Positions 1 through 64,000 of a DNA stretch of 64,000 nt are shown piece by piece. The notes under the pieces are model-generated. The model was not told the DNA's origin, ran no database searches, and worked only from the letters and a program-made list of their open reading frames with translations. The stretch lies in IMG/VR virus record IMGVR_UViG_3300038760_000071, positions 1 through 64,000 of that record. One strand, 5' to 3'. Source of the DNA: a virus. Positions within the stretch are counted from its first letter, which is position 1. Each line of letters begins with the position of its first letter. The translations under genes and the position numbers were made by a program.

Positions 1-1680
1 GGTAGGTGTTATTGAAGGCGTAACTGTAACTGAAGGTGTAACTGTAACTGAAGGTGTTATCGACGGGGTAGGTGTTATCGACGGTGTAACTGTAACTGAT
101 GGTGTAACAGTAACTGATGGTGTAACTGTAACTGAAGGTGTTATCGACGGGGTAGCTGATGGCGTCCGGGTTACTGAAGGCGTTACTGATACAGAAGGAG
201 CAACATAACAACCTAGATATATATCTAAACCACTTTCGGTGTTGAATTCAACACCAGCCTCACCTAAGAGAATGAAATTGCATGTAGCTGACGGTGTAGG
301 TGTTATAGATGGTGTAACTGTAACTGATGGTGTAACAGTAACTGATGGTGTTATCGACGGGGTAGGTGTTATAGATGGTGTAACTGTAACTGAAGGTGTA
401 ACTGAAGGTGGTGGTGAAGGTAGTGGTGTAACTGAAGGTGTAACTGTAACTGATGGTGTAACAGTAACTGATGGTGTTATCGACGGGGTAGGTGTTATAG
501 ATGGTGTAACTGTAACTGAAGGTGTAACTGAAGGTGGTGGTGAAGGTAGTGGTGTAACTGAAGGTGTAACTGTAACTGATGGTGTAACAGTAACTGATGG
601 TGTAGGTGTTATCGACGGTGTAACTGTAACTGATGGTGTAACTGTAATTGAAGGTGTTATCGACGGGGTAGGTGTTATAGATGGTGTAGGTGTTATCGAC
701 GGTGTAACTGTAACTGAAGGTGTTATCGACGGGGTAGGTGTTATAGATGGTGTAACTGTAGCTGATGGTGTTATCGACGGTGTAACAGTAACTGAAGGTG
801 TAACTGTAACTGAAGGTGTTATCGACGGGGTAGGTGTTATAGATGGTGTAACAGTAACTGATGGTGTAACAGTAACTGATGGTGTTATAGATGGTGTGGG
901 TGTTATAGATGGTGTAACAGTAACTGATGGTGTTATCGACGGGGTAGGTGTTATCGATGGTGTAACAGTAACTGAAGGTGTAACAGTAACTGAAGGTGTT
1001 ATCGACGGGGTAGGTGTTATAGATGGTGTAACAGTAACTGATGGTGTAACAGTAACTGATGGTGTAACTGTAACTGATGGTGTAACTGTGACTGATGGTG
1101 TTATAGATGGTGTAACTGATGATGTAACTGTAACTGATGGTGTTATAGATGGTGTAACTGATGATGTAACAGTAACTGATGGTGTTATAGATGGTGTTGG
1201 TGGGATATGTCCTTGAGATGGTGTAACTGAAGGTGTAACTGAAGGTGTAACAGTAACTGATGGTGTAACTGTAACTGAAGGTGTTATCGACGGGGTAGGT
1301 GTTATAGATGGTGTAACAGTAACTGATGGTGTAACAGTAACTGAAGGTGTAACTGTAACTGAAGGTGTTATAGATGGTGTAACTGTAACTGAAGGTGTAA
1401 CTGTAACTGATGGTGTTATAGATGGTGTAACTGTAATCGAAGGTGTCACTGTAACTGAAGGTGTTATCGACGGTGTAACTGTAACTGAAGGTGTTATCGA
1501 TGGTGTAACTGTAATCGAAGGTGTCACTGTAACTGAAGGTGTTATAGATGGTGTAACAGTAACTGATGGTGTAACTGTAACTGATGGTGTAACTGTAACT
1601 GATGGTGTAACAGTAACTGAAGGTGTTATCGACGGTGTAACTGTAATCGAAGGTGTTACTGATGGTGATAGGGGAATAGG
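1..1680. repeat. Degenerate tandem repeat of ~18 bp
   Basis: Units such as ggtgtaactgtaactgat and ggtgttatcgacggggta recur over the whole stretch with only two short interruptions (about 180-290 and 1195-1220). All units are multiples of 3 bp, so length changes keep the protein frame. The repeat encodes the Pro/Thr/Ser tract on the minus strand and creates spurious long open frames on both strands. Confidence 0.9.
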
Positions 1681-2043
1681 GCAATTAAACTTATATCTCC
1701 AATCCGGCCCAAGGGGTGAATACACCCGCACTATAGCAGTATTAGTGGGGTGGTTTTTTAAAATAGATACAGTACTTAGAGCGCTAGTAAAAACGAAAGG
1801 AAACCCATCCGGTGCGATAGGTAGATTGCCCAACTCTGGTATAGGTCCCTTCGCTGTTAACCCACCAACAAAAACATTTCTATGACTGCCACCATAGTTA
1901 TAAACATAACTACCAATATAATAGGTATCTAAAACTATATTGGAGCTAAACTCAACTATATATCTCTCTGGTTTATTACCCGGGTCATAATGAAATAGAC
2001 ACTGAGACGGTACAGTCGAGGTCGGTGTCGGTGTAGGGGCCAT
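1..2043 (-). CDS. Mucin-like Pro/Thr/Ser-repeat protein with N-terminal paralogous module (partial, C-terminus beyond left edge)
   Basis: Reading the minus strand from an ATG at 2043 gives an open frame that reaches position 1 without a stop (681 codons), so the gene runs off the window. Residues ~20-125 form a globular module with landmarks [25 protein letters not shown] and VRVYSPL. The same module occurs in the next two genes upstream. The rest is [15 protein letters not shown]-type repeats, broken once by a short non-repetitive stretch (~250-205). [11 protein letters not shown] unit near 1210 matches [10 protein letters not shown] in the 2414-5368 protein, which confirms the frame. The gene starts 17 nt after the upstream stop, so it is probably co-transcribed. 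Its place after the fibre genes suggests a virion-surface or host-contact role, which is inference. Two other long frames through the repeat are by-products of repeat periodicity. Confidence 0.8.
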
Positions 2044-2060
2044 ACCACAACTCAGTAACA

Positions 2061-2414
2061 CTAAGTTTGATAGACCGGGCATCCCATAGTAAATTCCCAA
2101 TTGGGTTCAGCAAGGGGAGAGTATACACGGACAATTGCTTCGTCTATTAAAATGTCGTTGTTAAAGGTTAGCGTTCCTGTAGTGGGTGTAAAAACATAAG
2201 GTAGACCATCAGGAGCAATTGGTAAATTATACAGCTCCGGAATAGTATTTGATGTAAAGCTATTAACAAAATCACCTCGTAGATAACCACCAAAATCATA
2301 TGCACTGCTACCTACGTAGAATGTGTCAATAACAATAGCAGAATTATACTCTACAATATACCTCTCCGGCTTTTCACCTGTACTGAAGTTAAATGATGTG
2401 GTTAAGGTTGACAT
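2061..2414 (-). CDS. Stand-alone copy of the PTS-protein globular module
   Basis: 117 residues, with no signal peptide or membrane segment. The landmarks [29 protein letters not shown] and VRVYSPL match the N-terminal module of the downstream gene and the module at ~727-832 of the upstream 984-residue protein. It lacks the Pro/Thr/Ser tail entirely. Its ATG overlaps the upstream stop (TAATG), a translational-coupling arrangement. I do not recognise the module as a named family. Three homologous copies in three adjacent genes suggest duplication followed by loss or gain of the repeat tail. A role as a small surface or adhesin subunit is inference. Confidence 0.75.
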
Positions 2415-5368
2415 TATGGTATTGGTGTTACTGGTGGTGTTTTCGAGGGTGTAACTGAAGGTGGTTCTGGAACACCAGATGGTAGTGGTATAGTTGGTGT
2501 TATAGATGGTGTAGCAGTAACTGATGGTGTTGGTGATACTGATGGAGAAGCTGCTGGGGTAGCTGGTGGTGTAGCTGATGGTGTAGGTGCCGGTGGAGAT
2601 GGTGGTACGTATCCTTCTGATGGTGTAGGAGATGGTGTTACAGGTGGAGTATATGGTATAAATCCAAGTGAAGTTGATGGGGTTATAGATGGTGTTATCG
2701 AAGGTGTAACAGTAACAGATGGTGTAGGTGATATAGCTACTGGGGATGTGCTCGGAGTAGGTGTTACTGAAGGTGACACTGGTGGTGTTGGATTAATAAG
2801 TGTTATTATTTGCTCAGCTGGGTAATATTTATTTACACCACACTCAAAGGTAACTGTTTCACCACATGTAATTTTTCTATATGGGCAGCCAATATAAACC
2901 TCCCAATCTTTACCAGATAGAGGGTCATACACATGGGTTGCAATTCTATTTTTATCGGTATCCTTATAGAATGTTGATAAAGCATATGCTACTGTGGAAT
3001 CAATATAAGGATATCCGTCTGGTGCTACACTTAAGCCTGTAAATTGGGTATAACCACTATCAGTAAGACCTGCAATAAATGTCTGTCGGTCACCTCCTGT
3101 ATAATTATAGGAATCATTACCTACGTAGCCTGTATCAACTACATCAACGCCATCATAATTAAATATAAACCTAGTTGGGTATGATGTTGCATTCCATTCA
3201 ATATCAACAGTACCTATTGTACCAGAAATGTCATACAATACAGTCGGTATTAAGTTACTATCCGAATTACTATATGTGGCAGATAAGCCACATAATAGGT
3301 TAGGATACCCAATCGCTGGCTCCATTCCTAGGAATGGTAGTATACCAATATCTTCTTTTTCTGGAACAGGTTCTGCCGGATTTCCCAATATAGTATTGTC
3401 AATACTAAAAGAAGATAGTTGAGTAAAGCTGTTGGTAGTCGTCTCCGGAGCTTCGGCTTTGCCTTCAACATGAAAATTATCAATTATAACATTTAGATCA
3501 GTGCTGCCTTTAGAGATGTTCTTAACAAATGATACTCCAGGTCTGAACTTAGTTGAGGTAGTAAAATTAAGCTCTATATTTTGTTCAAAGATATTAATGT
3601 AGTCATAATCTTCCAGTCTCTTATAGTCAACATAAATGGTTCTACCATAATTACCAAGTCTAGCTCTAAGTGTTTTGACACCATCACTAAGCAGATCAAA
3701 AGCTGAAATGGCTACATTACCTGCTAGATACTGATAACTTGATGCTTGATCCCCTCGTAGAGAGATGCTATTTGGCTTGCGTTCATTATACTGGTAACCA
3801 GAACGTATAGTATTATCAGCCAATTTTGCTTGTGCACCATAAACACCTAGATTATCCATACCAACACCAATAACACCTCCCTGGAGCCCTATTGATTTTT
3901 CATACGATCCGGCAGTATATTGTATTCCGGAATAACCTAAATTAATACCACGTCCACCATAATCGAGATCTACACTCGCATCTTGTAAAAATAAACATAG
4001 GCCAAAGCTATCATTTTCATCCCACGCGGTTAATTCATAGTTAAATGACCATGTAATGTCATATAGCGGTGATACCCCCTTTTCATATACTGTAACTGGT
4101 GACCCAGCTGATGGTATAGAGGCAGCCGGTGAAGGTGTTATAGAGGGTGTTACCGTTGGTGTTATTGAAGGTGTTACAGATGGTGTATGTGTAACAGATG
4201 GTGTAACAGATGGTGTTGGTGGTATATAACCTTGAGATGGTGTAACTGAAGGTGTTACTGATGGTGTCGGTGTTACTGATGGTGTTGATGTTACTGATGG
4301 TGTAACTGATGGTGTAACAGTAGGTGTAGGGGTTACTGAAGATGTTGGTGTTACTGTTGGTGTAACTGATTGTGTAACAGAAGGGGTGGGGGTTACTGAA
4401 GATGTTGGTGTTACTGTTGGTGTTTTAGATGGTGTTGGTGGTATATAACCTTGAGATGGTGTAACTGAAGGTGTTACTGATGGTGTCAGTGTTACTGATG
4501 GTGTTGGTGTGACAGATGGAGACGCTGTTGAGGTTGGTGATGGGTCTGGTGGTATATAATCTTTTGTTGTTGAGGGTGTTATTGAAGGTGTAGGTGTTAT
4601 TGAAGGTGTAGGTGTTATTGAAGGTGTTGGTGTTATTGATGGTGTAGCAGTAACAGATGGTGTTGGTGTTATTGAAGGTGTCGGTGTTATTGATGGTGTT
4701 GGTGTTATTGAAGGTGTTGGTGTTATTGAAGGTGTTGGTGTTATTGAAGGTGTTGGTGGTATATAATCTTTAGATGGTGTTATTGAAGGTGTAGGTGTTA
4801 TTGAAGGTGTAGGTGTTATTGAAGGTGTAGGTGTTATTGAAGGTGTAGGTGTTATTGAAGGCGTAGGTGTTATTGAAGGTGTTATTGAAGGTGTAGGTGT
4901 TATTGAAGGTGTAGGTGTTATTGAAGGTGTTACTGTTGGTGTGTGAGATGGGGATAGATCTGGTGGTATATAATCTTTTGTTGTTGAGGGTGTTATTGAA
5001 GGTGTAGGTGTTATTGAAGGTGTTGGTGTTACTGTTGGTGTTTTAGATGGTGTTGGAGGTATATAATCTTTAGATGGTGTTATTGAAGGTGTAGGTGTTA
5101 TTGAAGGTGTAGGTGTTATTGAAGGTGTTATTGATGGTGTCGGTGTTACTGTTGGTGTGTGAGATGGGGATGGATCTGGTGGTATATAATCTTTTGTTGT
5201 TGAGGGTGTTATTGAAGGTGTTGGTGTTATTGAAGGTGTTGGTGTTATTGAAGGTGTTGGTGTTATTGAAGGTGTTGGTGTTATTGAAGGTGTTGGTGTT
5301 ATTGAAGGTGTTGGTGTAACAGACGGGGTCGGTGTTATTGAAGAGGTGGGTGTAACAGACGGAGACAT
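2414..5368 (-). CDS. Large Pro/Thr/Ser-repeat protein with lectin-like domain
   Basis: 984 residues. Residues ~1-420 are [11 protein letters not shown] repeats interrupted by GYIPPTPS and KDYIPPDPS motifs. Residues ~430-660 are globular and resemble an L-type lectin/concanavalin A-like beta-sandwich: an acidic FGLCLFLQD stretch, [11 protein letters not shown], then [14 protein letters not shown]. Residues ~727-832 hold the module shared with the next two genes, with landmarks [15 protein letters not shown] and VYDPL. A second repeat tract fills ~855-984. Upstream, a TAAATA box lies 9 nt before the ATG. The arrangement, with extended mucin-like stalks separating beta-rich domains, suggests a surface fibre or adhesin. 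The lectin assignment rests on pattern only and no carbohydrate-binding residues were confirmed. Confidence 0.75.
4115..5350. repeat. Tandem repeat encoding the N-terminal PTS stalk
   Basis: Repeats of ggtgttattgaaggtgta and close variants, with unit lengths that are multiples of 6 bp. About every 150-300 bp they are interrupted by a segment reading ggtggtatataa(t/c)c on the plus strand, which encodes the YIPP motif. They are closely related to the 1-1680 repeat, so recombination between the two tracts is possible. Confidence 0.85.
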
Positions 5369-5377
5369 TTACAAATA

Positions 5378-5593
5378 TTATTTAATCTGGTACACGAAGA
5401 CTAGGGTAAAAGACTTACCATCTTTTATTGATGTTTTATGAACAAGTTTATAACCTATCTTTTTAAACTCGGTATAAACAACTCTAAAATGATCCGCATT
5501 AATGTTTACAATAATACTGCCCCGCTGTTTATCTTCTAATAAGAAGTCGGTAAACTCCTCCGCCAAGTAAAATGCTCGCTCTTTTAAATCCAC
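5378..5593 (-). CDS. Small hypothetical protein
   Basis: 71 residues, mixed alpha/beta composition with a basic C-terminal half (IKDGKSFTLVFVYQIK). No recognised family. The start is taken as GTG at 5593 because it lies exactly 5 nt after a CATAAATA late box, the same spacing as before other late genes. The overlapping ATG is out of frame and dead-ends after two codons. It lies between fibre genes and the PTS genes, so late expression is likely. Confidence 0.65.
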   Translation of the reverse strand: MDLKERAFYLAEEFTDFLLEDKQRGSIIVNINADHFRVVYTEFKKIGYKLVHKTSIKDGKSFTLVFVYQIK

Positions 5594-5598
5594 ATATA

Positions 5599-5606
5599 TA
5601 TTTATG
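5599..5606 (-). promoter_or_regulatory. Late promoter box, N5 before GTG
   Basis: Minus-strand CATAAATA followed by five bases and the GTG of the 71-residue gene. The box overlaps the stop codon of the preceding small gene. Confidence 0.55.
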
Positions 5607-5766
5607 GTGTGGATAACGCTTTAACAATTTCATCAACCTTTGTTGATAATTTTACCAACTGTACCCAGTCAATATCACTAGATATTGATATATTATAGGT
5701 AGTAATTAGCTTTTGCAGCAGTAAAAAATCCGGCGGCGTCAGTCCTTCAACGATTAGTTCATTCAT
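5602..5766 (-). CDS. Small hypothetical protein
   Basis: 54 residues, beginning MNELIVEGLTPPDFLLLQ, with a predicted helical C-terminus (VQLVKLSTKVDEIVKAL). It fits tightly between neighbours: 17 nt after the 522-residue fibre gene and 8 nt before the next start. A GGAGG sequence lies about 14 nt upstream of the ATG, unusual in a region largely lacking Shine-Dalgarno sites. No family recognised. Supported by tiling and codon continuity only. Confidence 0.5.
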   Translation of the reverse strand: MNELIVEGLTPPDFLLLQKLITTYNISISSDIDWVQLVKLSTKVDEIVKALSTP

Positions 5767-5783
5767 GCCATAATTTATGCCTC

Positions 5784-7352
5784 CTAAATTATATAGCCAA
5801 TAGCATTAAGAGAAATCTGTTGACCCGTGTAGCTTTTATATTTAAATGCACCAACTAGTTGATTTGTCGATGCATTTGCACTTAGAGGTAGCATCACTTG
5901 GCTTGCTACTCGGGTATCGTAATTTTTTGGAATTCCATATGACGACATAATTCTATAATGCTTAGTAGAATCTAGCAACTTAGTCTCATTTTTTGCATAG
6001 ACTAGCTCTGTGTTTTGGAATTTTTGAGTTGCATCATCAAAAACATACGCGTTAATAATTATAGCCGATGCTATACTAGGTACACTTACACCTGTATCTG
6101 TATATGTTGTACCATCATATGAAAATAAAGTAGGTGAAAAGACCATGTTAAATGAATAATCAGCAACACCACCTAAAGCTGTCTGATTAAAAATTTCTAC
6201 GGGGTCATCAAACCAGAATGTTGAGCTAGTAGAATCCCCACTTCCCCCGGCATTCGTATCTTTAGATGAATTGCTCCTAGGGTCTATACCTATAACCATA
6301 TCCCCAGTAAGCGGGTTTATAGCTGTCCCGGTTACCTCAACACCACCTACTACTGCGGATAACCCTGATTGTATAGTAACTGTTGATGATGCAATAGAAT
6401 CAGCTACCGATTTAATAATAAACAACGTGCCTTGTGCACTAAGTGAGCTGTTTAGTCCGGAAGCAACACTAAACGTGGTTGAGCTAGCTGGTGCACTACC
6501 GACTCCATATAGACTTGAATTTATATAATCCGGTAATTTAAATGACACACCGATGTTTGTACTACCAAATGTTTCGCCTATAACAGCGGATAATTGTGGG
6601 TAAGATACACCCGCGACTTCCTGACCATTACATAGTAGCCAACCCTCAGGAGCTCCACTAGCTTCAACATAGGGCATAATTGTACCGACTGGTATTGGTC
6701 CTCCGGAGGAGTTAAAAAAGAATGTTGAGCTCTGAGTTTGCGGTGACCATGTTAAATTACCAAGAACATCCGTTCTAAGATATGTATTATTGCTGAGACC
6801 ACCAATAGGGAAGGTGTACTCAACACTATTAATATCAAGCTTCTGTGGTAAATTTAAATATTCAGTAGAATTTGGTCTAATACTATCTGTTGAGATTCTA
6901 GAACCACTGAGTGATATTCTAGAATTCTCGTCTAACATAATGGAATTACCAAGCATATCAGTGCTAATATTAGCAGCAGATAGAGTACCAACAGATATAG
7001 TACCAGCAGCATCATCTACAACTATAGTACCATCCCCCGCAACTAACACTCTCCCGGCAGCAATCCACGAAGAGGTGGTTTTAATATATAGTGTGTTGTT
7101 AGTTGTATTTACTACATAATCACCTTCTACAGCATCTAATACTGTTGTATGATCTGCTACAGCATTTTTATATTTATTACCAACTACTATGCCTCCAGAT
7201 GTTGATGCATCGCCGATAAATAATCGTTTACTATCTGTGGTGTATCCTAACTCACCTTCTGATAACAAGATTTGTTGTCTATCATTATCACTACCTCTCC
7301 TAACGAGTAGTTTAAGTAATGTGTTTTCTAAAATTTCTATCTTTTTAGCCAT
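5784..7352 (-). CDS. Tail fibre / collar protein with Mtd-like N-terminus
   Basis: 522 residues. Residues ~10-55 (LVRRGSDNDRQQILLSEGELGY, then KRLFIGDASTSGG) match the N-terminal domain seen in Bordetella phage major tropism determinant and many tail fibres. Residues ~220-280 form a phage tail-collar domain: VGTIMPYVEASGAPEGWLLCNG, then YPQLSAVIG, then FKLPDY. The C-terminus is beta-rich and Ser/Thr-rich. The gene follows a paralogue with the same N-terminus by 2 nt, in one operon with the gp10-like protein. By analogy with T4 gp12 and other collar-domain fibres it should be a distal receptor-binding or fibre subunit. Receptor specificity cannot be seen. Confidence 0.75.
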   Translation of the reverse strand: MAKKIEILENTLLKLLVRRGSDNDRQQILLSEGELGYTTDSKRLFIGDASTSGGIVVGNKYKNAVADHTTVLDAVEGDYVVNTTNNTLYIKTTSSWIAAGRVLVAGDGTIVVDDAAGTISVGTLSAANISTDMLGNSIMLDENSRISLSGSRISTDSIRPNSTEYLNLPQKLDINSVEYTFPIGGLSNNTYLRTDVLGNLTWSPQTQSSTFFFNSSGGPIPVGTIMPYVEASGAPEGWLLCNGQEVAGVSYPQLSAVIGETFGSTNIGVSFKLPDYINSSLYGVGSAPASSTTFSVASGLNSSLSAQGTLFIIKSVADSIASSTVTIQSGLSAVVGGVEVTGTAINPLTGDMVIGIDPRSNSSKDTNAGGSGDSTSSTFWFDDPVEIFNQTALGGVADYSFNMVFSPTLFSYDGTTYTDTGVSVPSIASAIIINAYVFDDATQKFQNTELVYAKNETKLLDSTKHYRIMSSYGIPKNYDTRVASQVMLPLSANASTNQLVGAFKYKSYTGQQISLNAIGYII

Positions 7353-7354
7353 AA

Positions 7355-8380
7355 TTAGTATCTAAAAATTGGGATTGCGAACCTGTCTATAGGTTCCTCA
7401 CTATCAGAAGGTTGTACACCATCTATTGTTATAAAACCTGCTGATGATAGGGGGATGGTTGTCGAAGCTGATCGATCGTAGTTTGCAGAAATACACTCGA
7501 TAATTGTTGAAGGAACAGTGGTATTGTTAATATAATCTACATTACCATATCCGTTAAATGTAGTGGTGGTTGAATCATTTGCTGTAAGTGCATTATAAAT
7601 TGCAGTGTCCAACGAGCTAACAAACCCATTCGCGTCAGTAGATATAGTTGCTAGGGTTGCTGAGCCTGACGCATATTTTGGTGTTAGAGCTAATTTACTT
7701 GCCCCTACAGTAAAATCATCTGTATCGATAGTATTTGTTAATGCGCTTGCCGGTACGGCAGATAACTCTAATTGACCACTAATAAATTTGAAATTTGCAG
7801 TAGCATCTACCCCGATAGTATCACCACTACCACCACTTATACCATTACCAAATGCTGAGCTATTAATTTGATCTACACCAACCTGTATTACTGACAATGT
7901 ATTACTAGTTGTAATTCCGATTGTTGTATTATCTACATTTGCTGAAAGTCCGGATGAGTTAACGGATAAGGCACCATCAGCATAAACTACACTCGAATCT
8001 AAATTACTTGCGCTTATAGAGTTTCCTAATAACGTTAGTTTATTATTAACATTATATTCAAAATAAGTTGGATCAATCTTGGTACCTATAAATGCCCAAT
8101 CTACTACCTGCGAATAATCATTACCAGATAGTTGATATAATAAATTATTATCATACACTATATCACCTAAGACCGCATCTGTAAGTAATATTCTAGAACC
8201 TATAGTTAGCGGGGCATGTATTATATTACCTACAATCTGCCCACCACTAGTAAATCCATCACCCACCCACACACGCTTTGTATCTGTAGTATATCCTAAC
8301 TCACCTTGCTCGAGAATAACGGCCCGTCGTTGACTATCTGTACCTCTACGAATTTTTAACTTTACTATTTCTATATCCAT
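7355..8380 (-). CDS. Tail fibre protein with Mtd-like N-terminus
   Basis: 341 residues. The N-terminal ~55 residues (LKIRRGTDSQRRAVILEQGELGY, then KRVWVGDGFTSGG) are homologous to the start of the next gene, indicating duplication of an attachment domain. The remainder is low-complexity Ser/Thr/Asn/Ala sequence typical of trimeric beta-structured shafts, ending in a short distinct tip (DRFAIPIFRY). It has no collar domain. TAAATA lies 3 nt before the ATG. Probably a fibre shaft subunit docked on the baseplate through the N-terminus. Confidence 0.7.
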   Translation of the reverse strand: MDIEIVKLKIRRGTDSQRRAVILEQGELGYTTDTKRVWVGDGFTSGGQIVGNIIHAPLTIGSRILLTDAVLGDIVYDNNLLYQLSGNDYSQVVDWAFIGTKIDPTYFEYNVNNKLTLLGNSISASNLDSSVVYADGALSVNSSGLSANVDNTTIGITTSNTLSVIQVGVDQINSSAFGNGISGGSGDTIGVDATANFKFISGQLELSAVPASALTNTIDTDDFTVGASKLALTPKYASGSATLATISTDANGFVSSLDTAIYNALTANDSTTTTFNGYGNVDYINNTTVPSTIIECISANYDRSASTTIPLSSAGFITIDGVQPSDSEEPIDRFAIPIFRY

Positions 8381-8400
8381 TACTATTTACCGTTGAGTGG

Positions 8401-9006
8401 TTAAGCTGTTCTCTTCCAGATATACACCCCATAACCGGGAGGTGTGTTGTTATGTGCAATACCGAGCCCAGTGGTATCGGTATTTGTAGATGATGCCATG
8501 CTGCGCTCATCCGGTCTTCCGCCGTTATCTGTATAACCACCAATTGCTTGTTGAGCTGTAAATGCATGGCTGTGCTTTGGCATCTCATTAATATTTAATA
8601 TATGATCATATCTACCATCATTAGTATCACCAACAGTAAACGCTTTATTGCCGTAACCATCATTTCCAGTACCAGTACCTACAATAAATTTACCTTGTGA
8701 AGTCTGCTCCCATGTACCGCCAAATCTAACTTGCGGGTTAATATTATCAACGCTCATGAAAACAGAGCCAACAGGAAAAATCCTATCTACTATATATTGA
8801 AAGAATTTATCATCTAGGGAGTTTCCTGATAAAGCACCACTTACAGCAATACCATTACCGTCTCTACCGATTGCAAGAGAGCTCTTGTTACCAAACCCGT
8901 CATATACCCATTCTAGCCCGGAGGCTGGTATTGGTGCACCTTTAGCGTGTAAAACACCAACATAAGTATCATTAATGTTGGTGTTAGTTAGAGAAGTTGT
9001 CGCCAT
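8401..9006 (-). CDS. Baseplate gp10/gp12-type collar-domain protein
   Basis: 201 residues from the ATG at 9006; a TTG two codons upstream is a poorer start. The central and C-terminal part carries a recognisable sequence: IFPVGSVFMSVDNINP, RFGGTWEQ, GKFIVGTG, MPKHSHAF and finally PPGYGVYIWKRTA. This pattern belongs to the phage tail-collar/gp10 C-terminal type of domain and is common at the ends of baseplate pins and fibres. The His-x-His segment may bind metal inside a trimer, as in gp12, but that is inference. A TATAAATAAATA late box lies ~9-20 nt upstream. Confidence 0.75.
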   Translation of the reverse strand: MATTSLTNTNINDTYVGVLHAKGAPIPASGLEWVYDGFGNKSSLAIGRDGNGIAVSGALSGNSLDDKFFQYIVDRIFPVGSVFMSVDNINPQVRFGGTWEQTSQGKFIVGTGTGNDGYGNKAFTVGDTNDGRYDHILNINEMPKHSHAFTAQQAIGGYTDNGGRPDERSMASSTNTDTTGLGIAHNNTPPGYGVYIWKRTA

Positions 9007-9044
9007 ATACAATTATATTTATTTATATGGCATGCAATATACAA

Positions 9045-11003
9045 TTAAATCTGAATAATACTGTTTAAATTATATTGGGGCTGTATTCTAGGAGCCGCGT
9101 CGACAGCTATCAGGTTTAAAATATTCAGCTGCATACTATATAATTCTCTAAAACATCTATTAACGGTATCTACCAATGCTTCTTCATTACTATGAATCAT
9201 GAGATTTTTTAAATCTGTTTCTATAAATTTAGAGAAATCTAGATTATAGCCATACTTATCTAAAACTAATACATTATCTCTATATCTACCTTTAAATTTA
9301 CCAACAATATTGTTTTTAATGATCAATATATCTTCTAATAATTTATAAATTTCCTTATTTATTGAAGATATTTGAATATATTCTTCCGGGCTTAAGGAGA
9401 ATCCATTTATACCAAAATTATTATAGTTAGTTCGTTTTATAACACGTTGATATGCCTCAATAGTTGGTTCATTAAAGAAGTAGAACCTACTATTACTCGA
9501 CAGTATAATCTTATCATTACCATCCGGCCCCTCAAATACATTAAAACCATTAATATTATTGTTTGTTATACCAACAGACCCTTCTTCCACGTTATCTGTT
9601 CCAAATAAATTCCATGCAAAGTTTGAATTCTTCCACTCTACCTCTTGATAATTCCACCGATTATTAAAAGATTTATCTTCTACCTGATAATCAAGCAGAA
9701 ACATTCGGTTTGGTCCAAACTTACCTATGACTTCTGCGGGTCTAGTTTTAAATTTTTTGTATACACTCCACTGCGTTACAAAATACCAGTAATTACTCGC
9801 AGCTCTCGAAAATGATATTTCCTTAACCACCTCCCCATTTTGAAGATAATCATCTAATTGCACCCTCTCAATATTTCTAGTATCATCACTACTAAATCTA
9901 TAGAGGTAAGCTGTATTTAAGCCTGTTAAATCATCTATAGCATATGTTACCACATAAAGGACCCTAAAATCCGGATCAAACTCCATAGCTCCAAAAGTCT
10001 CTTTGTTTAAATCTATAGACGAAATCTTATTAATAAAATTAAAATACACATCAAATATTTTAATTACCTTATTCCCAGAGTCATATACCGCTACTTCACT
10101 ATCAGTACAAGCCAATTTAGTTGGTTGGTTAAACTTTGTCTGTCTTGTTGTCCCACCGTATCCTCCTACTTGATCAATATAATTTCTTCTATTACCTAGT
10201 AAAATATCTGTACTAAGACTTTTTGCTACACTCTCATTTGTAAACCCACGAATATCATATTTTATAACAACATTATTCTGCTTATCCGATAAAAATGCAT
10301 ATCTTTTATTTGATGCTATACCCGCCAATTCTCGGTAAGATAGTTCGTTTTCCTCATCTGTTTCATATCCTGTAGATTGCTCAATAATTTGTAATGTATC
10401 ATTACTACCGGTCATTGAGATAAATTTACTATCTGTTATAGCAAAGAGCGCGAAGTTATCTGCCGTGTTTTGAGCTACCTGTGATGAAACTTCTATAATA
10501 TTACCAATTGAGCTTAAGCTATTTGATTCAGAGAATGGTATAGTATTAACAAATTCACTACTCTGAATACTATCAGACTTAAATATGGTGAAATTATCAT
10601 CGCTAATACCAGATAACCCTGCAAATGTAATTGTATTTGTATACGGTAAATTATTTGCAGCAATAGAGAGCCTAGAGAAGGTGTAAGTATTGTTTTCACG
10701 AAGGTTATCTAATTTAAATTTTAGCAGATCGTAATTAAAATTATCGTTTATACTGAATATACACTCATCCAATGTTTTTGGTAGCTGTAGATCTAGATCA
10801 CCAACAACCCTATCCTTAAAAAAGGCAGACATTATTAGATCTGTATTATATGTATTTTTAGCTGTTAGTAGGCTGCCAGTTACCACATCCCTCGCTTCAC
10901 CTATATTAACATCAACTGTAAAATACCCAACGAAATCAGCTCCAGTTAGAGTAAACATATCACCGGAGGTGTACGTTCTTTTATATGCGGTATAGTCAAT
11001 CAT
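9045..11003 (-). CDS. Large virion protein, beta-propeller-like
   Basis: 652 residues. The middle portion has repeated strand-turn units resembling NHL/propeller blades, for example FNQPTKLACTDSEVAVYD followed by NKVIKIFDVYF. The C-terminal ~130 residues are helical. There is no signal peptide. The start overlaps the upstream 1102-residue gene by 4 nt (ATGA), so the two are translationally coupled and probably act together in the baseplate or fibre-attachment apparatus. Exact T4 equivalent not recognised. Confidence 0.6.
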   Translation of the reverse strand: MIDYTAYKRTYTSGDMFTLTGADFVGYFTVDVNIGEARDVVTGSLLTAKNTYNTDLIMSAFFKDRVVGDLDLQLPKTLDECIFSINDNFNYDLLKFKLDNLRENNTYTFSRLSIAANNLPYTNTITFAGLSGISDDNFTIFKSDSIQSSEFVNTIPFSESNSLSSIGNIIEVSSQVAQNTADNFALFAITDSKFISMTGSNDTLQIIEQSTGYETDEENELSYRELAGIASNKRYAFLSDKQNNVVIKYDIRGFTNESVAKSLSTDILLGNRRNYIDQVGGYGGTTRQTKFNQPTKLACTDSEVAVYDSGNKVIKIFDVYFNFINKISSIDLNKETFGAMEFDPDFRVLYVVTYAIDDLTGLNTAYLYRFSSDDTRNIERVQLDDYLQNGEVVKEISFSRAASNYWYFVTQWSVYKKFKTRPAEVIGKFGPNRMFLLDYQVEDKSFNNRWNYQEVEWKNSNFAWNLFGTDNVEEGSVGITNNNINGFNVFEGPDGNDKIILSSNSRFYFFNEPTIEAYQRVIKRTNYNNFGINGFSLSPEEYIQISSINKEIYKLLEDILIIKNNIVGKFKGRYRDNVLVLDKYGYNLDFSKFIETDLKNLMIHSNEEALVDTVNRCFRELYSMQLNILNLIAVDAAPRIQPQYNLNSIIQI

Positions 11004-14000
11004 GAGTAGTCCTTAAATTGAATTTCATTTATCTTAATGCCAACAGGTAGTATATCCTTAGATTCATTTAAGATATTTGCCTTTATTTGCGATCTTATCA
11101 CCTCATCAGTTATATTTAGGTTTTTAACCACTATATCGATATTTTGACTAGAGTTATATCTACCAAGTTTAAAGAATCTCTCTATTTGTATCTTATTATT
11201 TCTTTGACTGCTGGGTATAGAAAGTACGAGATCATCTATCTGCTTATTTTGTAAGTATAGAGCATGAATGGTGTTAGTATCAACAGCTTTATCAAACACT
11301 GTAATATTTTTTAGTTCTAAATCCTTTATATAGTAATAACCAGGCTGTCTTATATATGTTGAAAGATCCAAACCATTTTGAAATCCTGTAGAACCTATAT
11401 ATAATTCATCAGTGAATATATCTTGTATTTGATACTTACCTGCAGGTAAGGTCATATTTTCATACAATCTACCATTAATATACAGTGTTGAGTTACCTTG
11501 CAAACTATCAAACCTATATGTGAATGTATGATATCCAGCGTCAATTGTAGTAGTATCAAATGATATTGTTTGAGTTAAACTATCTTCTCGATCTAGGTAA
11601 TTCTGTAATGTGAGTTTGAAATCAATTGACATACTATCATACAATCGATTAATATTGTTATAATTCGTTAGTGGTATATTATAGGTGTTTTTAGTCTTAA
11701 CTGCCGCCGTGTCTAGTCTAGTAGCTACTTTACCTCTAGTGAGATATAGCTGATTATTAATACCTGCGCATAAATACACAGGATATTGCACTTTTGATCC
11801 ATTAATATATTCATTGACAAAATCAATTGAAATTATACTACCACCAGAAAGTGGTAAAAGTAGCTCATCCCCCTCTACTGTATCAAAATTAGCTGAGAGC
11901 TGAAACACTCCATTGGTGTTATACTCATACATTGTATTTTCTGTCGCGATGTATATAATATTATCCTTAACATTAATATCTGTAATTGGTGTGGCTGATT
12001 TAAGAAATGCCTGAGGTTGAGACCTCAAATCATGTTTAACAACATAGTTACTAACTGTATAAAATATAGTTTCATTGTTTTCCCACCTTAAATTGGTACC
12101 AGGTAATTTAAAAAGCGTATCATTTACCTCTACAATATTTTCATAGATTGAAAACTCATTTTTATAAACATCAAACTCAGCAGCAGTCAAGGGTGTAGAT
12201 TCTAAATTATTGACGTTGAGTTTATTAACCTCACCAGTAGATGATATAAAGCTAATACTATCTGTCTCTTGATAGCTGCCGAGATAATCAGTAATCCTAG
12301 AATTACACTCTAATCTAACCTTATTACCCTGTGGGGTAACTTTATAGAATAAATTACCGCTAGTTGCTATAGTGTAATCTTCCAGTGCACCCCGTTTGTA
12401 TATATCTTTAATGTTTGTCTTGAAGTTAACTTTATTAAGAAGTACAAATTTGGAATTGTATATATACAGCACATTACCACTAACGACATGTATAAATGGT
12501 GTGACTGTTTGATCCTGAAAAACACCAAACCCTTGGTTAGTGTTGTTACCTAAAATCTGAAACCCATATTGTTTATTTGGATCTAGATAAGTATCAAAAG
12601 AAATAGTAAATGATTTGCTATTATTAATTTTTTCATACACACTCAGCTTAGAAAATATTGTACCATTATAATACAGACTATTTGAATTATACGGAATGCA
12701 TGTATTTTCAGTCTCTCCTCGTAAGATACGTGAAGAGAAATAATCTGTAAAGGAAGATACGATAGGAGATTGAGTGCTTATTATATCTTTGATACTATCA
12801 AGTCCTACCCTCTCATATCGTAGCGAAATGTTTGGCACTATAGCAAGATCACTTTTTTTATCAAAGAATTTTCCTCTAACCAGTTTAGTATTTGGTATAG
12901 CAATTGCGGTCGCGTCCACACTATCATAAAATGATGGTGTGTATCTTGGTATACTTGATAATGCTTGTATTTTAGTAAGTTTATCAGGGTAATAATATCT
13001 ATCAACCCACACTCCATCACTATTAATATTATCAGCTGATAGCCAGGTGCATAAGTACCTACCATTCTGATATATACCACTAGTAGTTCTTTTAGTGTAT
13101 ACTTTATCCGCTAGCAGTGGTGATGGTCCTGCAAAACTGCCGTTTTGTGAAAAGGTAGTATCATTAATATTCAACCTGCTATATGGGTATATAGCAGAAG
13201 GTGCGTTAAAGTAAGTATCTGAACCATTTTTAATAAACACATCTTTATCATAAAATGTATAGTTGAGATTTATTTTTTCAGAACCCCTCTCTTGCTCAGC
13301 GCCAGTGTAGAATGTATTATATGTCCTATAATCATAGCTACCAATACCGCCTGGGGTTTTGAGCATATTACTACCTCGTTTAATAAAATTGAATTCTGAT
13401 CTATAGGTATCTGTAGTAAAGTAATTTAGTGGAAAGCTAGCTGAGGATATTGTGTTATAATTTGTCTGAAACACATACTGGCCTACATCATCAAATGAGC
13501 TATTAAGTGTATCAATTTTAAGGCTGTTGAGTTTTTCTGATTTATAGCTTACAAAACTGTTATTGAGAGATAGTTTAGATTTTTCTAATGAGTAATCTAT
13601 ATGAATTAAATTATTCAGTGACCTGTTGAGCCCACCCGTTTGCATCTCTGTAAATACAACAGTGTTACCACTTAATGTTAGTATATTAAGACTATTGTTT
13701 ACAAATTTATATATCTGTAAATAACCATCACTATCAATAGAGTACCTAAATACATCATTGTTTTCTGCTGTAACATCGTCTACATCACTTATATAGTTGT
13801 AGAAAATAACACCGTTTGTGTCTGGATTATAATTTAAAAAATAATCCCGCTTACCACTATTATGCTTAATTCGAGCATACTTATTATTAAGCATCTCTAA
13901 CTCAAAATAGAAGTTGTTTATATGACCGTTTAAGTCGTTAAAGGTCTTAAGACCTACCTGCTTCTGCTCATCAGTGGCAGATAGGCTGTTTGATGAGAAT

Positions 14001-14308
14001 ATGTATAGATAGGCAGGGTTTAGACCAGTTCCCCGTTTAAAGTATAATTTAGAAGTTAAGGTTGTAGCTGGAAGTTGAGATAAGGTGGATAATTGTATGA
14101 AGTTTGTTAAGTTATCCTTATTTGTTAGATATAAATTTGAATAATTATTTATCCTTACATCCCTAGCACCAGAAAGTGCAGTGATATTATTAATATAAAA
14201 TTCTTGCTCGAGTGGAGATCTTTGTTGATTTATCTGAACAAACTTATCAGCAAAATTCGCAGTAGGGAATGCAACTGAGCTTACTGATCTGTTATATGTA
14301 CTTGACAC
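11000..14308 (-). CDS. Very large virion protein with LamG/ConA-like domain
   Basis: 1102 residues from a GTG at 14308, which sits 6 nt after a TTAAATA late box. The sequence is beta-rich, with Asn/Ser/Thr and Tyr throughout. Residues ~910-1045 resemble a laminin-G/concanavalin-type sandwich: YHTFTYRFD, STLYINGRLYE, DELYIGSTGF and ITVFDKAVDTNTIHALY. Such domains occur in phage structural proteins and can bind glycans. The gene is operonic with the 652-residue protein. Role inferred as baseplate-peripheral or fibre-connecting. No T4 counterpart recognised. Confidence 0.6.
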   Translation of the reverse strand: MSSTYNRSVSSVAFPTANFADKFVQINQQRSPLEQEFYINNITALSGARDVRINNYSNLYLTNKDNLTNFIQLSTLSQLPATTLTSKLYFKRGTGLNPAYLYIFSSNSLSATDEQKQVGLKTFNDLNGHINNFYFELEMLNNKYARIKHNSGKRDYFLNYNPDTNGVIFYNYISDVDDVTAENNDVFRYSIDSDGYLQIYKFVNNSLNILTLSGNTVVFTEMQTGGLNRSLNNLIHIDYSLEKSKLSLNNSFVSYKSEKLNSLKIDTLNSSFDDVGQYVFQTNYNTISSASFPLNYFTTDTYRSEFNFIKRGSNMLKTPGGIGSYDYRTYNTFYTGAEQERGSEKINLNYTFYDKDVFIKNGSDTYFNAPSAIYPYSRLNINDTTFSQNGSFAGPSPLLADKVYTKRTTSGIYQNGRYLCTWLSADNINSDGVWVDRYYYPDKLTKIQALSSIPRYTPSFYDSVDATAIAIPNTKLVRGKFFDKKSDLAIVPNISLRYERVGLDSIKDIISTQSPIVSSFTDYFSSRILRGETENTCIPYNSNSLYYNGTIFSKLSVYEKINNSKSFTISFDTYLDPNKQYGFQILGNNTNQGFGVFQDQTVTPFIHVVSGNVLYIYNSKFVLLNKVNFKTNIKDIYKRGALEDYTIATSGNLFYKVTPQGNKVRLECNSRITDYLGSYQETDSISFISSTGEVNKLNVNNLESTPLTAAEFDVYKNEFSIYENIVEVNDTLFKLPGTNLRWENNETIFYTVSNYVVKHDLRSQPQAFLKSATPITDINVKDNIIYIATENTMYEYNTNGVFQLSANFDTVEGDELLLPLSGGSIISIDFVNEYINGSKVQYPVYLCAGINNQLYLTRGKVATRLDTAAVKTKNTYNIPLTNYNNINRLYDSMSIDFKLTLQNYLDREDSLTQTISFDTTTIDAGYHTFTYRFDSLQGNSTLYINGRLYENMTLPAGKYQIQDIFTDELYIGSTGFQNGLDLSTYIRQPGYYYIKDLELKNITVFDKAVDTNTIHALYLQNKQIDDLVLSIPSSQRNNKIQIERFFKLGRYNSSQNIDIVVKNLNITDEVIRSQIKANILNESKDILPVGIKINEIQFKDYS

Positions 14309-14342
14309 TACCTTTATTTAATTGCAAACTTGGAGTTAAAAC

Positions 14343-14864
14343 TTAATTTCTCTCCAATAGTGTAATGTATGTTTGCTTATTATACTTACTTTGAAAGTTA
14401 GCAACAGTATTTGATGTTAAGTGATGAACCTGTGTATTTATAATTGATAGTTGCTTAATATTATCATAATATGACTCATGTACCAATTTAATGGGTTGAT
14501 AGACATGTGCAGAATATCCATTACTAAAAAATATTAAGAATTGAGCTGTGAGATTTGTAAAAAATGAGCTACTATTTGGGGTATATGTATGGTTACGTGT
14601 AGAGAGTATTGTACCACCCAGCTTCCCATATAACATTTCTGTAAATATGGAATTCTCTTTATAATCATATACCAACTCTTTAGAGTAATACTCTGTTTTT
14701 GAACCATCGCCCCAGTCTAAATCTAGATCTAAAGCTGATACTACAGTCTCCTGAATACCAGTAAGTATAAATTGAATGGTGTATGTGCCCTTAGCTATAA
14801 TTTCATCAAGCACTAGTGATGTATCTTCAGTTATAGATGTTAAACTTGTGTAAGATGTTATCAT
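14343..14864 (-). CDS. PKD-like virion protein
   Basis: 173 residues. LDLDWGDGSKTEYY followed by VYDYKENS resembles the core of a PKD-type Ig fold (W-x-x-GDG, then a Y-containing strand), but it is shorter than a full PKD domain. The start overlaps the upstream 982-residue gene by 4 nt. It sits within the baseplate operon and is probably a small virion component. The family assignment is tentative. Confidence 0.55.
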   Translation of the reverse strand: MITSYTSLTSITEDTSLVLDEIIAKGTYTIQFILTGIQETVVSALDLDLDWGDGSKTEYYSKELVYDYKENSIFTEMLYGKLGGTILSTRNHTYTPNSSSFFTNLTAQFLIFFSNGYSAHVYQPIKLVHESYYDNIKQLSIINTQVHHLTSNTVANFQSKYNKQTYITLLERN

Positions 14865-17809
14865 ATAGTTAAGTTAAAATTAGTATTATCAATTGTATAT
14901 GAACTATATCTAGATGACACTGTTGCAAATTGTGTTGATTGTCCAAATGTTGTAGATCTAACACAACTTTCTAATGTGTTATACTTATACATACTCTTAA
15001 GAGCCATTCCACAATTATTTAGCTCAAACTCAGCATCATATATATGAGTTAGTTCGTTTAAATCGTTAACAATATAGGTAAGCTTAAACACATTATTTAA
15101 TTTATTGTATGTTAAAAATGGTGTCTGTATTTTTTCAGCCGCAAAATTATTATTTATAGTACCAGATAAGCTAGTTCGGAATGAGCTCAATGTTTGTTCT
15201 GTAGATTGTAGTGGAAATAATTTGCTATAGTTACATGTATGTGTGTTATAAACATATATATTTGGGACAATATACCAGTAATTTTTTGCAACTGCTGATG
15301 CAGAAGTAAACGATGTTGAAATCGTCTCAAATATAGTAAAATATATACTATCTGTACCTTCTATATAAAATCTATTTGAAAACTGATTTGTTTTAACAGC
15401 ACTATTAATAGAAAACAGTGTATTTTTAGTATTGGGTATCTCAAATACTCCATTGGTGTATGCTATTTTATCAATAGCTAAATTATTTGGTGTTTGCAAC
15501 ACTATACAATCATTAATAACATCAAAATCAACAGTGTTATTGTATATATCATTCTGTACCGCGGTACTATACTTAGATAGTATGTTTGAAAGAGCGGCTG
15601 AGATAGGTAGAGATTGTGAATATCTCTGATTTTTGATATATATCTTACCTGTCAATCTCTTTTTATCTTCATTGGTTAACACTACACTCTCTGAGGTGAG
15701 CGAAGATAAGACAGTTAGTGAATCATCACTAACATCATCAAGATATATGTAATCATCTGCATAGTTAAAGGAATTCTTTAATGATATATCATCAGTAAAA
15801 TACCCACCATTATAATACTTGTATTGATCACCAGCTGATAGGTAATATTTAATATCTGTTGCGAAATTAAATTCATAATTATTACCACCAAGCTCGAACA
15901 GATCATCCTCGGTAGCAATATTTGAGAGTGGGGATTGCTCTGTTCCAATCGAGTCTAAGATTGGAAATGTCCCTTCAGCTAGAATAGTATAATAATAGTT
16001 GAGGGGGCCAGGCCAATTTGGATCAAACCCAGATAAGGGTTCCGGTAGTAACGTGTTATCTAAAAAGGCAAATGCCCCACCATCCCTCCATATAGGGTTA
16101 ATGCTTCTAGTTCTTTGAATTAATTCTTGATATGGTGTAAACTCCCTAAAATACATGTAGAGATCAGGATCTACAGTGGTAAAGCCATCTGTGTAAGATG
16201 ATAGTCCTGATCTTATAGAACCATTTAATGAACCTGTGAGTGAGTAGTTAAAATTGTGTCCTTCGATATCATCAAAAAACTCATAACCATCTAATAACAG
16301 GTTTAGTACAGTATTATTTGTTTTCTCCTCTAAAGGTTTTAGAGGTTGGGCTTTAAATAATGCATACTCATTACCATATGGATCAAACTGGTATTTGTCT
16401 ATTATACCCTCTTCATACAAATCTGTAAAATTTAAATTGTAACTTAGCTCATTTAAAATTGATAACTCATCAGAGTCCCGCTCTTTAGTGTTATATGGCT
16501 CAAATGTTGTTGTTTTGTGAGTAATATAGGGGTCACCTGATGCTATACCACTAGATGCATTTCGAATATTCTTTCTATTATCAATCTTAAATGTAACTGG
16601 ATAAGCACTTTGCGGATTAACCGTAACATTACCATACAATTCCGGGTCTGGAAAAATATAAACTTTATTATTTTCTAGATCCTCTACATTAATTGTATAT
16701 GTATAATTATCTGCATTTAGCTTGAAGAGCCCTATATTATCAGGTTCGAAAAATATACCAACATCTCGCAATAAGCGTATTTCATTACTTTCTACAGTTG
16801 CTGTATCTGCAGTTTGTAGGTTTAATAGGTTATTTGTAGGTGTATCTGCTTGTATTAGTAATCCAGAGGTAGGTGGGAATGATGTGGTATCTATATAATA
16901 GATGTCAGTACCGATATATTTCTCTAGTAACCTTCTCTTAAGAGCATATATTTTTGATTGACTGCACCCATCTATAGTGTTGTTGTTAATGAGTGTATTA
17001 AGTGGATTCTCCGGATTACATATTGGGTCAAATGTATTAATTGTTAGTTTGGGCGGGTTAATACTAAATGATCTTATACTTTCTAGAAAGCTAGTAGATG
17101 TTAAAGCATCTATTGCATCCGGGTCTAAAAAATATTTTGATTCAATATCATTAATATTACTATCATATATCTCTTCGCGAAGACCATCATCTGTTGTTGT
17201 TCTCGGTAAATCAAAATAGTTGCTATATACATCAATATATTCTTCTATATCTATATTAAAATTTGCAGCAATTGTATCTACATCATATGTCTTAGAATGT
17301 AATGTATCTTCCGCGGTAATTACAAAGTTATATATGTTGTCAAAAATTGCTTTCTCTACACCAGTTTTACTACCTTTAATTTTATTACGCTCAATTACAT
17401 ATTTGCTTTCATCCCGCTTCTTTTTATAAAACAGAGCTATATCTTTTAGTTTGTTTGCAAAAAAAGGAATCGCGATGTCTAAATCAGCAGGGTCGTTAAA
17501 GTTAATTTTCTGTAAGAATCGTTTTTCGCTCTCAGTAGTATAATTAACTACTATTTCTTGAATAAACTCCTTATAATAGTTTTTAAATTGCGTGAGTTGC
17601 TCTGCCTTAGATCCGCCCTGTTTTGAATACCAGAGTTTTAAATATTTGTTATAGAAGGAGCTATATTCCTCTGGAGTATAGTCAACACGTGTATATGTAA
17701 TGAAATCGAGAAATGATAGTGGTGCAATACTATCTCGAATATCATCTTGAGGTGTTGAGTTAATAATAGAAAACCCAACCTCAACCGTTTTATAATTTTC
17801 ACCTGCCAT
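14861..17809 (-). CDS. Large baseplate protein (candidate gp7 analogue)
   Basis: 982 residues. Residues ~30-200 are helical and conserved-looking: PLSFLDFITYTRVDYTPEEY, TTESEKRFLQKINF, IPFFANKLKDIALFYKKKRDE. The rest is beta-rich. It lies two genes downstream of gp6 in the T4-like wedge order, and its length is close to T4 gp7 (about 1,030 residues). A wedge role is therefore plausible, but no gp7 motif was confirmed. The ATG lies 6 nt after an ATAAATA late box. Confidence 0.55.
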   Translation of the reverse strand: MAGENYKTVEVGFSIINSTPQDDIRDSIAPLSFLDFITYTRVDYTPEEYSSFYNKYLKLWYSKQGGSKAEQLTQFKNYYKEFIQEIVVNYTTESEKRFLQKINFNDPADLDIAIPFFANKLKDIALFYKKKRDESKYVIERNKIKGSKTGVEKAIFDNIYNFVITAEDTLHSKTYDVDTIAANFNIDIEEYIDVYSNYFDLPRTTTDDGLREEIYDSNINDIESKYFLDPDAIDALTSTSFLESIRSFSINPPKLTINTFDPICNPENPLNTLINNNTIDGCSQSKIYALKRRLLEKYIGTDIYYIDTTSFPPTSGLLIQADTPTNNLLNLQTADTATVESNEIRLLRDVGIFFEPDNIGLFKLNADNYTYTINVEDLENNKVYIFPDPELYGNVTVNPQSAYPVTFKIDNRKNIRNASSGIASGDPYITHKTTTFEPYNTKERDSDELSILNELSYNLNFTDLYEEGIIDKYQFDPYGNEYALFKAQPLKPLEEKTNNTVLNLLLDGYEFFDDIEGHNFNYSLTGSLNGSIRSGLSSYTDGFTTVDPDLYMYFREFTPYQELIQRTRSINPIWRDGGAFAFLDNTLLPEPLSGFDPNWPGPLNYYYTILAEGTFPILDSIGTEQSPLSNIATEDDLFELGGNNYEFNFATDIKYYLSAGDQYKYYNGGYFTDDISLKNSFNYADDYIYLDDVSDDSLTVLSSLTSESVVLTNEDKKRLTGKIYIKNQRYSQSLPISAALSNILSKYSTAVQNDIYNNTVDFDVINDCIVLQTPNNLAIDKIAYTNGVFEIPNTKNTLFSINSAVKTNQFSNRFYIEGTDSIYFTIFETISTSFTSASAVAKNYWYIVPNIYVYNTHTCNYSKLFPLQSTEQTLSSFRTSLSGTINNNFAAEKIQTPFLTYNKLNNVFKLTYIVNDLNELTHIYDAEFELNNCGMALKSMYKYNTLESCVRSTTFGQSTQFATVSSRYSSYTIDNTNFNLTI

Positions 17810-17822
17810 TGTTATTATTTAT

Positions 17823-19901
17823 TTAAAATAATTCTAACCCATCATATAAAGCATTAGCTAATATGTTTGATACAATACCGTTGTCTTTTGACCAATCATT
17901 GTAAGAAGTTAAATTACGTGTTAGTGTGTTGTTAGGATCATTAAAGTTGATAACAGAATCTACTACCAAACGATCACTAGAAGCCATTTCATAAAAATTA
18001 TATATATCAAATATGTCTTTACCACCACCAGATAGTAATGGCCAGCCCCAAGTTTCATTATAATCACTTAGTATATAGTAGTCTGTGCTAAGGTCAGTTC
18101 TAATGGTTGGAGGATTTGAAGCACTAAGGGGCAAATATGTGTTAATCTGAATATACTTACCGCTATATTTTTCGAACGCTACTATATTGTTGCCTGGTAC
18201 AGCACTAGAATTGAGAGTTAGTGTACTACCCAAATTTGTACCGTAGTATTCATTATTTGCATATCCAAATGTTAAATAATTTTCTTGATTTATATTATAC
18301 TCACCAAACAAGCGAGATTTACTAATTGAGAGTAGATCAATTAACCTAGACAGTTTTGATGGTATAGAGAATTTATTTAAAGATGCTACATCTAGACTTT
18401 TTAAGATTGCTGATAGTTGATCAATATTAGCATAGTCAATTATTGTATTATTATTTTGAAAGTTTTTAATCTTCTCATATGTGCTCTTACCAATACTATC
18501 TTGAGCAGAACTCAAATCACCAAATATTGAACCAATAAAATCATTCATTAATATAGTGGTATCAGTAAAGAGTGGTTGTATAGCAACATCTTTAAAAACA
18601 TCTGTAAAATCAATATCTTCCCCTTGCTTGGCTATAATATAATAGCTACTAGGATATACTGTAAATGTGTTACTAGTACCGGTGATCATGTTACTATCAT
18701 ATAAATAGTTTGCTGACAAATACACATTTTCAAGGGTTGCTGTATTTGTTGTTGTGAATGTACCTTTATAAAATCCTCCTATGTCTAGATCGGCTAGATC
18801 TAAAAAATTGGATGTGAAAACGGTATTATAATTTGTGGTACCATCTGTTAGCACAATATTTAGCGGTGAGCTAGGAACTGCACTTAGAAGCGGCATGTTT
18901 TTCTGAGTAAAATACTCACTATCTTTAACTCTCACCACAAATGCAATTTTAGTGTTTGCAAATTTGGTATCATTTATATTAAAGATGTTAAGTTGTGATC
19001 CTTCACCATCTACACCATTAGATGAGAATACCAAGCTATCATATGATGTATTTTCTACAATATTTGCAGATATACCATAGGTAGTGGTGTTAGCAGATTC
19101 AAATATACTACTCTCTTCAAAACCAAATAATAGATTATATTGTCCAGTTACATCACTCTTAAAATATGTGGTTGCCAAGCCTGATATTCCGGCAAAAACA
19201 GCACCTGAGGCAGTTGCAGAGGTGTGAACTAATTCTTTTGAATCTGTTAATTTAACATATATATCTGTATCTACGGTCGTGATAGTATCCACTTGTATAG
19301 GCTCAATAATACCATTTGTTGTTAAGTATTGGAAAAAAGTAAAGTTGGGGTATACGTGCCCGTATGTCTTACCCGCTAACCCCTGGGCAAAGTAACCGTA
19401 GTTGTAATCATTACCACTAGATATATAGGGAGTAATGGTGGGCGATGTACCTGTTGATGTAGTTCTCGCCGAGTTATATCGCTCAATAGTTATTGGGTTC
19501 TTGAGTTGACCTGTTTTATGATTTATATCTGCATTTGATGAAATTTGAAGCTTATCTTCCACGTAATCAAATATATCAATATTGGTAGAAAATATATTAT
19601 GATAACTAATACCATCACCATCATATAGATAACATGTTACTTTGTATTGACCTGGTTTAGAGTACGCATGTGTAGCTGAGATTTGCTTTGATATGGTACC
19701 ATCTCCAAAATCCCACCTCAGAGTTTTATTTGAAATAAACTTCTCAATACCATCATTTAAGACAGGTTTAAAATAGAGTGGTGTGATAGGTAACGCGTAG
19801 CTGCTATAGGCTTGCGTGCCAGTATAATTCTCTACATAGAAAAAGTTATATAATAAACTAAAATCACCAGAGTTATCTAATTGTATAGCATTGAGTGCCA
19901 T
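17823..19901 (-). CDS. Baseplate-associated protein with PKD domain
   Basis: 692 residues. A clear PKD/Ig-like domain spans ~50-110: LRWDFGDG at 61-68, HAYSKPGQYKVTCYLYDGDG at 78-97. Further Ig-like strands follow, and the C-terminal ~200 residues are mixed. It lies directly after gp6 (16 nt gap) and before the 982-residue candidate wedge protein. The PKD fold suggests an exposed or connecting virion subunit. A late-type TTAAATA is 7 nt from the ATG. Confidence 0.6.
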   Translation of the reverse strand: MALNAIQLDNSGDFSLLYNFFYVENYTGTQAYSSYALPITPLYFKPVLNDGIEKFISNKTLRWDFGDGTISKQISATHAYSKPGQYKVTCYLYDGDGISYHNIFSTNIDIFDYVEDKLQISSNADINHKTGQLKNPITIERYNSARTTSTGTSPTITPYISSGNDYNYGYFAQGLAGKTYGHVYPNFTFFQYLTTNGIIEPIQVDTITTVDTDIYVKLTDSKELVHTSATASGAVFAGISGLATTYFKSDVTGQYNLLFGFEESSIFESANTTTYGISANIVENTSYDSLVFSSNGVDGEGSQLNIFNINDTKFANTKIAFVVRVKDSEYFTQKNMPLLSAVPSSPLNIVLTDGTTNYNTVFTSNFLDLADLDIGGFYKGTFTTTNTATLENVYLSANYLYDSNMITGTSNTFTVYPSSYYIIAKQGEDIDFTDVFKDVAIQPLFTDTTILMNDFIGSIFGDLSSAQDSIGKSTYEKIKNFQNNNTIIDYANIDQLSAILKSLDVASLNKFSIPSKLSRLIDLLSISKSRLFGEYNINQENYLTFGYANNEYYGTNLGSTLTLNSSAVPGNNIVAFEKYSGKYIQINTYLPLSASNPPTIRTDLSTDYYILSDYNETWGWPLLSGGGKDIFDIYNFYEMASSDRLVVDSVINFNDPNNTLTRNLTSYNDWSKDNGIVSNILANALYDGLELF

Positions 19902-19917
19902 ATATTAATATTTAATA

Positions 19918-21744
19918 TTACAATCTCTGAATGGTAATTTTATTGGCTATATTTGTAATCTCGTAGAAATAAGCAAACTCAAAATCATTTAATTTGTAGT
20001 TTCTATTAACAACTATATTATCTTCGCGCCGATAGCTAGGATTCCACACGACAAAGCTTAAATTCGATACTGACACATTTCCATTGACTGTCTCTATACC
20101 TGTAATGCCATCAATCGCAAAAATATCTTGTGCGATACTAGATGTATCAACAACATCACCTAGCTCCACATTTGCAAAATATTTTTTAAATATATTCGAT
20201 ATAGATGTTTTAATAGTATAATCATTACTAGCAGTATTAGTATCGATAATTATCTTAAGATACGAGTTATTAATAATATTATCAACATTATCAGCTGCTA
20301 ATGAACTAGTAACACCAAAACTAAAAGCCTTAAATATTGGGTCCGACATCACAACATTATGTGTAATATCCTTCTTATCATGACAAAAATCCGCTATCAG
20401 TTGTTTTTGCGACGGGTTTAAAAAGTTCGGTAATTGACCATTAATAATGGGTTGATTTGCTGGTAATGTGTATACATACACATTATTAAAATTAGTTGAT
20501 GTTGAAAAATCAACCTGACTAGTTAATATCCTACCATTATCATTTGGTGTCTGTAACCCTATCCGCTTATAGTATGATAGGACCTTGCTAGTATAATCAT
20601 CATTTGATATAACCTTTACTTTTTTTGTTATATTATTAAAATGTCTATTAATTTGAGCTGTATAGTCATTAATGGTTACTAACCGATTTTGAGTAGAGAA
20701 TATCTTAGGCGCATTTAGTCTAATATTATCAACAGTCTCAGCTTTTTTAATCGGAGTCGATCCAAAGTTGTTATCAACTAATAAATCACTAAGCTGTTCT
20801 GGACCTACCAACCTGGTATTGCTATCATATATATAATTTTTTATCGCGTTAAATACTGGTGAGGTATAAAGGTTGAACTTCTGGTCTCTAAGTATATTTT
20901 TACCAACAACACCCAACTGATTATCAGATACCATATAAAAAATAACTATATTTTGGCCGGTTGCTAATTGTTTACCGTTATTACCATTACCAAATTTAAA
21001 CTCGTAATTACCACTTGAGTTAAACTGCTTTTCGTAATAATTGCATCCTGTATCTACGAGAAATAGTGATGTTGTCTCGATCCATTCTTCCCATGCCCCT
21101 GTATCAGCATGTTGTGTATATATACGAAATGCATTATCTGATATAAATTTACGATCATCAATATTGCTAACACTCTCAACAACTTGTTGTGAGGTATATC
21201 GATCAATGAGGGTTAATATCTCATATGGTTCACCGCTAGCAGTAAATGTTGCTTCTTTAAGTGTGCCTTCAAACAAAATATCAGTATCAATTGATACTGC
21301 TTCAGTAGTGGCTACCGTCTTTTGAAAAATAATATCGTCTAAAACATAGTAGTTGACACCTGCCACCGGAACATATGAAAACCTAGGTAGGGTGTATAGC
21401 TCTTGCGATAAGTTTGCTGCAGATAGGCTAAAGTTAATTATTGACGTTTGATCACCTAGAGGCTTGTAACCAATATTTGACACAAGCTTGTTCATATTTT
21501 CATACAATGTAGCGGTGGTAAATGTTGATTCGTTTGAGGTGGTGTTTAGATAAAACAGCAAAACATGATACATGTACGCAACTACATCAATAAAGGCACT
21601 AAAATTAGATCCCTCGAAGTTTTGATCTGTAAATGTACCGTTTTCATTTAATCTTTCGATTATCAGGCTTTTGAGCGACTCCGCATCAAAGCTAAGATAG
21701 GCATTTTTCGGTAATTTATAATCTGTTAAATTTTCTAAACTCAT
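19918..21744 (-). CDS. 6: Baseplate wedge protein gp6-like
   Basis: 608 residues, close to T4 gp6 (about 660). The N-terminal pattern is typical of the gp6 family: ESLKSLIIERLNENG, FEGSNFSAFIDVVAYMYHVLLFYLN, NESTFTTATLYENM. A conserved FKFGNGNNGKQLATG segment lies mid-protein. It directly follows gp25 in the same orientation, as in T4-like wedge operons. gp6 dimerises and forms the continuous ring of the baseplate inner wedge. A CATAAATA box lies 17 nt before the ATG, leaving a short leader, unlike most late genes here. Confidence 0.85.
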   Translation of the reverse strand: MSLENLTDYKLPKNAYLSFDAESLKSLIIERLNENGTFTDQNFEGSNFSAFIDVVAYMYHVLLFYLNTTSNESTFTTATLYENMNKLVSNIGYKPLGDQTSIINFSLSAANLSQELYTLPRFSYVPVAGVNYYVLDDIIFQKTVATTEAVSIDTDILFEGTLKEATFTASGEPYEILTLIDRYTSQQVVESVSNIDDRKFISDNAFRIYTQHADTGAWEEWIETTSLFLVDTGCNYYEKQFNSSGNYEFKFGNGNNGKQLATGQNIVIFYMVSDNQLGVVGKNILRDQKFNLYTSPVFNAIKNYIYDSNTRLVGPEQLSDLLVDNNFGSTPIKKAETVDNIRLNAPKIFSTQNRLVTINDYTAQINRHFNNITKKVKVISNDDYTSKVLSYYKRIGLQTPNDNGRILTSQVDFSTSTNFNNVYVYTLPANQPIINGQLPNFLNPSQKQLIADFCHDKKDITHNVVMSDPIFKAFSFGVTSSLAADNVDNIINNSYLKIIIDTNTASNDYTIKTSISNIFKKYFANVELGDVVDTSSIAQDIFAIDGITGIETVNGNVSVSNLSFVVWNPSYRREDNIVVNRNYKLNDFEFAYFYEITNIANKITIQRL

Positions 21745-21833
21745 AGTGAACCTGCTATCTATATTTATGCCGGAAGTTACTGATTGCCGATAAGGATAGT
21801 CTAAAGCATAACCATCTTTATATTAGCTCCTAG

Positions 21834-22319
21834 CTAAACAACAACATACCCTTCTTTATTTAGCGTGGCGTTGAACGATAAATTGTAAATATCTAGTGTT
21901 GGTATAGAATACTCTATTTCTATTATATACGTATTATCGTCAGGACTACCTTCAATTAAAACTGATTTTAGTGTTATTCTAGGCTCCTGCTTTCCTAAAT
22001 TTTCATATATAGCAACAGCGATAAAATATGCCGTTGTTTGTGTTATCGACTCAAATAAATAGCTTCGAAGATCTAGCCCAAATAGGGGATTTAATAGTTT
22101 TTGTCCGGGAGTGGTTGTTAAAATATTTTTAACAGAGTTAATTACCGCACGACCATCTTGTAACTCGTTTAAATCTCTAGGCTCTTGTGTTGAATATAGT
22201 TCAGGTCTATTAAATTTAGATAAGTTTAAATCAAATTTAATATCCTTATATAGATATCCCTGCTCTAGAGTTTTTTTCTCTAAAGTGTTTTGCTCGATAT
22301 TGTCTAATCTTATTGCCAT
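21834..22319 (-). CDS. 25: Baseplate wedge protein gp25-like
   Basis: 161 residues. GPW/gp25 family signature: LYKDIKFDLNL, DLNELQDGRAVINSVKNIL, TTPGQKLLNPLFGLDLRSYLFE. T4 gp25 (132 residues) joins gp6 and gp53 at the wedge core and triggers sheath contraction. An AAGGG sequence about 10 nt before the ATG could be a Shine-Dalgarno site, in contrast to the leaderless style of other late genes. It precedes gp6, separated by 89 nt in which I see no further gene. Confidence 0.85.
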   Translation of the reverse strand: MAIRLDNIEQNTLEKKTLEQGYLYKDIKFDLNLSKFNRPELYSTQEPRDLNELQDGRAVINSVKNILTTTPGQKLLNPLFGLDLRSYLFESITQTTAYFIAVAIYENLGKQEPRITLKSVLIEGSPDDNTYIIEIEYSIPTLDIYNLSFNATLNKEGYVVV

Positions 22320-22394
22320 TAACTTTGTACCCTTCCATAGTAGTTTTTATAACGTGTATGTGGCATATGTATATTTAGTCTGTATACTATATGA

Positions 22395-22658
22395 ATGGAA
22401 ATAAAAGCGCATAGAACGGAAGAGGTGATGGTCACAGTTAAGCCGACAAATGTAATTAAATCCCTACAAATAGAATTCTTTAAAGCGATCAATATCTCAT
22501 CAGATTCTACTATTGTGGATGGTAGTTGGGTTGTAGAAGAGAGTATCCACCCATCTGGAAATTGGACACGTGATGTTACAAGTCGTGATGCTACTTCAAA
22601 TGAGCAGAATATATACAAAAGTTTAAAACAGTTAGAACAAAATTGGTTGAAGCTGTAA
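22395..22658 (+). CDS. Small hypothetical protein
   Basis: 87 residues, beginning MEIKAHRTEEVMVTVKP, with an aromatic/polar core (DGSWVVEESIHPSGNW). Divergent from gp25. A TATACT box ends 6 nt before the ATG, so it likely has its own early promoter and a leaderless transcript. No family recognised. The opposing minus-strand open frame here has no promoter-like element and is judged spurious. Confidence 0.6.
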   Translation: MEIKAHRTEEVMVTVKPTNVIKSLQIEFFKAINISSDSTIVDGSWVVEESIHPSGNWTRDVTSRDATSNEQNIYKSLKQLEQNWLKL

Positions 22659-22694
22659 AATATGTAATAAATGCTATATAATTTTTTATTATTG

Positions 22695-22702
22695 TATAAA
22701 TA
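22695..22702 (+). promoter_or_regulatory. Late promoter box, N5 before ATG
   Basis: Perfect TATAAATA followed by attgt and the ATG at 22708. It is among the closest matches to the T4 late consensus in the window. Confidence 0.7.
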
Positions 22703-22707
22703 ATTGT

Positions 22708-23286
22708 ATGGCTAAAAAGAAAAGATTTTTACCTCTACTCGAATCCTACATGCGTAGATACGAACGTGGAGGTTTTTTAGTAGGTGATATTTTTAAATTT
22801 AATGGAAACTTTAAATCGAGTGATGATTATAAGCAGTTAGGTCAAAATGTTAAGGATCTAATTGATCAAATAAATGACTCAGGATTACATATACATGTAG
22901 TTAATATTAGGGATGAGAATCCACAACGCTACCCAGCTGGTGATGACGGTGCGTTACTACCGATATTAGATATTGCGTTAAGCACTAGTGGTGGGCGTAC
23001 ATCTCACCATGTATCAATCCCCTGTAGCTTAGGTACACCTATTAGCTATGCTCCTAACCTACCCCCTATCCCCGACTCTCTAAGACGTAAAGATAAAGTT
23101 AATATCAAGCCTGAGGAGTTAGAGCAGGATGAAGAGAATTTAGCAAATAAGACAGATAAGGGTGATGGTGTATTGTCTCAGTCGAGAATATCTTTACCTA
23201 CTACAAACAGTAGTATACCGTCTGATCCAGCTACACCATCAGCTGATGTACATTCGTACACTAAGGACTATTTGACTGGTCTATAG
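22708..23286 (+). CDS. Late-expressed hypothetical protein
   Basis: 192 residues. The N-terminal half is compact (SYMRRYERGGFLVGDIFKF, QLGQNVKDLIDQIND, GLHIHVVNIRD), and the C-terminal ~70 residues are disordered and rich in Pro/Ser/Asp. A perfect late box upstream implies a virion or morphogenesis role. It converges with the clamp-loader gene and overlaps its 3' end by 6 nt. Family not recognised, although similar unnamed proteins are frequent beside structural genes in marine T4-like phages. Confidence 0.65.
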   Translation: MAKKKRFLPLLESYMRRYERGGFLVGDIFKFNGNFKSSDDYKQLGQNVKDLIDQINDSGLHIHVVNIRDENPQRYPAGDDGALLPILDIALSTSGGRTSHHVSIPCSLGTPISYAPNLPPIPDSLRRKDKVNIKPEELEQDEENLANKTDKGDGVLSQSRISLPTTNSSIPSDPATPSADVHSYTKDYLTGL

Positions 23287-24216
23287 AGCTTTCTCTAGAT
23301 TAATCCAACAGGCAAAGGCGTTAATTTCTTTGTCTAAGACATGCGCAGACTTATATAAATGGTCCGCGATGATCGCGATCATCTCCTTCTTCTTAAGATC
23401 AGCTATATCTTGTATATAAATGTGATTTAGGAAGTGAGTTAACAGCGTGTCGTAATCACCTTGAAACCTACCTTCATTTTCAATTAAGTGTTTTCTAAGA
23501 CTAAGTGTATCGGTTAACTTAGATAGAATTGTGTCAAGTAGTTCAGTATCTGCTGAACAGGTATCGATACATAACTCACCATCAATTACACTTTTCTGTA
23601 ATTCGTTTATAGTTTTTCTAAGATCGGGGAAATATACCTTAACTAACTGAACAAATTTCTTCTTCTGCTCATCACTAATAATGACATTCTCTTGCTGAAG
23701 TATGTTATAGCATCGCTTAACAGCGTTTTCAATAGCCGGTTTAAGTTCTAGAGATTGACATCTAGATTGAAGAGCTGGAATTATTTTATGCTTGTAATTT
23801 GCGGTTAATATAAACCTACAATACTTAGCAAATGATTCCATAGTGTTCCGTAGCGCTTGCTGGGCTTGTGAGGTTAGACCATCTGCTTCATCTAAAATAA
23901 TTACTTTAACCTTACCATCAAATGATTTGGTCTGCGCAAAATTTGTTATTTTATAACGAATAGTATCGATACCAGATTCATCAGATGCATTAAGATACAT
24001 GTAATTGCATTTGAGAATATCATTTACGATAACTCGAGCAGTAGTTGTCTTACCTGTACCGGGCGCCCCGGTAAACAATAAGTTAGGAATCTCGCCTTTT
24101 ATATTACGCAATACCCTAGACGACTGATCATCTAAAACTAATTCATCTAGATTTGTCGGGCGGTAAGCTTCACACCAAATCCCCTTAAAGTCTAATTTAT
24201 TAATTTTATTATCCAT
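23281..24216 (-). CDS. 44: Sliding-clamp loader ATPase subunit, gp44/RFC-like
   Basis: 311 residues, matching T4 gp44 (319). AAA+ motifs are complete: Walker A GAPGTGKTT (50-58), Walker B VIILDEAD (105-112), sensor region FILTAN (135-140), and SRC arginine finger (151-153) in ALQSRCQSLEL. The N-terminus (EAYRPTNLDELV) is the typical RFC-box start. It opens the clamp and loads it for replication and, in T4-like phages, for late transcription, which agrees with the late boxes in this window. A TATAAT lies 5 nt before the ATG, so expression is early. The gp62 partner and the clamp are not in the window. Confidence 0.9.
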   Translation of the reverse strand: MDNKINKLDFKGIWCEAYRPTNLDELVLDDQSSRVLRNIKGEIPNLLFTGAPGTGKTTTARVIVNDILKCNYMYLNASDESGIDTIRYKITNFAQTKSFDGKVKVIILDEADGLTSQAQQALRNTMESFAKYCRFILTANYKHKIIPALQSRCQSLELKPAIENAVKRCYNILQQENVIISDEQKKKFVQLVKVYFPDLRKTINELQKSVIDGELCIDTCSADTELLDTILSKLTDTLSLRKHLIENEGRFQGDYDTLLTHFLNHIYIQDIADLKKKEMIAIIADHLYKSAHVLDKEINAFACWINLEKAL

Positions 24217-24260
24217 TGTATATTATATCGAAATTATCGTTTATGTTCCTTTAAATTTAA

Positions 24261-24683
24261 TTAGTTACCTGAAGAACCAAACCCCTTATCGCCCCTCTCA
24301 CTATCGCTGATATCACCCTCAATGCAGATCACCGGGTGATTCTGATAAACCACGAACTGCGCAATTCGATCTCCAGCTGTTATTTGATAATCCGTGTCTG
24401 TTAAATTGTATAACTTTACACCTGCATCAGAACGATAACCTTCATCGATAATACCTGGGTGTGGTAAAATACCATGTTTAAAGCCAAGCCCCGAACGGCC
24501 TTCAATCTTAACCCAAAAGCCGGGTTCGATATATGCAAATTTTAGCCCAACATCAACTACAGCTGATCCTCGAGCAGGAATTGTAATATCAACGACTGAT
24601 GTTACATCCAACCCTGTATCATTACTATGGTTTTTTGTTGGAATTACAGCTTTATCGGTTGTCTTTTTAAATTTAATTACCAT
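24261..24683 (-). CDS. dut: dUTP diphosphatase (trimeric dUTPase)
   Basis: 140 residues, normal for the trimeric family. The five motifs are present: DTGLDVT (22-28), EGRSGLG (61-67), PGIIDEGYRSD with catalytic Asp79 (76-86), AGDRIAQFV (103-111) and the flexible RGDKGFGSSG arm (130-139). It hydrolyses dUTP to dUMP, preventing uracil incorporation and feeding the ThyX encoded at 59865. A TATAAT lies 7 nt upstream of the ATG. The gene precedes the clamp loader by 44 nt on the same strand. Confidence 0.93.
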   Translation of the reverse strand: MVIKFKKTTDKAVIPTKNHSNDTGLDVTSVVDITIPARGSAVVDVGLKFAYIEPGFWVKIEGRSGLGFKHGILPHPGIIDEGYRSDAGVKLYNLTDTDYQITAGDRIAQFVVYQNHPVICIEGDISDSERGDKGFGSSGN

Positions 24684-24727
24684 ATGCTATATTATATGAT
24701 ATATTGCCAAAAAATCAATAATAAGAT

Positions 24728-24733
24728 TAAATA
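24728..24733 (+). promoter_or_regulatory. Late promoter box, N5 before ATG
   Basis: TTAAATA followed by tatgt and the ATG at 24739; the first base differs from the TATAAATA optimum. Confidence 0.5.
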
Positions 24734-24738
24734 TATGT

Positions 24739-25185
24739 ATGGCTAGTGAAATTGATACTGCGGTAAATGATATTATCACACAAATCAAGGATCATAAGAA
24801 CGCTGCGAATACATCAACAACAGTAGATTCTATACCAGATATTAATAACTTGGAAGAATTTATTATACAAAAGACTAGCACGCTTATTAATAGATCAGTT
24901 GATATGGTAGAAGATGTTAAAGATTATATATCCTCAGCGCCAGAAAATAGGGATGTTGCATCGTTGGCCGAGCTTATAAGAGCTTCATCATCAGCTATTG
25001 ACACACTATCAAAAATTCATACTTCAAGAGAACAAAATAAAAATAGAATAGAGGTTAAGGAAATTGATATTAAATCAAAAGAAAGGCTTAATGTTATTGA
25101 TAATCAAACTAAGGTTCTTTTATCTAGGGATGATGTGTTGCAGGTACTTATGGGTAATGATGGTAATATAATTGATATTGATTAA
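24739..25185 (+). CDS. Possible small terminase subunit (gp16-like)
   Basis: 148 residues, strongly alpha-helical. A central helical pair (TLINRSVDMVEDVKDYISSA, then ASLAELIRASSSAIDTLSKI) is followed by a charged coiled-coil-like helix (REQNKNRIEVKEIDIKSKE). Length, helical architecture and the phrase LAELIRA-SSAIDTL recall gp16-type small terminases of T4-like phages, which form rings that recognise concatemer DNA. The late box upstream fits. No DNA-binding helix-turn-helix was confirmed, so this is a tentative call. Its 3' end overlaps the convergent 635-residue gene by 4 nt. Confidence 0.45.
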   Translation: MASEIDTAVNDIITQIKDHKNAANTSTTVDSIPDINNLEEFIIQKTSTLINRSVDMVEDVKDYISSAPENRDVASLAELIRASSSAIDTLSKIHTSREQNKNRIEVKEIDIKSKERLNVIDNQTKVLLSRDDVLQVLMGNDGNIIDID

Positions 25186-27089
25186 TCACTTACACCTACC
25201 GGAGTCCGCGGATCCGCCGTCCCTACCGTCCCCGACTCGGCAGTTACACTGTTTAACTGATTCTTTATCTGGTTTATATCACCAATACATATTTTAATCT
25301 CAATATTACGCTTATCATGAATGGGTACAAGCGCTTCCCACCCAGCGTCCGCAAATATTTTATCTTGAGCTTTTATTAGTTCAGTCTCCTTGATTTCCGT
25401 TTCTCTATCTCTTGCGAAACTTGTCCTTTGTTTCCCACTTATACTACCAAATAAATGTTTGTGTGCCGCAGGTGTGAAATCAACATTATTTTTTCTTTGT
25501 TCGTTGCGATCAACCATTTTAAATAATTTCCAGGCTGCATTATTGTTACCCACTATTCGTGCCGCTACAAAACTTTTATTTTTTTTACCTAACTCTTTAA
25601 AACTACCTCCTATAAATCCAGGGCCTGTTAAACTATCCCACAACCTTCTACTGACCGCTACCCCGTCATTAAAGATTTTATCTTGTTGTATTTGCTCAAA
25701 CGCCTCAGAGCTTAGCTCATGATGATAACCATTTTTAAATTTATTTACAATATATTGAACATCTGGAAGCGGTGCACCAGTGTTGTCTAGCGCAGCCGCT
25801 AGTCCATTTAACTGATCAGCACTGCTAATAATATCTGATGGACACATTTTAATACTATCACCAAAACAACCGGTGCCAGACATTGTTAAATCATCCCCCT
25901 CCTTCCCGGTTCTGTCTGTAGTAAGGTTATCAACATAAAATGTCTTTGCTTCTGTATCAATGAACCCTGCAAATACTGAATAATTGCCGGCTCCCGTGTT
26001 AGATGTAGGTAGAGATAAGGATTCAGATATGAATGTATCGCCTTCTGCTATAATTTTAGGGTTACTAGGCCTCTGAGAAATGGCATCTTTAAGCCTCTCT
26101 TCCCCAGTGGTTGTATTCTCAAATACACCAACAGGATCAGTTTCATACTGTATACCATTATACTGGTGGGTTTGAACAGTCATTGGAGAACTCAAATTAT
26201 CCTCATATGGATTATATCTATAAGAGTGTTGAAACTTATCAAAGCATCCACCCATCTTACCCTTAATTTGTGTTAATATAGCGCTACCAGCTGCTGAATA
26301 ATCATAATAGGATTTTATATCTGGAGTATACCTATACATCTTGCTAGTATCTCTCATTGAACTACCATTTTGAGCGAGTTTAATAAGTTCTTTAATATCC
26401 TTTTTACCTGCTAGTATAGCTTGTGTATTGCCTATTGCTTTTTGAGTTACCTGTGTAATATCTGTTAATGCGTTTTGAAATACTGCTGGTATCTTATTGT
26501 AAACAGCTTGATCTAACCCATTAATAATATTTGTAAATGTTCCAGATAGTGTACCAACGCCGAAGGTGTTTCTATCTGTTTTAGTTGACGCCGGTTGTGA
26601 TAATCTACCTATACTATCAGAGGTTGCTGAGAAAATATTACAAGGAGAGTTTAAACAATCTGCTAACGCGGTATTTAGCTTATTTTGGAACGAATCTCTA
26701 AACCCCGATCTACCTGCCACACCAACTGCAATACCCCCTACCGTGTCATCTGCATTACTTGAAGCATAGTTAGCGGGATTTGCAAACCTATCATGTAATT
26801 CCCCTATTACACTACTAAATATAACAGGGATGTTTACCATTTTGTCCACATAAAAATTAGTAGTGCTCCAATCTATAAACCCACTACTCAGTGTTAATAA
26901 TTCAGTTACATCATACGCAGCTTGGAGATTACCATTAATTGCTTTATTAAAATTGATAGCTATATCTAAATCTACCTGTAGGTCCGGATCCTCCACAAAT
27001 TCACAGAATGGTGTGTTATGCTTTAGATAGTCTTTGCTAATAGCAATACCAAAAAGCTTTTCATGTAAATTGTTGCCATATATGACCAT
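25182..27089 (-). CDS. Virion protein, hub-associated
   Basis: 635 residues. It contains helical stretches (IKELIKLAQNGSSMRDTSK) and a central GSAILTQIKGKMGGCFDKF, and it is rich in Asn, Ser and Asp. The gene sits immediately downstream (8 nt) of the gp27-like hub gene, where T4-like phages place hub or needle proteins such as gp5. I see no lysozyme motif, however. Its ATG lies exactly 5 nt after a CATAAATA box. Probably a hub or central-spike component; exact identity unknown. Confidence 0.55.
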   Translation of the reverse strand: MVIYGNNLHEKLFGIAISKDYLKHNTPFCEFVEDPDLQVDLDIAINFNKAINGNLQAAYDVTELLTLSSGFIDWSTTNFYVDKMVNIPVIFSSVIGELHDRFANPANYASSNADDTVGGIAVGVAGRSGFRDSFQNKLNTALADCLNSPCNIFSATSDSIGRLSQPASTKTDRNTFGVGTLSGTFTNIINGLDQAVYNKIPAVFQNALTDITQVTQKAIGNTQAILAGKKDIKELIKLAQNGSSMRDTSKMYRYTPDIKSYYDYSAAGSAILTQIKGKMGGCFDKFQHSYRYNPYEDNLSSPMTVQTHQYNGIQYETDPVGVFENTTTGEERLKDAISQRPSNPKIIAEGDTFISESLSLPTSNTGAGNYSVFAGFIDTEAKTFYVDNLTTDRTGKEGDDLTMSGTGCFGDSIKMCPSDIISSADQLNGLAAALDNTGAPLPDVQYIVNKFKNGYHHELSSEAFEQIQQDKIFNDGVAVSRRLWDSLTGPGFIGGSFKELGKKNKSFVAARIVGNNNAAWKLFKMVDRNEQRKNNVDFTPAAHKHLFGSISGKQRTSFARDRETEIKETELIKAQDKIFADAGWEALVPIHDKRNIEIKICIGDINQIKNQLNSVTAESGTVGTADPRTPVGVSD

Positions 27090-27094
27090 ATTAT

Positions 27095-27102
27095 TATTTA
27101 TG
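27095..27102 (-). promoter_or_regulatory. Late promoter box, N5 before ATG
   Basis: Minus-strand CATAAATA plus ataat before the ATG at 27089. It lies in the short gap after the hub gene. Confidence 0.6.
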
Positions 27103-28723
27103 GGTTATTATTACCGCCTAGTAAAATTGATGATGGTCCACCATCATCAGATGCATCTTGTACCGGCAAGCCGGCATCATTAGTAGAGGGGGGTAGGGGG
27201 GGTAGATCCATTTTAGTCTGGGTTTCCGATTGCTGGGGACCTCGTGTGGCTCCATTACTAGGCGTAGTGGCTGGAGCTACGTCGTTCCTAGAAGCTGCCA
27301 CCGGCAAAGCCGGGACAGTGCTTACACTACTTGGCTGTACCTCTCCGCGACCAATTAAGCGGACAGCTGTTATTTCATTTGTATAATTCCCCCCGGTAAA
27401 TATATGTTTAACCTCTATTATATACCATATATCACTCAATCGATCTTTTGAACTACCAAAAGCCTCTCCACCTTTAATTGTTATAAACTTACCAGCTTTT
27501 CTATAAATTTTACCTTCCACATTTAATACTATTGTTTCATTTAAGAGGATAAAGCTTTTGAGCACTTTATTTAGCGCTCGACACTCCATAGTTTTTCGAT
27601 TACCTGGTTCTGACCCCTCAAATAATTGAACAAACGCTTTTTGCTCTGCTTTAGGTATTTGAGGTATATTACTAGCAAATCCACCTAGCACGTGCTTACT
27701 AAAGTTATCTACATAATATGAATGATATGTAAAATTATGTAGATAACTCGTTAAGTCAGCTGCCTCATCTCCCACTGTTTTACCGGTAAAGCTATACTTA
27801 CCCCAAATATTTTGGCGAATTGTTTTATAATCTGGTTTAATTAAATTATACTGCTCTACCTTATTATACAAACTACTATTACCACCAGAGTCATCAGCAT
27901 CAGTAATTATAAATTCTTCTTGATATATGTCTGCATGGTCTTTATCAACATTATTATTATAATCCTCAATAAACTCTCGAGCAGCATCATCAATAATAGG
28001 TGTTAATGTGAGACGTCTCTCATTGTCTTCATTATTATGGAATTTTAATAGCGGGGGGATCGGCGCGTTTACACCACCAAATACGAAACTATTATACAAT
28101 TTATAAATAACATCGTATATACTATCCTCTATCTGCCATATGTTCGATATTTCTAGTGTATTCGAATTGGACAAAATAAATTTATCAGGGTCGTTATTAA
28201 TAAAATATGCAATGTTCTTCTTCCTAGCCCAAACATTTACAAGAGTTGCTATTAAGAGTGGAGCTTGTTCTATCTTGTTAATACCTTCTAGTATATCTAC
28301 AGCGGATGACTTCTTAAGTAGAGCAGGTATAGCCTCTTCAAATTTATAAATACTGCTTTTATTTGCAACATTTGTTGACATGTCCGCATTTGTCTCGAGC
28401 AGGCTTAAAAAACTAATATTACTAACTACCTTGTCATTAACAATATCTTCTAACTGTGAATCAGTAATATCAATTGATAGGTACATCGTTTTATCTGCAT
28501 ACTTAGTAATGCCAATTTTATCGAGTATCTGATGATAGTTGTTATATGTCACAACACCTACTAGCCCCATATTGATTAACGAATCGGTAATTTCTAGATA
28601 TCTAATACTATTAAGTTCTAGAGGGAATGGATCACCAACTTCATTACCGCCCTCGTCAGTAGATACAGCTATAAGATTAATGTCAAAATCTAAAGTTGTA
28701 CCTTGATTATCAGTCCTGTTCAT
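27098..28723 (-). CDS. Baseplate hub protein, gp27-like
   Basis: 541 residues. The N-terminal part (LNSIRYLEITDSLINMGLVGVVTYNNY) resembles the hub domain of gp27/gpD-type proteins. The region ~395-465 carries the late-control/VgrG-like core: VLNVEGKIYRKAGKFITIKGG, then DIWYIIEVKHIFTGGNYTNEITAVRL. The final ~75 residues are a disordered Pro/Ser/Gly/Asn tail. The hub trimer connects tube to spike. The start overlaps the gp53-like gene by 14 nt. Confidence 0.65.
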   Translation of the reverse strand: MNRTDNQGTTLDFDINLIAVSTDEGGNEVGDPFPLELNSIRYLEITDSLINMGLVGVVTYNNYHQILDKIGITKYADKTMYLSIDITDSQLEDIVNDKVVSNISFLSLLETNADMSTNVANKSSIYKFEEAIPALLKKSSAVDILEGINKIEQAPLLIATLVNVWARKKNIAYFINNDPDKFILSNSNTLEISNIWQIEDSIYDVIYKLYNSFVFGGVNAPIPPLLKFHNNEDNERRLTLTPIIDDAAREFIEDYNNNVDKDHADIYQEEFIITDADDSGGNSSLYNKVEQYNLIKPDYKTIRQNIWGKYSFTGKTVGDEAADLTSYLHNFTYHSYYVDNFSKHVLGGFASNIPQIPKAEQKAFVQLFEGSEPGNRKTMECRALNKVLKSFILLNETIVLNVEGKIYRKAGKFITIKGGEAFGSSKDRLSDIWYIIEVKHIFTGGNYTNEITAVRLIGRGEVQPSSVSTVPALPVAASRNDVAPATTPSNGATRGPQQSETQTKMDLPPLPPSTNDAGLPVQDASDDGGPSSILLGGNNNP

Positions 28724-29093
28724 TATTATTTAACTTTGATAAAATATTTGATATATACTCAGGTTTAATAAATTTGTATGATTTACCAGCTTTAGCTTTA
28801 AAGATATATTCTGGGTCATTTAATAAAAATATAATCCACCAAAGACTTATAGTTTTATAAAATCTGTGAGAGAGAGTAGTCCATGGTATATCCACTGCTA
28901 ATGTCTGTACATCAAATACCTCCTTATTAATATACTCCGGAAAGATAATTTTGTCTAGAGTGTTATAAAAATAAAAGGATTTATCTTTATTTTCAATTAA
29001 ATTGACATTAAAAATACTTTCATACAGCTCAGCGCTAAGTTTATTTAACTGCTCTATGTTATTCTGCTTTTTACCTGTAATTATTGTACTCAT
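28710..29093 (-). CDS. Baseplate wedge gp53-like protein
   Basis: 127 residues. The core ITSLWWIIFLLN-type segment, here TISLWWIIFLLNDPEY, preceded by TTLSHRFYK, resembles the LysM-like gp53 wedge family (pattern: short helix, WW-hydrophobic, LLN). T4 gp53 (196 residues) stabilises the gp6-gp25 core. It lies between the tube-cap and hub genes, a T4-consistent position. The short length keeps confidence moderate. Confidence 0.5.
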   Translation of the reverse strand: MSTIITGKKQNNIEQLNKLSAELYESIFNVNLIENKDKSFYFYNTLDKIIFPEYINKEVFDVQTLAVDIPWTTLSHRFYKTISLWWIIFLLNDPEYIFKAKAGKSYKFIKPEYISNILSKLNNNEQD

Positions 29094-29094
29094 A

Positions 29095-30192
29095 TTACGA
29101 CCCTAATCTTACACCATTGTTTATCCATTCTGCTGTAAAGTAGTCACTTACCATTAGGTTAGCATAGTCAGCAAGTAGTGAATTAAATGTTAACGAAACT
29201 GTATAAGCATCCGGTATGGGCACTCTAACAGACTTAGCACTAACATCCTCCCCTTTCAAATGTGGGAGAAAAACATTTTTGTATCGAACAGTGCCTTTAA
29301 AATCTACAGTCATATTACTTATATAAGAATAGGGGAAGGCGCAAATACCAGGTAAATTTATTGAATATATTTTAGGTGGAGCAGTTCTAGCGAAACTAGT
29401 TTTATATGGCTTGTTTTGAAACGCTAATAACCATAACAGCTCATAGTTAAGTTGATATGATTTTAGTGTGCCCCTATCAACAGTATTAAAGAGTGGGAAG
29501 TTAATAGTAATGCTTTTACCGGAATCCTCAAATTCATAATACTGTGGCTTCTGTATATATACACCTGGCTGAGCTATAAATGCAACATTTGCAATGTCTT
29601 CTACCACCTCCATACCTTTACTAATAACACTCTGTAGTCCTGAGTTACTACCTCCTGTACTCCAAGTATTTGTAAGACTCGGCATATTATCAAAATGAGG
29701 GAAGGCGTATTGAAACCCTGTTTTTTCGGTAAGATATATACCAATTAATGATTTAAGATTTGAGTTTGATAAAATACTACCATCTGAACTAGCTTTTATA
29801 TCCTTAAGAAGACTCTTAACCTTGCTTACCGAATTTTCTATAACATCCAAATTAATACTTTTCAACAGACTTGTTACGGTTGGTGATACGGTATCAACAG
29901 TCCTACTAATAGTAGATATATAGTATATAGCTCCAGATATAATTGAACTGTATTGCTGCTCTCGCTCAATTATACAGGCTTTAGGAACCCGTTGAAGCGC
30001 GCCTGATGTAGCTTTAGCACCAGAATACCAAGCAAAATTATCCACGACATTTATAATCTTTTTAGGCTTCAAGCGAAGCTGTGGATCTGTATTATGTGTT
30101 GTACTGGCTAAGGTTTCATCTCCACCAAAAGAGGCTAAAGCATCATTTGTCTTAACGTTTGATTTGGTAATATCTATTAACAAGGTACTCAT
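29095..30192 (-). CDS. 48: Baseplate tail-tube cap protein, gp48-like
   Basis: 365 residues, equal to T4 gp48 (364). The C-terminal tube-type fold ends in VRVPIPDAYTVSLTFNSLLADYANL, the IPDAY-x-V-x-LTF phrase characteristic of gp48-family caps. A GTVRYKNVFLPH segment lies before it. It caps the baseplate and starts tube polymerisation together with gp54. It follows the tape-measure gene by 1 nt and precedes the gp53-like gene by 1 nt, in a tight operon. Confidence 0.65.
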   Translation of the reverse strand: MSTLLIDITKSNVKTNDALASFGGDETLASTTHNTDPQLRLKPKKIINVVDNFAWYSGAKATSGALQRVPKACIIEREQQYSSIISGAIYYISTISRTVDTVSPTVTSLLKSINLDVIENSVSKVKSLLKDIKASSDGSILSNSNLKSLIGIYLTEKTGFQYAFPHFDNMPSLTNTWSTGGSNSGLQSVISKGMEVVEDIANVAFIAQPGVYIQKPQYYEFEDSGKSITINFPLFNTVDRGTLKSYQLNYELLWLLAFQNKPYKTSFARTAPPKIYSINLPGICAFPYSYISNMTVDFKGTVRYKNVFLPHLKGEDVSAKSVRVPIPDAYTVSLTFNSLLADYANLMVSDYFTAEWINNGVRLGS

Positions 30193-30193
30193 A

Positions 30194-32026
30194 TTATGAT
30201 GATGGGGCTAGACTATATGCATTAGTAAAATCGTCTCTAATATCCAAATTACGTACTATCGGTGCTGTATTATCCTTAATTTTTGTAGGGCTATTTGAAC
30301 TATTCTTTAATTCACGTGATGGTTTATTATTAAGATTTGCCTTCCCTATCTCAACCAGTCTAATTATGTTAGTTGATATAATATTAAGTGTATTAAGCTG
30401 TTGTTGATTAATTTCCTTTACTAAATTATTTACCTGCAAATTATCTGTTACTACCGGCTGTTTCGTGTTCGCAGACGCCTGGTCTTGACGTATTTTGGCT
30501 TGCTTCTGCCTCTCTGATGCATCTTTCTTCCGGAGGAACTCATTCCGCTGAGTCAGACCGTCAGGTGAGAGAATATCATCAGCACCACCATCTAAAAATG
30601 GAATAAACTTAGTAACACTATTAATCGCCCAATCTCGTATTTCTTTGATCTTCTTAGGTACAATTTCTCTAACTCGTTTCCATACTTTATTAAGAATGTC
30701 GCTCCAGCTATCACCAGACCCACCGGTGATGTAATCGCGAACTTTTTCCGCTTTATTACTTAACAAGCTTGTTAGTAAGTTAATGCCACCTCCTACAAGG
30801 TCACTTAACCCCTTACCACCCACAAATGCCAAAATTGAAGAGCCAAACATCTTCAACCCACCAGACAGGTCGCCATTATAAAATAATTTTAATGCCTTGC
30901 CCACCTGTATAAGACCCCCAATCACAGGGATATATTCTAATTTTGGGCCCAACGTTGTACTAATAGCAGATGCTATATAACTAAGAAAGCCTTGTTTCGG
31001 CTGCCCAGTGCCAGCCTTCTTTTCCTCCTTTGCTTTATACATATCATACAACAGTAATCCACCATCTATAAGGGATGATGCAACCCACCCGGCAGCTGGT
31101 ATAAAATCTAGTATTGCAGATATTAGCTCAAAAGTTGCAGGTATATAATCTTTATCCTTAAACCTTTTATAAGCAAATCCTAAACCTATCAACCCACCTA
31201 TATACGGTACAAATTTTAATTTCTTGAGTAGTGGTCCACCTATACCCCTTAAAGCGCCTTTCAATACATCGAACAGCCCCGAACCTGCTGCCTTCGCTCC
31301 CGTTAATAAACTACCCCCCTTCTTTGCAACCCCTTCCAGTCCCTCTACAAAAGATTTTACCAATTTATTTCCGTTTAAAAAGGTACGTATGCCGGCAAAC
31401 GCGTCTGCAATTGCAGACGTTATCGAGGGTATTATTTTACCTATAGTACGTAACATTACATCTATAGCGGTAAATGCGTTTGTGAACAGGGTTTTAACTG
31501 TTTTTAACATGTCACCTAATTTAGGCACCATCTTAGCTATAAACCTACCGACAGGGCCTAGAGCCTCAAACATTGCCCCAGCAACGGCAACGATGCCGAG
31601 TGCACCTAGTGCTAGTGCTAATAGCTTTGGACAAGATGAATTATCAGCTTCCTTAGACTGAACTTGATTTAATTTACCTACCTCTGCAACTTTACCTACG
31701 TTAGATGCTTTGAGGCTATCAGCCTCCGGTCCTTTAGGCATTATAACATCTTTTAAAATAGTAAATATTGATCTATACCTCTTCCTATCACTATCTGATA
31801 ACACTGAGTTGGTATCACCCATAGTTTGTAGCTTATCAGATATCTTATCAAGGGTCACCTGTTGCCCGGTTAGTAGCGCTATTAGTTGTGTCTCATCACT
31901 CCTACCACCATCCGGAATTACACCTTTTGCGGAGTCGTTTACATTGCCACGCTTTTCACCCAGACACTCTAGAAAGTTACCTACATATGATTTCTTTGGT
32001 GATTTTGATGTACTATCTACGGCCAC
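30194..32026 (-). CDS. Tape measure protein
   Basis: 610 residues; T4 gp29 has 590. Several strongly hydrophobic helices (LLALALGALGIVAVAGAMF, FVPYIGGLIGLGFAY, FIPAAGWVASSLIDGGLLLY) alternate with amphipathic, Lys-rich stretches. The N- and C-terminal regions are polar. This is the typical build of a tape measure protein that sets tail length and crosses the host membrane. It lies between gp26-like genes and the gp48 cap. The start is GTG at 32026, exactly 5 nt after a CTAAATA box; the overlapping ATG leads to a stop after three codons. Confidence 0.7.
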   Translation of the reverse strand: MAVDSTSKSPKKSYVGNFLECLGEKRGNVNDSAKGVIPDGGRSDETQLIALLTGQQVTLDKISDKLQTMGDTNSVLSDSDRKRYRSIFTILKDVIMPKGPEADSLKASNVGKVAEVGKLNQVQSKEADNSSCPKLLALALGALGIVAVAGAMFEALGPVGRFIAKMVPKLGDMLKTVKTLFTNAFTAIDVMLRTIGKIIPSITSAIADAFAGIRTFLNGNKLVKSFVEGLEGVAKKGGSLLTGAKAAGSGLFDVLKGALRGIGGPLLKKLKFVPYIGGLIGLGFAYKRFKDKDYIPATFELISAILDFIPAAGWVASSLIDGGLLLYDMYKAKEEKKAGTGQPKQGFLSYIASAISTTLGPKLEYIPVIGGLIQVGKALKLFYNGDLSGGLKMFGSSILAFVGGKGLSDLVGGGINLLTSLLSNKAEKVRDYITGGSGDSWSDILNKVWKRVREIVPKKIKEIRDWAINSVTKFIPFLDGGADDILSPDGLTQRNEFLRKKDASERQKQAKIRQDQASANTKQPVVTDNLQVNNLVKEINQQQLNTLNIISTNIIRLVEIGKANLNNKPSRELKNSSNSPTKIKDNTAPIVRNLDIRDDFTNAYSLAPSS

Positions 32027-32031
32027 ATAAA

Positions 32032-32039
32032 TATTTAGT
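32032..32039 (-). promoter_or_regulatory. Late promoter box, N5 before GTG
   Basis: Minus-strand ACTAAATA followed by tttat and the GTG start of the tape measure gene. The spacing selects GTG over the overlapping ATG. Confidence 0.55.
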
Positions 32040-32766
32040 CACTAGATAAGAGACTAACATCTATTTCTACTAGAGCACCATCTTCAAATGTTAGATAATC
32101 ATTACATTTTGTCTTAACATCAACAATAAAATCAAGTATAATATTATTAAGCTTTAATGGTAACCTCTCTATAACTGATTTTTTTTCATAAACACTGATA
32201 TCATTAAAATCTAGCGTTATTTCTCCTATTTCGACAGATTGAACATATTTCATAATCTCATATGTTAGCAATAGACTTACCGTATCTGTCTTTTTTTGAT
32301 CATCAGACAACTTATTTAATTCCGCCACCAATCTTTTGCATATAGAAGTATCTGTTGTGAGGGTAGGTATTCGTAAATTGCATGTAATATTATCGCTTGT
32401 TACAGATTGAGTTTCAGTAAATGAATTGTAATCGATATCTTTCAATTCATTTAAATCATACTGTTTGTCTTTAATTGTAATGTGATCTTTAAGAGATAAC
32501 TTTCTCAAATTAATAATAATAACCGGCTTATCAACGATATTAAATTCAATAGATTCCTTACAATTATTAACTATAAATTCATTATAAAGAATATTACTAT
32601 TAATAATACCAGTAACACCTTCAAACGCTGTTCTAAGTAATTGCTTTTGCTGATTAACGTTAAACAGATCAAATTCTATACTCTTATTAATAGATGGTAC
32701 ATGTACTACCGCAACTGTGTTATCACCAGTCTTTTCGAGCTCAGTTAGAAATTCTTTAATATCCAC
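32035..32766 (-). CDS. gp26/gp51-like baseplate assembly protein
   Basis: 243 residues with an acidic, helical C-terminus. The N-terminus (IKEFLTELEKTGDNTVAVVHVPS, then NKSIEFDLFNVNQQKQLLRTAF) and the second half parallel the preceding 266-residue gene: both carry a conserved ~LPLKLNNIILDFI / LPANVFTIINKFL segment. Together they look like a duplicated T4_baseplate (gp26) family pair. In T4, gp26 and gp51 assist hub assembly. The start is GTG, 6 nt after an ATAAATA box. Confidence 0.5.
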   Translation of the reverse strand: MDIKEFLTELEKTGDNTVAVVHVPSINKSIEFDLFNVNQQKQLLRTAFEGVTGIINSNILYNEFIVNNCKESIEFNIVDKPVIIINLRKLSLKDHITIKDKQYDLNELKDIDYNSFTETQSVTSDNITCNLRIPTLTTDTSICKRLVAELNKLSDDQKKTDTVSLLLTYEIMKYVQSVEIGEITLDFNDISVYEKKSVIERLPLKLNNIILDFIVDVKTKCNDYLTFEDGALVEIDVSLLSSD

Positions 32767-32787
32767 ATTATGTATTTATTAATACAT

Positions 32788-33588
32788 CTAGTTTTTCAAC
32801 TCTTTATTTTCATTGTGAATCGTCTTATTATGTATGTTTAAAAATATCTTAGACTCTATAGGTGATAAATTGTAGAATGTATTTGTACCTGGTAATATTT
32901 TCTGGAAGAACATGTATATTAATTCATAATAGGATTTTATATCTACCCTATATATGTTTGAGATAAATTGCATAACACCATTACCTACTATATCAACCTT
33001 TATCTCCTCAATACCAAATTGATCATTTTGCTGTATAATTGTAATATTAAGCAGCTCGTTAGATATATTATCTAAAAATTTATTAATTATAGTGAATACA
33101 TTAGCTGGTAGTTTACTCATAACCTGATTTTGTTCAGACACAGTTAAGTCTTTAAATTCTACTCGCTTATTATTAATAGTAATAAATTTAATAACCGATG
33201 TTAATAGATCGTCAATATCCTCGAAGAATGAGCAATTTGGTATACCTAAGCCTATTGTAAGATTGTCTACCACTATCTCCGTATCTAAATCTTTAAAGTT
33301 AGATTCCAGCTTCTCTAAAACTGTATCTAAGCTAATATCCACATTCTTACCATCTTTTGTTGTGAACGATAATGTCTCGCCAACAAACAACATCCTCACA
33401 TATATCAACATATAAAATCTATCATAAATATCAAGATCTTTATCTAAATATAACTCCTCAAATAATTCATTTAACCCAACTAAATCATTATTTTCACAAA
33501 ACTTTATAATATTTATATATTCCTTATTCTTAAGTTCGCGAACTCGCCGCTTTTTATTACTTGGGAGAGTTATTTCTGCTGTAAACAT
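32788..33588 (-). CDS. 26: gp26-like baseplate hub assembly protein
   Basis: 266 residues; T4 gp26 has 208. The opening SNKKRRVRELKNKEYINIIKFCENND matches the gp26 family pattern of a strand, then a basic residue cluster, then a helix. The helical middle (ELFEELYLDKDLDIYDRFYMLIYVRM) and the MSKLPANVFTIINKFLDNI segment follow. The ATG overlaps the gp54-like stop by one base. The next gene appears to be a divergent paralogue. Confidence 0.6.
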   Translation of the reverse strand: MFTAEITLPSNKKRRVRELKNKEYINIIKFCENNDLVGLNELFEELYLDKDLDIYDRFYMLIYVRMLFVGETLSFTTKDGKNVDISLDTVLEKLESNFKDLDTEIVVDNLTIGLGIPNCSFFEDIDDLLTSVIKFITINNKRVEFKDLTVSEQNQVMSKLPANVFTIINKFLDNISNELLNITIIQQNDQFGIEEIKVDIVGNGVMQFISNIYRVDIKSYYELIYMFFQKILPGTNTFYNLSPIESKIFLNIHNKTIHNENKELKN

Positions 33589-34337
33589 TATGAGGTGCGG
33601 CTAACCCCTTCAACTGTTACAGCACCTCTACTAATATCCTTTATTGTGTAATGTGAGAAGATAAATGATACGGTCTTAACTAGTTCATCGAAGCTTAAAT
33701 CATTATAACTAATCTTATCAGCCTCAATATTTGTAGGAGCGCAATCTTTAAACGTTAGTTGCTTGCGAGCTTTATATTCTACTTGTGGTCTAGTTAGTTT
33801 TTGCGACGACGCCACCTTATTTTTATAAGATCCCTGTGCGCGTGAGTATAAGGTAGCTACTATATTACATTTAATAGGTGCCTCATCATCTTCAATAAGC
33901 CCTTTATACGAGCATGCAACTACCCACGGTCGTATAAAGAAATCAATTATATCTCTATTTGTCTCTAGGAACGATATATCAATCTTATTACTCGAGCCAT
34001 AATCAGATCGCCTATCACCAACATACCCGGAACCGAATCCACCTGACCCTGGAACTGGCGCAGTAGTTACACTAAATTCTTCAGCGGGGAAGGATATAGC
34101 TTGAGCTAACAAATACCCAACACCGGTTTGATTATCTGTTTGATTATCTATTAACTTACTATCAACAGTCCAGACTTGTGGCTCATATAGGTTTACCCAA
34201 TATGAAATATTGGAACCAAGCTTCGTCATACTAGTACCATCCGTGGTACTAAAGTCTAATGTCCATAAAAATTTTAGCGGGATGTCATTATCCCAATCCT
34301 GGAATAACTTTAGTCTAGATAGAACTGGCTGTGGCAC
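33588..34337 (-). CDS. 54: Baseplate tube initiator, gp54-like
   Basis: 249 residues; T4 gp54 has 320. The tube-fold C-terminus reads IVATLYSRAQ, RKQLTFKDCAPTNIEADKISY and VSFIFSHYTI, paralleling the gp54 pattern of LxSR, hTFxxChP, LSY and FxFxY. A preceding DFFIRPWVVACSYKG segment fits the tube fold. It seeds tube and sheath assembly on the baseplate. The start is GTG at 34337, exactly 5 nt after TTAAATA, and it follows the tube gene by 12 nt. Confidence 0.6.
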   Translation of the reverse strand: MPQPVLSRLKLFQDWDNDIPLKFLWTLDFSTTDGTSMTKLGSNISYWVNLYEPQVWTVDSKLIDNQTDNQTGVGYLLAQAISFPAEEFSVTTAPVPGSGGFGSGYVGDRRSDYGSSNKIDISFLETNRDIIDFFIRPWVVACSYKGLIEDDEAPIKCNIVATLYSRAQGSYKNKVASSQKLTRPQVEYKARKQLTFKDCAPTNIEADKISYNDLSFDELVKTVSFIFSHYTIKDISRGAVTVEGVSRTS

Positions 34338-34342
34338 TTAAT

Positions 34343-34350
34343 TATTTAAT
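34343..34350 (-). promoter_or_regulatory. Late promoter box, N5 before GTG
   Basis: Minus-strand ATTAAATA plus attaa before the GTG of the gp54-like gene. The box overlaps the stop codon of the tube gene. Confidence 0.5.
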
Positions 34351-34886
34351 CACCTAACCTTGTTATAAAAGTGATAAGCTACTGTAGCTTTAACTTCAAC
34401 AGTTTCACCGGTACCACCAGATATGTTATATTCTATACCTTCAATGTTACGTAGAGAGGCTCCAACCAGTTTATATTCAGCAATAGGCTCTAGATCTTTA
34501 TCAAGTTGCGCTAGGTGGATAAAGAAATCATCATCTGGGGTACCAAACTCCCCTGTAGATGTAGTGTCATCAAATAGAGCTCTAGATGCATCCTCAAAGT
34601 AATTTCTGAGTTCACTTTTTGCATCTAAGAAGAATGTTAAATTATAACCTTCTGAACCTGGATACTTAACACTACCTGGTATATTAAAGTCGAGTCCCAT
34701 ATAAGGAGCTGCAACATTTGTAATAGTTCTACCTGGTAATGCTGCAGTCTTAACATATACCAACTCATTCTCTGTTAAAGCAGGAACACCCTGTAGTTGC
34801 AGCTGCGTTAACCTGAAGAGAAAATCACGACTAAAGTCACGATCTGCGGCAACGCGATAAAAGTTTTGAATCGATTGATTGACCAT
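34350..34886 (-). CDS. 19: Tail tube protein gp19-like
   Basis: 178 residues; T4 gp19 has 163. It opens with FYRVAADRDFSRDFLFRLTQL, followed by KTAALPGRTITNVAAPYMGLDFNIPG and YNLTFFLDAKSELRNYFEDAS, the usual gp19 order. The C-terminal strand VEVKATVAYHFYN matches the conserved end. It forms the stacked hexameric inner tube. It is set apart from the sheath gene by a terminator and has its own late box 5 nt before the ATG. Confidence 0.85.
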   Translation of the reverse strand: MVNQSIQNFYRVAADRDFSRDFLFRLTQLQLQGVPALTENELVYVKTAALPGRTITNVAAPYMGLDFNIPGSVKYPGSEGYNLTFFLDAKSELRNYFEDASRALFDDTTSTGEFGTPDDDFFIHLAQLDKDLEPIAEYKLVGASLRNIEGIEYNISGGTGETVEVKATVAYHFYNKVR

Positions 34887-34891
34887 AATAA

Positions 34892-34899
34892 TATTTATG
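34892..34899 (-). promoter_or_regulatory. Late promoter box of the tail tube gene
   Basis: Minus-strand CATAAATA followed by ttatt and the ATG at 34886. It allows tube protein to be made independently of the sheath transcript. Confidence 0.65.
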
Positions 34900-34973
34900 T
34901 CCTTCAGCTAAATTTACTGAGATGATGATTACATTTTAGTAAAATATTTTAGTATGAAGGTCATTACAATAAA

Positions 34974-35001
34974 AAGCCGTGGCCTTTTAAGGCCACGGCT
35001 T
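34974..35001 (-). terminator. Rho-independent terminator after the sheath gene
   Basis: A perfect 13-bp stem (AAGCCGTGGCCTT) with a 2-nt loop, followed on the minus strand by CTTTTTATT. It begins 43 nt after the sheath stop. The remaining gap to 34887 holds only the tube promoter. Confidence 0.9.
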
Positions 35002-35044
35002 GGAGGGAAGAAATTATACACCAATAATAATTTCTTCCGAGGGA

Positions 35045-37396
35045 TTACCCACCGATGATCTCCTCAAAGTTTGCATCCGTAGAGGTGGCGTAGAAATTCA
35101 CCAATATAAATTCTGCTGTACGTACCGGTTTTAGATATATATCTACAACCAACTCATTCTGGTCAATAACAGTAGGTGTATTGTTACGTTCATCACAAAC
35201 AATAATATAATCATATAGACCATCATCCGCTTTAACTCTCTCAAAGAATGGAGTTAATGTATTAACAACACGTGTTCTTGTGAATAGTGTATTATTCTCA
35301 AACAAGAAATACTGCATTGTGCGCTTTGTAATCTTTTCCAAGTAGATGAATGTTCTTCGAACATTGATTCTATCAAACGCACTAGGCTTTCTAAGAAGGG
35401 TCTTTTGTCCAAAGAATACATTACCTTGATCTGCGAGAGTTGTAATAGGGTTTAAATTTGATGTATATAAATCATCTCGCTGTCTCTGGTTTGGTGAGAG
35501 TGCAATATCACTAGCATCTGTTATAATACCTCTATTTAAACCAGCCGGCGCACCCCATGGGCCGATCTGAGCATCTGTACTAGCCATTTTAGCGGAAGCG
35601 AAGCCAGACGGTGGTACATACACATATAAACCGGAGTAGTTGTCATACACCTTCATATAGTTCGCGTAGACAGTTGCATATGAAGTGTTTGCTAGCTCAA
35701 ACTGATGTCTTAATGCCCAATATGCATGAACATAAAAGTTTTTAGTTTTATCATCTTGAATTTTGTTATCCTTACCAGTTACTACGATCTGTCTAATCGG
35801 GTCTGCAATATATAGAATATCACCTCTACCACCATCTTTAACAGGTCCACAGAAAGTAGCAAACTTATTAAAGATTGTAGTATATGCTGTCCTAGCTTTT
35901 GTACCTGTAGCATTTAGATCATTTGATGTTCTTAGAGCTTCGATAGATGTAGTTGTACGAGTATCATCATAACCATACCCGGAGAGCGAAGCACTTGCTG
36001 TTTGGTTATATGTCCATATGGAACCAATACCACCCTCAGCAATAATATCAATATTAAATTTCCTATCATTCCTGATTCGATCAAGCGCGCGATCCAGTTT
36101 CTGTGGAATGTTGCCGGCTACCTTTGTCTCTAAGTTTGTTTCACCATAAGCACCTAACGCATATATTGAATCAGCCGTCCCAATGGCATTAATCGCGTCG
36201 GTCATAAAGGATCCGTCGGCGTATCCAGCACCAACAATCGATGATAAAATATTGCCATTTGTAAAATTATCAGATAAGGATTGAGTTAAAACTCTCAATT
36301 TCGTTCTAGGGGTACCATCAGAATTAAGCTTAACACCACTTATCTGATCAGACAAAAACGGGTTAACAATAATATCAATATTTCTAGAGTCATTCTCAAC
36401 ATTTTCTAAGAAGTAGTTAATTGGTGCACCACCATTATCGGAATTACGTTGTCTATAATAACCGATTGACCCATTATAACCTTCCTCTAATAGATAATCT
36501 AGTCTGTTTGCCTCTTTAGAGAAAACAGATTGTCTAAGCTTAAAGACTCCAATATTGAGAGCGTCATCAAATTCTCTAGTGGAAATGTCATAACCAGTGA
36601 TTCGATCCTCCATCACTTGTGAGATGGAGTTTGTCGCCGGGTTATCGCCAAACTCTGGTGTAGCTGATAGAGCAAATTCCAACCTACTGGTTGGCACTGT
36701 TGTATATGAATCAATACCAGATACACTAGCAGACTGTGTTACTGTCTCAACACTTAGGATAGACTCAAAAGCACGTGCTGGGTTAATATTAGTATTATCT
36801 GCAATACCTAAATAATATCCATTAAACTGACCATCAATAACAGTCTGAGATTTGTTAACTACAATTAAAGCTGCACCTGATAAGGCTGTAAGCGTTTTCC
36901 AACTGGTAGGGGCGGTGGCTGCTGAACCCCAACCGACAGGAAATAGCTCACCACTTTTAAGTTGTAAGTATTCCTGCTCTGTAATATTATATTGTTTAGG
37001 TGCACCTAAGAAATAAGAGCCTGCGCTTACAGTAAAGTTTTGTGTAGCTACTTCTGCAGTTCTATCATAACCCTTGGCGGGGTATGCTAAAACACTGTAA
37101 TAAGAACCAAACCCGTCACCACCGGCCTCACCATATGGTAATCGATTAACTAGCAAACTACCTGTAGAGTTTAGTGCTGCTCTAGCAGTATGATAAAAGT
37201 ATCTCTCAGCCGGTGTTCTCGGTGATCCGTAAATTTGCTCAAATTCAGTAATATTGCTCACCCCAACTACTTCATCTGTTGGACCTTGGTTCGCAAACCC
37301 GGTAATGTAGGTAGTTGTACCCTGTGAAACAGTTCTTAGGGAGAGATCACTTTCTCGGATCTCAACCCCTGGCGATTGTATTGTGCGCTTGGACAT
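35045..37396 (-). CDS. 18: Tail sheath protein gp18-like
   Basis: 783 residues; T4 gp18 has 659. The N-terminus (QSPGVEIRESDLSLRTVSQGTTTYITGFANQGP) is a textbook sheath start, followed by FEQIYGSP. The C-terminal sheath core reads VRRTFIYLEKITKRTMQYFLFENN, then VVDIYLKPVRTAEFILVNFYAT. It contracts during injection. The extra length lies in variable middle domains. CATAAATA lies 5 nt before the ATG, and a strong terminator follows the gene. Confidence 0.93.
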   Translation of the reverse strand: MSKRTIQSPGVEIRESDLSLRTVSQGTTTYITGFANQGPTDEVVGVSNITEFEQIYGSPRTPAERYFYHTARAALNSTGSLLVNRLPYGEAGGDGFGSYYSVLAYPAKGYDRTAEVATQNFTVSAGSYFLGAPKQYNITEQEYLQLKSGELFPVGWGSAATAPTSWKTLTALSGAALIVVNKSQTVIDGQFNGYYLGIADNTNINPARAFESILSVETVTQSASVSGIDSYTTVPTSRLEFALSATPEFGDNPATNSISQVMEDRITGYDISTREFDDALNIGVFKLRQSVFSKEANRLDYLLEEGYNGSIGYYRQRNSDNGGAPINYFLENVENDSRNIDIIVNPFLSDQISGVKLNSDGTPRTKLRVLTQSLSDNFTNGNILSSIVGAGYADGSFMTDAINAIGTADSIYALGAYGETNLETKVAGNIPQKLDRALDRIRNDRKFNIDIIAEGGIGSIWTYNQTASASLSGYGYDDTRTTTSIEALRTSNDLNATGTKARTAYTTIFNKFATFCGPVKDGGRGDILYIADPIRQIVVTGKDNKIQDDKTKNFYVHAYWALRHQFELANTSYATVYANYMKVYDNYSGLYVYVPPSGFASAKMASTDAQIGPWGAPAGLNRGIITDASDIALSPNQRQRDDLYTSNLNPITTLADQGNVFFGQKTLLRKPSAFDRINVRRTFIYLEKITKRTMQYFLFENNTLFTRTRVVNTLTPFFERVKADDGLYDYIIVCDERNNTPTVIDQNELVVDIYLKPVRTAEFILVNFYATSTDANFEEIIGG

Positions 37397-37401
37397 AAAA
37401 T

Positions 37402-37409
37402 TATTTATG
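37402..37409 (-). promoter_or_regulatory. Late promoter box of the sheath gene
   Basis: Minus-strand CATAAATA followed by atttt and the ATG at 37396. Confidence 0.65.
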
Positions 37410-37447
37410 GTATTTTACACAATAATTGCTAGTTTCTAAAACCTTAT

Positions 37448-38023
37448 TTATAAATTAAGCAATTTAGTATGTAACTGAGAATAAACAAAAGTCATAGAAG
37501 TGTTTATTTCGGCTGCGTCTCTGTAATTATACGCAATATTACCCAAAACTGTAGGAAATGCTTTAGTGTATGTAAACTGTATTCGTTTGTTTTCATACTC
37601 ATCAACACCATATATTGTCATATCAGTCTGATAGTTACTATATTCACTACTAACAAGATTATCAGCATCATACAGACCCGTTTTATCATCATGCATTAAA
37701 TCTAACCATTTATATATTACCCAATAGTTATTAAACTCGTTATCAACTGTAAAGTCGATAGTAACCGGTGGGTAAGCATCTCTAGCATGTGACGATTGAT
37801 AGAGGGTATTCCCCGCGTAAGGTATTTTCATAGCAGGTACAACTAGCTCTGGAACAACAGTACCATAAATTGAAAATTGGAATGAATCTTCAGAAACATT
37901 AAATGATGCCCGAGTATCTCTTTTCTGAACTTTACGTAATGCTAGTGGTAGCTGGAAAACCATTATAAATTTGTCTATCCGGCCCTTATTGAGTAGGGAT
38001 TGTTTATTTACATTTGTAGGCAT
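37448..38023 (-). CDS. Tube-fold tail protein
   Basis: 191 residues. DKFIMVFQLPLALRKV is followed by FQFSIYGTVVPELVVPAMKIPYAG, a strand-rich core PPVTIDFTVDNEFNNYWVIYKWLDLMHDD, and a C-terminal ALG-type strand pair. This fits the gp19-like tube fold. It lies between the terminase and the sheath, where some T4-like phages carry a second tube-like or tail-completion protein. It could be a tube-terminus protein (gp3-like). CATAAATA lies 5 nt before the ATG. Confidence 0.55.
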   Translation of the reverse strand: MPTNVNKQSLLNKGRIDKFIMVFQLPLALRKVQKRDTRASFNVSEDSFQFSIYGTVVPELVVPAMKIPYAGNTLYQSSHARDAYPPVTIDFTVDNEFNNYWVIYKWLDLMHDDKTGLYDADNLVSSEYSNYQTDMTIYGVDEYENKRIQFTYTKAFPTVLGNIAYNYRDAAEINTSMTFVYSQLHTKLLNL

Positions 38024-38028
38024 AATAA

Positions 38029-38036
38029 TATTTATG
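38029..38036 (-). promoter_or_regulatory. Late promoter box, N5 before ATG
   Basis: Minus-strand CATAAATA followed by ttatt and the ATG at 38023. It overlaps the end of the terminase C-terminal gene. Confidence 0.6.
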
Positions 38037-39525
38037 CTAAAGGCTCATATCCAAACATTGATAGCTCATTCATATCATCTTGAGCTTGATCAGCACCCAT
38101 ACCGAAAACTATAGGCGGTAAGCAAGAATTATTATCACCCACTATTTCATTATCTAAATATAAAGATGTTGCATCTTCAAAATATTGAATACCGAAATCC
38201 ATTTGTTCAATAGTAGCAGGTTTACCTCGCTCATCTAGTTCCACAATTTCAAAAAATCTTTCTGTTATTTCTTTCTCTAGAATGAACAGAGCGTATAGCA
38301 ATGACATCACTCTATCATCATGATGACTTCTCCTAGCCTTCCATGTACCGTTTGGCCATCGAACAAAATTCTTAAGCTCAGTTAAAGTTTCTATATCATT
38401 AATCTGAACTGCTCGTACATCATTAATAAAATATCGCATGTTTAATACACCCTGATATTTTGTATTAGTATGAGCAATCATACCTAGCATTATATTTTTC
38501 CTATGAGCCGCTTTATTACCATATGATACAATTTTCTCATATCCCATATCATTCGCTAACCTATCTACAACTTGTGCACCACAATTATTACGCTCAATTA
38601 ATGCCAACGGCATGCCGTAGTTACGGAGAACAGAATATACCTTAGTTGCAAATTCAAGAGGAGGTATTTTATTGCTAGTATAACAAGCAACCTGCCGTAT
38701 ATCTTTAATATCTGTTATATCTAATATTTGTATACATGATGAGTCGGCACCAACACCCTCCGCTGTATCAACACCAGCAACATAAACACGTGATGGGTCT
38801 GCCTCTTCCCATATCTTATAATGACCATCATCTAAAATAATTTTTGGATCTCGAGTCTTAGAAACCATCTCCTCAAATAAATCATCATCAATTGATGATT
38901 CACCTGTTGATAAAAATTCGCAATTAAATTCTTGTCTCCACGCATCATTTGATCCAATTGCCTGTCTAGTAGATTTAACCCAATCATCATCTCTATCCGG
39001 CACTTCATGCCACATAATTTTATCATGCGCCCAGCCATTTTCACCATCCACTGCACCCTTATATAATGTATGAAATAGATTATCATTACCATTTGCGGTA
39101 CTACATACAAATACCTTGGATTTCTTCGACGATGTAATTACTGGAAAAACTGACTTCCAAAACTCCTCAATTAGGTGAGTGTTATGGGAGAGAATACCGT
39201 TAGTATAATACTTATGCGTCCTCTCAACCTCAACAAAATCATAAACCTTCTCTTCACGACCAATATCAATAATATCAACAACCTCACATAGACCATCTAC
39301 AGTTTTAATTCTATGACCTATTGAATCACATGCAAGAATAACATCCCCAGCTGCATCAATAAACCCATGGTTTTTAGATACGTGTATATAATCACCGTTA
39401 TCTAAAACAACTTGAAATAGCTTCTTCTTTGAATATTCAGCAATACCCTTAAAGTCTCTCCAACCCTCATCTGTTTCTATTTCCCATTCATCATTAGGAA
39501 TGAATCTTTCTATATCTTCTCGCAT
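38032..39525 (-). CDS. 17: Terminase large subunit, C-terminal piece, preceded by C-intein B
   Basis: 497 residues. Residues 1-115 are a C-intein ending THKYYTNGILSHN, so Thr116 is the +1 residue. Residues 116-497 are the rest of TerL: HLIEEFWKSVFPVITSSKKSK and VFVCSTANGNDN (ATPase coupling region), then the RNase H-like nuclease with acidic sites in VAGVDTAEGVGADSS and SHHDDRVMSLLYA. It aligns with T4 gp17 directly after the Walker B segment, so the N-terminal half of the ATPase must come from the other two pieces. The start lies inside the preceding endonuclease gene (16 nt overlap). Trans-splicing is predicted, not shown. Confidence 0.9.
   Translation of the reverse strand: MREDIERFIPNDEWEIETDEGWRDFKGIAEYSKKKLFQVVLDNGDYIHVSKNHGFIDAAGDVILACDSIGHRIKTVDGLCEVVDIIDIGREEKVYDFVEVERTHKYYTNGILSHNTHLIEEFWKSVFPVITSSKKSKVFVCSTANGNDNLFHTLYKGAVDGENGWAHDKIMWHEVPDRDDDWVKSTRQAIGSNDAWRQEFNCEFLSTGESSIDDDLFEEMVSKTRDPKIILDDGHYKIWEEADPSRVYVAGVDTAEGVGADSSCIQILDITDIKDIRQVACYTSNKIPPLEFATKVYSVLRNYGMPLALIERNNCGAQVVDRLANDMGYEKIVSYGNKAAHRKNIMLGMIAHTNTKYQGVLNMRYFINDVRAVQINDIETLTELKNFVRWPNGTWKARRSHHDDRVMSLLYALFILEKEITERFFEIVELDERGKPATIEQMDFGIQYFEDATSLYLDNEIVGDNNSCLPPIVFGMGADQAQDDMNELSMFGYEPLA
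39181..39525 (-). other. C-intein B (115 residues)
   Basis: It contains block B (YIHVSKNHGFI), block F (YDFVEVERTHKYY) and block G (NGILSHN, with penultimate His and terminal Asn). Only block A is missing; it sits on the 30-residue N-intein B at the end of the middle gene. The split between blocks A and B is the atypical position known from AceL-TerL-type inteins. Confidence 0.88.
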
Positions 39526-40685
39526 AAGTCTTCTTTTGTTATTATCTTAAAAGCATAATCATTCTCTCTACACCACAATCGAGCTGCTTCAAACTTCGAC
39601 TGATTCAAAGGTTGATTTACAAACTCACGTGGCTTTACCTCGTATAATACTTTATTTACCTGATCACAAAAATCGACAATGTAAACTCGTTCCTTATTAT
39701 CATATGTGTAAGGAATTCGAATTAATTCATAATCTAAATGAGGATTATTTTCATGAAACATTACCTCCCAACTACTACGATAATTATTAAGTCCAGTTAA
39801 CTCTGAATATAACTTTTTATTGGAATATCTGTTGTTTGTATTTGGTGTAAATTCTCCGGTTAAAATCTTATTCCTCATAACATCGCTCATCTTTTTATAT
39901 ATTCCCCTAGCTCTATTTTTTTTTGTGAGTTTATCTCTCTTATCTTTTGTCCACGTCTTCTTATTTGACGTAGATATCTTGCTTTTTGTTGTTTCGCTAT
40001 GATGGTATCCCCTACGAGATTTCACTCTCCGCTCTTTAACATCACCAGATTGCAAATAAGACAAATCACGATCCTTCCCAATAGTACTCAAAACATCACT
40101 AATACATCGCTTCTTACTACACGTTTTATTCAAGAAGAATGTATTCCTATTTTTAAAGCTGCAATAATCACCACATATACAGTATATTGAATCATTACAC
40201 ATACTTGCAAATTTATATTTAATATCCTCAATACCTTCTGTATGTTTAGATATATTGTGAATTAAGTCCTTATCATTTAGCAATGATGTATAGGCTGCTC
40301 GTTGAACATAGTCAGATAATCGTAGCATCGTCTCATCCGGAGGCATTGATATACCATCTTCAAAGATACCATCTTTTAATCTATCAATAAAGGATGCAAT
40401 TGACTTTCCACTAAACGACACACCACCTTTAACATAGCCACGTTTATAGCTAATAAACTTCAAGTCTGGTAGGTAGTCGACATCATTAACTATATGATAT
40501 AACTTTTGACCGAGTGGTAGCTCATCTAACGTAGGTGTATCTCTATAATACTCATTTATAAAATTATAAACCTTCTCACCATCTTCGTATTTATCATACC
40601 ATGCTCTATAATATGAGTTTTTATTAAGCTTCTTATCCTCAAAGAAATCAACTATACATGACTGCATATAACGTTTATCGATCAT
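39510..40685 (-). CDS. Free-standing PD-(D/E)XK homing endonuclease at split B
   Basis: 391 residues. The N-terminal region is helical, followed by a Cys-rich segment (CICGDYCSF, then CSKKRC), a NUMOD-like basic helix region (YHHSETTKSKISTSNKK) and a C-terminal nuclease. The nuclease residues are visible as E307 in YRSSWEVMF, D338 in YIVDF, and E349-x-K351 in LYEVKP. It is placed exactly between the N- and C-intein halves of split B, so it likely cuts uninterrupted terL alleles and spreads the break. It has its own CATAAATA box 5 nt before the ATG. It appears complete. Confidence 0.75.
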   Translation of the reverse strand: MIDKRYMQSCIVDFFEDKKLNKNSYYRAWYDKYEDGEKVYNFINEYYRDTPTLDELPLGQKLYHIVNDVDYLPDLKFISYKRGYVKGGVSFSGKSIASFIDRLKDGIFEDGISMPPDETMLRLSDYVQRAAYTSLLNDKDLIHNISKHTEGIEDIKYKFASMCNDSIYCICGDYCSFKNRNTFFLNKTCSKKRCISDVLSTIGKDRDLSYLQSGDVKERRVKSRRGYHHSETTKSKISTSNKKTWTKDKRDKLTKKNRARGIYKKMSDVMRNKILTGEFTPNTNNRYSNKKLYSELTGLNNYRSSWEVMFHENNPHLDYELIRIPYTYDNKERVYIVDFCDQVNKVLYEVKPREFVNQPLNQSKFEAARLWCRENDYAFKIITKEDLCEKI

Positions 40686-40690
40686 ATATT

Positions 40691-40698
40691 TATTTATG
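40691..40698 (-). promoter_or_regulatory. Late promoter box of the endonuclease gene
   Basis: Minus-strand CATAAATA followed by aatat and the ATG at 40685. Confidence 0.6.
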
Positions 40699-41161
40699 TC
40701 TTTTGGATAATATTCTCAATACTTCTTGTGACTATCTCCCCTGTATTTTTATTACGTAGCCTTACTGTAGTATCTTTAGACACACACTCAATGAAAGCCA
40801 TCTCATCAATCACTAAGCATTGATGACTTAATACACCGTTAGCGTAATATGTATGAGTTTTCTCAACTTCTAGCAGCTCGTATACTTTACTATCATCAGT
40901 GTAAGTGGCAATATCGGTAATTTCAATACCACCATATAATTTATTTTTAATTAAAAGATCTTTTGCATAAACGATCTCCTCGTTTTCTGCTAACAGTTTA
41001 TGTAGAGGTGTACATATTAACTCTTTATCACTAGAGAGTGTGAGTTTAATTTTTGAAGGGTTACTACCGATTATAAGCCCTTTAAAGTCTCTGAAACCGT
41101 CGTTTGTTAGTACTTGATATTTGCTATTTTTAAAGCATTTATATTTTGTTAAGTCTGCCAT
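40694..41161 (-). CDS. 17: Terminase middle piece: C-intein A, 11-residue Walker B extein, N-intein B
   Basis: 155 residues. 1-114 form a C-intein (block B at ELICTPLHKLL, block F at VYELLEVEKTHTYY, block G ANGVLSHQ). 115-125 read CLVIDEMAFIE, the hydrophobic strand plus Asp-Glu of a TerL Walker B motif. 126-155 (CVSKDTTVRLRNKNTGE onward) are a new N-intein. Joining the extein to RGQSVN upstream and THLIEEF downstream reproduces the gp17-type order. Almost the entire polypeptide is therefore intein, carrying one catalytic strand. A degenerate AAAATA lies 5 nt before the ATG. C-inteins A and B are clearly homologous (DGFRDFKG / EGWRDFKG). Confidence 0.88.
   Translation of the reverse strand: MADLTKYKCFKNSKYQVLTNDGFRDFKGLIIGSNPSKIKLTLSSDKELICTPLHKLLAENEEIVYAKDLLIKNKLYGGIEITDIATYTDDSKVYELLEVEKTHTYYANGVLSHQCLVIDEMAFIECVSKDTTVRLRNKNTGEIVTRSIENIIQKT
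40787..40819 (-). other. 11-residue terminase extein carrying the Walker B motif
   Basis: Encodes CLVIDEMAFIE: Cys is the +1 residue for split A, and Glu is the last residue before Cys1 of N-intein B. The Asp-Glu pair is the Mg/catalytic pair of the packaging ATPase. Confidence 0.85.
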
Positions 41162-41165
41162 CTTA

Positions 41166-41990
41166 CTATTTTATTTTTGTTTCGAGATTTGTACCTCTTT
41201 TTGGGAAGCATTTAGGACAAGCGGGTCTATGACCAATAGATAAATCATGATAAAATCTAGCGTCACACTCTTGACATACCCATTTATATTTTTTATACAG
41301 TGCAACTCCGTTATACGTCTCATCCAACTTAACGTTATAATCTGTCTCAATTTTAGAGATTAATTTAACTTGCTTTGTAAAAATGGCGCGCTGCGTAATA
41401 GCCTCAGATTGCATTGGGTTATCTACACCATATTTTTCATTCAATGTCTTTCGAGCTTTATTTTTATAATCTTCAGTCTGAAAAAAGTGATCAACACCGT
41501 ATTTTAAGTTATTATGTTTAACTCGTGTTGTCTTAAGCTTAGATATATCGCTACACGTTTTATTACTCCATGTATTAATCACTTTACTTTTAAAATCCTC
41601 GCTCTGCTGGTATATCTCGCTCCCGTATTTCTCCTGGTTGGTTGCCTTACTATGTGATTGACCGGCTTTTGATTGCAACCAAGACGTTGCACCATATTTC
41701 TCTATATTAGTTAATTTAATCTCCTCAACATTATATTTATTACTACATTTACGACAACAAAACTTACCATACCCGGATTTAAAATCCCGGTATTTGAGAA
41801 TACTATTACACTGCATGCATGTTGGTGTCTCTGATATATTATGACACACATTATACGCATTACGAGCAAATGTTAACTCAGAGTCATATAGTTCATGTTG
41901 CTTTATAAATGTCACTTCATCACCGTGGAGATATTTCGGAAAAACCTTAGGTATATTTGTAAGCGTTAATAGTACACTATTCACATCCAT
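41166..41990 (-). CDS. Free-standing endonuclease gene at split A, nuclease end missing
   Basis: 274 residues from the ATG at 41990, which is 5 nt after an ATAAATA box; a longer upstream reading would overlap the terminase gene without such a signal. It has an N-terminal zinc-ribbon-like region (CMQCN, then CCRKCSN) and four tandem DNA-binding-type repeats around EKYGVDNPMQSEA / KYGSEIYQQSEDFKSKV. A second ribbon follows (WVCQECDARF, then ACPKCFPKRG). Proteins of this build normally continue into a Vsr-like nuclease, but here the gene stops a few residues after the ribbon (TNLETKIK). No downstream continuation exists because the next gene starts 4 nt later. Probably a decaying homing gene. 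Confidence 0.65.
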   Translation of the reverse strand: MDVNSVLLTLTNIPKVFPKYLHGDEVTFIKQHELYDSELTFARNAYNVCHNISETPTCMQCNSILKYRDFKSGYGKFCCRKCSNKYNVEEIKLTNIEKYGATSWLQSKAGQSHSKATNQEKYGSEIYQQSEDFKSKVINTWSNKTCSDISKLKTTRVKHNNLKYGVDHFFQTEDYKNKARKTLNEKYGVDNPMQSEAITQRAIFTKQVKLISKIETDYNVKLDETYNGVALYKKYKWVCQECDARFYHDLSIGHRPACPKCFPKRGTNLETKIK

Positions 41991-41995
41991 AATAG

Positions 41996-42003
41996 TATTT
42001 ATT
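41996..42003 (-). promoter_or_regulatory. Late promoter box at split A
   Basis: Minus-strand TAATAAATA followed by ctatt and the ATG at 41990. It supports the internal start chosen for the endonuclease gene. Confidence 0.5.
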
Positions 42004-42042
42004 ACCCAATTGGGTAAAGCCACCGGTAAAGGTATTATATTT

Positions 42043-43737
42043 TTAATTGTCCAGGAATATAGGAAGTAACTCCCCACCTTCAAATTCAGCTGCTAACTCC
42101 TCCATGGAGCAATCAAATGTTAACCCAGTTTCTTTATCTTTCAACGTTATTATTGTCTCCCCGTCGACACAGTTGACGGATTGGCCACGGGCTGCTGACC
42201 CGGTCGTAGTAGTAATACCTATACGAGAGCCATTCTCAAGGGTCATGGACGTTTTGGCATATTCTTTAACAGGCGGCTTAAGCCAGTTAGGTAGTTCCTC
42301 ATATGCCATCCGAACTCTTTGAAATATTTCAATCGCAGTAGCTTCTTTGTTAGCTACTAGCAATATTCGCTGATCTGCATTAAAGCATGCTTGCCAGAGG
42401 ATATAAATTGTCATCATTGTCGAGTTGTGAGTAGGTATATACTGATTACCTGCGAGAAATTGCGAATCTTCACTATCAACAGTTATACACCTAACAGGAA
42501 CCGATTCAACAAGCTCTATATTCTTTATAAAGTGATACTGCCCCCTTATTTTAAAGTTATGCTTCTTCTCTTGATGCTTTATTCTTTTCTGCTTAAACGA
42601 TAATAGAGCTACATCTTCAATTGGTTTAAATGTTATAGATGAGCATGGCTTACATTCCACACCATTAAGTGTCGGTATATAGTCTTTTAATGTAACCTTA
42701 TACCCTAGACTTTCAGTTAACTGCTTTACCTGTCTAGTGAGATTCTTATTTGTGTTATAAAACTGACATGTACCTGCTTTATTTATATAGCCATCACTAT
42801 CAACTAAACCTTGCAGTAACTGTAATCGTTGCTCTCTACTCGCTAACATATAATCAACGGGTATATGTTTATTATTGAGTAAGTTATTATGTCTTAATAA
42901 CGAACTAAGACTCTTTGTTTGTATATCAGACTCAACAGTAGGGCGAATAAAATAATTTTTCGAATTGTAGTTTTTAATAATAAGCTTATCAAATTGCTCT
43001 ATCTTATCAAATATTTTAATCTGTTCGTCTATATCTCTATGACCAACTGTTATTGTACCGGTAGCAGATGTACCATCACCTAACCACAAGCCTAGGACAT
43101 AGGGATGTATAGGTAATTCTTTCTCTATACCCCCAACACCATTAATACATGTTGGTATTCTGTGATTAGGCTCAGGTCTCTTCTTACCACTATATAGTGT
43201 GTCTAAAATATCTCTTGTTGTCTTAACTGACCCACTACACTCCTTTCTACGATCACCCCTCGTCTGAGTAAACCATAAATGATCACCATCTGCAACTATC
43301 TCCTCCCCGTTATCAAATGTTACTTTATAACAGTCACGATCATATAATACATCATGCGCTTTTAAAACACTACACTGATCACCCTTATTATCGTATATAA
43401 CATCACCAGATTTAATAGACCCCATATCCATCCACCCGGTTGGTGTTGGTATTGGTGTATCTAATGCTAGTGCCTTACCTATCTGTCTACTTGCTAGCTG
43501 TATAAAGAATCGATTATCTCTCATCTTACGGATGGCTCGCTTTTGAGCAGGATATAGCTTAATAGTCTCACGCCCACGATCAAGATTAATAATATAGAAA
43601 TAATTTTCAGCAAAATAGAGTATATTCTGACTCGCTTTCTTAAGCGCGTTCACTTGCGATGTAGTATATTCACCTTTCCAGTTAACATTTGGTAGGTTTT
43701 TGTTACCCATGTAGAACATATTACTTTGCTGAGCCAT
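42043..43737 (-). CDS. 17: Terminase large subunit, N-terminal piece, with contiguous intein and N-intein A
   Basis: 564 residues. Extein 1-88 ends FFIQLASRQIGK. An intein occupies 89-438. Extein 439-522 begins STMMTIYILWQACFN and ends GSAARGQSVN. 523-564 (CVDGETIITLKDKETG onward) are an N-intein, then a stop. Removal of the first intein restores SRQIGKST, the TerL Walker A motif. The ATPase then lacks Walker B, which is on the next piece. With all inteins removed the four exteins total 88+84+11+382 = 565 residues; T4 gp17 has 610. TATAAATA lies 6 nt before the ATG, divergent from the 43771 gene. Confidence 0.92.
   Translation of the reverse strand: MAQQSNMFYMGNKNLPNVNWKGEYTTSQVNALKKASQNILYFAENYFYIINLDRGRETIKLYPAQKRAIRKMRDNRFFIQLASRQIGKALALDTPIPTPTGWMDMGSIKSGDVIYDNKGDQCSVLKAHDVLYDRDCYKVTFDNGEEIVADGDHLWFTQTRGDRRKECSGSVKTTRDILDTLYSGKKRPEPNHRIPTCINGVGGIEKELPIHPYVLGLWLGDGTSATGTITVGHRDIDEQIKIFDKIEQFDKLIIKNYNSKNYFIRPTVESDIQTKSLSSLLRHNNLLNNKHIPVDYMLASREQRLQLLQGLVDSDGYINKAGTCQFYNTNKNLTRQVKQLTESLGYKVTLKDYIPTLNGVECKPCSSITFKPIEDVALLSFKQKRIKHQEKKHNFKIRGQYHFIKNIELVESVPVRCITVDSEDSQFLAGNQYIPTHNSTMMTIYILWQACFNADQRILLVANKEATAIEIFQRVRMAYEELPNWLKPPVKEYAKTSMTLENGSRIGITTTTGSAARGQSVNCVDGETIITLKDKETGLTFDCSMEELAAEFEGGELLPIFLDN
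42046..42171 (-). other. N-intein A (42 residues)
   Basis: Starts at Cys1 with block A CVDGETIITLKDKETG and ends shortly after (LLPIFLDN) at a stop codon. Its C-terminal partner starts 885 nt further along the strand at 41161, beyond the endonuclease gene. Confidence 0.88.
42424..43473 (-). other. Contiguous LAGLIDADG intein in the Walker A motif
   Basis: 350 residues, from Ala89 (ALALDTPIPTPTGW) to Asn438 (QYIPTHN), +1 residue Ser439. LAGLIDADG-type helices are visible at YVLGLWLGDG (213-222) and LLQGLVDSDG (307-316), with acidic residues intact. The first intein residue is Ala rather than Cys or Ser, which implies the splicing route in which the +1 residue attacks directly. Confidence 0.88.
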
Positions 43738-43743
43738 TGAAAA

Positions 43744-43751
43744 TATTTATA
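43744..43751 (-). promoter_or_regulatory. Late promoter box of the terminase N-terminal gene
   Basis: Minus-strand TATAAATA followed by ttttca and the ATG at 43737. It forms a compact divergent pair with the 43758 box within 33 bp. Confidence 0.7.
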
Positions 43752-43757
43752 CCTAGA

Positions 43758-43765
43758 CATAAATA
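43758..43765 (+). promoter_or_regulatory. Late promoter box, N5 before ATG
   Basis: CATAAATA followed by aatat and the ATG at 43771. Confidence 0.65.
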
Positions 43766-43770
43766 AATAT

Positions 43771-44772
43771 ATGTCTACAAAAGATTTAATGAATTTAGGT
43801 CAGGTATACGGTACAATATTTAACGACTTTAAAAAAACTATTGTCAAAGAAAGTACCGTGCCTAAAGGTGAAATTGGAAACGCGGATCTCGAGCAGAAAG
43901 GTGGTCCTGAAGAGACTGCCGGTTATAGCAGCGATAGAGTTGATATAGAAGATGAAGATCAAAAAAGTAATGATTATAACATTAAAGGTCTTTCATACGG
44001 TAAGGGTAATAATCCAGGCAATACACAAAGCCCTCAACCAACTACAGGTGATGCTGCTCTATTAGGTATTGTAGGTGACGGAGACGAGGATGAGGAAGAT
44101 ACTAAAAATGATGAATATCCATATGAATGTGACTGTGGTGAAACGTGGAAGACAAAGGACGCTGCATCGCAATGTAGTACTTGCCAGGGGCACAGTAATA
44201 TACACGATGAGGATGAAGAAATTTTACATGAAACAGAGAAAATTGCGAGGAATGGACTAAATAATTTTATGAAGCGAAAATCAGTCTTTGATAAACTTTA
44301 CGATAAGGTCATGGTTAGTGAAAACTTTGGTGAATTAGAACCCAGTGATCTTGACTCCCTCGGGTTAGATGACGCTGTACCAGATAGTGAACTAGGTGAT
44401 GAAGGTGAAGATGGTGATGAAATCACCGTTACCCTTGATCGTTCAACAGCCCAAGCTTTATGTGATGTATTGCAAGCAGCTATCGGGCATAGTGAAGATG
44501 GTGACGAAGATTTTGGTGCCGGTGATAGTGATGATGGGTTTGATGGGTTCGATGGTGAAGAGGATGAAGAGGGCGCACCAACCGCACTAAACACATCTTA
44601 TAATGATGGAAAGTCCAATAAAGTTGGATCACTTAAAGCAAAAGGTGGGGCGACATTTAAAGGTACTAACATAAAGGTAGATACAGGCTCCACCCACTCC
44701 GGCAGCTATAATGATGGTAAAAATAACAAGGTTGGTAACCTCAAAACCAATCAATCAGCTTTCGAGCAGTAA
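43771..44772 (+). CDS. Acidic late virion-type protein with zinc ribbon
   Basis: 333 residues, very acidic (tracts such as GDGDEDEEDTKNDE and GDSDDGFDGFDGEEDEE). A C4 zinc-ribbon-like segment lies near 118-140 (YECDCGETWKTKDAASQCSTCQGH). A helical region follows (NGLNNFMKRKSVFDKLYDKVM). Two copies of a SYNDGK-NKVG-LK unit stand near the C-terminus. Late promoter, own terminator, next to neck genes: a capsid, prohead or scaffold-associated role is plausible but unproven. Confidence 0.6.
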   Translation: MSTKDLMNLGQVYGTIFNDFKKTIVKESTVPKGEIGNADLEQKGGPEETAGYSSDRVDIEDEDQKSNDYNIKGLSYGKGNNPGNTQSPQPTTGDAALLGIVGDGDEDEEDTKNDEYPYECDCGETWKTKDAASQCSTCQGHSNIHDEDEEILHETEKIARNGLNNFMKRKSVFDKLYDKVMVSENFGELEPSDLDSLGLDDAVPDSELGDEGEDGDEITVTLDRSTAQALCDVLQAAIGHSEDGDEDFGAGDSDDGFDGFDGEEDEEGAPTALNTSYNDGKSNKVGSLKAKGGATFKGTNIKVDTGSTHSGSYNDGKNNKVGNLKTNQSAFEQ

Positions 44773-44795
44773 TACTAACATATAACACATAATAA

Positions 44796-44829
44796 AAAAG
44801 GCCCGCTGGTGTGAATCAGCGGGCCTTTT
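44796..44829 (+). terminator. Rho-independent terminator
   Basis: Stem AAAAGGCCCGCTG / CAGCGGGCCTTTT with an 8-nt loop, 23 nt after the stop of the acidic gene. A-tracts on one side and T-tract on the other allow it to act in both directions. Confidence 0.88.
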
Positions 44830-44833
44830 GTAT

Positions 44834-44839
44834 TAAATA
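44834..44839 (+). promoter_or_regulatory. Late promoter box, N5 before ATG
   Basis: ATTAAATA followed by tatac and the ATG at 44845, directly behind the terminator, so the two transcripts are separated. Confidence 0.5.
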
Positions 44840-44844
44840 TATAC

Positions 44845-45171
44845 ATGATTACCTTCCTAGAATATTTTAAAGGTGATAAATATATGAACCCTATGCAGAG
44901 ATCTGGTAAGAATCTCTACGGTGGTGTAGATAGAAAGCACCAAAATAATGTAAAGAAGGAATATAATTCAAAATGCCCCCATGTTAACAACTTACTAAAT
45001 GGTGGAGCAGCTCAAATAAAACTGATGGGTGCACCTCTTATGCAGACATTATCTTCATATAATATGGACTATCAACCAGGTACAGTAAAGGTGCTAGGCA
45101 ACTCCGGAGTTGAGGTTAAGATGTACGAAGACGGAGAAAGTAATCAATGTGGAATCTTGACTAGACGATAA
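44845..45171 (+). CDS. Small late hypothetical protein
   Basis: 108 residues, basic N-terminus (MITFLEYFKGDKYMNPMQRSGK) and a polar C-terminus (VKMYEDGESNQCGILTRR). No recognised domain. It is placed between the acidic virion-type gene and the neck gene, with its own late box, so a minor virion or head-tail joining role is possible. Confidence 0.6.
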   Translation: MITFLEYFKGDKYMNPMQRSGKNLYGGVDRKHQNNVKKEYNSKCPHVNNLLNGGAAQIKLMGAPLMQTLSSYNMDYQPGTVKVLGNSGVEVKMYEDGESNQCGILTRR

Positions 45172-45216
45172 CATGGTATGCCTTGAATCTAGACTTATAA
45201 AGCAAGCCTGTAGCCA

Positions 45217-45222
45217 TAAATA
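45217..45222 (+). promoter_or_regulatory. Late promoter box of the neck gene
   Basis: CCATAAATA followed by aatgt and the ATG at 45228. Confidence 0.6.
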
Positions 45223-45227
45223 AATGT

Positions 45228-46004
45228 ATGCCTTGCAACTCTGCTCGAATTAATTGCACGCCAGCTGAGATTTTTGCAGCTACTGCAATACCAGCATGTG
45301 GTAAGCTTGTCAATCCTGAGAATTTACAAGCAGAGCAGCTCATATATGATCAATCATATAATGACTTAATTAATAATTTTGGCATTGGGGTACAATATTA
45401 TATTAACCCATTCAACCTATCAGCAGCTAACCTACTATATGGTGAGGAACCAACAAAGGTATTTAGGGGTCCGATTGATATCCAAATGTATATAGAGTTA
45501 GATGAAAACTCTATTAATCTAAGTAAATTTGGTTTTGATGCTGCTGATGACTTTACAGGTTACGTACATATTGATACATTCACTACAGCGGCGTCTGCTA
45601 TTTTTGACTATTCAAGTGTTGGTCAAGATATAGAGCCAAAATCAGGTGACCTTATTGTTATGCAGTCGCTTAGCTGTGATAGACCAAACGGCCGAGGACC
45701 AAAAATATATGAGATTACTGAGCGAAGAGATGATGATATATCTTCAATTAATCCCATGCTTGGTCATTATGTGTATAGGTTAAGAGCTAAGCGATATGAA
45801 TATTCGTTCGAACCTAACGCGCCAAAAGAGCCAGTAAACGATCAGATATATGAAAATGCATTTTCTGGTGTACTCTCTACTAACATACCAGGAGATAGTG
45901 TATCTGAAAATAAAACATACACATGGGATATAAACGATGAATCTCAAGTTAACATATATAACATGGATAACAACGATACAGACATATATGGATCTTACTA
46001 CTAG
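45228..46004 (+). CDS. 14: Neck protein gp14-like
   Basis: 258 residues; T4 gp14 has 256. IGVQYYINPFNLSAANLLYGEE parallels the gp14 segment in which a YY-x-P turn precedes a LhhGE motif. GYVHIDTF and EPKSGDLIVMQ, then KIYEITERRDD, match the gp14 order of strand, KEGDLI and FEI. gp14 with gp13 forms the connector to which tails attach. The convergent neighbour starts 43 nt beyond its stop, with no hairpin seen between them. Confidence 0.75.
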   Translation: MPCNSARINCTPAEIFAATAIPACGKLVNPENLQAEQLIYDQSYNDLINNFGIGVQYYINPFNLSAANLLYGEEPTKVFRGPIDIQMYIELDENSINLSKFGFDAADDFTGYVHIDTFTTAASAIFDYSSVGQDIEPKSGDLIVMQSLSCDRPNGRGPKIYEITERRDDDISSINPMLGHYVYRLRAKRYEYSFEPNAPKEPVNDQIYENAFSGVLSTNIPGDSVSENKTYTWDINDESQVNIYNMDNNDTDIYGSYY

Positions 46005-46047
46005 CCTGTGTTTGAAAGAGGTATTATATTCTTAGGTTGAGCTAGCT

Positions 46048-46536
46048 TTAGTAATACTCATGATCTTGTGACTTCTTCTGTGCATCTGCTGCTGGTTGTG
46101 GAGATGCTGTTGACTGTTTTAAAGGTGTTTTACCCTCTTTAGCCGGTTTTGTAGACATTTCTATCTGACCAGCATCATTCTTTTTGAATATAACGGGGGA
46201 TTTAAATTCGACACCATCAGTATCTGTAACGTATACTGACCAGGTACCCGAGCCTGTTTGGGTGATATCGCCTGGTGATAATCCCCGTTTATCTAAAATA
46301 TCTACAATTTTACGCTTCTCCGGTGTATTATACTCTTCTATGGAATGTGGGGCTCTAAGATCGTTCCTAATATTATCAACTATACTTGCAGCTGTAGGCA
46401 TTGCTGCTCTAGCTAATCTACTAGTAGCTCCTACACCTACTCTAGTAACTCCTTTAGCAACTCCTTTAGCAACTCCTTTTAAAGTTGCAGCAAACCCCTC
46501 AGACGTCAACCGTAATAGTTCTTTTTGTGTTAACAT
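46048..46536 (-). CDS. Late hypothetical protein with amphipathic N-terminus
   Basis: 162 residues. The N-terminal ~45 residues include a Gly/Ala/Lys repeat (KGVAKGVAKGVTRVGVG) like a membrane-active or packaging helix. A compact middle (ILDKRGLSPGDITQTGSGTW) and a disordered Lys/Ser/Pro/Gln tail follow. A TAAATA box lies 6 nt before the ATG. No family recognised; probably a virion-associated protein. Confidence 0.55.
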   Translation of the reverse strand: MLTQKELLRLTSEGFAATLKGVAKGVAKGVTRVGVGATSRLARAAMPTAASIVDNIRNDLRAPHSIEEYNTPEKRKIVDILDKRGLSPGDITQTGSGTWSVYVTDTDGVEFKSPVIFKKNDAGQIEMSTKPAKEGKTPLKQSTASPQPAADAQKKSQDHEYY

Positions 46537-46545
46537 ATAGCTTAT

Positions 46546-47454
46546 TTAATCAACCAACGTATTTAAAATTGTAGCTGCATCATGTATTTCTGCAGATGTA
46601 CTATACATACATTCATGAGGTAAGCCATTAAAGCTGTAATCATACAAATATGAATCAACTGTACCTTCCGGATATTGCTTAGTTGGTACAATATTTGTAT
46701 GAATATCATACCCAAACACAGCTGGCTGTGTTGCAACCCATGCAACAGTTGAAGGTAAGTTGAGCGCTGCAGCTGCATGTTGGAGTGAGGAATCGATTAA
46801 TAATCTCTTGGTCGAAAACAATAATAAGCTGATTAAAATTTTCTTTGGTATAAGCTTATCAACTCGCTGTACATGTTGCAGCTGAGGGTGAGCATCATGA
46901 CATATATGTACTATATGATAATCTTTATGCAATTCATTTACAACCTGCTGAATAACAGTCGGGTGAATATCTCTCATCCAAGAATATGCATATTGTTGGC
47001 TACTCGCGGATGGTGCCGGGCCTCCGAATGGTTGTATAATAAGTATTGGTTTTCCAGCTGGGTTATTAATAAGCTTTAAAGCATCTTCTTGTTCTCTAAA
47101 ATTGCATGTAATATCGGTAGTAGCTTCTTCACTCGATACATTAACTAAATTACACCATGTATTAATTAAATGATCATGCTTACATATATGTGATGTTTCT
47201 TTATACGGCTCATGCGCAAATATTTTAATATCTTTATTATAAATATAATCTTTATAAAAGTGAGGTACATTACCAATTTTAAATATTTTATAAACATCAG
47301 GGTTATTTAAGAAAATCTCTGGCCAAGCGCATACAATAATTATATCTCTGTCTTTATTCTCATGCTTGTAAGCTTTAACTACAGCTGTAGACATTATATG
47401 CTTACCGACGCCACCCTCTATATGAAATAGAGTGTATTTTTTATTTTCCATCAT
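46546..47454 (-). CDS. GT9-like glycosyltransferase (heptosyltransferase-type)
   Basis: 302 residues. The N-terminal GGVGKHIMSTAVVKAY (14-29) is the GT-B start of the GT9 family. The C-terminal half has ILIIQPFGGPAPSASSQ, DYHIVHICHDAHPQLQHV, LLIDSSLQHAAAALNLPSTVAWVATQPAVFGY, matching the nucleotide-sugar-binding half with its SSLQHAAAA motif. It would transfer a sugar, possibly to host LPS or to phage structural proteins. No TAAATA is present at its usual distance. It is transcribed together with late genes on the minus strand. Confidence 0.75.
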   Translation of the reverse strand: MMENKKYTLFHIEGGVGKHIMSTAVVKAYKHENKDRDIIIVCAWPEIFLNNPDVYKIFKIGNVPHFYKDYIYNKDIKIFAHEPYKETSHICKHDHLINTWCNLVNVSSEEATTDITCNFREQEDALKLINNPAGKPILIIQPFGGPAPSASSQQYAYSWMRDIHPTVIQQVVNELHKDYHIVHICHDAHPQLQHVQRVDKLIPKKILISLLLFSTKRLLIDSSLQHAAAALNLPSTVAWVATQPAVFGYDIHTNIVPTKQYPEGTVDSYLYDYSFNGLPHECMYSTSAEIHDAATILNTLVD

Positions 47455-47485
47455 ATATATATATGATTAAATAATATATGGCAAC

Positions 47486-48790
47486 TTAGAGTGAAATTTT
47501 TAATGTGCCACCATCATTCCAAACAACTCCTTGTACACCTGGATCCGCCGTCGAGAGTGCTGCAGCACTTAACCACAATTTATTTGTATGTAACATGTCA
47601 GAGTCTGCTGAAGTAATTGTATTACCTATAATAAACGCGCAAGTATGCCATGGATTCACAAGGTTATTGCTCCCCGTAACATAAGCTCCAATACCCTGAG
47701 CAACGTTGCTACACCCGCCTCCTATAGTAGAATGACTGCCAGTGATTATATTGTTCTCACCACCACCAATAAAAGAATAGCACCCACTGGCAATGTTATT
47801 ATATCCCCCTACTATAGTACTATAAGTATTTGGTGCGTTATTACTAGCTCCTCCACCTACATAAGAAAACATCCCGGCAGCGCAATTGCACTCACCACCA
47901 CCAACTGAACTCTGATCAGCACTCGCCACGTTACAATAGCCCCCAGCGACTGTTGAGTAATTCCCATGTGATTGGTTCTTATAGCCTCCACCAATAGACG
48001 AATAATAATCCGTAGAGCAGTTTTGATGTCCACCTGCTACAGTAGATCTAAAGCAGGAAGATACATTATTGTATCCACCACCAACGACGGCACATGCGCC
48101 TGTAGCTTGATTAGTACTACCACCACCTACAAATGACTGCTCCCCGCTAGACGTATTGTTCAATCCACCTGCAATTGTACTGTGCGCACTTAGAGCGGTA
48201 TTGCAATGACCACCTACAATACTACTAAACTCACCGGCAGCTCTATTATCACAACCCCCTCCAATAAATACATGCGCATTACAACTGTCATTACAAGTAC
48301 CTCCTAATATACCCGAAAAATTACCACATTGTATACAATTATCACACCCACCCCCAATAATTGAGCAACCACCGGTAAGGTCATTATTATAACCACCACC
48401 AACAAATGATGCGTTACCGTTTATATCATTATAATAACCTGCGATTACAGATGAATAAGTACCAGCATTGGAATTTGAATACCCTCCCTGTATACACGTT
48501 ACTTGAAGTTCACCTTGAATGGTCTGCAACCCGGTAAATGTATTTGAAACATTTGTTGAAGCATAGGTTGCAGACCCAGCTGCAAAATTAGTATATGTAT
48601 TCTCCCAATTACCTGATAAAGCTTCAAGCTCAGACGCTAAAACAAATGAACAACTACCGCTTGATAAAAAACTTGTGATTGAATTTAATGGAGCTCGTTT
48701 GGTTACACCTGATTGAACTACAGCAACTTGCTCACTACCTACAAGAGGTGATGTATACTGTGGTAAATCAGATATTTTAACTGTGGCCAT
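47486..48790 (-). CDS. Cys-rich beta-roll tail fibre, YadA-head-like
   Basis: 434 residues from the ATG at 48790, 5 nt after a CTAAATA box; the longer upstream reading runs into the divergent promoter and is rejected. The N-terminus (MATVKISDLPQYTSPLVGSE) is a common phage fibre start. Residues ~90-390 are 13-16-residue repeats of the type S-x-hhGGGxxN, for example SFVGGGYNNDLTGGCSIIGGGCDNC, as in trimeric YadA-type heads. About 25 Cys residues are scattered in the repeats, unusual for such folds. The C-terminus resembles a fibre tip. A receptor-binding role is likely. Confidence 0.7.
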   Translation of the reverse strand: MATVKISDLPQYTSPLVGSEQVAVVQSGVTKRAPLNSITSFLSSGSCSFVLASELEALSGNWENTYTNFAAGSATYASTNVSNTFTGLQTIQGELQVTCIQGGYSNSNAGTYSSVIAGYYNDINGNASFVGGGYNNDLTGGCSIIGGGCDNCIQCGNFSGILGGTCNDSCNAHVFIGGGCDNRAAGEFSSIVGGHCNTALSAHSTIAGGLNNTSSGEQSFVGGGSTNQATGACAVVGGGYNNVSSCFRSTVAGGHQNCSTDYYSSIGGGYKNQSHGNYSTVAGGYCNVASADQSSVGGGECNCAAGMFSYVGGGASNNAPNTYSTIVGGYNNIASGCYSFIGGGENNIITGSHSTIGGGCSNVAQGIGAYVTGSNNLVNPWHTCAFIIGNTITSADSDMLHTNKLWLSAAALSTADPGVQGVVWNDGGTLKISL

Positions 48791-48795
48791 ATAAA

Positions 48796-48803
48796 TATTT
48801 AGT
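48796..48803 (-). promoter_or_regulatory. Late promoter box of the beta-roll fibre gene
   Basis: Minus-strand ACTAAATA followed by tttat and the ATG at 48790; divergent from the early TATAAT of the 48838 gene. Confidence 0.55.
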
Positions 48804-48824
48804 TGCAATGTTGCAATTTTTGTA

Positions 48825-48830
48825 TATAAT
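48825..48830 (+). promoter_or_regulatory. Early -10 box for the nuclease gene
   Basis: TATAAT followed by 7 nt and the ATG at 48838. The leader is therefore likely absent or one base long. Confidence 0.5.
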
Positions 48831-48837
48831 ATAATGT

Positions 48838-49554
48838 ATGTTAAAAGAAACAGATGTCCATTTTGATGAAGCCTCTCATACCTACACGCACAAGACAGTA
48901 GGTAAGTTAACATCGGCAACAACGGTGTTAGGAAAATTTAAAAAACCATTTGATAGATATTACCATGCTAGTAGAATTGCACAGAGAGAATGTGTTGCAG
49001 TTGAGTATGTTTTAGAGACATGGGAACATGAAAAGAATAAAGCTTGTGATCGGGGCACACATATACATAAGCTACTTGAGGATTATATACGCTCCGGTGA
49101 AACAGAAGATCATTATAATTGGTTATATAAAGCATATAACAACGTTGTAGAGAGCTCTATTGGTTCAATTGATAAAGTGTTATGTGAGAATATCGTACAT
49201 AGTACTGAATTTAAGGTTGCAGGTATGGCAGATTTGATCTATAATATTAAAGGTGATAAGTTTATTGTCGGTGATTTCAAGACAAATAAAAAGTTTAATT
49301 TTAACTCACTATATGGTGAACACTTATTAGCCCCTGTAGATCATTTACAGAATTGTGAATTTAATATTTATGGTCTACAGTTATCTTTATATGCATACAT
49401 GTATGAAAAAATGACCGGGAAGAGATGCTCCAAATGTGTTATATTTTATCTTAAGGATAATAATTTTATACCATACCATGTTAATTATATGAAAGCCGAA
49501 GTTGAATTGTTACTATCTAAATTTAACCAGCAGTATAATAACTCAGTAGCTTAA
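48838..49554 (+). CDS. RecB/Cas4-like PD-(D/E)XK exonuclease
   Basis: 238 residues. RecB nuclease motifs in order: GTHIHKLLE (73-81), E124 in STEFKVAGMADLIY, D132, D146-F-K148 in VGDFKTNKK, and QLSLYAYM (181-188). The size suits a single-domain exonuclease with no helicase part. Likely acts in host DNA breakdown or in replication and recombination end processing. First gene of the early plus-strand block, followed by a 67-residue gene at 9 nt. Confidence 0.8.
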   Translation: MLKETDVHFDEASHTYTHKTVGKLTSATTVLGKFKKPFDRYYHASRIAQRECVAVEYVLETWEHEKNKACDRGTHIHKLLEDYIRSGETEDHYNWLYKAYNNVVESSIGSIDKVLCENIVHSTEFKVAGMADLIYNIKGDKFIVGDFKTNKKFNFNSLYGEHLLAPVDHLQNCEFNIYGLQLSLYAYMYEKMTGKRCSKCVIFYLKDNNFIPYHVNYMKAEVELLLSKFNQQYNNSVA

Positions 49555-49563
49555 GTAAATCAA

Positions 49564-49767
49564 ATGAAAATACTTAACAAATATAATGATTCAATTGAAA
49601 ACCTATACACTGCCTTAGACAAAGTTAGAGATGTACTAGACGGATTAGAGGATGAAGAGCTAGACTCTCTAACTGATAGGTTTATTGAACAGGTTGAAGA
49701 TTGTATCAATGACGGTGAGGTAACATGTCATGAGCTCAAGGATTTTTTAGAAAATTATGAAGCATAA
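49564..49767 (+). CDS. Small acidic hypothetical protein
   Basis: 67 residues, strongly acidic and helical (LDKVRDVLDGLEDEELDSL, then FIEQVEDCINDGEVTCHELKDFL). No family recognised. It overlaps the following epimerase-like gene by 11 nt, so the two are coupled. Acidic size and place resemble small early takeover proteins or DNA mimics, but this is only a thought. Confidence 0.6.
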   Translation: MKILNKYNDSIENLYTALDKVRDVLDGLEDEELDSLTDRFIEQVEDCINDGEVTCHELKDFLENYEA

Positions 49768-50602
49768 CGTACTAATATTAGGAGGCGGGTATATTGGCAC
49801 CCATTTATATAAAGTGTTAAATGTATCTAATACTGTTACAATATTAACTAAAAAGGATATAAATTATAATAATAATTACTTCTTTAAAAAATACCTATCT
49901 AATAATAGTTATGACTATGTTATCAACTGTAGTGGATTTTGTGGTAAACCAAATGTAGATCAGGCTGAGGTTGAGAAGGAGAAGTGTTGGGAGCTTAATG
50001 TAACGGGACCAACATCCGTTAATAGTATATGTCGTGAACTAAGCATACCGTATATCCATGTATCCTCAGGATGTATATACACGGGGTATGATAAGCTGTG
50101 GACAGAGAAAGACGCACCCAACTTTGGTGTTTTTAATAATATATCTTCGTTTTACTCTAAATCTAAGCACGCATATGAGCTATCAAATAGTGATTATGGG
50201 CTAACTATTCGAATCCGGATGCCGTTTGATAATGATGTTACATGTAACAGATCTATTTTATATAAGCTACTAAAATATAATAATATTATTGATTTTAGAA
50301 ACTCAAAAACATATATACCTGATCTTTGTAGTTTCATTCAATCCTATATACTCCAAAAAAATAATAATACTGATATAATTAATTTTGTTAATCCGGATGC
50401 ATTGTTTACTACAGAGGTGGTTGATTTACTAACTGAAGCCGGTAAGATTAATTATAAGTGGAAATATGTTAGTATGAGTGATCTAGATATTACAGCAGAT
50501 AGGTCAAATTGTGTATTATCAACTACGAAATTAAAAGAGACATATAATTACACCCCGCTAACTGAAACAGCAGCTATTAGAAAATCTTTAAATTTACACT
50601 AA
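49757..50602 (+). CDS. NAD-dependent epimerase / dTDP-dehydrorhamnose reductase-like
   Basis: 281 residues, extended SDR fold. Nucleotide-binding GGGYIGTHL (9-17), active-site YSKSK (133-137), an upstream HVSSGCIYTG strand carrying the Ser of the triad. Length and motif spacing fit the RmlD/GalE group, and it probably reduces or epimerises a nucleotide sugar. It lies in one run with a nucleotidyltransferase and an RmlB-like dehydratase, forming a partial sugar-nucleotide pathway. Exact product unknown. Confidence 0.75.
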   Translation: MKHNVLILGGGYIGTHLYKVLNVSNTVTILTKKDINYNNNYFFKKYLSNNSYDYVINCSGFCGKPNVDQAEVEKEKCWELNVTGPTSVNSICRELSIPYIHVSSGCIYTGYDKLWTEKDAPNFGVFNNISSFYSKSKHAYELSNSDYGLTIRIRMPFDNDVTCNRSILYKLLKYNNIIDFRNSKTYIPDLCSFIQSYILQKNNNTDIINFVNPDALFTTEVVDLLTEAGKINYKWKYVSMSDLDITADRSNCVLSTTKLKETYNYTPLTETAAIRKSLNLH

Positions 50603-50650
50603 AACTAACAAAGTGCTGGCAATCAACAAAAAGTTAATTATATTAATATA

Positions 50651-51187
50651 ATGTATGACCATGACCACAGTCTATATTACAGGCAACTTAAAGAGAAGGA
50701 TCCAGACAAAACTATAGTTGCGTTCACGGGTGGAAACTTTGATTACATTCACTATGGCTATGTTGTGACCTTCGAAGAAGCAAAGAGACATTGTGATAAG
50801 TTCATTGTTTTCTTGCAGAAAGACCCATCATCAACAAGATATACTAAGTATAAGCCTATTGTACCATATTATGAGAGGTACAAAACATTAATGTCAATTA
50901 AGCATATTGATGAAGTATATATGTATCAAACTGAGAGTGAGCTGTATGATTTAATTAAATTGTTTAAACCTGATATTAGAATACTCGGCGAAGATTATCT
51001 CGGTAAATCATTTACTGGAGATGATTTGCCACCTAAAGTAATTTATACCACTAGATCTCATGAATGGTCTACAACAAAAATTAAAAATAGGATTGCTGCT
51101 ATGACGTATGCACAAAATCCAGATATGTTTAAAGGTATAAATATTGATCAAATTAAAAATAATAACTTCTCGAGTATAGAACAATAG
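50651..51187 (+). CDS. Cytidylyltransferase-family nucleotidyltransferase
   Basis: 178 residues. GGNFDYIHYGY (27-37) corresponds to the GxFDxxHxGH motif, and RSHEWSTTKIKNRI is the RTxGISTTxI-like motif of TagD/RfaE-type enzymes. The last His of HxGH is Tyr37 here, which may alter or reduce catalysis. In sugar pathways such enzymes activate glycerol-3-phosphate or heptose-1-phosphate with CTP or ATP. The gene ends 3 nt before the RmlB-like gene. Confidence 0.7.
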   Translation: MYDHDHSLYYRQLKEKDPDKTIVAFTGGNFDYIHYGYVVTFEEAKRHCDKFIVFLQKDPSSTRYTKYKPIVPYYERYKTLMSIKHIDEVYMYQTESELYDLIKLFKPDIRILGEDYLGKSFTGDDLPPKVIYTTRSHEWSTTKIKNRIAAMTYAQNPDMFKGINIDQIKNNNFSSIEQ

Positions 51188-51190
51188 AGT

Positions 51191-52159
51191 ATGAAAAGAT
51201 ATCTAGTAACAGGTGGCTGCGGTTTCATTGGCTCATACGTGGTGGAAAAATTATTAAAAGATGAAAATAATTTTATCACCGTTATCGATAAAATGGGTAT
51301 AGGTTCATCACCAGATAATATTATAAATGGGCATCCAAGAGTAAATTATATCTTTAGAGATATTGCAACTGGGGATATTGCAGCTGCAATACCATCAGGC
51401 AAGATGGATTATGTGATACATCTAGCAGCAGAGTCACATGTTGATCGATCAATTGAAGAGTCCTCACCGTTTGTGCAAAGTAACGTAGCCGGTACAGTTA
51501 ATATATTGAATTATGTTAAAGACGTTGGTTCTAGAATGGTTCATGTTTCTACTGACGAGGTGTATGGTCATCTAAATCTTACTTCACCACCTTTTAGAGA
51601 GAGTGACTCCCTCCAGCCAAGATCACCATATGCAGCATCTAAAGCATCCTCTGATTTGTTTGTTCAATCATACTTTAAAACATATAATATTGATGTATCC
51701 ATTACAAGGTGTTGTAATAATTATGGTCCACGACAGCATCATGAGAAGCTGATACCTACTATTATTAGATCAATTATATCTGGTAAAAAGGTTCCTATAT
51801 ATGGGAATGGTATGAATATACGAGAATGGATCCATGCAAAAGATCATGCTGCAGCAATAATAGAGGTACTATATATGAATGCTCCTGGCACAGTTTTTAA
51901 TATACCAGGATCAAAACACCTAACCAATATTGATATTACTAAAAAAATTATTGAAATAGTAGAGAAACAATTACCGTCTATAAAGAGAGACGGGGACGAT
52001 TATATTGAATTTGTAGTAGATAGGCTCGGGCATGATTTTAGATATGCAGTCGCGACACAATATAATCTACAAGCAGTTGAATATCAGCAAGAGTTTTGTC
52101 TTGAAGATACGGTTGCACATTATCTTAAAAAATATAGTGAATTAAAACAAATACTTTAA
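51191..52159 (+). CDS. dTDP-glucose 4,6-dehydratase-like
   Basis: 322 residues, typical RmlB length. GGCGFIGS (8-15), HLAAESHVDRS, STDEVYG (120-126) with the catalytic Asp-Glu pair, YAASK (147-151), and RCCNNYGPRQHHEKLIP. These are diagnostic of the RmlB subgroup, which makes 4-keto-6-deoxy sugars. RmlA and RmlC are not in the window, so the phage may use host dTDP-glucose. Its 3' end overlaps the convergent 164-residue gene by 18 nt. Confidence 0.85.
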   Translation: MKRYLVTGGCGFIGSYVVEKLLKDENNFITVIDKMGIGSSPDNIINGHPRVNYIFRDIATGDIAAAIPSGKMDYVIHLAAESHVDRSIEESSPFVQSNVAGTVNILNYVKDVGSRMVHVSTDEVYGHLNLTSPPFRESDSLQPRSPYAASKASSDLFVQSYFKTYNIDVSITRCCNNYGPRQHHEKLIPTIIRSIISGKKVPIYGNGMNIREWIHAKDHAAAIIEVLYMNAPGTVFNIPGSKHLTNIDITKKIIEIVEKQLPSIKRDGDDYIEFVVDRLGHDFRYAVATQYNLQAVEYQQEFCLEDTVAHYLKKYSELKQIL

Positions 52160-52636
52160 GATAAGATCGTCATCAGTTGGCGGGCTATCGCTATCATCTA
52201 CCTCATCATCACCAACCTCTTGGTCATCTTGATACTCCTCGTAATATGAGTATATATCATTCTCACTCCCCTCATCAAATATAGTCGTCGTGTCATCTGA
52301 TGAGGGTTGATGCACTACATATTTGTCCTTAATGTCTGCAACTATAATTTTCTTAAGGAGTTTAGATTCGGTATTTTTTTTAGCTCTTGCAAGAAAATCC
52401 TTTACCTCGTTACTAGTAAATTTACCTTTAAGCTCAACAACAGGGTCCGTATAAGTTCCCCAAATATGAGTCGTTATATACTTTTTAGTAAGTGTGGCAC
52501 AATCTCTAATAACAAAGTATGCCGCTTTCTTTTTAATTTCTACACCAATGTCTGGCTTTTCACTAGCCCTACACGCGGGGCTATATATTTTAGCAATAGG
52601 GTCTGAGCTATTTTCTAGAATTACCTCTTCGAACAT
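52142..52636 (-). CDS. Late hypothetical protein with acidic tail
   Basis: 164 residues. A basic globular N-terminal half (VEIKKKAAYFVIRDCATLTKKY, GKFTSNEVKDFLARAKKN) is followed by a very acidic last ~50 residues (YYEEYQDDQEVGDDEVDDSD). A lone minus-strand gene within the early plus-strand block, with a CTAAATA late box exactly 5 nt before its ATG. No family recognised. Confidence 0.6.
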   Translation of the reverse strand: MFEEVILENSSDPIAKIYSPACRASEKPDIGVEIKKKAAYFVIRDCATLTKKYITTHIWGTYTDPVVELKGKFTSNEVKDFLARAKKNTESKLLKKIIVADIKDKYVVHQPSSDDTTTIFDEGSENDIYSYYEEYQDDQEVGDDEVDDSDSPPTDDDLILKYLF

Positions 52637-52641
52637 GAGTA

Positions 52642-52647
52642 TATTTA
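52642..52647 (-). promoter_or_regulatory. Late promoter box, N5 before ATG
   Basis: Minus-strand CACTAAATA followed by tactc and the ATG at 52636. It faces away from two early promoters just beyond. Confidence 0.5.
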
Positions 52648-52658
52648 GTGTCTAAGGA

Positions 52659-52676
52659 AAGGAACTCTGATATAAT
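52659..52676 (+). promoter_or_regulatory. Early promoter with AAGGAACTCT element (first of a tandem pair)
   Basis: AAGGAACTCTGATATAAT. No start codon follows at 6 nt; the next gene begins 68 nt downstream, behind a second copy of the same promoter. Confidence 0.6.
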
Positions 52677-52721
52677 AGGTAATAGGTGTTGAACTAGCGT
52701 GTATGCCCCTTAAACTACGAT

Positions 52722-52739
52722 AAGGAACTCTTATATAAT
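52722..52739 (+). promoter_or_regulatory. Early promoter with AAGGAACTCT element
   Basis: AAGGAACTCTTATATAAT, with the ATG of the 61-residue gene only 4 nt beyond. Confidence 0.65.
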
Positions 52740-52743
52740 TAAC

Positions 52744-52929
52744 ATGAAGAAAAAATTTCCACGGAAACCGTTTGAGTATGGGAAGTATCTAGTTGAGTAT
52801 AGCGAGGATACTGAGGATATTCTCAGATTTCTAAAGGAAAAGTTGGATACTATAGAGGAAGCAAGATCGGCAAGGGACAAGCTTGTCGTTGAAGGATATT
52901 ACAAACCAAAAATTAAAAAAGTCGGATGA
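52744..52929 (+). CDS. Small early hypothetical protein
   Basis: 61 residues, highly charged and helical (DILRFLKEKLDTIEEARSARDKL), with basic ends (MKKKFPRKPFE and KPKIKKVG). Overlaps the next gene by 4 nt (ATGA). No family recognised. A small charged early protein directly behind a strong-looking promoter is a good candidate for host takeover. Confidence 0.6.
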   Translation: MKKKFPRKPFEYGKYLVEYSEDTEDILRFLKEKLDTIEEARSARDKLVVEGYYKPKIKKVG

Positions 52930-53411
52930 TTATACTAACACCATCACTAGCAATTCAGAAAGTAACAGGCATTGATTTCGATACTCTAAGTAATATAATT
53001 ACTTTAGTACTGGAGAAAAATTTCGATAGAGCATTTTACTATCGTGTGAATATTCACAAATCACGTGACGTAGAACTCTCATCTGTAATTTTACATATTA
53101 ATCAGCATTACCAGAGAGATTTTAAGATGTTACTATCACCTTATGATCATTTAAAGTATAATGAGAATCTGAAGCATAACATTGGTACAATTCTCCATGA
53201 GATTAGACATATCATACAGCACACCCTCTTCCGGTACAAGGTAACTGCAACATTTGAGACAAACGCGGAATACCACAATTCTACAGAGGAGGTTGATGCT
53301 AGAAATTTTGAAAAGCTTACAACTGTTATAACGAATTCATATAAACTCCTAGCGGAGAATGCGCGACAAATATTCGAGAAAAACAACTTAGGAACTCTGA
53401 TACAATTATAG
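52926..53411 (+). CDS. HExxH metalloprotease-like protein
   Basis: 161 residues. LHEIRHIIQHTLFRY holds HEIRH (91-95), a zincin HExxH motif in a helix, and EEVDARNFEK about 25 residues later offers a third Glu ligand as in gluzincin-like minimal peptidases. There is no signal peptide, so it would act inside the cell. It is co-transcribed with the 61-residue gene and followed by another early promoter, which overlaps its 3' end. Target unknown; the motif could also be structural. Confidence 0.5.
   Translation: MIILTPSLAIQKVTGIDFDTLSNIITLVLEKNFDRAFYYRVNIHKSRDVELSSVILHINQHYQRDFKMLLSPYDHLKYNENLKHNIGTILHEIRHIIQHTLFRYKVTATFETNAEYHNSTEEVDARNFEKLTTVITNSYKLLAENARQIFEKNNLGTLIQL
53390..53406 (+). promoter_or_regulatory. 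Early promoter with AGGAACTCT element
   Basis: AGGAACTCTGATACAAT, located inside the 3' end of the metalloprotease-like gene. A ~50-nt A-rich leader follows before the ATG at 53462. Confidence 0.6.
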
Positions 53412-53461
53412 AGTAGATTAGATAAACATAAACAATACAACTATAAACACAAATATATATC

Positions 53462-54289
53462 ATGGGATTTTTTAACCAAATTACATCATTAGACGATATT
53501 CCGCAATTCAATGTCAAGAAGGTCAGCTTGTTCGATTCTATGCAAAGAAAAATTCCTGACACTTACTCCTTGCAGAGAACAGATGATCACACACATCTAG
53601 GAATCGTTAAGGATAAGTACGTGCCTATTCAGCTTGAAGAGATGGTTGACATTATCGGTCGCGCTTCAGATAAAGTAGGGGATATCAACCACATCGGTTA
53701 CACTGTTTCACGAGGTGGTAGGAAAGTGTTAATTCAGTCTGAGTTGAAGGAAACCATTAACGTTGATGATGATTTGATCAAACCACTCTTTTATACTGTT
53801 ATTGATAATACCGGGGGTGGTGCAAACAAGACAATCCCATCAACTATTCGTATTGCTTGTGATAACGCGTTTCATCTAATCAAGCAGAGTGGGGATAATA
53901 GTAATAGAGCTTTTCACAACCATTTATTCACCGGGCGAGTTGATCTAATGGCAGATAATATCATTAGTTCAATTAAAACCGCGAGAAATTTTACTTCTAT
54001 TATAGAAAATTTAAAGGGAGTTAAGTTCTCACGTGATGAGATGGTTAAACTCACACAACGATTGATACCAGTCCAGGAAAATGAATCAGTAAAACGAATG
54101 CACAAACGTGAGAAACTAGTTTCTCTATACGAGAGTGGTCGTGGAAATGTTGGTGAAACAAAGTGGGATGCATTGAATGCAATCACGGAATTTGAAACTC
54201 ATACAGGTAGGAAATCTCCTGAAAAGCTCATTCGGAATTTAACTATGCCAACTCTTTCGAAAACCGGTATTGGTATGCTATTGGCATAG
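53462..54289 (+). CDS. DUF932-family protein
   Basis: 275 residues. The C-terminal phrase GETKWDALNAITEFETHTGR matches the W-x-x-hNAhTEhxxH pattern of DUF932, and the middle (IPSTIRIACDNAF, then AFHNHLFTGRVDLMADNI) fits too. DUF932 proteins are widespread on phages and plasmids and their function is uncertain. Unlike its neighbours it has a long, A-rich 5' leader, so it may be translated differently or be more strongly expressed. Confidence 0.75.
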   Translation: MGFFNQITSLDDIPQFNVKKVSLFDSMQRKIPDTYSLQRTDDHTHLGIVKDKYVPIQLEEMVDIIGRASDKVGDINHIGYTVSRGGRKVLIQSELKETINVDDDLIKPLFYTVIDNTGGGANKTIPSTIRIACDNAFHLIKQSGDNSNRAFHNHLFTGRVDLMADNIISSIKTARNFTSIIENLKGVKFSRDEMVKLTQRLIPVQENESVKRMHKREKLVSLYESGRGNVGETKWDALNAITEFETHTGRKSPEKLIRNLTMPTLSKTGIGMLLA

Positions 54290-54290
54290 A

Positions 54291-54527
54291 ATGAATAAAC
54301 ATAGAATGTTATTAGCCGACCCAGAAATTCCAGGAGAGGGAGCATGTATAGATATAACATGGTATTCAAAAAAACGTGATATAGTAGTTGAAAAAATAGA
54401 TATATATTTTATAATTAATTATATATTCGGTAATAGTGTAATTGATAATATAGATAATGTAAGTTACACAATGTTTCTGAATGCAGCACTTAACGAACTT
54501 GAAGAAAATAAAAATAAATTAACTTAA
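54291..54527 (+). CDS. Small hypothetical protein
   Basis: 78 residues from the ATG at 54291, 1 nt after the DUF932 stop; a start seven codons earlier would overlap that gene. Acidic to neutral, with a hydrophobic middle (IDIYFIINYIFGNSVI). No family recognised. Confidence 0.55.
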   Translation: MNKHRMLLADPEIPGEGACIDITWYSKKRDIVVEKIDIYFIINYIFGNSVIDNIDNVSYTMFLNAALNELEENKNKLT

Positions 54528-54536
54528 ATAAAAATA

Positions 54537-54716
54537 ATGTACACAGGAAAAATTGGCGATCTAGAATTCATTCTAGAAAAAGATAATAAATGTAGAATTT
54601 GTGTCTATAATAAAGGTAGTGTTGATCCAATAGCATATATCGAGGTTAGCTCAGCTATCACTGAAAAATCTTTTCATTATGAGATTATGGATTTTGTAGC
54701 GAAACATACTAGCTGA
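54537..54716 (+). CDS. Small hypothetical protein
   Basis: 59 residues, beginning MYTGKIGDLEFILEKDNK, with CRICVYNKGS and a C-terminal FHYEIMDFVAKHTS. A TAAATA box lies 6 nt before the ATG. It fits exactly between neighbouring genes. No family recognised. Confidence 0.5.
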   Translation: MYTGKIGDLEFILEKDNKCRICVYNKGSVDPIAYIEVSSAITEKSFHYEIMDFVAKHTS

Positions 54717-54725
54717 TACCCGGGT

Positions 54726-55808
54726 ATGAAAATAGTAACTTGGATATCTAACAAAATTAGGAAGGCTGCCCGCTGGCTCCATGGATTCTTTACGAGCCTG
54801 TATATCACACCGGTACTCCAGGGATTCTTTACGAGCCTGTATATCACACCAGTCCTAGGATCAGGTTCTGGATATCATACGAGTTCTCGGTATAATGATA
54901 TTAAATTAATTCGTCATAACAATATTATTGGCAACGGCATGCACCGTACAGGTTGGCCTTGGGTACATGATAATCTCAAAACAATACACTCGAGTGAAGG
55001 TATTTTGTTTGACGATTTCTTTGAGCAGAATTTTTGCTATAAAGATAAACCAGACACATATACCGAGCCATGGTCCACAATTATTCATCACCCAGCAAAT
55101 ATACCGTCGTTCGGGAACCATAGAGAGCGTCTCGACATCGCGTTTGAATCTAAGGCCTTTAAAGATAGTGAACCATATTTAAAACTCGTCTTCGCGCTGT
55201 CTGACAGTCTTGCAGATTGGCTTAGAACTAAACTATCTTGTAAGGTCATATCCTTAAAACATCCACAATTTTTAGATGTTAAGTCTACCTGGTTACCGGG
55301 TGAGGACAAGGAGGTATACCAGCTAGGATTTTATTTGAGAAACACAGCTTTATGTGATCAGATAAAACTCCCGGATGGGGTTACAGTTAAAAAGTTATGG
55401 AATAGTCTACCATGGCTGGAACCATACCATAATAAGGTCCAATCATATTGGGAAGCGAAGGGTAGAAAAACGCGACGTAATACAGAGTGTGTAAGTTTTG
55501 CAACACCGTCCAAGTATGATCAGATATTAAACACAAAAATTATTATTGCTGAATATTTTGAGGCGTCGGCATCAAATGTGGTGCTGGAATGTATATCTCA
55601 TCACACCCCCCTTATTGTAAACAGGCTACCAGCATTTGAGCAGTATCTAGGAAAGGAATACCCACTATTTTACGATAACATTAATGAAATCCCGAGACTA
55701 ATTGAACAAGCAGCTGAAGGCCACTTTTATCTAAAAACACTATCAACACGAGATCTGCAGATAGATTATTTTCTAAATAAGATTAAAGAAGAAATTTACA
55801 ATATTTAA
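54726..55808 (+). CDS. Glycosyltransferase-like protein with N-terminal tandem repeat
   Basis: 360 residues. The N-terminus holds two copies of a 13-residue unit GFFTSLYITPVLQ, hydrophobic enough for membrane association. The C-terminal half resembles the sugar-donor-binding half of GT-B enzymes: IIAEYFEASASNVVLECISHHTPLIVNRLPAFEQYLG, then LFYDNINEIPRLIEQA. It is followed 9 nt later by a sulfotransferase gene, which suggests a shared glycan pathway. Catalytic residues not confirmed. Confidence 0.6.
   Translation: MKIVTWISNKIRKAARWLHGFFTSLYITPVLQGFFTSLYITPVLGSGSGYHTSSRYNDIKLIRHNNIIGNGMHRTGWPWVHDNLKTIHSSEGILFDDFFEQNFCYKDKPDTYTEPWSTIIHHPANIPSFGNHRERLDIAFESKAFKDSEPYLKLVFALSDSLADWLRTKLSCKVISLKHPQFLDVKSTWLPGEDKEVYQLGFYLRNTALCDQIKLPDGVTVKKLWNSLPWLEPYHNKVQSYWEAKGRKTRRNTECVSFATPSKYDQILNTKIIIAEYFEASASNVVLECISHHTPLIVNRLPAFEQYLGKEYPLFYDNINEIPRLIEQAAEGHFYLKTLSTRDLQIDYFLNKIKEEIYNI
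54783..54860 (+). repeat. Two-copy 39-bp direct repeat
   Basis: ggattctttacgagcctg and the following bases recur at a distance of 39 bp with only a few changes in the last third. In frame, it duplicates 13 residues in the glycosyltransferase-like protein. Confidence 0.85.
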
Positions 55809-55817
55809 TAAACTACT

Positions 55818-56486
55818 ATGAAATCTAAATATGCTATAGTGTGTGGAAGTAGATCAGGTTCTTCATATTTATGTGACCTGTTAAAATCAACAAACAGAGC
55901 TGGTGATCCAAAAGAATACTTTAACACTGATATAACCTTTGATCATTTAAGAAACGGCAAAGGTTATATCGATAGCATTGTTAATGGTACTAAAACAGAG
56001 AATGATGTTTTTGGAGTTAAGATCGTTGGTAAAAAACAATTGGCAGCATACGCAGAAAGCTCGTTAGATATTACCCACTGTGTTCTTTTAACACGACACG
56101 ATACTATTGATCAAGCGATTTCCCGATATAAAGCGTGGAAGACAAATATCTGGCATTTTAAGGATGGTATGACATCCATTCCAAATATTGAATACTCTTA
56201 TGGAGATATCAAATGGTGTTTAGATGAGGTTATTGACGAGAATAAATTTTACAAAACTTTATTAAAGGGCACAAATTACCTAGAAATTGTATATGAAGAT
56301 GATTTATTAGAAAATCCCTCTCAAACAATTGTTTGTATTTTAGAACACCTAGGAATCTCTATAGAGGAACTTCCTGAACTAGTGTCAACTCAAATTATTT
56401 TTCGAAATGAGCAATCTAAACAGTGGAAGACAAAATTCATTCAAGAACTAAAATATAAAAAAACAGCTATAGATAATTATAGGTAG
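55818..56486 (+). CDS. Stf0-type sulfotransferase
   Basis: 222 residues. CGSRSGSSYLCDLLKST (9-25) is the 5'-phosphosulfate-binding loop with the Stf0-type GDPKEYF continuation. LLTRHDTIDQAISRYKAW is the 3'-phosphate region. YLEIVYEDDLLENPSQTI, then LEHLGI, matches the conserved C-terminal region. Such enzymes transfer sulfate from PAPS, for example to trehalose. Here the acceptor may be a surface or virion glycan made by the neighbouring sugar genes. That acceptor is inferred. Confidence 0.75.
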   Translation: MKSKYAIVCGSRSGSSYLCDLLKSTNRAGDPKEYFNTDITFDHLRNGKGYIDSIVNGTKTENDVFGVKIVGKKQLAAYAESSLDITHCVLLTRHDTIDQAISRYKAWKTNIWHFKDGMTSIPNIEYSYGDIKWCLDEVIDENKFYKTLLKGTNYLEIVYEDDLLENPSQTIVCILEHLGISIEELPELVSTQIIFRNEQSKQWKTKFIQELKYKKTAIDNYR

Positions 56487-56502
56487 ATAATAAATAGACT
56501 AC

Positions 56503-56838
56503 ATGAGTGAAGAATATCAACAACGACGAGCGTATGTTTCTAAAATTAAAAACAATAAAGCTCGAACATCAGCATCTAAAGAATACTTTCAATTGATCGT
56601 CGAAGATGGTGAGGCATATTTTTTCACCACAGTAGATTTTGACAGAGCTAAGAAGCGAGCAAATAAAAATTTAGAAGATATTATCGCGGTTGATTTTAAT
56701 ACTCAGAAACCAACTATTATTGAGAAGATTGTTAGAGTGACAGTAGCTGAAAAAAGTGTTGAGGTTGAGAAAGCTGTGAAGGCACGCCGGGATCGGAGAA
56801 GATTAACTCTACAGAAATCTTATAAATTAATTAAATAA
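56503..56838 (+). CDS. Small basic hypothetical protein
   Basis: 111 residues. VSKIKNNKARTSASKEYFQLIVEDGEAYFFTTVDFDRAKKRANKN is followed by a basic C-terminus (KAVKARRDRRRLTLQK). It could bind nucleic acid. A TAAATA lies 6 nt before the ATG, and the gene ends 7 nt before the tRNA. No family recognised. Confidence 0.6.
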   Translation: MSEEYQQRRAYVSKIKNNKARTSASKEYFQLIVEDGEAYFFTTVDFDRAKKRANKNLEDIIAVDFNTQKPTIIEKIVRVTVAEKSVEVEKAVKARRDRRRLTLQKSYKLIK

Positions 56839-56845
56839 CTTTAAC

Positions 56846-56920
56846 GCGGGTGTAGCTCAGTGGTAGAGCCTCACGTTGCCAACGTGACTGTCATCGGTTC
56901 AAATCCGGTCACCCGCTCCA
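56846..56920 (+). tRNA. tRNA-Gly (anticodon GCC)
   Basis: 75 nt including an encoded CCA. The acceptor stem GCGGGTG pairs fully with CACCCGC, discriminator T. The anticodon loop TTGCCAA reads GGC. The T arm CCGGTTCAAATCCGG-type sequence (ATCGGTTCAAATCCGGT) is intact. A GGC-reading tRNA in an AT-rich phage may compensate for host codon supply or serve as an integration remnant. Confidence 0.93.
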
Positions 56921-56926
56921 TTTAAA

Positions 56927-57079
56927 ATGATATTAAAATATTTAAGAATTGGTTATATTAAATGTAGTATTAAAATTTTTATACTTAAATTAAGAATTAA
57001 GCTTAAATTCAGTCAACTAACAACATATCAAAAAAAACTAATTAAAGACTGTATAACTCAATATAACAACCTTTTTTAG
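56927..57079 (+). CDS. Possible small basic membrane-type protein
   Basis: 50 residues, rich in Ile, Leu and Lys (ILKYLRIGYIKCSIKIFILK), starting 6 nt after the tRNA. The sequence is AT-rich and may be open by chance. No Shine-Dalgarno site or promoter box is seen. Otherwise the 200 nt between the tRNA and the next gene holds nothing more than the late box at 57107. Confidence 0.25.
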   Translation: MILKYLRIGYIKCSIKIFILKLRIKLKFSQLTTYQKKLIKDCITQYNNLF

Positions 57080-57106
57080 TTGTAATCTAATTAATTGATG
57101 TTATAT

Positions 57107-57114
57107 TATAAATA
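57107..57114 (+). promoter_or_regulatory. Late promoter box of the outer-membrane protein gene
   Basis: Perfect TATAAATA followed by taacat and the ATG at 57121. Confidence 0.6.
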
Positions 57115-57120
57115 TAACAT

Positions 57121-57894
57121 ATGACAAAACATATTATACTAACATTGTTGGCCGCTATAGCTACTGCTGCAGCGGGTGTAACTACCGGAAATCAACTATC
57201 TGTTGATACCGGTTATATTGAAAATAGTCTTACAGCGCCGAGCATCTCACTAGATGCAGCATTCACATCTCAAGAACTATGGCGAGGTGTGACTAGGGGG
57301 GATGATAGTACTCAAGTCTCCGCGTTTAGTAATATTACCTTTTCAAATAATATTAACACATACGCAGGTGTAACACTACGAAATACAGATGATACAGATT
57401 CTGAGTATATATTTACCGGTGGGGTAAGTAAAGACTTTAGTGCTCTAGGGCTTACTGGCACCAGTTTAGGAGTAGTTTTTAACTATTACACAGAAGGTAC
57501 AAGTGTTGTGGGTGATATTACTAGCGAAGTTGGTGTAATACTATCTCAACGATTTGATTGCTTTCTATTGGATAAAGCAGCTATTACGCAATACTTTACC
57601 ATGGAAGGTGAAGGTCAGGGGTATGGTGAGCTGCAGCTAGTAAAGACTGTCAATATTTTAGGTTTAGATGTTGATCTCACTGGGGTTGTTGGTTATCTCG
57701 CTGATGAGAGTGAGCTTACTCATTCTCAATTAACAATTAGTACTGACTGTAAAACAGGTGTTAATGATTTAGTCGTTACACCGTTTGTAACTACTCTGTT
57801 CTCTTTAACAGATGACTCAAATGGTGCGCGTGGAATCTATTCAGGCGCAGAGGATGAGGTTGCAGTCGGATTCCAGATTGGTTATAAGTTTTAA
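57121..57894 (+). CDS. Phage-encoded outer-membrane beta-barrel protein
   Basis: 257 residues. The signal peptide is clear (MTKHIILTLLAAIATAAAG, cleavage near 19-20). Mature part: alternating beta-strands, including LDAAFTSQELWRGVTRGDDSTQ, a pattern like the TIGR02001-type outer-membrane proteins (strand, RG, aromatic). The final residues VAVGFQIGYKF end in Phe, the usual barrel-assembly signal. It is monocistronic, with a perfect late box and a strong terminator. It may sit in the host outer membrane and block further phage adsorption or alter permeability; this is inferred. Confidence 0.7.
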   Translation: MTKHIILTLLAAIATAAAGVTTGNQLSVDTGYIENSLTAPSISLDAAFTSQELWRGVTRGDDSTQVSAFSNITFSNNINTYAGVTLRNTDDTDSEYIFTGGVSKDFSALGLTGTSLGVVFNYYTEGTSVVGDITSEVGVILSQRFDCFLLDKAAITQYFTMEGEGQGYGELQLVKTVNILGLDVDLTGVVGYLADESELTHSQLTISTDCKTGVNDLVVTPFVTTLFSLTDDSNGARGIYSGAEDEVAVGFQIGYKF

Positions 57895-57913
57895 TTAAAT
57901 ATAAACCTTAATT

Positions 57914-57948
57914 ACCCCCCGTGTTTATATTATATAAACACGGGGGGT
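57914..57948 (+). terminator. Rho-independent terminator after the outer-membrane protein gene
   Basis: A perfect 16-bp stem (ACCCCCCGTGTTTATA) with a TTA loop, starting 20 nt after the stop and followed by TT and A/T-rich sequence. It can function in either direction, but the T-tract is short. Confidence 0.85.
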
Positions 57949-57991
57949 TTAGTTATTGGCTATTACATTGCATAATGTAATACTATATTAT

Positions 57992-58009
57992 TTGGAACTT
58001 CAATATAAT
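57992..58009 (+). promoter_or_regulatory. Early promoter with GGAACTT element
   Basis: TTGGAACTTCAATATAAT followed by agtagt and the ATG at 58016. A variant of the AAGGAACTCT family. Confidence 0.55.
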
Positions 58010-58015
58010 AGTAGT

Positions 58016-58417
58016 ATGGCTATTAACTTTAAGCGATTGGAGAAGATAACGAGAAGTCTTAAACCAATTTGCCAATCTGGCAAATCCTTTCACGCAACGT
58101 TTGTCTATAGAAAAAACAAGCTTGTATGTACCGCGTATAATAATTATAAAAAGCAACACCCATATTATAAATTTGGTACTTACAAATCCACAAAACGGGG
58201 TAGTGTAAATTATATACCAGGTATACACTCAGAGGTAGCTGCATTACTAAAAATGGGTAGAGTAGACTGCTCAAATTTAACATTTATAAATGTTCGGATT
58301 GATAATTCGAATAATGTAGCGATCTCAAAGCCGTGTCCTAACTGTCAAAGACTGTTAGATAGTATAGGTTATAAAAAAATATGGTATTATACTGGTAATA
58401 AATATATTTGCTGTTAA
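58016..58417 (+). CDS. Cytidine/deoxycytidylate deaminase-superfamily protein
   Basis: 133 residues from the ATG at 58016, 6 nt after TATAAT; a start 20 codons upstream lies before the promoter and is rejected. The zinc site is visible as HSE (71-73) and PCPNC (106-110), i.e. H-x-E and P-C-x-x-C. The N-terminal part (FHATFVYRKNKLVCTAYNNYKKQHP) is basic, which is unusual for free-nucleotide deaminases and could suit nucleic-acid binding. It may supply dUMP for ThyX, or edit DNA or RNA. Confidence 0.7.
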   Translation: MAINFKRLEKITRSLKPICQSGKSFHATFVYRKNKLVCTAYNNYKKQHPYYKFGTYKSTKRGSVNYIPGIHSEVAALLKMGRVDCSNLTFINVRIDNSNNVAISKPCPNCQRLLDSIGYKKIWYYTGNKYICC

Positions 58418-58420
58418 ATA
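58415..58420 (+). promoter_or_regulatory. Late promoter box, N5 before ATG
   Basis: TTAAATA followed by taggt and the ATG at 58426. It overlaps the stop codon of the deaminase gene. Confidence 0.5.
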
Positions 58421-58425
58421 TAGGT

Positions 58426-58890
58426 ATGGGTACAAATAATAGATTATCATGGTGGCGCCGCATCCAACGTTTCTTTAACTGGTATAGGTCACCATCACCG
58501 CCGCGATATATATCACCATCACTTACGTCATCATCGACGCAGGTTATATCACCATCATCGACACCATCATTGACACCATCATTGACACCACCATCATCGA
58601 CCCCGGTTATATCACCATCATCGACCCCGGTTATATCACCATCATTGACACCACCATCATCGACCCCGGTTATATCACCATCAATGGCACACCCAATAGC
58701 ACCACCATCGACGCCGGTACCGGCGATATCTACACCCATCTCACCAGTATTAGGTGCGTGTATTAATGAGATTACAAGTAGAACTACGGTAGGTGCATGT
58801 GCACATGAATCTGCTAGAGTATCTGTGCTAGGAGTTAATATACATAATTTGTCTAAGCAAAATACAGCTGGTTATAGTGACTGGTACTAA
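58426..58890 (+). CDS. Small Pro/Ser/Thr-repeat late protein
   Basis: 154 residues from the ATG at 58426; six codons further upstream is less likely given the box spacing. The N-terminus is basic and aromatic (LSWWRRIQRFFNWYR), possibly membrane-binding or amphipathic. The middle ~75 residues are SSTPVISPSLTPP-type repeats, similar in composition to the large PTS proteins at the left end. The C-terminus is globular and holds two Cys (GACINEITSRTTVGACAHES). The antisense Gly/Asp-rich frame lacks any start signal. Late expression suggests a virion or lysis-stage protein. Confidence 0.6.
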   Translation: MGTNNRLSWWRRIQRFFNWYRSPSPPRYISPSLTSSSTQVISPSSTPSLTPSLTPPSSTPVISPSSTPVISPSLTPPSSTPVISPSMAHPIAPPSTPVPAISTPISPVLGACINEITSRTTVGACAHESARVSVLGVNIHNLSKQNTAGYSDWY

Positions 58891-58944
58891 CACTTTAATT
58901 ATAAAATAGTTGATTTAAACATGGTTAAATGTTATAATTTAACA

Positions 58945-59373
58945 ATGACTAAATTATTATATTTTACATTAATTGTAGTAATACTATATACAAACACAGG
59001 TTGTGTTGATACAGTATATGCTGCACCACCTGCATCTAACACGCGTGTAGTAAATGCTAGAATTACATATTACTGTGGCCGTGATAAGTGGGGATCCCGT
59101 GTAGCGTGTCCAAAGACGATAAGAGCAAATCGAGGGTTAACTGTAGCGGCACATCCCGATTTTAAATTTGGACAGAAAATTTATATCCCAAAGCTCAAGA
59201 ACATTATTGGGGATGGTTATTTCAATGTACAGGATAGGGGAAGCGCTGTTACGTCCCGGCTCGCATCAAAAGGTAAGGCATATGTGTTTGATGTATATGT
59301 TAGCTCGTATAATGAGCTAAAGCGGAATTCTCGTAAGCTGCCAATGTATATGGACGTGCACATCTCTCGATAA
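58945..59373 (+). CDS. Exported double-psi-barrel (3D/RlpA-like) protein
   Basis: 142 residues from the ATG at 58945, which is 6 nt after TATAAT; a start eight codons earlier precedes the promoter. The N-terminus MTKLLYFTLIVVILYTNTGC is a signal peptide or anchor. The rest resembles a 3D/double-psi beta-barrel: LTVAAHPDFKFGQKIYIPKL, then FNVQDRGSAVTS, then KAYVFDVYVSSYNE. The Asp residues in QDRG and FDVY match the D-x-D-type site of MltA/RlpA-like cell-wall enzymes. Probably acts on peptidoglycan during lysis or entry. Confidence 0.65.
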   Translation: MTKLLYFTLIVVILYTNTGCVDTVYAAPPASNTRVVNARITYYCGRDKWGSRVACPKTIRANRGLTVAAHPDFKFGQKIYIPKLKNIIGDGYFNVQDRGSAVTSRLASKGKAYVFDVYVSSYNELKRNSRKLPMYMDVHISR

Positions 59374-59390
59374 AGGAACTCTTATATAAT
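59373..59390 (+). promoter_or_regulatory. Early promoter with AAGGAACTCT element
   Basis: AAGGAACTCTTATATAAT followed by aataat and the ATG at 59397. Confidence 0.7.
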
Positions 59391-59396
59391 AATAAT

Positions 59397-59642
59397 ATGA
59401 CTTGTAAATGTGGTAGAAAAATTGAACAACCAAGGGTAGAATTTAGTTTGAAGAACTGTGCTGCATGCGCTCATGCGCAGCCTGATGTTCCCAAGCTTAA
59501 AGGTGTTTTAAGATATGCTCATAAGACAGGGGCCGAGATTCAAATTATGTCTGAAGAATGTTTTAACTCGCAAAAAATATATTGGACCCCTCAGGGAGCT
59601 AGGAGCGCAGTTAAAAACTTCTCTAAGAATATTAGTTGCTAA
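59397..59642 (+). CDS. Small zinc-finger protein, DksA/TraR-like
   Basis: 81 residues. CKCGRKIEQPRVEFSLKNCAACAHA resembles the DksA/TraR C4 finger (C-x-C-G, Ile, Arg, then C-x-x-C), although the first pair has one residue fewer than usual. The rest (LRYAHKTGAEIQIM, then IYWTPQGARSAVKNFSKN) is not part of that family's typical tail. A phage TraR-like protein could bind RNA polymerase; this is possible but unproven. It has its own early promoter with leaderless spacing. Confidence 0.55.
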   Translation: MTCKCGRKIEQPRVEFSLKNCAACAHAQPDVPKLKGVLRYAHKTGAEIQIMSEECFNSQKIYWTPQGARSAVKNFSKNISC

Positions 59643-59670
59643 ATTAATACTATACCATTATAATAGATAT

Positions 59671-59853
59671 ATGAGCGAAATTATTAAATCAATGCCATCA
59701 AATAAAGCATGGTTAAGTAACTACGATAGAGCGTTTCTTAAATTGACTCCTAAAGATTGGGCGAAGTTGGAAGATGTAGAGTGTACAAGTTCATTAACCC
59801 GTAAAATGTCTTTTAAAGAGTTTCAAAATCTTATACTAGGGGGTGTTGTATAG
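59671..59853 (+). CDS. Small hypothetical protein
   Basis: 60 residues from the ATG at 59671, 6 nt after TATAAT; the longer reading begins inside the zinc-finger gene. Helical, basic N-terminal half (MPSNKAWLSNYDRAFLKLTPKDW) and MSFKEFQNLIL at the end. No family recognised. Confidence 0.55.
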   Translation: MSEIIKSMPSNKAWLSNYDRAFLKLTPKDWAKLEDVECTSSLTRKMSFKEFQNLILGGVV

Positions 59854-59864
59854 ATAATTACAAT

Positions 59865-60500
59865 ATGGGAATACAAAATAATACAGTCGAACTATTAGGT
59901 TATTATGGAAGCGATGAAATTATCGCTTGTAGCGCTTGGACATCAACATCAAGAAAACTTACCAATGAAAAGAGAGAACGGATTCCTAAACTCATCGATA
60001 TGCTCTGGCGAGAAGGGCACCACACGCCCTTTGAAAAAGCTACATGTCACTTTCTTGTTAATTGTGATATTGCTAGTCATATTCATCTACTCAAGCATCG
60101 CGTTGCTTCTATTAATGCTGAATCAGCTAGATATAAAGAGTTAAAGGAGGACAAATATTACATTCCAACTGACTGGAGCAATAAATGGAGAGAGAAATTA
60201 GAACAGTTTAACAAGGATGCAAACAACCTCTACCATGAATGCTTAGAAGAGCTTGAACCAGAGATTGGTAGGAAAAGATCTAAAGAATCGGCTAGATTTT
60301 TTAAACCATATGCATCACAAATACAGGCAGATATTATGTTTAACTTTAGATCGTTTGCAAACTTTTTAAAGTTACGTAATAATGAACACTCACAACTTGA
60401 GATTAGAGAAATTGCTCAACAGATGATAACCCTAGTTGAAAATATTGAAGGTAATCCATTTAAACATACAATTACATCATGGAAACAACATTTAAATTAA
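59865..60500 (+). CDS. thyX: Flavin-dependent thymidylate synthase ThyX
   Basis: 211 residues, normal for ThyX. The signature RHR-x7-S appears as KHRVASINAESARY (77-90), with HR and the Ser at the right places; the first Arg is Lys. Also EGHHTPFEKATCHF (50-63) and the C-terminal ITSWKQHL. It makes dTMP from dUMP using FAD, NADPH and methylene-THF, working with the dUTPase at 24261. GATAAT lies 6 nt before the ATG. The next gene overlaps its end by 22 nt. Confidence 0.93.
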   Translation: MGIQNNTVELLGYYGSDEIIACSAWTSTSRKLTNEKRERIPKLIDMLWREGHHTPFEKATCHFLVNCDIASHIHLLKHRVASINAESARYKELKEDKYYIPTDWSNKWREKLEQFNKDANNLYHECLEELEPEIGRKRSKESARFFKPYASQIQADIMFNFRSFANFLKLRNNEHSQLEIREIAQQMITLVENIEGNPFKHTITSWKQHLN

Positions 60501-60715
60501 AAGGTTATTGTAGGGTAGTATCTGCAGATGATACAGAGAGAAAAAATTGGTTAGATGTTCCACGTGCACCTGAGTTTGAAACGTATGCAGGTGCACAGCG
60601 ATATTATATAGAAACTACTGCTAGCGGCGTCGATACTAGACGCTGGGATATGTTTGAACAGGTTGCTATATTTGAAGAGAGTGAATCAAGCAAATTTATG
60701 GCAACTATATCCTAG
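60479..60715 (+). CDS. Small hypothetical protein
   Basis: 78 residues with a compact mixed fold: KGYCRVVSADDTERKNWLDV, FETYAGAQRYYIETTASGVD, and an acidic end. It starts within the ThyX coding region (22-nt overlap), indicating coupling. No family recognised. Confidence 0.6.
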   Translation: METTFKLKGYCRVVSADDTERKNWLDVPRAPEFETYAGAQRYYIETTASGVDTRRWDMFEQVAIFEESESSKFMATIS

Positions 60716-60767
60716 TACTGACATAAAATAGTTTTACATTCAAAATAATTTTTAATATAATAATATT

Positions 60768-61286
60768 ATGCAAGTATATTTTATTGCTGACCCTCATCTG
60801 GGTCATACAAATATTAATAAATTTAGATGGATAAATGAGCCCTTCACTAACGATGATCTTATTCTCCGTCACTGGCGCATGCTGCCTAAAAAGAGTCTAA
60901 TATATGTTCTCGGGGATGTGGCGTTTAATGATAAATCTCTTTTACAGTTAGTCGACATGCCCGGTAGAAAAATTCTAATATCAGGCAACCATGATGATAT
61001 GACATCACAGGGAGCGCAAAGAGAGGTTTTTGAGTCTGTATACGGGTTCTTAAGATATAAGGGAATGTGGGTGTCTCATGCCCCTGTTCATCCAGATACA
61101 ATCCTACAGTCGCGATGCTTTGTAAATATTCATGGACATACTCATAAAGATGAGCCGAGTTCTGATCTCTATTTCTCTGTGGATCCTGAGGTTCTAATGA
61201 GCAAAGGATTGAAACCGTTTGTGACTCTTGAGAAAATGCAGGAGCATATAAAGGGGTATATACCAAATACACAAAAGGAACTTTGA
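60768..61286 (+). CDS. Metallophosphoesterase
   Basis: 172 residues. All motifs of the calcineurin-like family are present: DPHLGH (8-13), GDVAF (49-53), GNHDD (73-77), SHAP (103-106), HGHTH (122-126). Two metal ions would be bound by D8, H10, D50, N74 and the His residues. Substrate unknown; small phage enzymes of this group act on nucleotides, RNA ends or cyclic nucleotides. TATAAT lies 6 nt before the ATG. Confidence 0.85.
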   Translation: MQVYFIADPHLGHTNINKFRWINEPFTNDDLILRHWRMLPKKSLIYVLGDVAFNDKSLLQLVDMPGRKILISGNHDDMTSQGAQREVFESVYGFLRYKGMWVSHAPVHPDTILQSRCFVNIHGHTHKDEPSSDLYFSVDPEVLMSKGLKPFVTLEKMQEHIKGYIPNTQKEL

Positions 61287-61292
61287 TATAAT
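61275..61292 (+). promoter_or_regulatory. Early promoter with AAGGAACTTT element
   Basis: AAGGAACTTTGATATAAT, overlapping the phosphoesterase stop, followed by 7 nt (including GGAG) and the ATG at 61300. Confidence 0.65.
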
Positions 61293-61299
61293 ATAGGAG

Positions 61300-61482
61300 A
61301 TGAGAGTACAACTAACTAAAGAAGAAAAGGATTATGCAATCCGTAACAATATCTCGTTTGCAGATATGAGTGATTTCGTCTCAGATAAAGTTATGGAAGA
61401 TGAAGTTATGAGATCTTGGGAAATTATTAAAAATCGAGATGCATTCGATTATAGCTATACACAATTCTTCCCACGCAAGTAA
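61300..61482 (+). CDS. Small acidic hypothetical protein
   Basis: 60 residues, helical and acidic (QLTKEEKDYAIRNNISFADM, then SDKVMEDEVMRSWEIIKN), ending in FDYSYTQFFPRK. Behind its own early promoter, so probably a small takeover or regulatory protein. No family recognised. Confidence 0.6.
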   Translation: MRVQLTKEEKDYAIRNNISFADMSDFVSDKVMEDEVMRSWEIIKNRDAFDYSYTQFFPRK

Positions 61483-61491
61483 CATCGTAGG

Positions 61492-61509
61492 AAGGAACTC
61501 TGTTATAAT
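61492..61509 (+). promoter_or_regulatory. Early promoter with AAGGAACTCT element
   Basis: AAGGAACTCTGTTATAAT followed by aaagagtagaaagaaac, the same A-rich leader beginning as at the 61922 promoter. Confidence 0.65.
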
Positions 61510-61594
61510 AAAGAGTAGAAAGAAACCTTAACACATATAACCTGTGAATATTCTTCATATTATTCTAATTACTAGCTCTACCACACTTACTGTA

Positions 61595-61906
61595 ATGGGT
61601 CGACCCCCTAAAAAGGCGTTTAAGCAACCAACCTTGCCTCAGGGAGAGAGATATATCTCCAGTGCACTGCTTGGTGTTGCATCCGGTGACCCCGGCTTGA
61701 TAGTAGTTACCGTGTCTCCCACGGAGACGACACGTAGTGCACGTACTAGCACAGCTGTAGTATTACCGACCCAAACAGCGCTCGCGAGCAGACGCGCACG
61801 TGCTAAGGCGAGGTTAGAGCGAGCGTCTAAAATCAATCGAAAAATCATATCTGAGGTAGGCTGGTCACCAGAAGCAGAATTCCAAAAACTTGATGATGCG
61901 CGATGA
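61595..61906 (+). CDS. Small basic hypothetical protein
   Basis: 103 residues from the ATG at 61595 (MGRPPKKAFKQP); a GTG at 61544 would add 17 mostly hydrophobic residues and cannot be excluded. The middle is Ser/Thr/Val-rich, and the second half is basic and helical (ASRRARAKARLERASKINRK), probably binding nucleic acid. The region is visibly richer in G and C than the neighbours. No family recognised. Confidence 0.5.
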   Translation: MGRPPKKAFKQPTLPQGERYISSALLGVASGDPGLIVVTVSPTETTRSARTSTAVVLPTQTALASRRARAKARLERASKINRKIISEVGWSPEAEFQKLDDAR

Positions 61907-61921
61907 GCGAGTGAATCTCAA

Positions 61922-61939
61922 AAGGAAATCTGATATAAT
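61922..61939 (+). promoter_or_regulatory. Early promoter with AAGGAAATCT element
   Basis: AAGGAAATCTGATATAAT followed by aatagagtagaaagaaac and a ~35-nt leader before the RadA-like gene. It shares its leader start with the 61492 promoter. Confidence 0.65.
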
Positions 61940-61974
61940 AATAGAGTAGAAAGAAACATTAACAACCTTATAGA

Positions 61975-62880
61975 ATGAACTTAATTGAAGAAAGCACAGC
62001 GTTTACTAAAGTTTCAGATATTAACATCCCGTCGACGTTTTATAACCGAATGAAGACCGGTATTGCGGAATTTGACATGATCTTCGGTGAAGGTATTTTA
62101 CCTGGATCCTCAGCTACTATGACAGCTCAACCCGGGAGTGGTAAGACTACACTACTACTTCAATTATTGGAGACTTTAACTAGTCAAGGATACGCTACAG
62201 GATACGCTTCCGGAGAAGAAAATATGTATCAGTTAGCTTATACTTGTAAACGATTACATGTTGAGAATGTTCAAATTGCAAACGAAACTAATATTGATAC
62301 CTTAGCAAATGCTATGGAGAACCTCGATATTTTGGTTGTGGATTCATTCCAAGCTCTAACAACTACAACAAAGAAGAATTCTCGTGAGCTTGAGAGGTAC
62401 GCGGTATCAACTCTATGTAAAAGAGCTAAAGAAACAGAGTGTACCTTAATTTTTGTACTACACCTTACACAGGCTGGTAAGCTTAAGGGATCAACACTCA
62501 TTCCTCATTCCGTTGATGTTAATATTCAGATTACACACGACACGGAATCAGAAGATGAGAACACGAGAATTATTTCTACTTACAAAAATCGATTTGGAGC
62601 TACAGTTGATATTGAGGCGACGATTGGTAGTGGTGGATTTACTCTATCCGGGAAGAAAAAGGTTGAGAAAGGTAAGTCGAAAAAATCTCGTAAGGCTGAA
62701 CTGCTCGATAATATTCTTAAGCTTGATCCACCGATCATTACTAAGGCTAGTATTATGAAACTATTTTCCCTTACTGGGTCACAAGCCTACTTAGCTCTTA
62801 AAGAGCTTACTGATAGTGGTAAGTTAATTAAGTATGGTCGCGGTAGTGTCACAACATTTAAAAAAACATTGATAAGTTAA
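61975..62880 (+). CDS. RadA/Sms-like recombination ATPase, reduced form
   Basis: 301 residues, against ~460 for bacterial RadA. Walker A PGSGKTT (53-59), YASGEEN (77-83), Walker B ILVVDSFQ (119-126), and KNRFG (204-208), the motif that distinguishes RadA from RecA. There is no N-terminal zinc finger and no Lon-like C-terminal domain. Instead the last ~60 residues look like a winged helix (IITKASIMKLFSLTGSQAYLALKEL). In bacteria RadA is a branch-migration helicase; this phage form may aid recombination-dependent replication. Confidence 0.78.
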   Translation: MNLIEESTAFTKVSDINIPSTFYNRMKTGIAEFDMIFGEGILPGSSATMTAQPGSGKTTLLLQLLETLTSQGYATGYASGEENMYQLAYTCKRLHVENVQIANETNIDTLANAMENLDILVVDSFQALTTTTKKNSRELERYAVSTLCKRAKETECTLIFVLHLTQAGKLKGSTLIPHSVDVNIQITHDTESEDENTRIISTYKNRFGATVDIEATIGSGGFTLSGKKKVEKGKSKKSRKAELLDNILKLDPPIITKASIMKLFSLTGSQAYLALKELTDSGKLIKYGRGSVTTFKKTLIS

Positions 62881-62891
62881 TCAATAACCTA

Positions 62892-62909
62892 TAGTAACTC
62901 CTATATAAT
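62892..62909 (+). promoter_or_regulatory. Early promoter, weaker AACTC element
   Basis: TAGTAACTCCTATATAAT followed by aatatt and the ATG at 62916. Confidence 0.5.
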
Positions 62910-62915
62910 AATATT

Positions 62916-63029
62916 ATGAACAACCGAGATCGTTTACTATTTTTAGTTGAATTTCTAATTACTTGTACTATTATATATGGTGTTATATATATTATGTATG
63001 GTGTTATAGCAACCGGCTTGAAGCCTTAA
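62916..63029 (+). CDS. Small single-span membrane protein
   Basis: 37 residues, MNNRDRLLFLVEFLITCTIIYG and on to a Lys-Pro end: a short polar start, one hydrophobic helix, a short tail. It has its own leaderless-type promoter. Such miniproteins can act on host membranes or in lysis control. Confidence 0.5.
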   Translation: MNNRDRLLFLVEFLITCTIIYGVIYIMYGVIATGLKP

Positions 63030-63041
63030 TATAATAATAGA

Positions 63042-63206
63042 ATGAAGAAGCCACTTAAGGTTAAGAGAGTTAAGCGCAACACAATGGAGGTCCGTAATTT
63101 GACTAGACATACGGTAACACCACCTACATTTTCATTTAAAGATAAGAAAAAAGCTGCTAACAGAAAGGCATGCAGAAAGCGAAATTATGAGAGAGACAGA
63201 GATTAG
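63042..63206 (+). CDS. Small very basic protein
   Basis: 54 residues, more than a third Lys/Arg (MKKPLKVKRVKRN, then KDKKKAANRKACRKRNYERDRD). TATAAT ends 6 nt before the ATG. Probably nucleic-acid binding. Overlaps the next gene by 20 nt. Confidence 0.5.
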   Translation: MKKPLKVKRVKRNTMEVRNLTRHTVTPPTFSFKDKKKAANRKACRKRNYERDRD

Positions 63207-63462
63207 TCGGGAGTTATTAGAAACAAATCCTTTGCTGTGGATTAAAGAGAAGGATAAAATATACTTAAAAGGTACAAATGTACAGGATTTAAATTCAGAT
63301 GGAGTCGTGCAGAGTATTGTTAGTGAAGATGGTAGCTGGTTTGTTAATGTTGAAACAGAAGCAGGAGAATCAATTCATGTTAATTTAAGTGATGTTATTA
63401 GTGTTAAGATATTTAAAGATACACCTGACGCAAATAGTACAACCGGCACTTTATCTGTCTAA
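63187..63462 (+). CDS. Small hypothetical protein
   Basis: 91 residues, with a helical acidic start (RETEISRELLETNPLLWIKEKD) and a small beta-barrel-like remainder (VQSIVSEDGSWFVNVETEAGESIHVNLSDVI), reminiscent of SH3- or KOW-like folds. No family assigned. It overlaps the preceding basic gene. Confidence 0.55.
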   Translation: MRETEISRELLETNPLLWIKEKDKIYLKGTNVQDLNSDGVVQSIVSEDGSWFVNVETEAGESIHVNLSDVISVKIFKDTPDANSTTGTLSV

Positions 63463-63501
63463 TTACCTGAACGCATATTAACCACTAACAAATAAAATAA
63501 A

Positions 63502-64000
63502 ATGAAACCCGAAACTATTTCAAATATGTCAATTAAAATTGCTGGTCATGTCCTATTATGGTACAGTGTTTGTGTTGTAGTATACTGCTCATGGGCATAT
63601 ATTACAAAAGGTGAACGTGAGGTAAGAGGCAAACAATGGGAGTTAAGACAACTACCAATAGCACCAGCTGTATCTCAATCTAGGAGGGATGAGGATGTAG
63701 GTGATAATGCATTTAATACAAGCCTGCTCGGGTATAATGAAAATGAGTATTTAGATAGTCGCCCATTACAGGAAGGGTATAAGCAGGTCGATCTAGAGTG
63801 GGGTTGTTCTGAAGATGAACTTAAAGAGCTGTTCCGCGTTATTAAGAAAAATATACCCGACCGCAAAACTCAAGCATGGTGCGCGGCAGTAACATATGTG
63901 GAATCTCGAGGTCGACCACATCTTATTGGTGATAAGTCGTCTAGCGGATCATATGGTGGGTGGCAGATTAATAAGAAATATCACCCTGAAATTATTAATG
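63502..64000 (+). CDS. Membrane-anchored lytic transglycosylase (partial, 3' end beyond window)
   Basis: 166 codons visible, open to the right edge. A hydrophobic segment at ~11-33 (IAGHVLLWYSVCVVVYCSWAY) could be an uncleaved signal-anchor. A polar linker follows, then an SLT-type catalytic region begins: WCAAVTYVESRGRPHLIGD with candidate catalytic Glu134, then SSSGSYGGWQIN, the S-x-G-x-x-Q core. Probably the lysis enzyme or a virion-associated muralytic enzyme; the anchor suggests lysis. The rest of the domain is off the window. Confidence 0.75.
   Translation, partial: MKPETISNMSIKIAGHVLLWYSVCVVVYCSWAYITKGEREVRGKQWELRQLPIAPAVSQSRRDEDVGDNAFNTSLLGYNENEYLDSRPLQEGYKQVDLEWGCSEDELKELFRVIKKNIPDRKTQAWCAAVTYVESRGRPHLIGDKSSSGSYGGWQINKKYHPEIIN

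Follow-up and report, generated by a model that had tools for sequence, protein, structure and literature searches.

A probable tail-fibre-type locus of stalked proteins sharing an unnamed module at the end of a phage tail-gene operon

Positions 1 to 5,368 of the phage DNA analysed here (the window, a stretch of 64,000 nucleotides) probably encode surface-binding proteins of tail-fibre type at the distal end of a tail/baseplate operon, with Thr/Pro/Ser-rich (PT) stalks acting both as spacers and as recombination joints. The phage would be contractile-tailed, and the locus would close its tail/baseplate operon. In ORF3 a long Thr/Pro/Ser stalk would bear a lectin-like head together with a beta-sandwich module, further module copies would come from ORF2 and from gene 1, that of gene 1 on its own stalk, and the three together would amount to the one long fibre-type gene of a relative, L007. 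The heads would be attached to the tail and would bind glycans, host or environmental glycans being the putative ligands. The stalks would be spacers at the protein level, and their DNA a possible site of in-frame length change and of recombination joining different heads. A phage surface module that is widespread but has no name is now defined; one of its relatives carries a virion-protein annotation, and the module is tied to a lectin-like head.

The locus comprises three ORFs on one strand (Table 1). Because the window starts at base 1, the terminus of a phage contig of 80,259 bases, the leftmost gene is truncated within its own stalk. The frame of this gene covers 1-2100(-), 700 codons, and is open at the window edge; ATG 2082 and TTG 2100 are alternative starts. 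Its stalk is interrupted at 208-282 by a two-Cys segment of 25 residues. The earlier note was right that two of the three ORFs, gene 1 and ORF3, have Thr/Pro/Ser-rich stalks.

Table 1. Coordinates of the features of the locus and of its upstream neighbours in the window
Feature	Position	Strand	Basis
Upstream neighbour with Mtd_N (PF18454)	7355..8380	-	Pfam
Upstream neighbour with Phage Tail Collar (PF07484) and Mtd_N (PF18454)	5784..7352	-	Pfam
ORF3, 984 aa: N-terminal PT stalk, lectin-like domain, complete module A, module B remnant strand, C-terminal PT tract	2414..5368	-	
ORF3 N-terminal Thr/Pro/Ser stalk, 411 aa, 75.4% T+P+S	4136..5368	-	
Lectin-like domain, ORF3 residues 412-646	3431..4135	-	
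Module A, complete, with N-terminal Cys strand	2870..3292	-	
Module B remnant in ORF3: CG-start and first strand, 17 residues (843-859)	2792..2842	-	
ORF3 C-terminal PT tract, 125 aa; 69.8% T+P+S (over 126 aa)	2417..2791	-	
ORF2, 117 aa: module without N-terminal Cys strand	2061..2414	-	
Gene 1, cut by contig end: module and PT stalk; ATG at 2043	1..2043	-	
Gene 1 module, without N-terminal Cys strand	1675..2001	-	
Gene 1 PT stalk, at least 558 aa	1..1674	-	

A module common to the three ORFs, as had been proposed, was readily recovered: copies lie in ORF2 (2064-2414), in gene 1 (1675-1998; 51% identity, E 9.5e-33) and in ORF3 (2879-3205; 31% identity, E 2.1e-17), and these three are the only matches in the phage's own record. 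They share 27 invariant columns, among which are the APDG and VYxPL motifs first picked out by eye. The length originally given, about 100 residues, is in fact that of a shortened form of a domain of about 140 residues, the ORF2 and gene 1 copies being without the N-terminal Cys strand that is present in 13 of 18 aligned modules. The other three exceptions all come from L005, where a Cys sits just before the alignment cut. Structure prediction, one of the checks that had been suggested, gave a predicted beta-sandwich, with an AF2 pLDDT mostly above 90 for module A. In PDB fold searches with the module every Z listed was below 8, the best row being a Klebsiella phage baseplate protein (Z 7.6). 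The module had no Pfam match at E <= 1, and nothing convincing was found for it among PHROGs and PDB sequences.

The module family was found in 14 other IMG/VR contigs and, with the L011 module as query, in 40 named-phage records, including Flavobacterium and Cellulophaga phages; the window's own module and one from L005 gave no tblastn match among phages. One scan of genome contigs returned 46 pattern matches and 0 relatives; a cellular source may still exist. We found no description of the module, or of PT stalks as recombination joints, in the titles and abstract openings of the papers listed. The module forms the C-terminal part of varied proteins (L015, phi18:3 gp114, L012, L013), and it is not tail-specific, since the N-terminal part of L015 matches the head-and-packaging family phrog_14478. 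Ig-like domains occur on many phage capsids and tails. A general virion-surface adhesive module of that sort, sticking particles to polysaccharide, mucus or particles with no role in host range, would account for this variety of carriers and for the module's weak structural resemblance to CBM51 and collagen-binding domains. We consider this explanation unlikely, however, given that in the window and its relatives the module is joined to a lectin-like head that adjoins a collar gene where the tail genes end.

Comparison with related contigs changes how the three ORFs are to be read. In the syntenic relative L007 the locus is a single protein of 1365 aa, consisting of a stalk, a lectin-like domain, module A, module B and a second stalk. 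The "three tandem genes" of the earlier note do exist as same-strand ORFs with a common module, but since all three correspond to one L007 gene they are better described as a split, partly duplicated fibre-type gene. In the near-identical contigs L034 and L032, which have differing IMG sample numbers but represent one close lineage with identical lectin genes, the locus is split at the same point as in the window. The module B remnant in ORF3 aligns with the first part of the L007 module B, and also with the ends of the L034/L032 proteins.

The single ORF of L007 would also suit the idea that the three ORFs of the window are really one gene, broken in frame by sequencing or assembly errors in the repeats, and the repeats may indeed have troubled assembly, because the contig terminates within a stalk. 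Such errors are very unlikely to explain the split: the break in L034 and L032 falls at the same point and is an in-frame TAA, not a frameshift, and in the window the ORF3 frame remains PT-rich to its end, where the stop codon and the ORF2 start overlap as TAATG. The split might even be functional. ORF3 holds the first strand of module B (CG...YP...I start) close to or at its C-terminal end and a separate gene encodes the body, so that fold complementation could lock the products into a multi-protein fibre whose stalked heads are encoded separately and can be exchanged, recombination joining them at the PT stalks; we regard this extension as quite unlikely.

The repeats are concentrated in the locus: positions 1-5368 hold 30 of the window's 40 tandem-repeat rows. 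Their description as mucin-like is apt for a Ser/Thr/Pro-rich tandem-repeat composition (T+P+S 68.3% in the gene 1 stalk and 75.4% in the ORF3 N-terminal stalk), but does not extend to D[ST][AILVMT], the Bacteroidota O-glycosylation motif, which occurred 0 times in the 5 tracts searched; O-glycosylation by another system may still occur. Successive identical 12-mers are all spaced by multiples of 3 (1209/1209 and 719/719), as had been noticed, although any intact reading frame would entail such spacing. The claim that the repeat DNA is near-identical between genes fails: the gene 1 stalk contains 8.0% of the 15-mers of the ORF3 stalk, whereas 50 shuffles of synonymous codons gave a mean of 25.8%, and the two stalks have no stretch in common longer than 26 nt. 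The longest exact repeats within a single gene measure 167 nt for gene 1 and 95 nt for ORF3, and repeated 30-mers make up 54% in gene 1 (4% in shuffles) and 40% in ORF3 (5% in shuffles). The stalk DNA is homogenised within each gene, not between genes.

Length variation was seen in the L034/L032 pair, where one of the stalks shows an in-frame net difference of 36 nt. The frame-preserving change of stalk length that had been anticipated is therefore found in one related pair, although as the replacement of a divergent segment and not as a clean gain or loss of repeat units. The two contigs also share a near-identical tract of 3.1 kb, with one end inside another stalk and the other in the collar gene, for which recombination is the probable cause. 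The two stalks together occupy about one fifth of the L034/L032 locus, and the tract is a single event in one pair; the position of its end within a stalk may thus be coincidence. A scan for further strains gave the same two contigs only. Among other pairs, L016/L018 (75% over 2.3 kb) and L019/L020 (identical) were not usable for stalk comparison, and L015/L017 show 97.5% identity with 20 gap openings. The stalks of the window phage presumably behave like those of the L034/L032 pair, a case in which a low-complexity stalk looks like a length-variable spacer and a recombination joint at once. The contig of the window ends inside a stalk; should such breaks be common in short-read assemblies, variation of this kind would be under-recorded.

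The second head domain, in ORF3, has relatives in L007 (65%), in L024, L026 and L034 (43-46%) and in L025 (32%). We call it lectin-like from a glycine-rich pattern, GGxGxxLGYS...GGVIGxGxD, which we take to be lectin-like, and from weak matches of a relative. For the distant relative L025, 16/16 PDB matches (E 0.011-0.36) were to legume lectins, which are nearly the same protein and so not independent. Window positions 2864-4135 gave 13 PDB matches, to 3C proteases, fatty-acid enzymes and HRB1 (E 0.0093-0.25), which were taken as chance; because presumed chance matches reach E 0.0093, the ConA matches of L025 (best E 0.011) are unremarkable by E-value. Profile A8, built on the lectin-like alignment, matched only an antibody chain in the PDB (E 0.13). 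Family profiles did not place the domain among the L-type lectins: Pfam gave no match to it at E <= 1, and PF18483 had no match in 2 records at E <= 10. The lectin-like regions of the window, L025 and L026 found no phage match by tblastn, and nothing convincing came from PHROGs. In the AF2 model this part has a pLDDT mostly below 50, only two alignment rows covering the region.

The genomic context points to the tail. Besides the collar and Mtd_N genes immediately upstream, the same strand encodes a tail sheath, a baseplate hub and a protein with an endolysin/tape-measure match, matches having been obtained for 6 of the 10 proteins scanned, so that the locus is encoded with tail and baseplate genes, as expected of a tail fibre. 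Gene order is as in the window in L007 and in the L034/L032 pair, and a relative of the collar gene also precedes the adhesin in L007 (57%) and L034 (51% over 359 residues). A diversity-generating retroelement of Mtd type was sought, and the record of 80,259 bases, probably a fragment, gave no PF00078 reverse transcriptase at E <= 0.1.

This setting also bears on whether the proteins might act outside the virion, as products that the infected cell secretes or displays, for instance in surface masking or protease delivery. L005 has an M12B metallopeptidase match above the cut-off and a trypsin match just below it, inspection of L032/L034 by eye shows a GGDSGSP motif (L032 being without a Pfam match), and gene 1, if started at ATG 2082, begins with a short hydrophobic stretch ending in LLSC, a candidate signal. 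We nevertheless hold such a role to be highly improbable, in view of the position of the locus at the end of the tail genes, the virion annotation of the module-bearing phi18:3 gp114 and the lack of an evident signal peptide in ORF3 and ORF2, as judged by eye. The idea of a fast-evolving adhesin locus survives in part: an adhesin is plausible from the tail context, the lectin-like domain and the module relative annotated by MS/MS, but stalk-length change is seen only in the related pair.

The closest named counterparts are Cellulophaga phage phi18:3 gp114 (YP_008241307.1) and phi13:2 gp120, whose C-terminal ~130 aa belong to the same module family (profile i-Evalues in a three-sequence test of 1.5e-13, 38.9 bits, for gp114 and 1.7e-9 for gp120; tblastn E 2e-8 and 3e-12, respectively). 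The virion annotation of gp114 derives from MS/MS. Unlike the stalked proteins of the window, gp114 and gp120 are 1612-1613 aa long and have no PT stalk (T+P+S at most 45% per 40 aa). A short form of the module is contained in phrog_13374 (unknown function, 745 aa), which is matched by L011, L016, L018 and L019 and was not matched by ORF2 or ORF3 in the PHROGs search; Flavobacterium phage Fpv5 gp13, 745 aa, is matched by the module profile and differs from the window proteins in being without a stalk. T4-like short tail fibre and collar proteins (PF07484) are represented by the upstream gene at 5784-7352, whereas ORF2, ORF3 and gene 1 were all without a collar domain in Pfam. Jelly-roll-type beta-sandwiches (CBM51, PPC/collagen-binding, GOLD) rank high among the structural neighbours of the module, with Z up to 6.8 (5.6 in a second search) and up to 6.7 for rows of PPC, CBM51 and collagen-binding type, but identity is about 10%, with no sequence link and Z below 8. 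ConA-like domains are reported in PMC11058221 for the Acinetobacter phage tail fibres fLi-Aba02/03 gp22. The likeness of the ORF3 domain to L-type/ConA-like lectins consists of its glycine-rich pattern and the weak ConA-chain matches of L025; it differs from them in having no Pfam match and in its setting: its neighbour is a beta-sandwich module, and in both the window and L007 a stalk carries it.

The module lies on three minus-strand ORFs, and its three matches, listed in the table, are the only ones in the record; 27 columns are invariant across these copies. This bears out the common module on same-strand ORFs described in the earlier note, and Thr/Pro/Ser-rich (PT) stalks were likewise found in two of the three genes, gene 1 and ORF3. 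The DNA repeats, claimed to be near-identical between genes, are not: 8.0% of the ORF3-stalk 15-mers were found in gene 1, below the mean of 25.8% in shuffles that kept the protein sequences (n = 50), and the longest stretch common to the ORF3 stalk and gene 1 is 26 nt. Within each gene, the stalk DNA repeats itself far beyond what the protein sequence demands, with repeated 30-mers at 54% in gene 1 and 40% in ORF3 (4% and 5% in protein-preserving shuffles) and exact repeats of up to 167 nt and 95 nt, respectively. Because repetition is high within genes and sharing between them is low, each stalk must have been homogenised or expanded separately. Repeat spacing is indeed always a multiple of 3 (1209/1209 and 719/719), but this is not independent evidence, since an open frame entails it.

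The ORF3 head, used as query against viral_contigs, retrieved L007, a related locus whose synteny with the window extends from the 652-aa protein to the collar gene inclusive (identities of 53-67% for four proteins). Here a single 1365-aa protein comprises a stalk, the lectin-like domain, module A, module B and a stalk; the first of these stalks contains two 414-bp units (87% matching), and the lectin-like domain matches the ORF3 query at 63% over 304 residues. ORF3 of the window retains, behind module A, the start of module B (17 residues), and a PT tract then runs to the stop. The bodies encoded by ORF2 and gene 1 lack this start; the ORF3 stop and ORF2 start overlap (TAATG). In L034 and L032, two further relatives, the protein with lectin-like domain and module A ends at this same place, and a second ORF follows. 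This second ORF carries a part labelled propeller-like by eye, a stalk, module B without its start, a stalk and a GGDSGSP-containing part that looks trypsin-like, also by eye; no Pfam match was obtained for the second ORF of L032. L032 and L034 have different IMG sample numbers and identical lectin-like genes, so we treat them as one lineage. The genes of this lineage are separated by an in-frame TAA, those of the window by a change of frame. That two lineages share one break point argues against sequencing error. Read-through of the single stop in L032/L034 would give one protein.

Starting from locus L005, we aligned its modules and scanned viral_contigs; of 29 stretches, 12 were confirmed, at 11 loci that include one on the L005 contig. 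Counting L007, L032 and L034, the module occurs in 14 other IMG/VR contigs, some of them not independent (L019/L020 identical; L015/L017 and L032/L034 near-identical). L014 matches the 118-position profile only up to position 53, and L016, L018, L019 and L020 match in two pieces. An N-terminal Cys strand is present in 13 of 18 aligned modules, and a Cys before the module end, mostly as CP, is invariant in all 18. Structure prediction gave mean pLDDT 90.4 and pTM 0.83 for ORF2, and pLDDT mostly >90 for module A. The best structural neighbour of module A is a Klebsiella phage baseplate protein (Z 7.6, 106 residues, rmsd 3.2), the best match of ORF2 has Z 5.6 over 67 residues, and three viral models in BFVD match ORF2 at E <= 0.001. 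The models resemble jelly-roll-type sandwiches, although with both best Z values below 8 this may be just a common arrangement.

Among named phages, neither the window's own module nor one L005 module had a match. The L011 module matched 40 phage records (31 Flavobacterium, 8 Cellulophaga, 1 Xanthomonas) and L015 matched 38, including 2 from Stenotrophomonas; the short-form L015 module is matched by Xanthomonas phage XacN1 (E 4e-16) and Stenotrophomonas phages CM1/RAS14 (E 9e-14). The family is therefore not restricted to phages of Bacteroidota, since it reaches large-genome gammaproteobacterial phages. The module alone does not imply a tail fibre, since L015 carries it as a fusion with a protein that matches phrog_14478 (head and packaging).

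The lectin-like domain (ORF3 residues 412-646) has relatives in L007, L024, L026, L029, L032 and L034, and a distant one in L025. Pfam (E <= 1), and a search with PF18483 in 2 records (E <= 10), gave no match. A model of this part, with two sequences covering it, had pLDDT mostly under 50. Its profile A8 found only an antibody chain in the PDB (E 0.13). For L025 there were 16 PDB matches (E 0.011-0.36), each to a legume lectin and all in the same stretch of 50-61 residues; they count as one because the chains are near-copies of each other. The window's own region matched 3C proteases (E 0.0093), which we judged to be chance. The label, drawn from the L025 matches and a glycine-rich pattern that we take to be lectin-like, is a lead and not a family assignment.

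G007 and G008, the contigs of L032 and L034, share 97.5% identity across 7,785 bases, gaps excluded. Their second ORFs differ by a net 36 nt (1138 versus 1126 codons), frame kept. All gaps fall in the second stalk, where the segment that changed has diverged to 58% identity (115 aligned columns); this is no clean gain or loss of repeat units. The Mtd_N gene is 95.3% and the collar gene 97.2% identical. A 3,093-base tract with one mismatch begins within the final 90 bases of the collar gene, runs through the lectin-like gene and the propeller-like part, and ends inside the first stalk after taking in most of it; the next 43 bases hold 14 mismatches. Beyond the tract, identity is 93.6% in module B and 85% in the protease-like part. 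Differing codons (nonsynonymous/synonymous) number 8/37 in the collar gene, 8/38 in Mtd_N, 0/0 in the lectin-like gene, 1/1 in the propeller-like part and first stalk, 9/33 in module B and the stalk after it, and 55/52 in the protease-like part. The simplest reading is that recombination recently introduced a single block, one end of which lies in the stalk, beside a fast-diverging distal part. This is a single event in a single pair, and the stalk end may be coincidental: with boundaries set by eye, the first stalk accounts for about 0.41 kb of the 4.8 kb (1 in 12), and the two stalks together for about 0.95 kb (1 in 5).

The virus record has 80,259 bases, of which the window is bases 1-64000; the left end of the window is also that of the contig and falls within the repeat of gene 1, the leftmost gene. 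The 11 proteins after the adhesin in L007, several of which resemble replication proteins by eye, had no match in the 80,259 bases (tblastn, E <= 1e-3), so the record is probably a fragment. PHROGs matches for 6 of 10 proteins scanned, among them tail sheath, terminase large subunit, baseplate hub and endolysin/tape-measure, identify the virus, on sequence grounds, as a contractile-tailed phage. Among the matches listed, the closest named tail sheath comes from Pelagibacter phage HTVC008M (one third of the query aligned, at 43% identity). Sheath coverage is only 33-35% (C-terminal third) in the 15 matches listed, and reaches 80% in none of the 2612 matching phage records. At the interrupted terminase locus, which resembles 'fractured genes', what looks like a split intein lies between two ORFs; Intein_splicing matches there are under that model's cut-off.

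Coordinates of features in the window and on related contigs
Sequence	Position	Strand	Feature
Window	1675-1998	-	module, gene 1
Window	2064-2414	-	module, ORF2
Window	2879-3205	-	module, ORF3
Window	35045-37396	-	tail sheath, 783 aa; phrog_23 aligned over 7-782
Window	38032-43737	-	terminase large subunit gene, interrupted
Window	38032-39525		ORF; start, putative split-intein half
Window	39510-40685		TnsA-like nuclease, between the putative halves
Window	41166-42083		DUF7487 protein, between the putative halves
Window	42043-43737		ORF; internal intein with LAGLIDADG/Hom_end match; end, putative split-intein half
Window	58408-58890	+	tandem CACCATCATCGA units in a 160-aa ORF; no Pfam match at E <= 0.01
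G000 (L004)	66326-68714 (4326-6714)		beyond the window; several short ORFs in a row with common EVWDKVRDEVWGE-type repeated motifs
L005	7973-15139		giant protein combining modules and TP stalks; matches to M12B metallopeptidase (above cut-off), trypsin and vWA (each slightly under its cut-off)
L032	1215-1223		lectin-like + module A ORF and next ORF in same frame; single TAA, then AAA ATG
L034	around 2791-2793	-	same-frame ORFs, one stop codon between, as in L032
L036	4298-7390		near-identical tract of the L032/L034 pair

Taken as a whole, the data are best explained, we think with somewhat better than even confidence, by stalked surface-binding proteins encoded at the end of the tail cluster. 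These genes would produce extended proteins whose globular heads (lectin-like domain and module; in relatives, propeller-like and peptidase parts) touch the host or surrounding glycans, while the stalks would hold the heads apart and, as repetitive DNA, tolerate exchange and in-frame length change. Binding and attachment are what we infer. The only virion evidence comes from a distant relative, gp114 of Cellulophaga phage phi18:3, whose C-terminus is the module (profile score 38.9 bits, with an i-Evalue of 1.5e-13 when three sequences were tested) and whose record reads 'annotation based on experimental MS/MS proteomics analysis'; gp114 shares the module with the window but lacks the PT stalk. 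Modular exchange and lectin-like heads are known in general from phage fibres. ConA-like domains in phage tail fibres have already been published (PMC11058221). The titles and abstract openings that we searched did not mention the module family, its split-gene placement or the stalk breakpoint.

What the first reader, a model, noticed from the sequence alone, without database searches (positions are those of the whole stretch)
38032..43737. Three-gene terminase rebuilt by three inteins, with a central extein of only 11 residues
Seen directly: the N-terminal gene ends in a block A intein start after RGQSVN. A second gene is C-intein, CLVIDEMAFIE, N-intein. A third is C-intein followed by the rest of TerL. 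A fourth, contiguous intein sits in the Walker A motif. Joining the exteins gives IGK-STMM, RGQSVN-CLVIDEMAFIE and AFIE-THLIEEF, the correct gp17 order. Both split inteins break between blocks A and B, as in the known atypical AceL-TerL intein. Fractured genes with split inteins and an endonuclease gene between the halves have been described in environmental viral data. I know of no case with two such breaks bracketing a single catalytic strand. The packaging motor would depend on two correctly paired trans-splicing events between paralogous inteins.
Basis: partly seen in the sequence, partly recalled or inferred. Interest (0 to 1): 0.95.

Follow-up and report, generated by a model that had tools for sequence, protein, structure and literature searches.

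The report
Phage packaging motor spliced from three genes
A T4-like phage encodes its essential DNA-packaging motor protein in three separate genes that two self-splicing "split inteins" must join in order, the middle gene supplying only the 11-residue ATP-hydrolysis strand; related phages carry the same gene broken into as many as four pieces.

Summary
On the minus strand, 38032-43737 encodes a gp17-type large terminase (TerL) in three genes: exteins 1a and 1b plus a 42-residue N-intein; C-intein, CLVIDEMAFIE, N-intein; and C-intein plus the remainder. A contiguous intein sits in Walker A. The joined exteins give 565 residues, collinear without a gap (88% identical) with an uninterrupted allele (L002). 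The central extein is the Walker B strand. It is not a one-off or an assembly error: a near-identical second contig and three divergent lineages (L082, L051, L137) share the double break, and L082 adds a third split intein, giving four genes. Among 95 sequence clusters, 13 have two or more breaks. Intein halves are under purifying selection. The residue after the second junction is Cys/Ser/Thr in 17 of 17 occupied alleles but 5 of 49 unoccupied ones. The second module has moved between lineages with its endonuclease. A cultured Campylobacter phage (IBB_35) has an unrecognised analogue, published as "an intein and an intron". Splicing, pairing fidelity and absence of another terL in the incomplete genome remain untested. 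This is a new variant of fractured genes with split inteins.

The parts
43474..43737 (-). Extein 1a: TerL N-terminus to Walker A (ends SRQIGK)
42424..43473 (-). Contiguous (cis) intein W in Walker A, 350 aa, LAGLIDADG type; Ala1 and W/C/T residues suggest class 3
   Evidence: Pfam PF14528 and PF05204 over cut-off; class assignment from sequence reading and own knowledge
42172..42423 (-). Extein 1b: STMMTIY...RGQSVN
42046..42171 (-). N-intein A, 42 aa, block A only, followed by stop
41166..41990 (-). Endonuclease ORF 1 (DUF7487-type homing endonuclease), 274 aa, C-terminally truncated relative to the 558-aa homologue in L048
   Evidence: Pfam PF24308 and phrog_3339; alignment
40820..41161 (-). 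C-intein A, 114 aa, ends SHQ (Gln-terminal)
   Evidence: TIGR01443 over cut-off; 6dsl match
40787..40819 (-). Extein 2: CLVIDEMAFIE, Walker B strand with catalytic Asp-Glu (aligns to T4 gp17 about 251-261)
40697..40786 (-). N-intein B, 30 aa, block A only, followed by stop
39510..40685 (-). Endonuclease ORF 2 (TnsA-like N domain, homing endonuclease), 391 aa, apparently intact
   Evidence: PF08722 and phrog_15427; dN/dS 0.11-0.18
39181..39525 (-). C-intein B, 115 aa, ends SHN; start overlaps the end of endonuclease ORF 2 by 16 bases
   Evidence: TIGR01443 over cut-off; 6dsl match
38035..39180 (-). Extein 3: THLIEEF... to C-terminus, rest of ATPase and RNase H-like nuclease
   Evidence: PF17289 over cut-off; gp17 3ezk/3cpe E about 4e-22

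Best explanation
The locus encodes one functional gp17-type large terminase in three translated pieces. Intein W splices itself out of piece 1 in cis. N-intein A (piece 1) pairs with C-intein A (piece 2) and N-intein B (piece 2) with C-intein B (piece 3). Two protein trans-splicing reactions excise the inteins and join RGQSVN-CLVIDEMAFIE-THLIEEF, restoring the Walker B strand and a 565-residue motor. Each split intein is, or was, a mobile module with a homing endonuclease gene between its halves. The two breaks arose by independent arrivals at neighbouring sites of a highly conserved sequence; the module at site A has since lost its nuclease while the split intein is kept because the gene now needs it. 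Shown: the pieces, motifs, collinearity, selection, conservation in relatives, horizontal movement of module B. Inferred: that splicing occurs, that it is essential, that pairing is specific.
For: Pieces and junctions in the sequence. Gap-free 565/565 alignment with the uninterrupted allele L002. Intein C-halves recognised by TIGR01443, by sequence to Cat 6dsl and VidaL 6vgv and by predicted fold (pLDDT 80; best Foldseek hit 6dsl_B E 7.8e-6). Each pair occurs alone in relatives: A only in L084, L086, L142, L145; B only in L164, L088, L093, L095, so each is a self-sufficient split intein. The double break is kept in L082, L051, L137. dN/dS about 0.09-0.20 for NIA, CIA, NIB, CIB; extein 2 shows synonymous but no amino-acid changes among window, L082, L051 and L048. 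Residue +1 of site B is C/S/T in 17/17 occupied clusters against 5/49 unoccupied (usually Pro), Fisher p 1e-11, not corrected for shared ancestry: the chemistry of splicing has shaped the extein. Walker A Lys, Walker B Asp-Glu and the nuclease acidic motifs are present. Module B tree conflicts with the extein tree (AU p 1e-5 and 3e-4), as expected of homing. No intron family found even at E up to 5; no second terL in the 80-kb record.
Against: No splicing, proteomic or transcript data. The genome record is incomplete, so an intact terL elsewhere is not excluded. C-intein A ends in Gln, which can slow or impair the last step of splicing (own knowledge), although it is conserved in 11 of 12 aligned relatives scanned for it and in all four double-break lineages. 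GOS-TerL and AceL-TerL N-inteins are interchangeable (PMC11766414), so related N-halves can cross-react.
Confidence: 0.9

Rival explanations
1. The pieces fold together non-covalently without splicing, as reported for the nrdA gene-in-pieces interrupted by a homing endonuclease in T4-like phages.
For: Genes in pieces that work without ligation are known in T-even-like phages (Friedrich 2007, cited in PMC3322345).
Against: The middle piece is an 11-residue buried beta-strand between 114-aa and 30-aa intein segments; it could hardly insert into the ATPase core unspliced. Intein residues stay under purifying selection and the +1 nucleophile tracks intein occupancy.
Confidence: 0.04
2. The intervening DNA is removed as group I/II introns at RNA level, as the terL of ICP1 and the published reading of IBB_35 suggest.
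For: terL introns with nuclease genes are experimentally shown in phage ICP1 (PMC10448857); the IBB_35 paper proposed an intron (PMC3322345).
Against: No intron family match at E up to 5 over 36000-46000; the break sits exactly between intein blocks A and B with conserved intein halves on both sides; C-halves begin with their own start codons.
Confidence: 0.02
3. Assembly chimera, sequencing frameshifts or a decayed, non-functional terL.
For: Metagenomic contigs can be chimeric; endonuclease ORF 1 is truncated.
Against: Second record 99.96% identical over 14 kb; divergent lineages keep the same pieces; strong purifying selection on exteins and inteins; no stop or frameshift within any extein.
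Confidence: 0.02
4. Pairing is not fully specific: N-intein B reacts with C-intein A inside the middle protein (the layout used artificially for peptide cyclisation, SICLOPPS) and releases a cyclic CLVIDEMAFIE, or N-intein A reacts with C-intein B and makes a TerL lacking Walker B.
For: Middle gene has C-intein/extein/N-intein order; the AF2 model docks the N-intein B segment with pLDDT about 80, but such a model cannot tell cognate from non-cognate halves; AceL and GOS TerL N-halves interchange (PMC11766414).
Against: A and B halves are only about 32-33% identical. N-intein A (-9) and C-intein B (-11) are both strongly negative in the window, with the same pattern in L082, L051 and L137, which disfavours the skipping reaction. 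The A+B layout has persisted in several lineages, so any side reaction is tolerated.
Confidence: 0.15

Closest known systems
Fractured genes with split inteins and free-standing endonucleases (Dassa et al. 2009; known to me from citations, text not held)
   Same: Split intein halves in separate genes with an endonuclease gene between them in phage core genes.
   Different: Two such breaks in one gene here (three in L082, L051 and L121), bracketing an 11-residue catalytic strand; one break keeps the split after loss of its nuclease.
AceL-TerL, GOS-TerL and the consensus Cat intein (atypically split inteins of T4-type TerL)
   Same: Short N-half, break between blocks A and B, same host gene family; C-halves match CatC (6dsl).
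   Different: By sequence those correspond to site C (QEFN|CEFL; in relatives here, not the window); A and B are other positions with other junctions.
Campylobacter phages vB_CcoM-IBB_35 and CP21 (Firehammervirus)
   Same: TerL with a cis intein in Walker A, a split intein before Walker B and a second intein just after CNIIVVDE.
   Different: Central extein 8 residues; second intein interrupted by an HNH nuclease in IBB_35 and contiguous in CP21; published as an intein plus an intron (PMC3322345).
Shewanella phage Thanatos-2 TerL (MT457553)
   Same: TerL in two genes with a TnsA-like-tailed N-half and separate C-half.
   Different: One break only, at IDE|CAF.

Membership tests
T4 gp17-type large terminase | ATPase plus RNase H-like nuclease domains recognised by profile and by solved gp17 | tested here: met
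   PF17289 over cut-off, phrog_2/phrog_36964; gp17 3ezk E 9e-57 for the intact allele L002
T4 gp17-type large terminase | Collinear with an uninterrupted homologue after joining | tested here: met
   565/565 columns, no gap, 88% identity
T4 gp17-type large terminase | Genomic order 17-18-19 | tested here: met
   tail tube 37448-38023 and sheath 35045-37396 follow on the same strand, though tube precedes sheath; same neighbour in L002, L048, L051
Atypically split inteins | Short N-half ending between blocks A and B; C-half with blocks B, F, G | tested here: met
   42 and 30 aa against 114 and 115 aa; published range 15-37 aa (PMC13014065), so A is slightly long, perhaps with a tail
Atypically split inteins | HINT fold | tested here: met
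   C-intein A model matches 6dsl, 6vgv, 6qaz
Atypically split inteins | Trans-splicing activity | not testable with these tools
   needs expression
AceL/GOS-TerL insertion-site allele | Insertion at the same TerL position | tested here: not met
   A and B are upstream; site C of L082, L048, L051, L071 has Ser1/Cys+1 and CatC-like sequence. AceL/GOS position taken from own knowledge
Fractured gene with split intein | Endonuclease gene between halves | tested here: met
   Both breaks; the first ORF is truncated
Fractured gene with split intein | Mobility of the module | tested here: met
   Module B and extein trees conflict, AU p 1e-5 and 3e-4; empty alleles exist
Group I/II intron | Recognisable intron RNA | tested here: not met
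   No match at E up to 5

The most novel reading that the evidence does not exclude
The middle gene is a natural SICLOPPS-type polypeptide (C-intein, 11-residue extein, N-intein) whose fate is partitioned between ligation into TerL and self-cyclisation or release, so that pairing fidelity between paralogous split inteins sets the amount of active packaging motor.
Probability: 0.07. Interest if true: 0.93.

Novelty: new variant of a known kind. Interest (0 to 1): 0.78.

Why it matters
Split inteins are known in nature as single breaks; assembling one essential enzyme from three or four separately translated pieces by two or three co-existing, related split inteins poses a pairing problem that engineers solve with chosen orthogonal pairs. 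Here evolution has done it repeatedly in one gene, around the ATP-hydrolysing strand. The loci give ready sets of naturally co-existing split inteins to test for orthogonality, a test case for how invasion by homing elements makes a gene dependent on them after the nuclease is gone, and a cultured system (IBB_35, CP21) whose annotation needs revising. A single tryptic peptide would prove both reactions.

Tried and rejected
Intron reading: Rfam at E up to 5 found none. Assembly artefact: rejected by a second record and divergent relatives. Intact terL elsewhere: none in the 80,259-base record, but the record is partial. Bacterial genome collection: no relative of the middle gene. A DNA pattern for the 8-residue Campylobacter-type middle extein found nothing in viral contigs. 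TATAAATA (T4 late promoter) occurs upstream of gene 1 (43744-43751) but the window total does not exceed chance, so no promoter claim is made. Charge complementarity explains disfavoured A-N with B-C pairing but not the cognate A pair (-9 with -1), and B-only relatives vary (+4 to -11), so it is only suggestive. Literature search found no described natural gene with two split-intein breaks; Dassa 2009, Bachmann and Mootz 2015 and other subscription papers were not held, so priority is not proven. Joining of exteins was done in silico for alignment only.

Full report
WHAT IS THERE. On the minus strand of the window, 43737 down to 38032, five ORFs follow one another. Gene 1 (564 aa) contains TerL residues 1-88, a 350-aa contiguous intein, TerL residues 89-172 and a 42-aa N-intein, then stops. 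ORF 41166-41990 is a DUF7487-type homing endonuclease. Gene 2 (155 aa) contains a 114-aa C-intein, CLVIDEMAFIE and a 30-aa N-intein. ORF 39510-40685 is an endonuclease with a TnsA-like domain. Gene 3 (497 aa) contains a 115-aa C-intein and TerL residues 184-565. The boundaries are set by the block A start, the block G end, and the empty allele.

IT IS A TERMINASE IN THE RIGHT ORDER. The joined exteins make 565 residues and align without a gap to the uninterrupted TerL of L002, 499 of 565 identical. L002 aligns with T4 gp17 (3ezk, E 9e-57). The central extein falls on T4 residues about 251-261: the Walker B strand with its Asp-Glu (numbering by offset from the alignment, Walker positions from own knowledge). 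Tail tube and tail sheath genes follow. No other terL lies in the 80,259-base record, which is incomplete.

THE INTEINS ARE REAL AND ATYPICALLY SPLIT. Both C-halves pass TIGR01443 and match the consensus atypical intein Cat and VidaL. The AF2 model of gene 2 (12-sequence alignment, pLDDT 80) has the intein fold, best Foldseek hit CatC. The N-halves carry only block A. Published natural atypical N-halves are 15-37 aa (PMC13014065).

RELATIVES. Reading the relatives shows four insertion sites in this gene: W (Walker A, GK|S/T), A (N|C before Walker B), B (E|T/C/S after Walker B) and C (QEFN|C in the linker to the nuclease; its inteins have Ser1 and Cys+1 and resemble Cat, as reported for GOS-TerL). 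A alone, B alone and C alone all occur, each with its own halves, so each is a complete split intein. The double break A+B is in the window, its near-identical record L001, and in L082, L051 and L137 (the exteins of L137 are about 49% identical over extein 3). L082 has A+B+C: four genes and three different endonucleases (GIY-YIG-like, TnsA-like and a third type). L051 has A+B+C with only 60 bases and 5 bases left between the halves at A and C, so the split outlives the nuclease. L191 has inteins at all four sites, two split and two in cis, again with an 11-residue central extein. In more distant phages W itself is split (L106, L107, L121, L129, L131). By an automated count (stop codon between N-part and C-part, not checked by hand in every case), 95 clusters at 95% identity divide into 44 with no split, 38 with one, 10 with two and 3 with three.

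SELECTION AND CHEMISTRY. Pairwise dN/dS is about 0.09-0.20 for all four intein halves and the second endonuclease. Extein 2 differs among window, L082, L051 and L048 only synonymously. At site B the residue after the junction must be Cys, Ser or Thr for splicing: it is so in 17 of 17 occupied clusters, and in 5 of 49 unoccupied ones, most of which have Pro (not corrected for phylogeny). This is the strongest sequence-level sign that splicing happens.

MOVEMENT. For nine loci with a B module, the extein tree joins the window to L051 (AU rejects window+L082, p 1e-5) while the tree of endonuclease 2 plus C-intein B joins the window to L082 (AU rejects window+L051, p 3e-4). The split intein and its nuclease have travelled together between lineages. 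Endonuclease 1 of the window ends where its L048 homologue (558 aa) goes on into a C-terminal nuclease-like part: probably dead, while C-intein A remains constrained.

PAIRING. Halves A and B are about a third identical. N-intein A is -9 and C-intein B -11, so the skipping reaction is electrostatically unfavourable in the window and in L082, L051 and L137; N-intein B is +1 to +4 and C-intein B -9 to -13. The cyclising pair (N-intein B with C-intein A in one chain) is not excluded by charge, and homologous TerL N-halves (AceL and GOS) are interchangeable (PMC11766414). Gene 2 has exactly the layout of artificial peptide cyclisation. Fidelity is the open question.

PRIOR ART. Single split inteins in TerL are known. 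In the cultured Campylobacter phages IBB_35 and CP21, TerL has a W intein, a split A intein and a second intein after CNIIVVDE; the IBB_35 paper described this as an intein and an intron enclosing an endonuclease (PMC3322345). IBB_35 also shows a frameshift within the second C-intein in the deposited sequence, so its state is less sure. No paper found in the held library describes a natural gene with two split-intein breaks; key subscription papers were not available.

VERDICT. Confirmed observation, supported interpretation, recurrent rather than unique, unproven biochemically. New variant of a known kind.

Noticed in passing
40820-40822: C-intein A ends in Gln instead of Asn, conserved in all 12 rows of A5 down to 40% identity (one further A relative, L148, reads Asn): an atypical splicing end residue kept by selection.
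   Followed up: partly
42424-43473: The cis intein in Walker A begins with Ala and has Trp (block B), Cys (block F) and Thr (block G) at the places expected of class 3 inteins, so two splicing chemistries would act on one protein.
   Followed up: partly
L082 375-6246: TerL in four genes with three split inteins and three unlike endonuclease genes; joined exteins 565 aa without stops.
   Followed up: yes
L191 508-5467: TerL with inteins at all four known sites, W and B split, A and C contiguous, in three genes.
   Followed up: partly
L178 (HM246721) and L184 (HE815464): Cultured Campylobacter phages with a TerL broken around an 8-residue Walker B extein; annotation as intron and MobE endonuclease should be revised. 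Middle piece unannotated in CP21.
   Followed up: partly
L106, L107, L112, L121, L129, L131: In distant relatives the Walker A intein is itself split, giving further two- and three-break combinations.
   Followed up: partly
L176 (MT457553) 467-3567: Shewanella phage Thanatos-2 TerL is two genes with an intein at IDE|CAF, endonuclease fused to the N-half; annotated only as two terminase genes.
   Followed up: partly
2414-5368: 984-aa protein with long [15 protein letters not shown] repeats, and a matching repeat ORF region at 239-1684.
   Followed up: no
44726-44939: Cluster of sub-threshold matches to unrelated leader and sRNA families on both strands, most likely a strong hairpin between genes rather than any of those families.
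   Followed up: no
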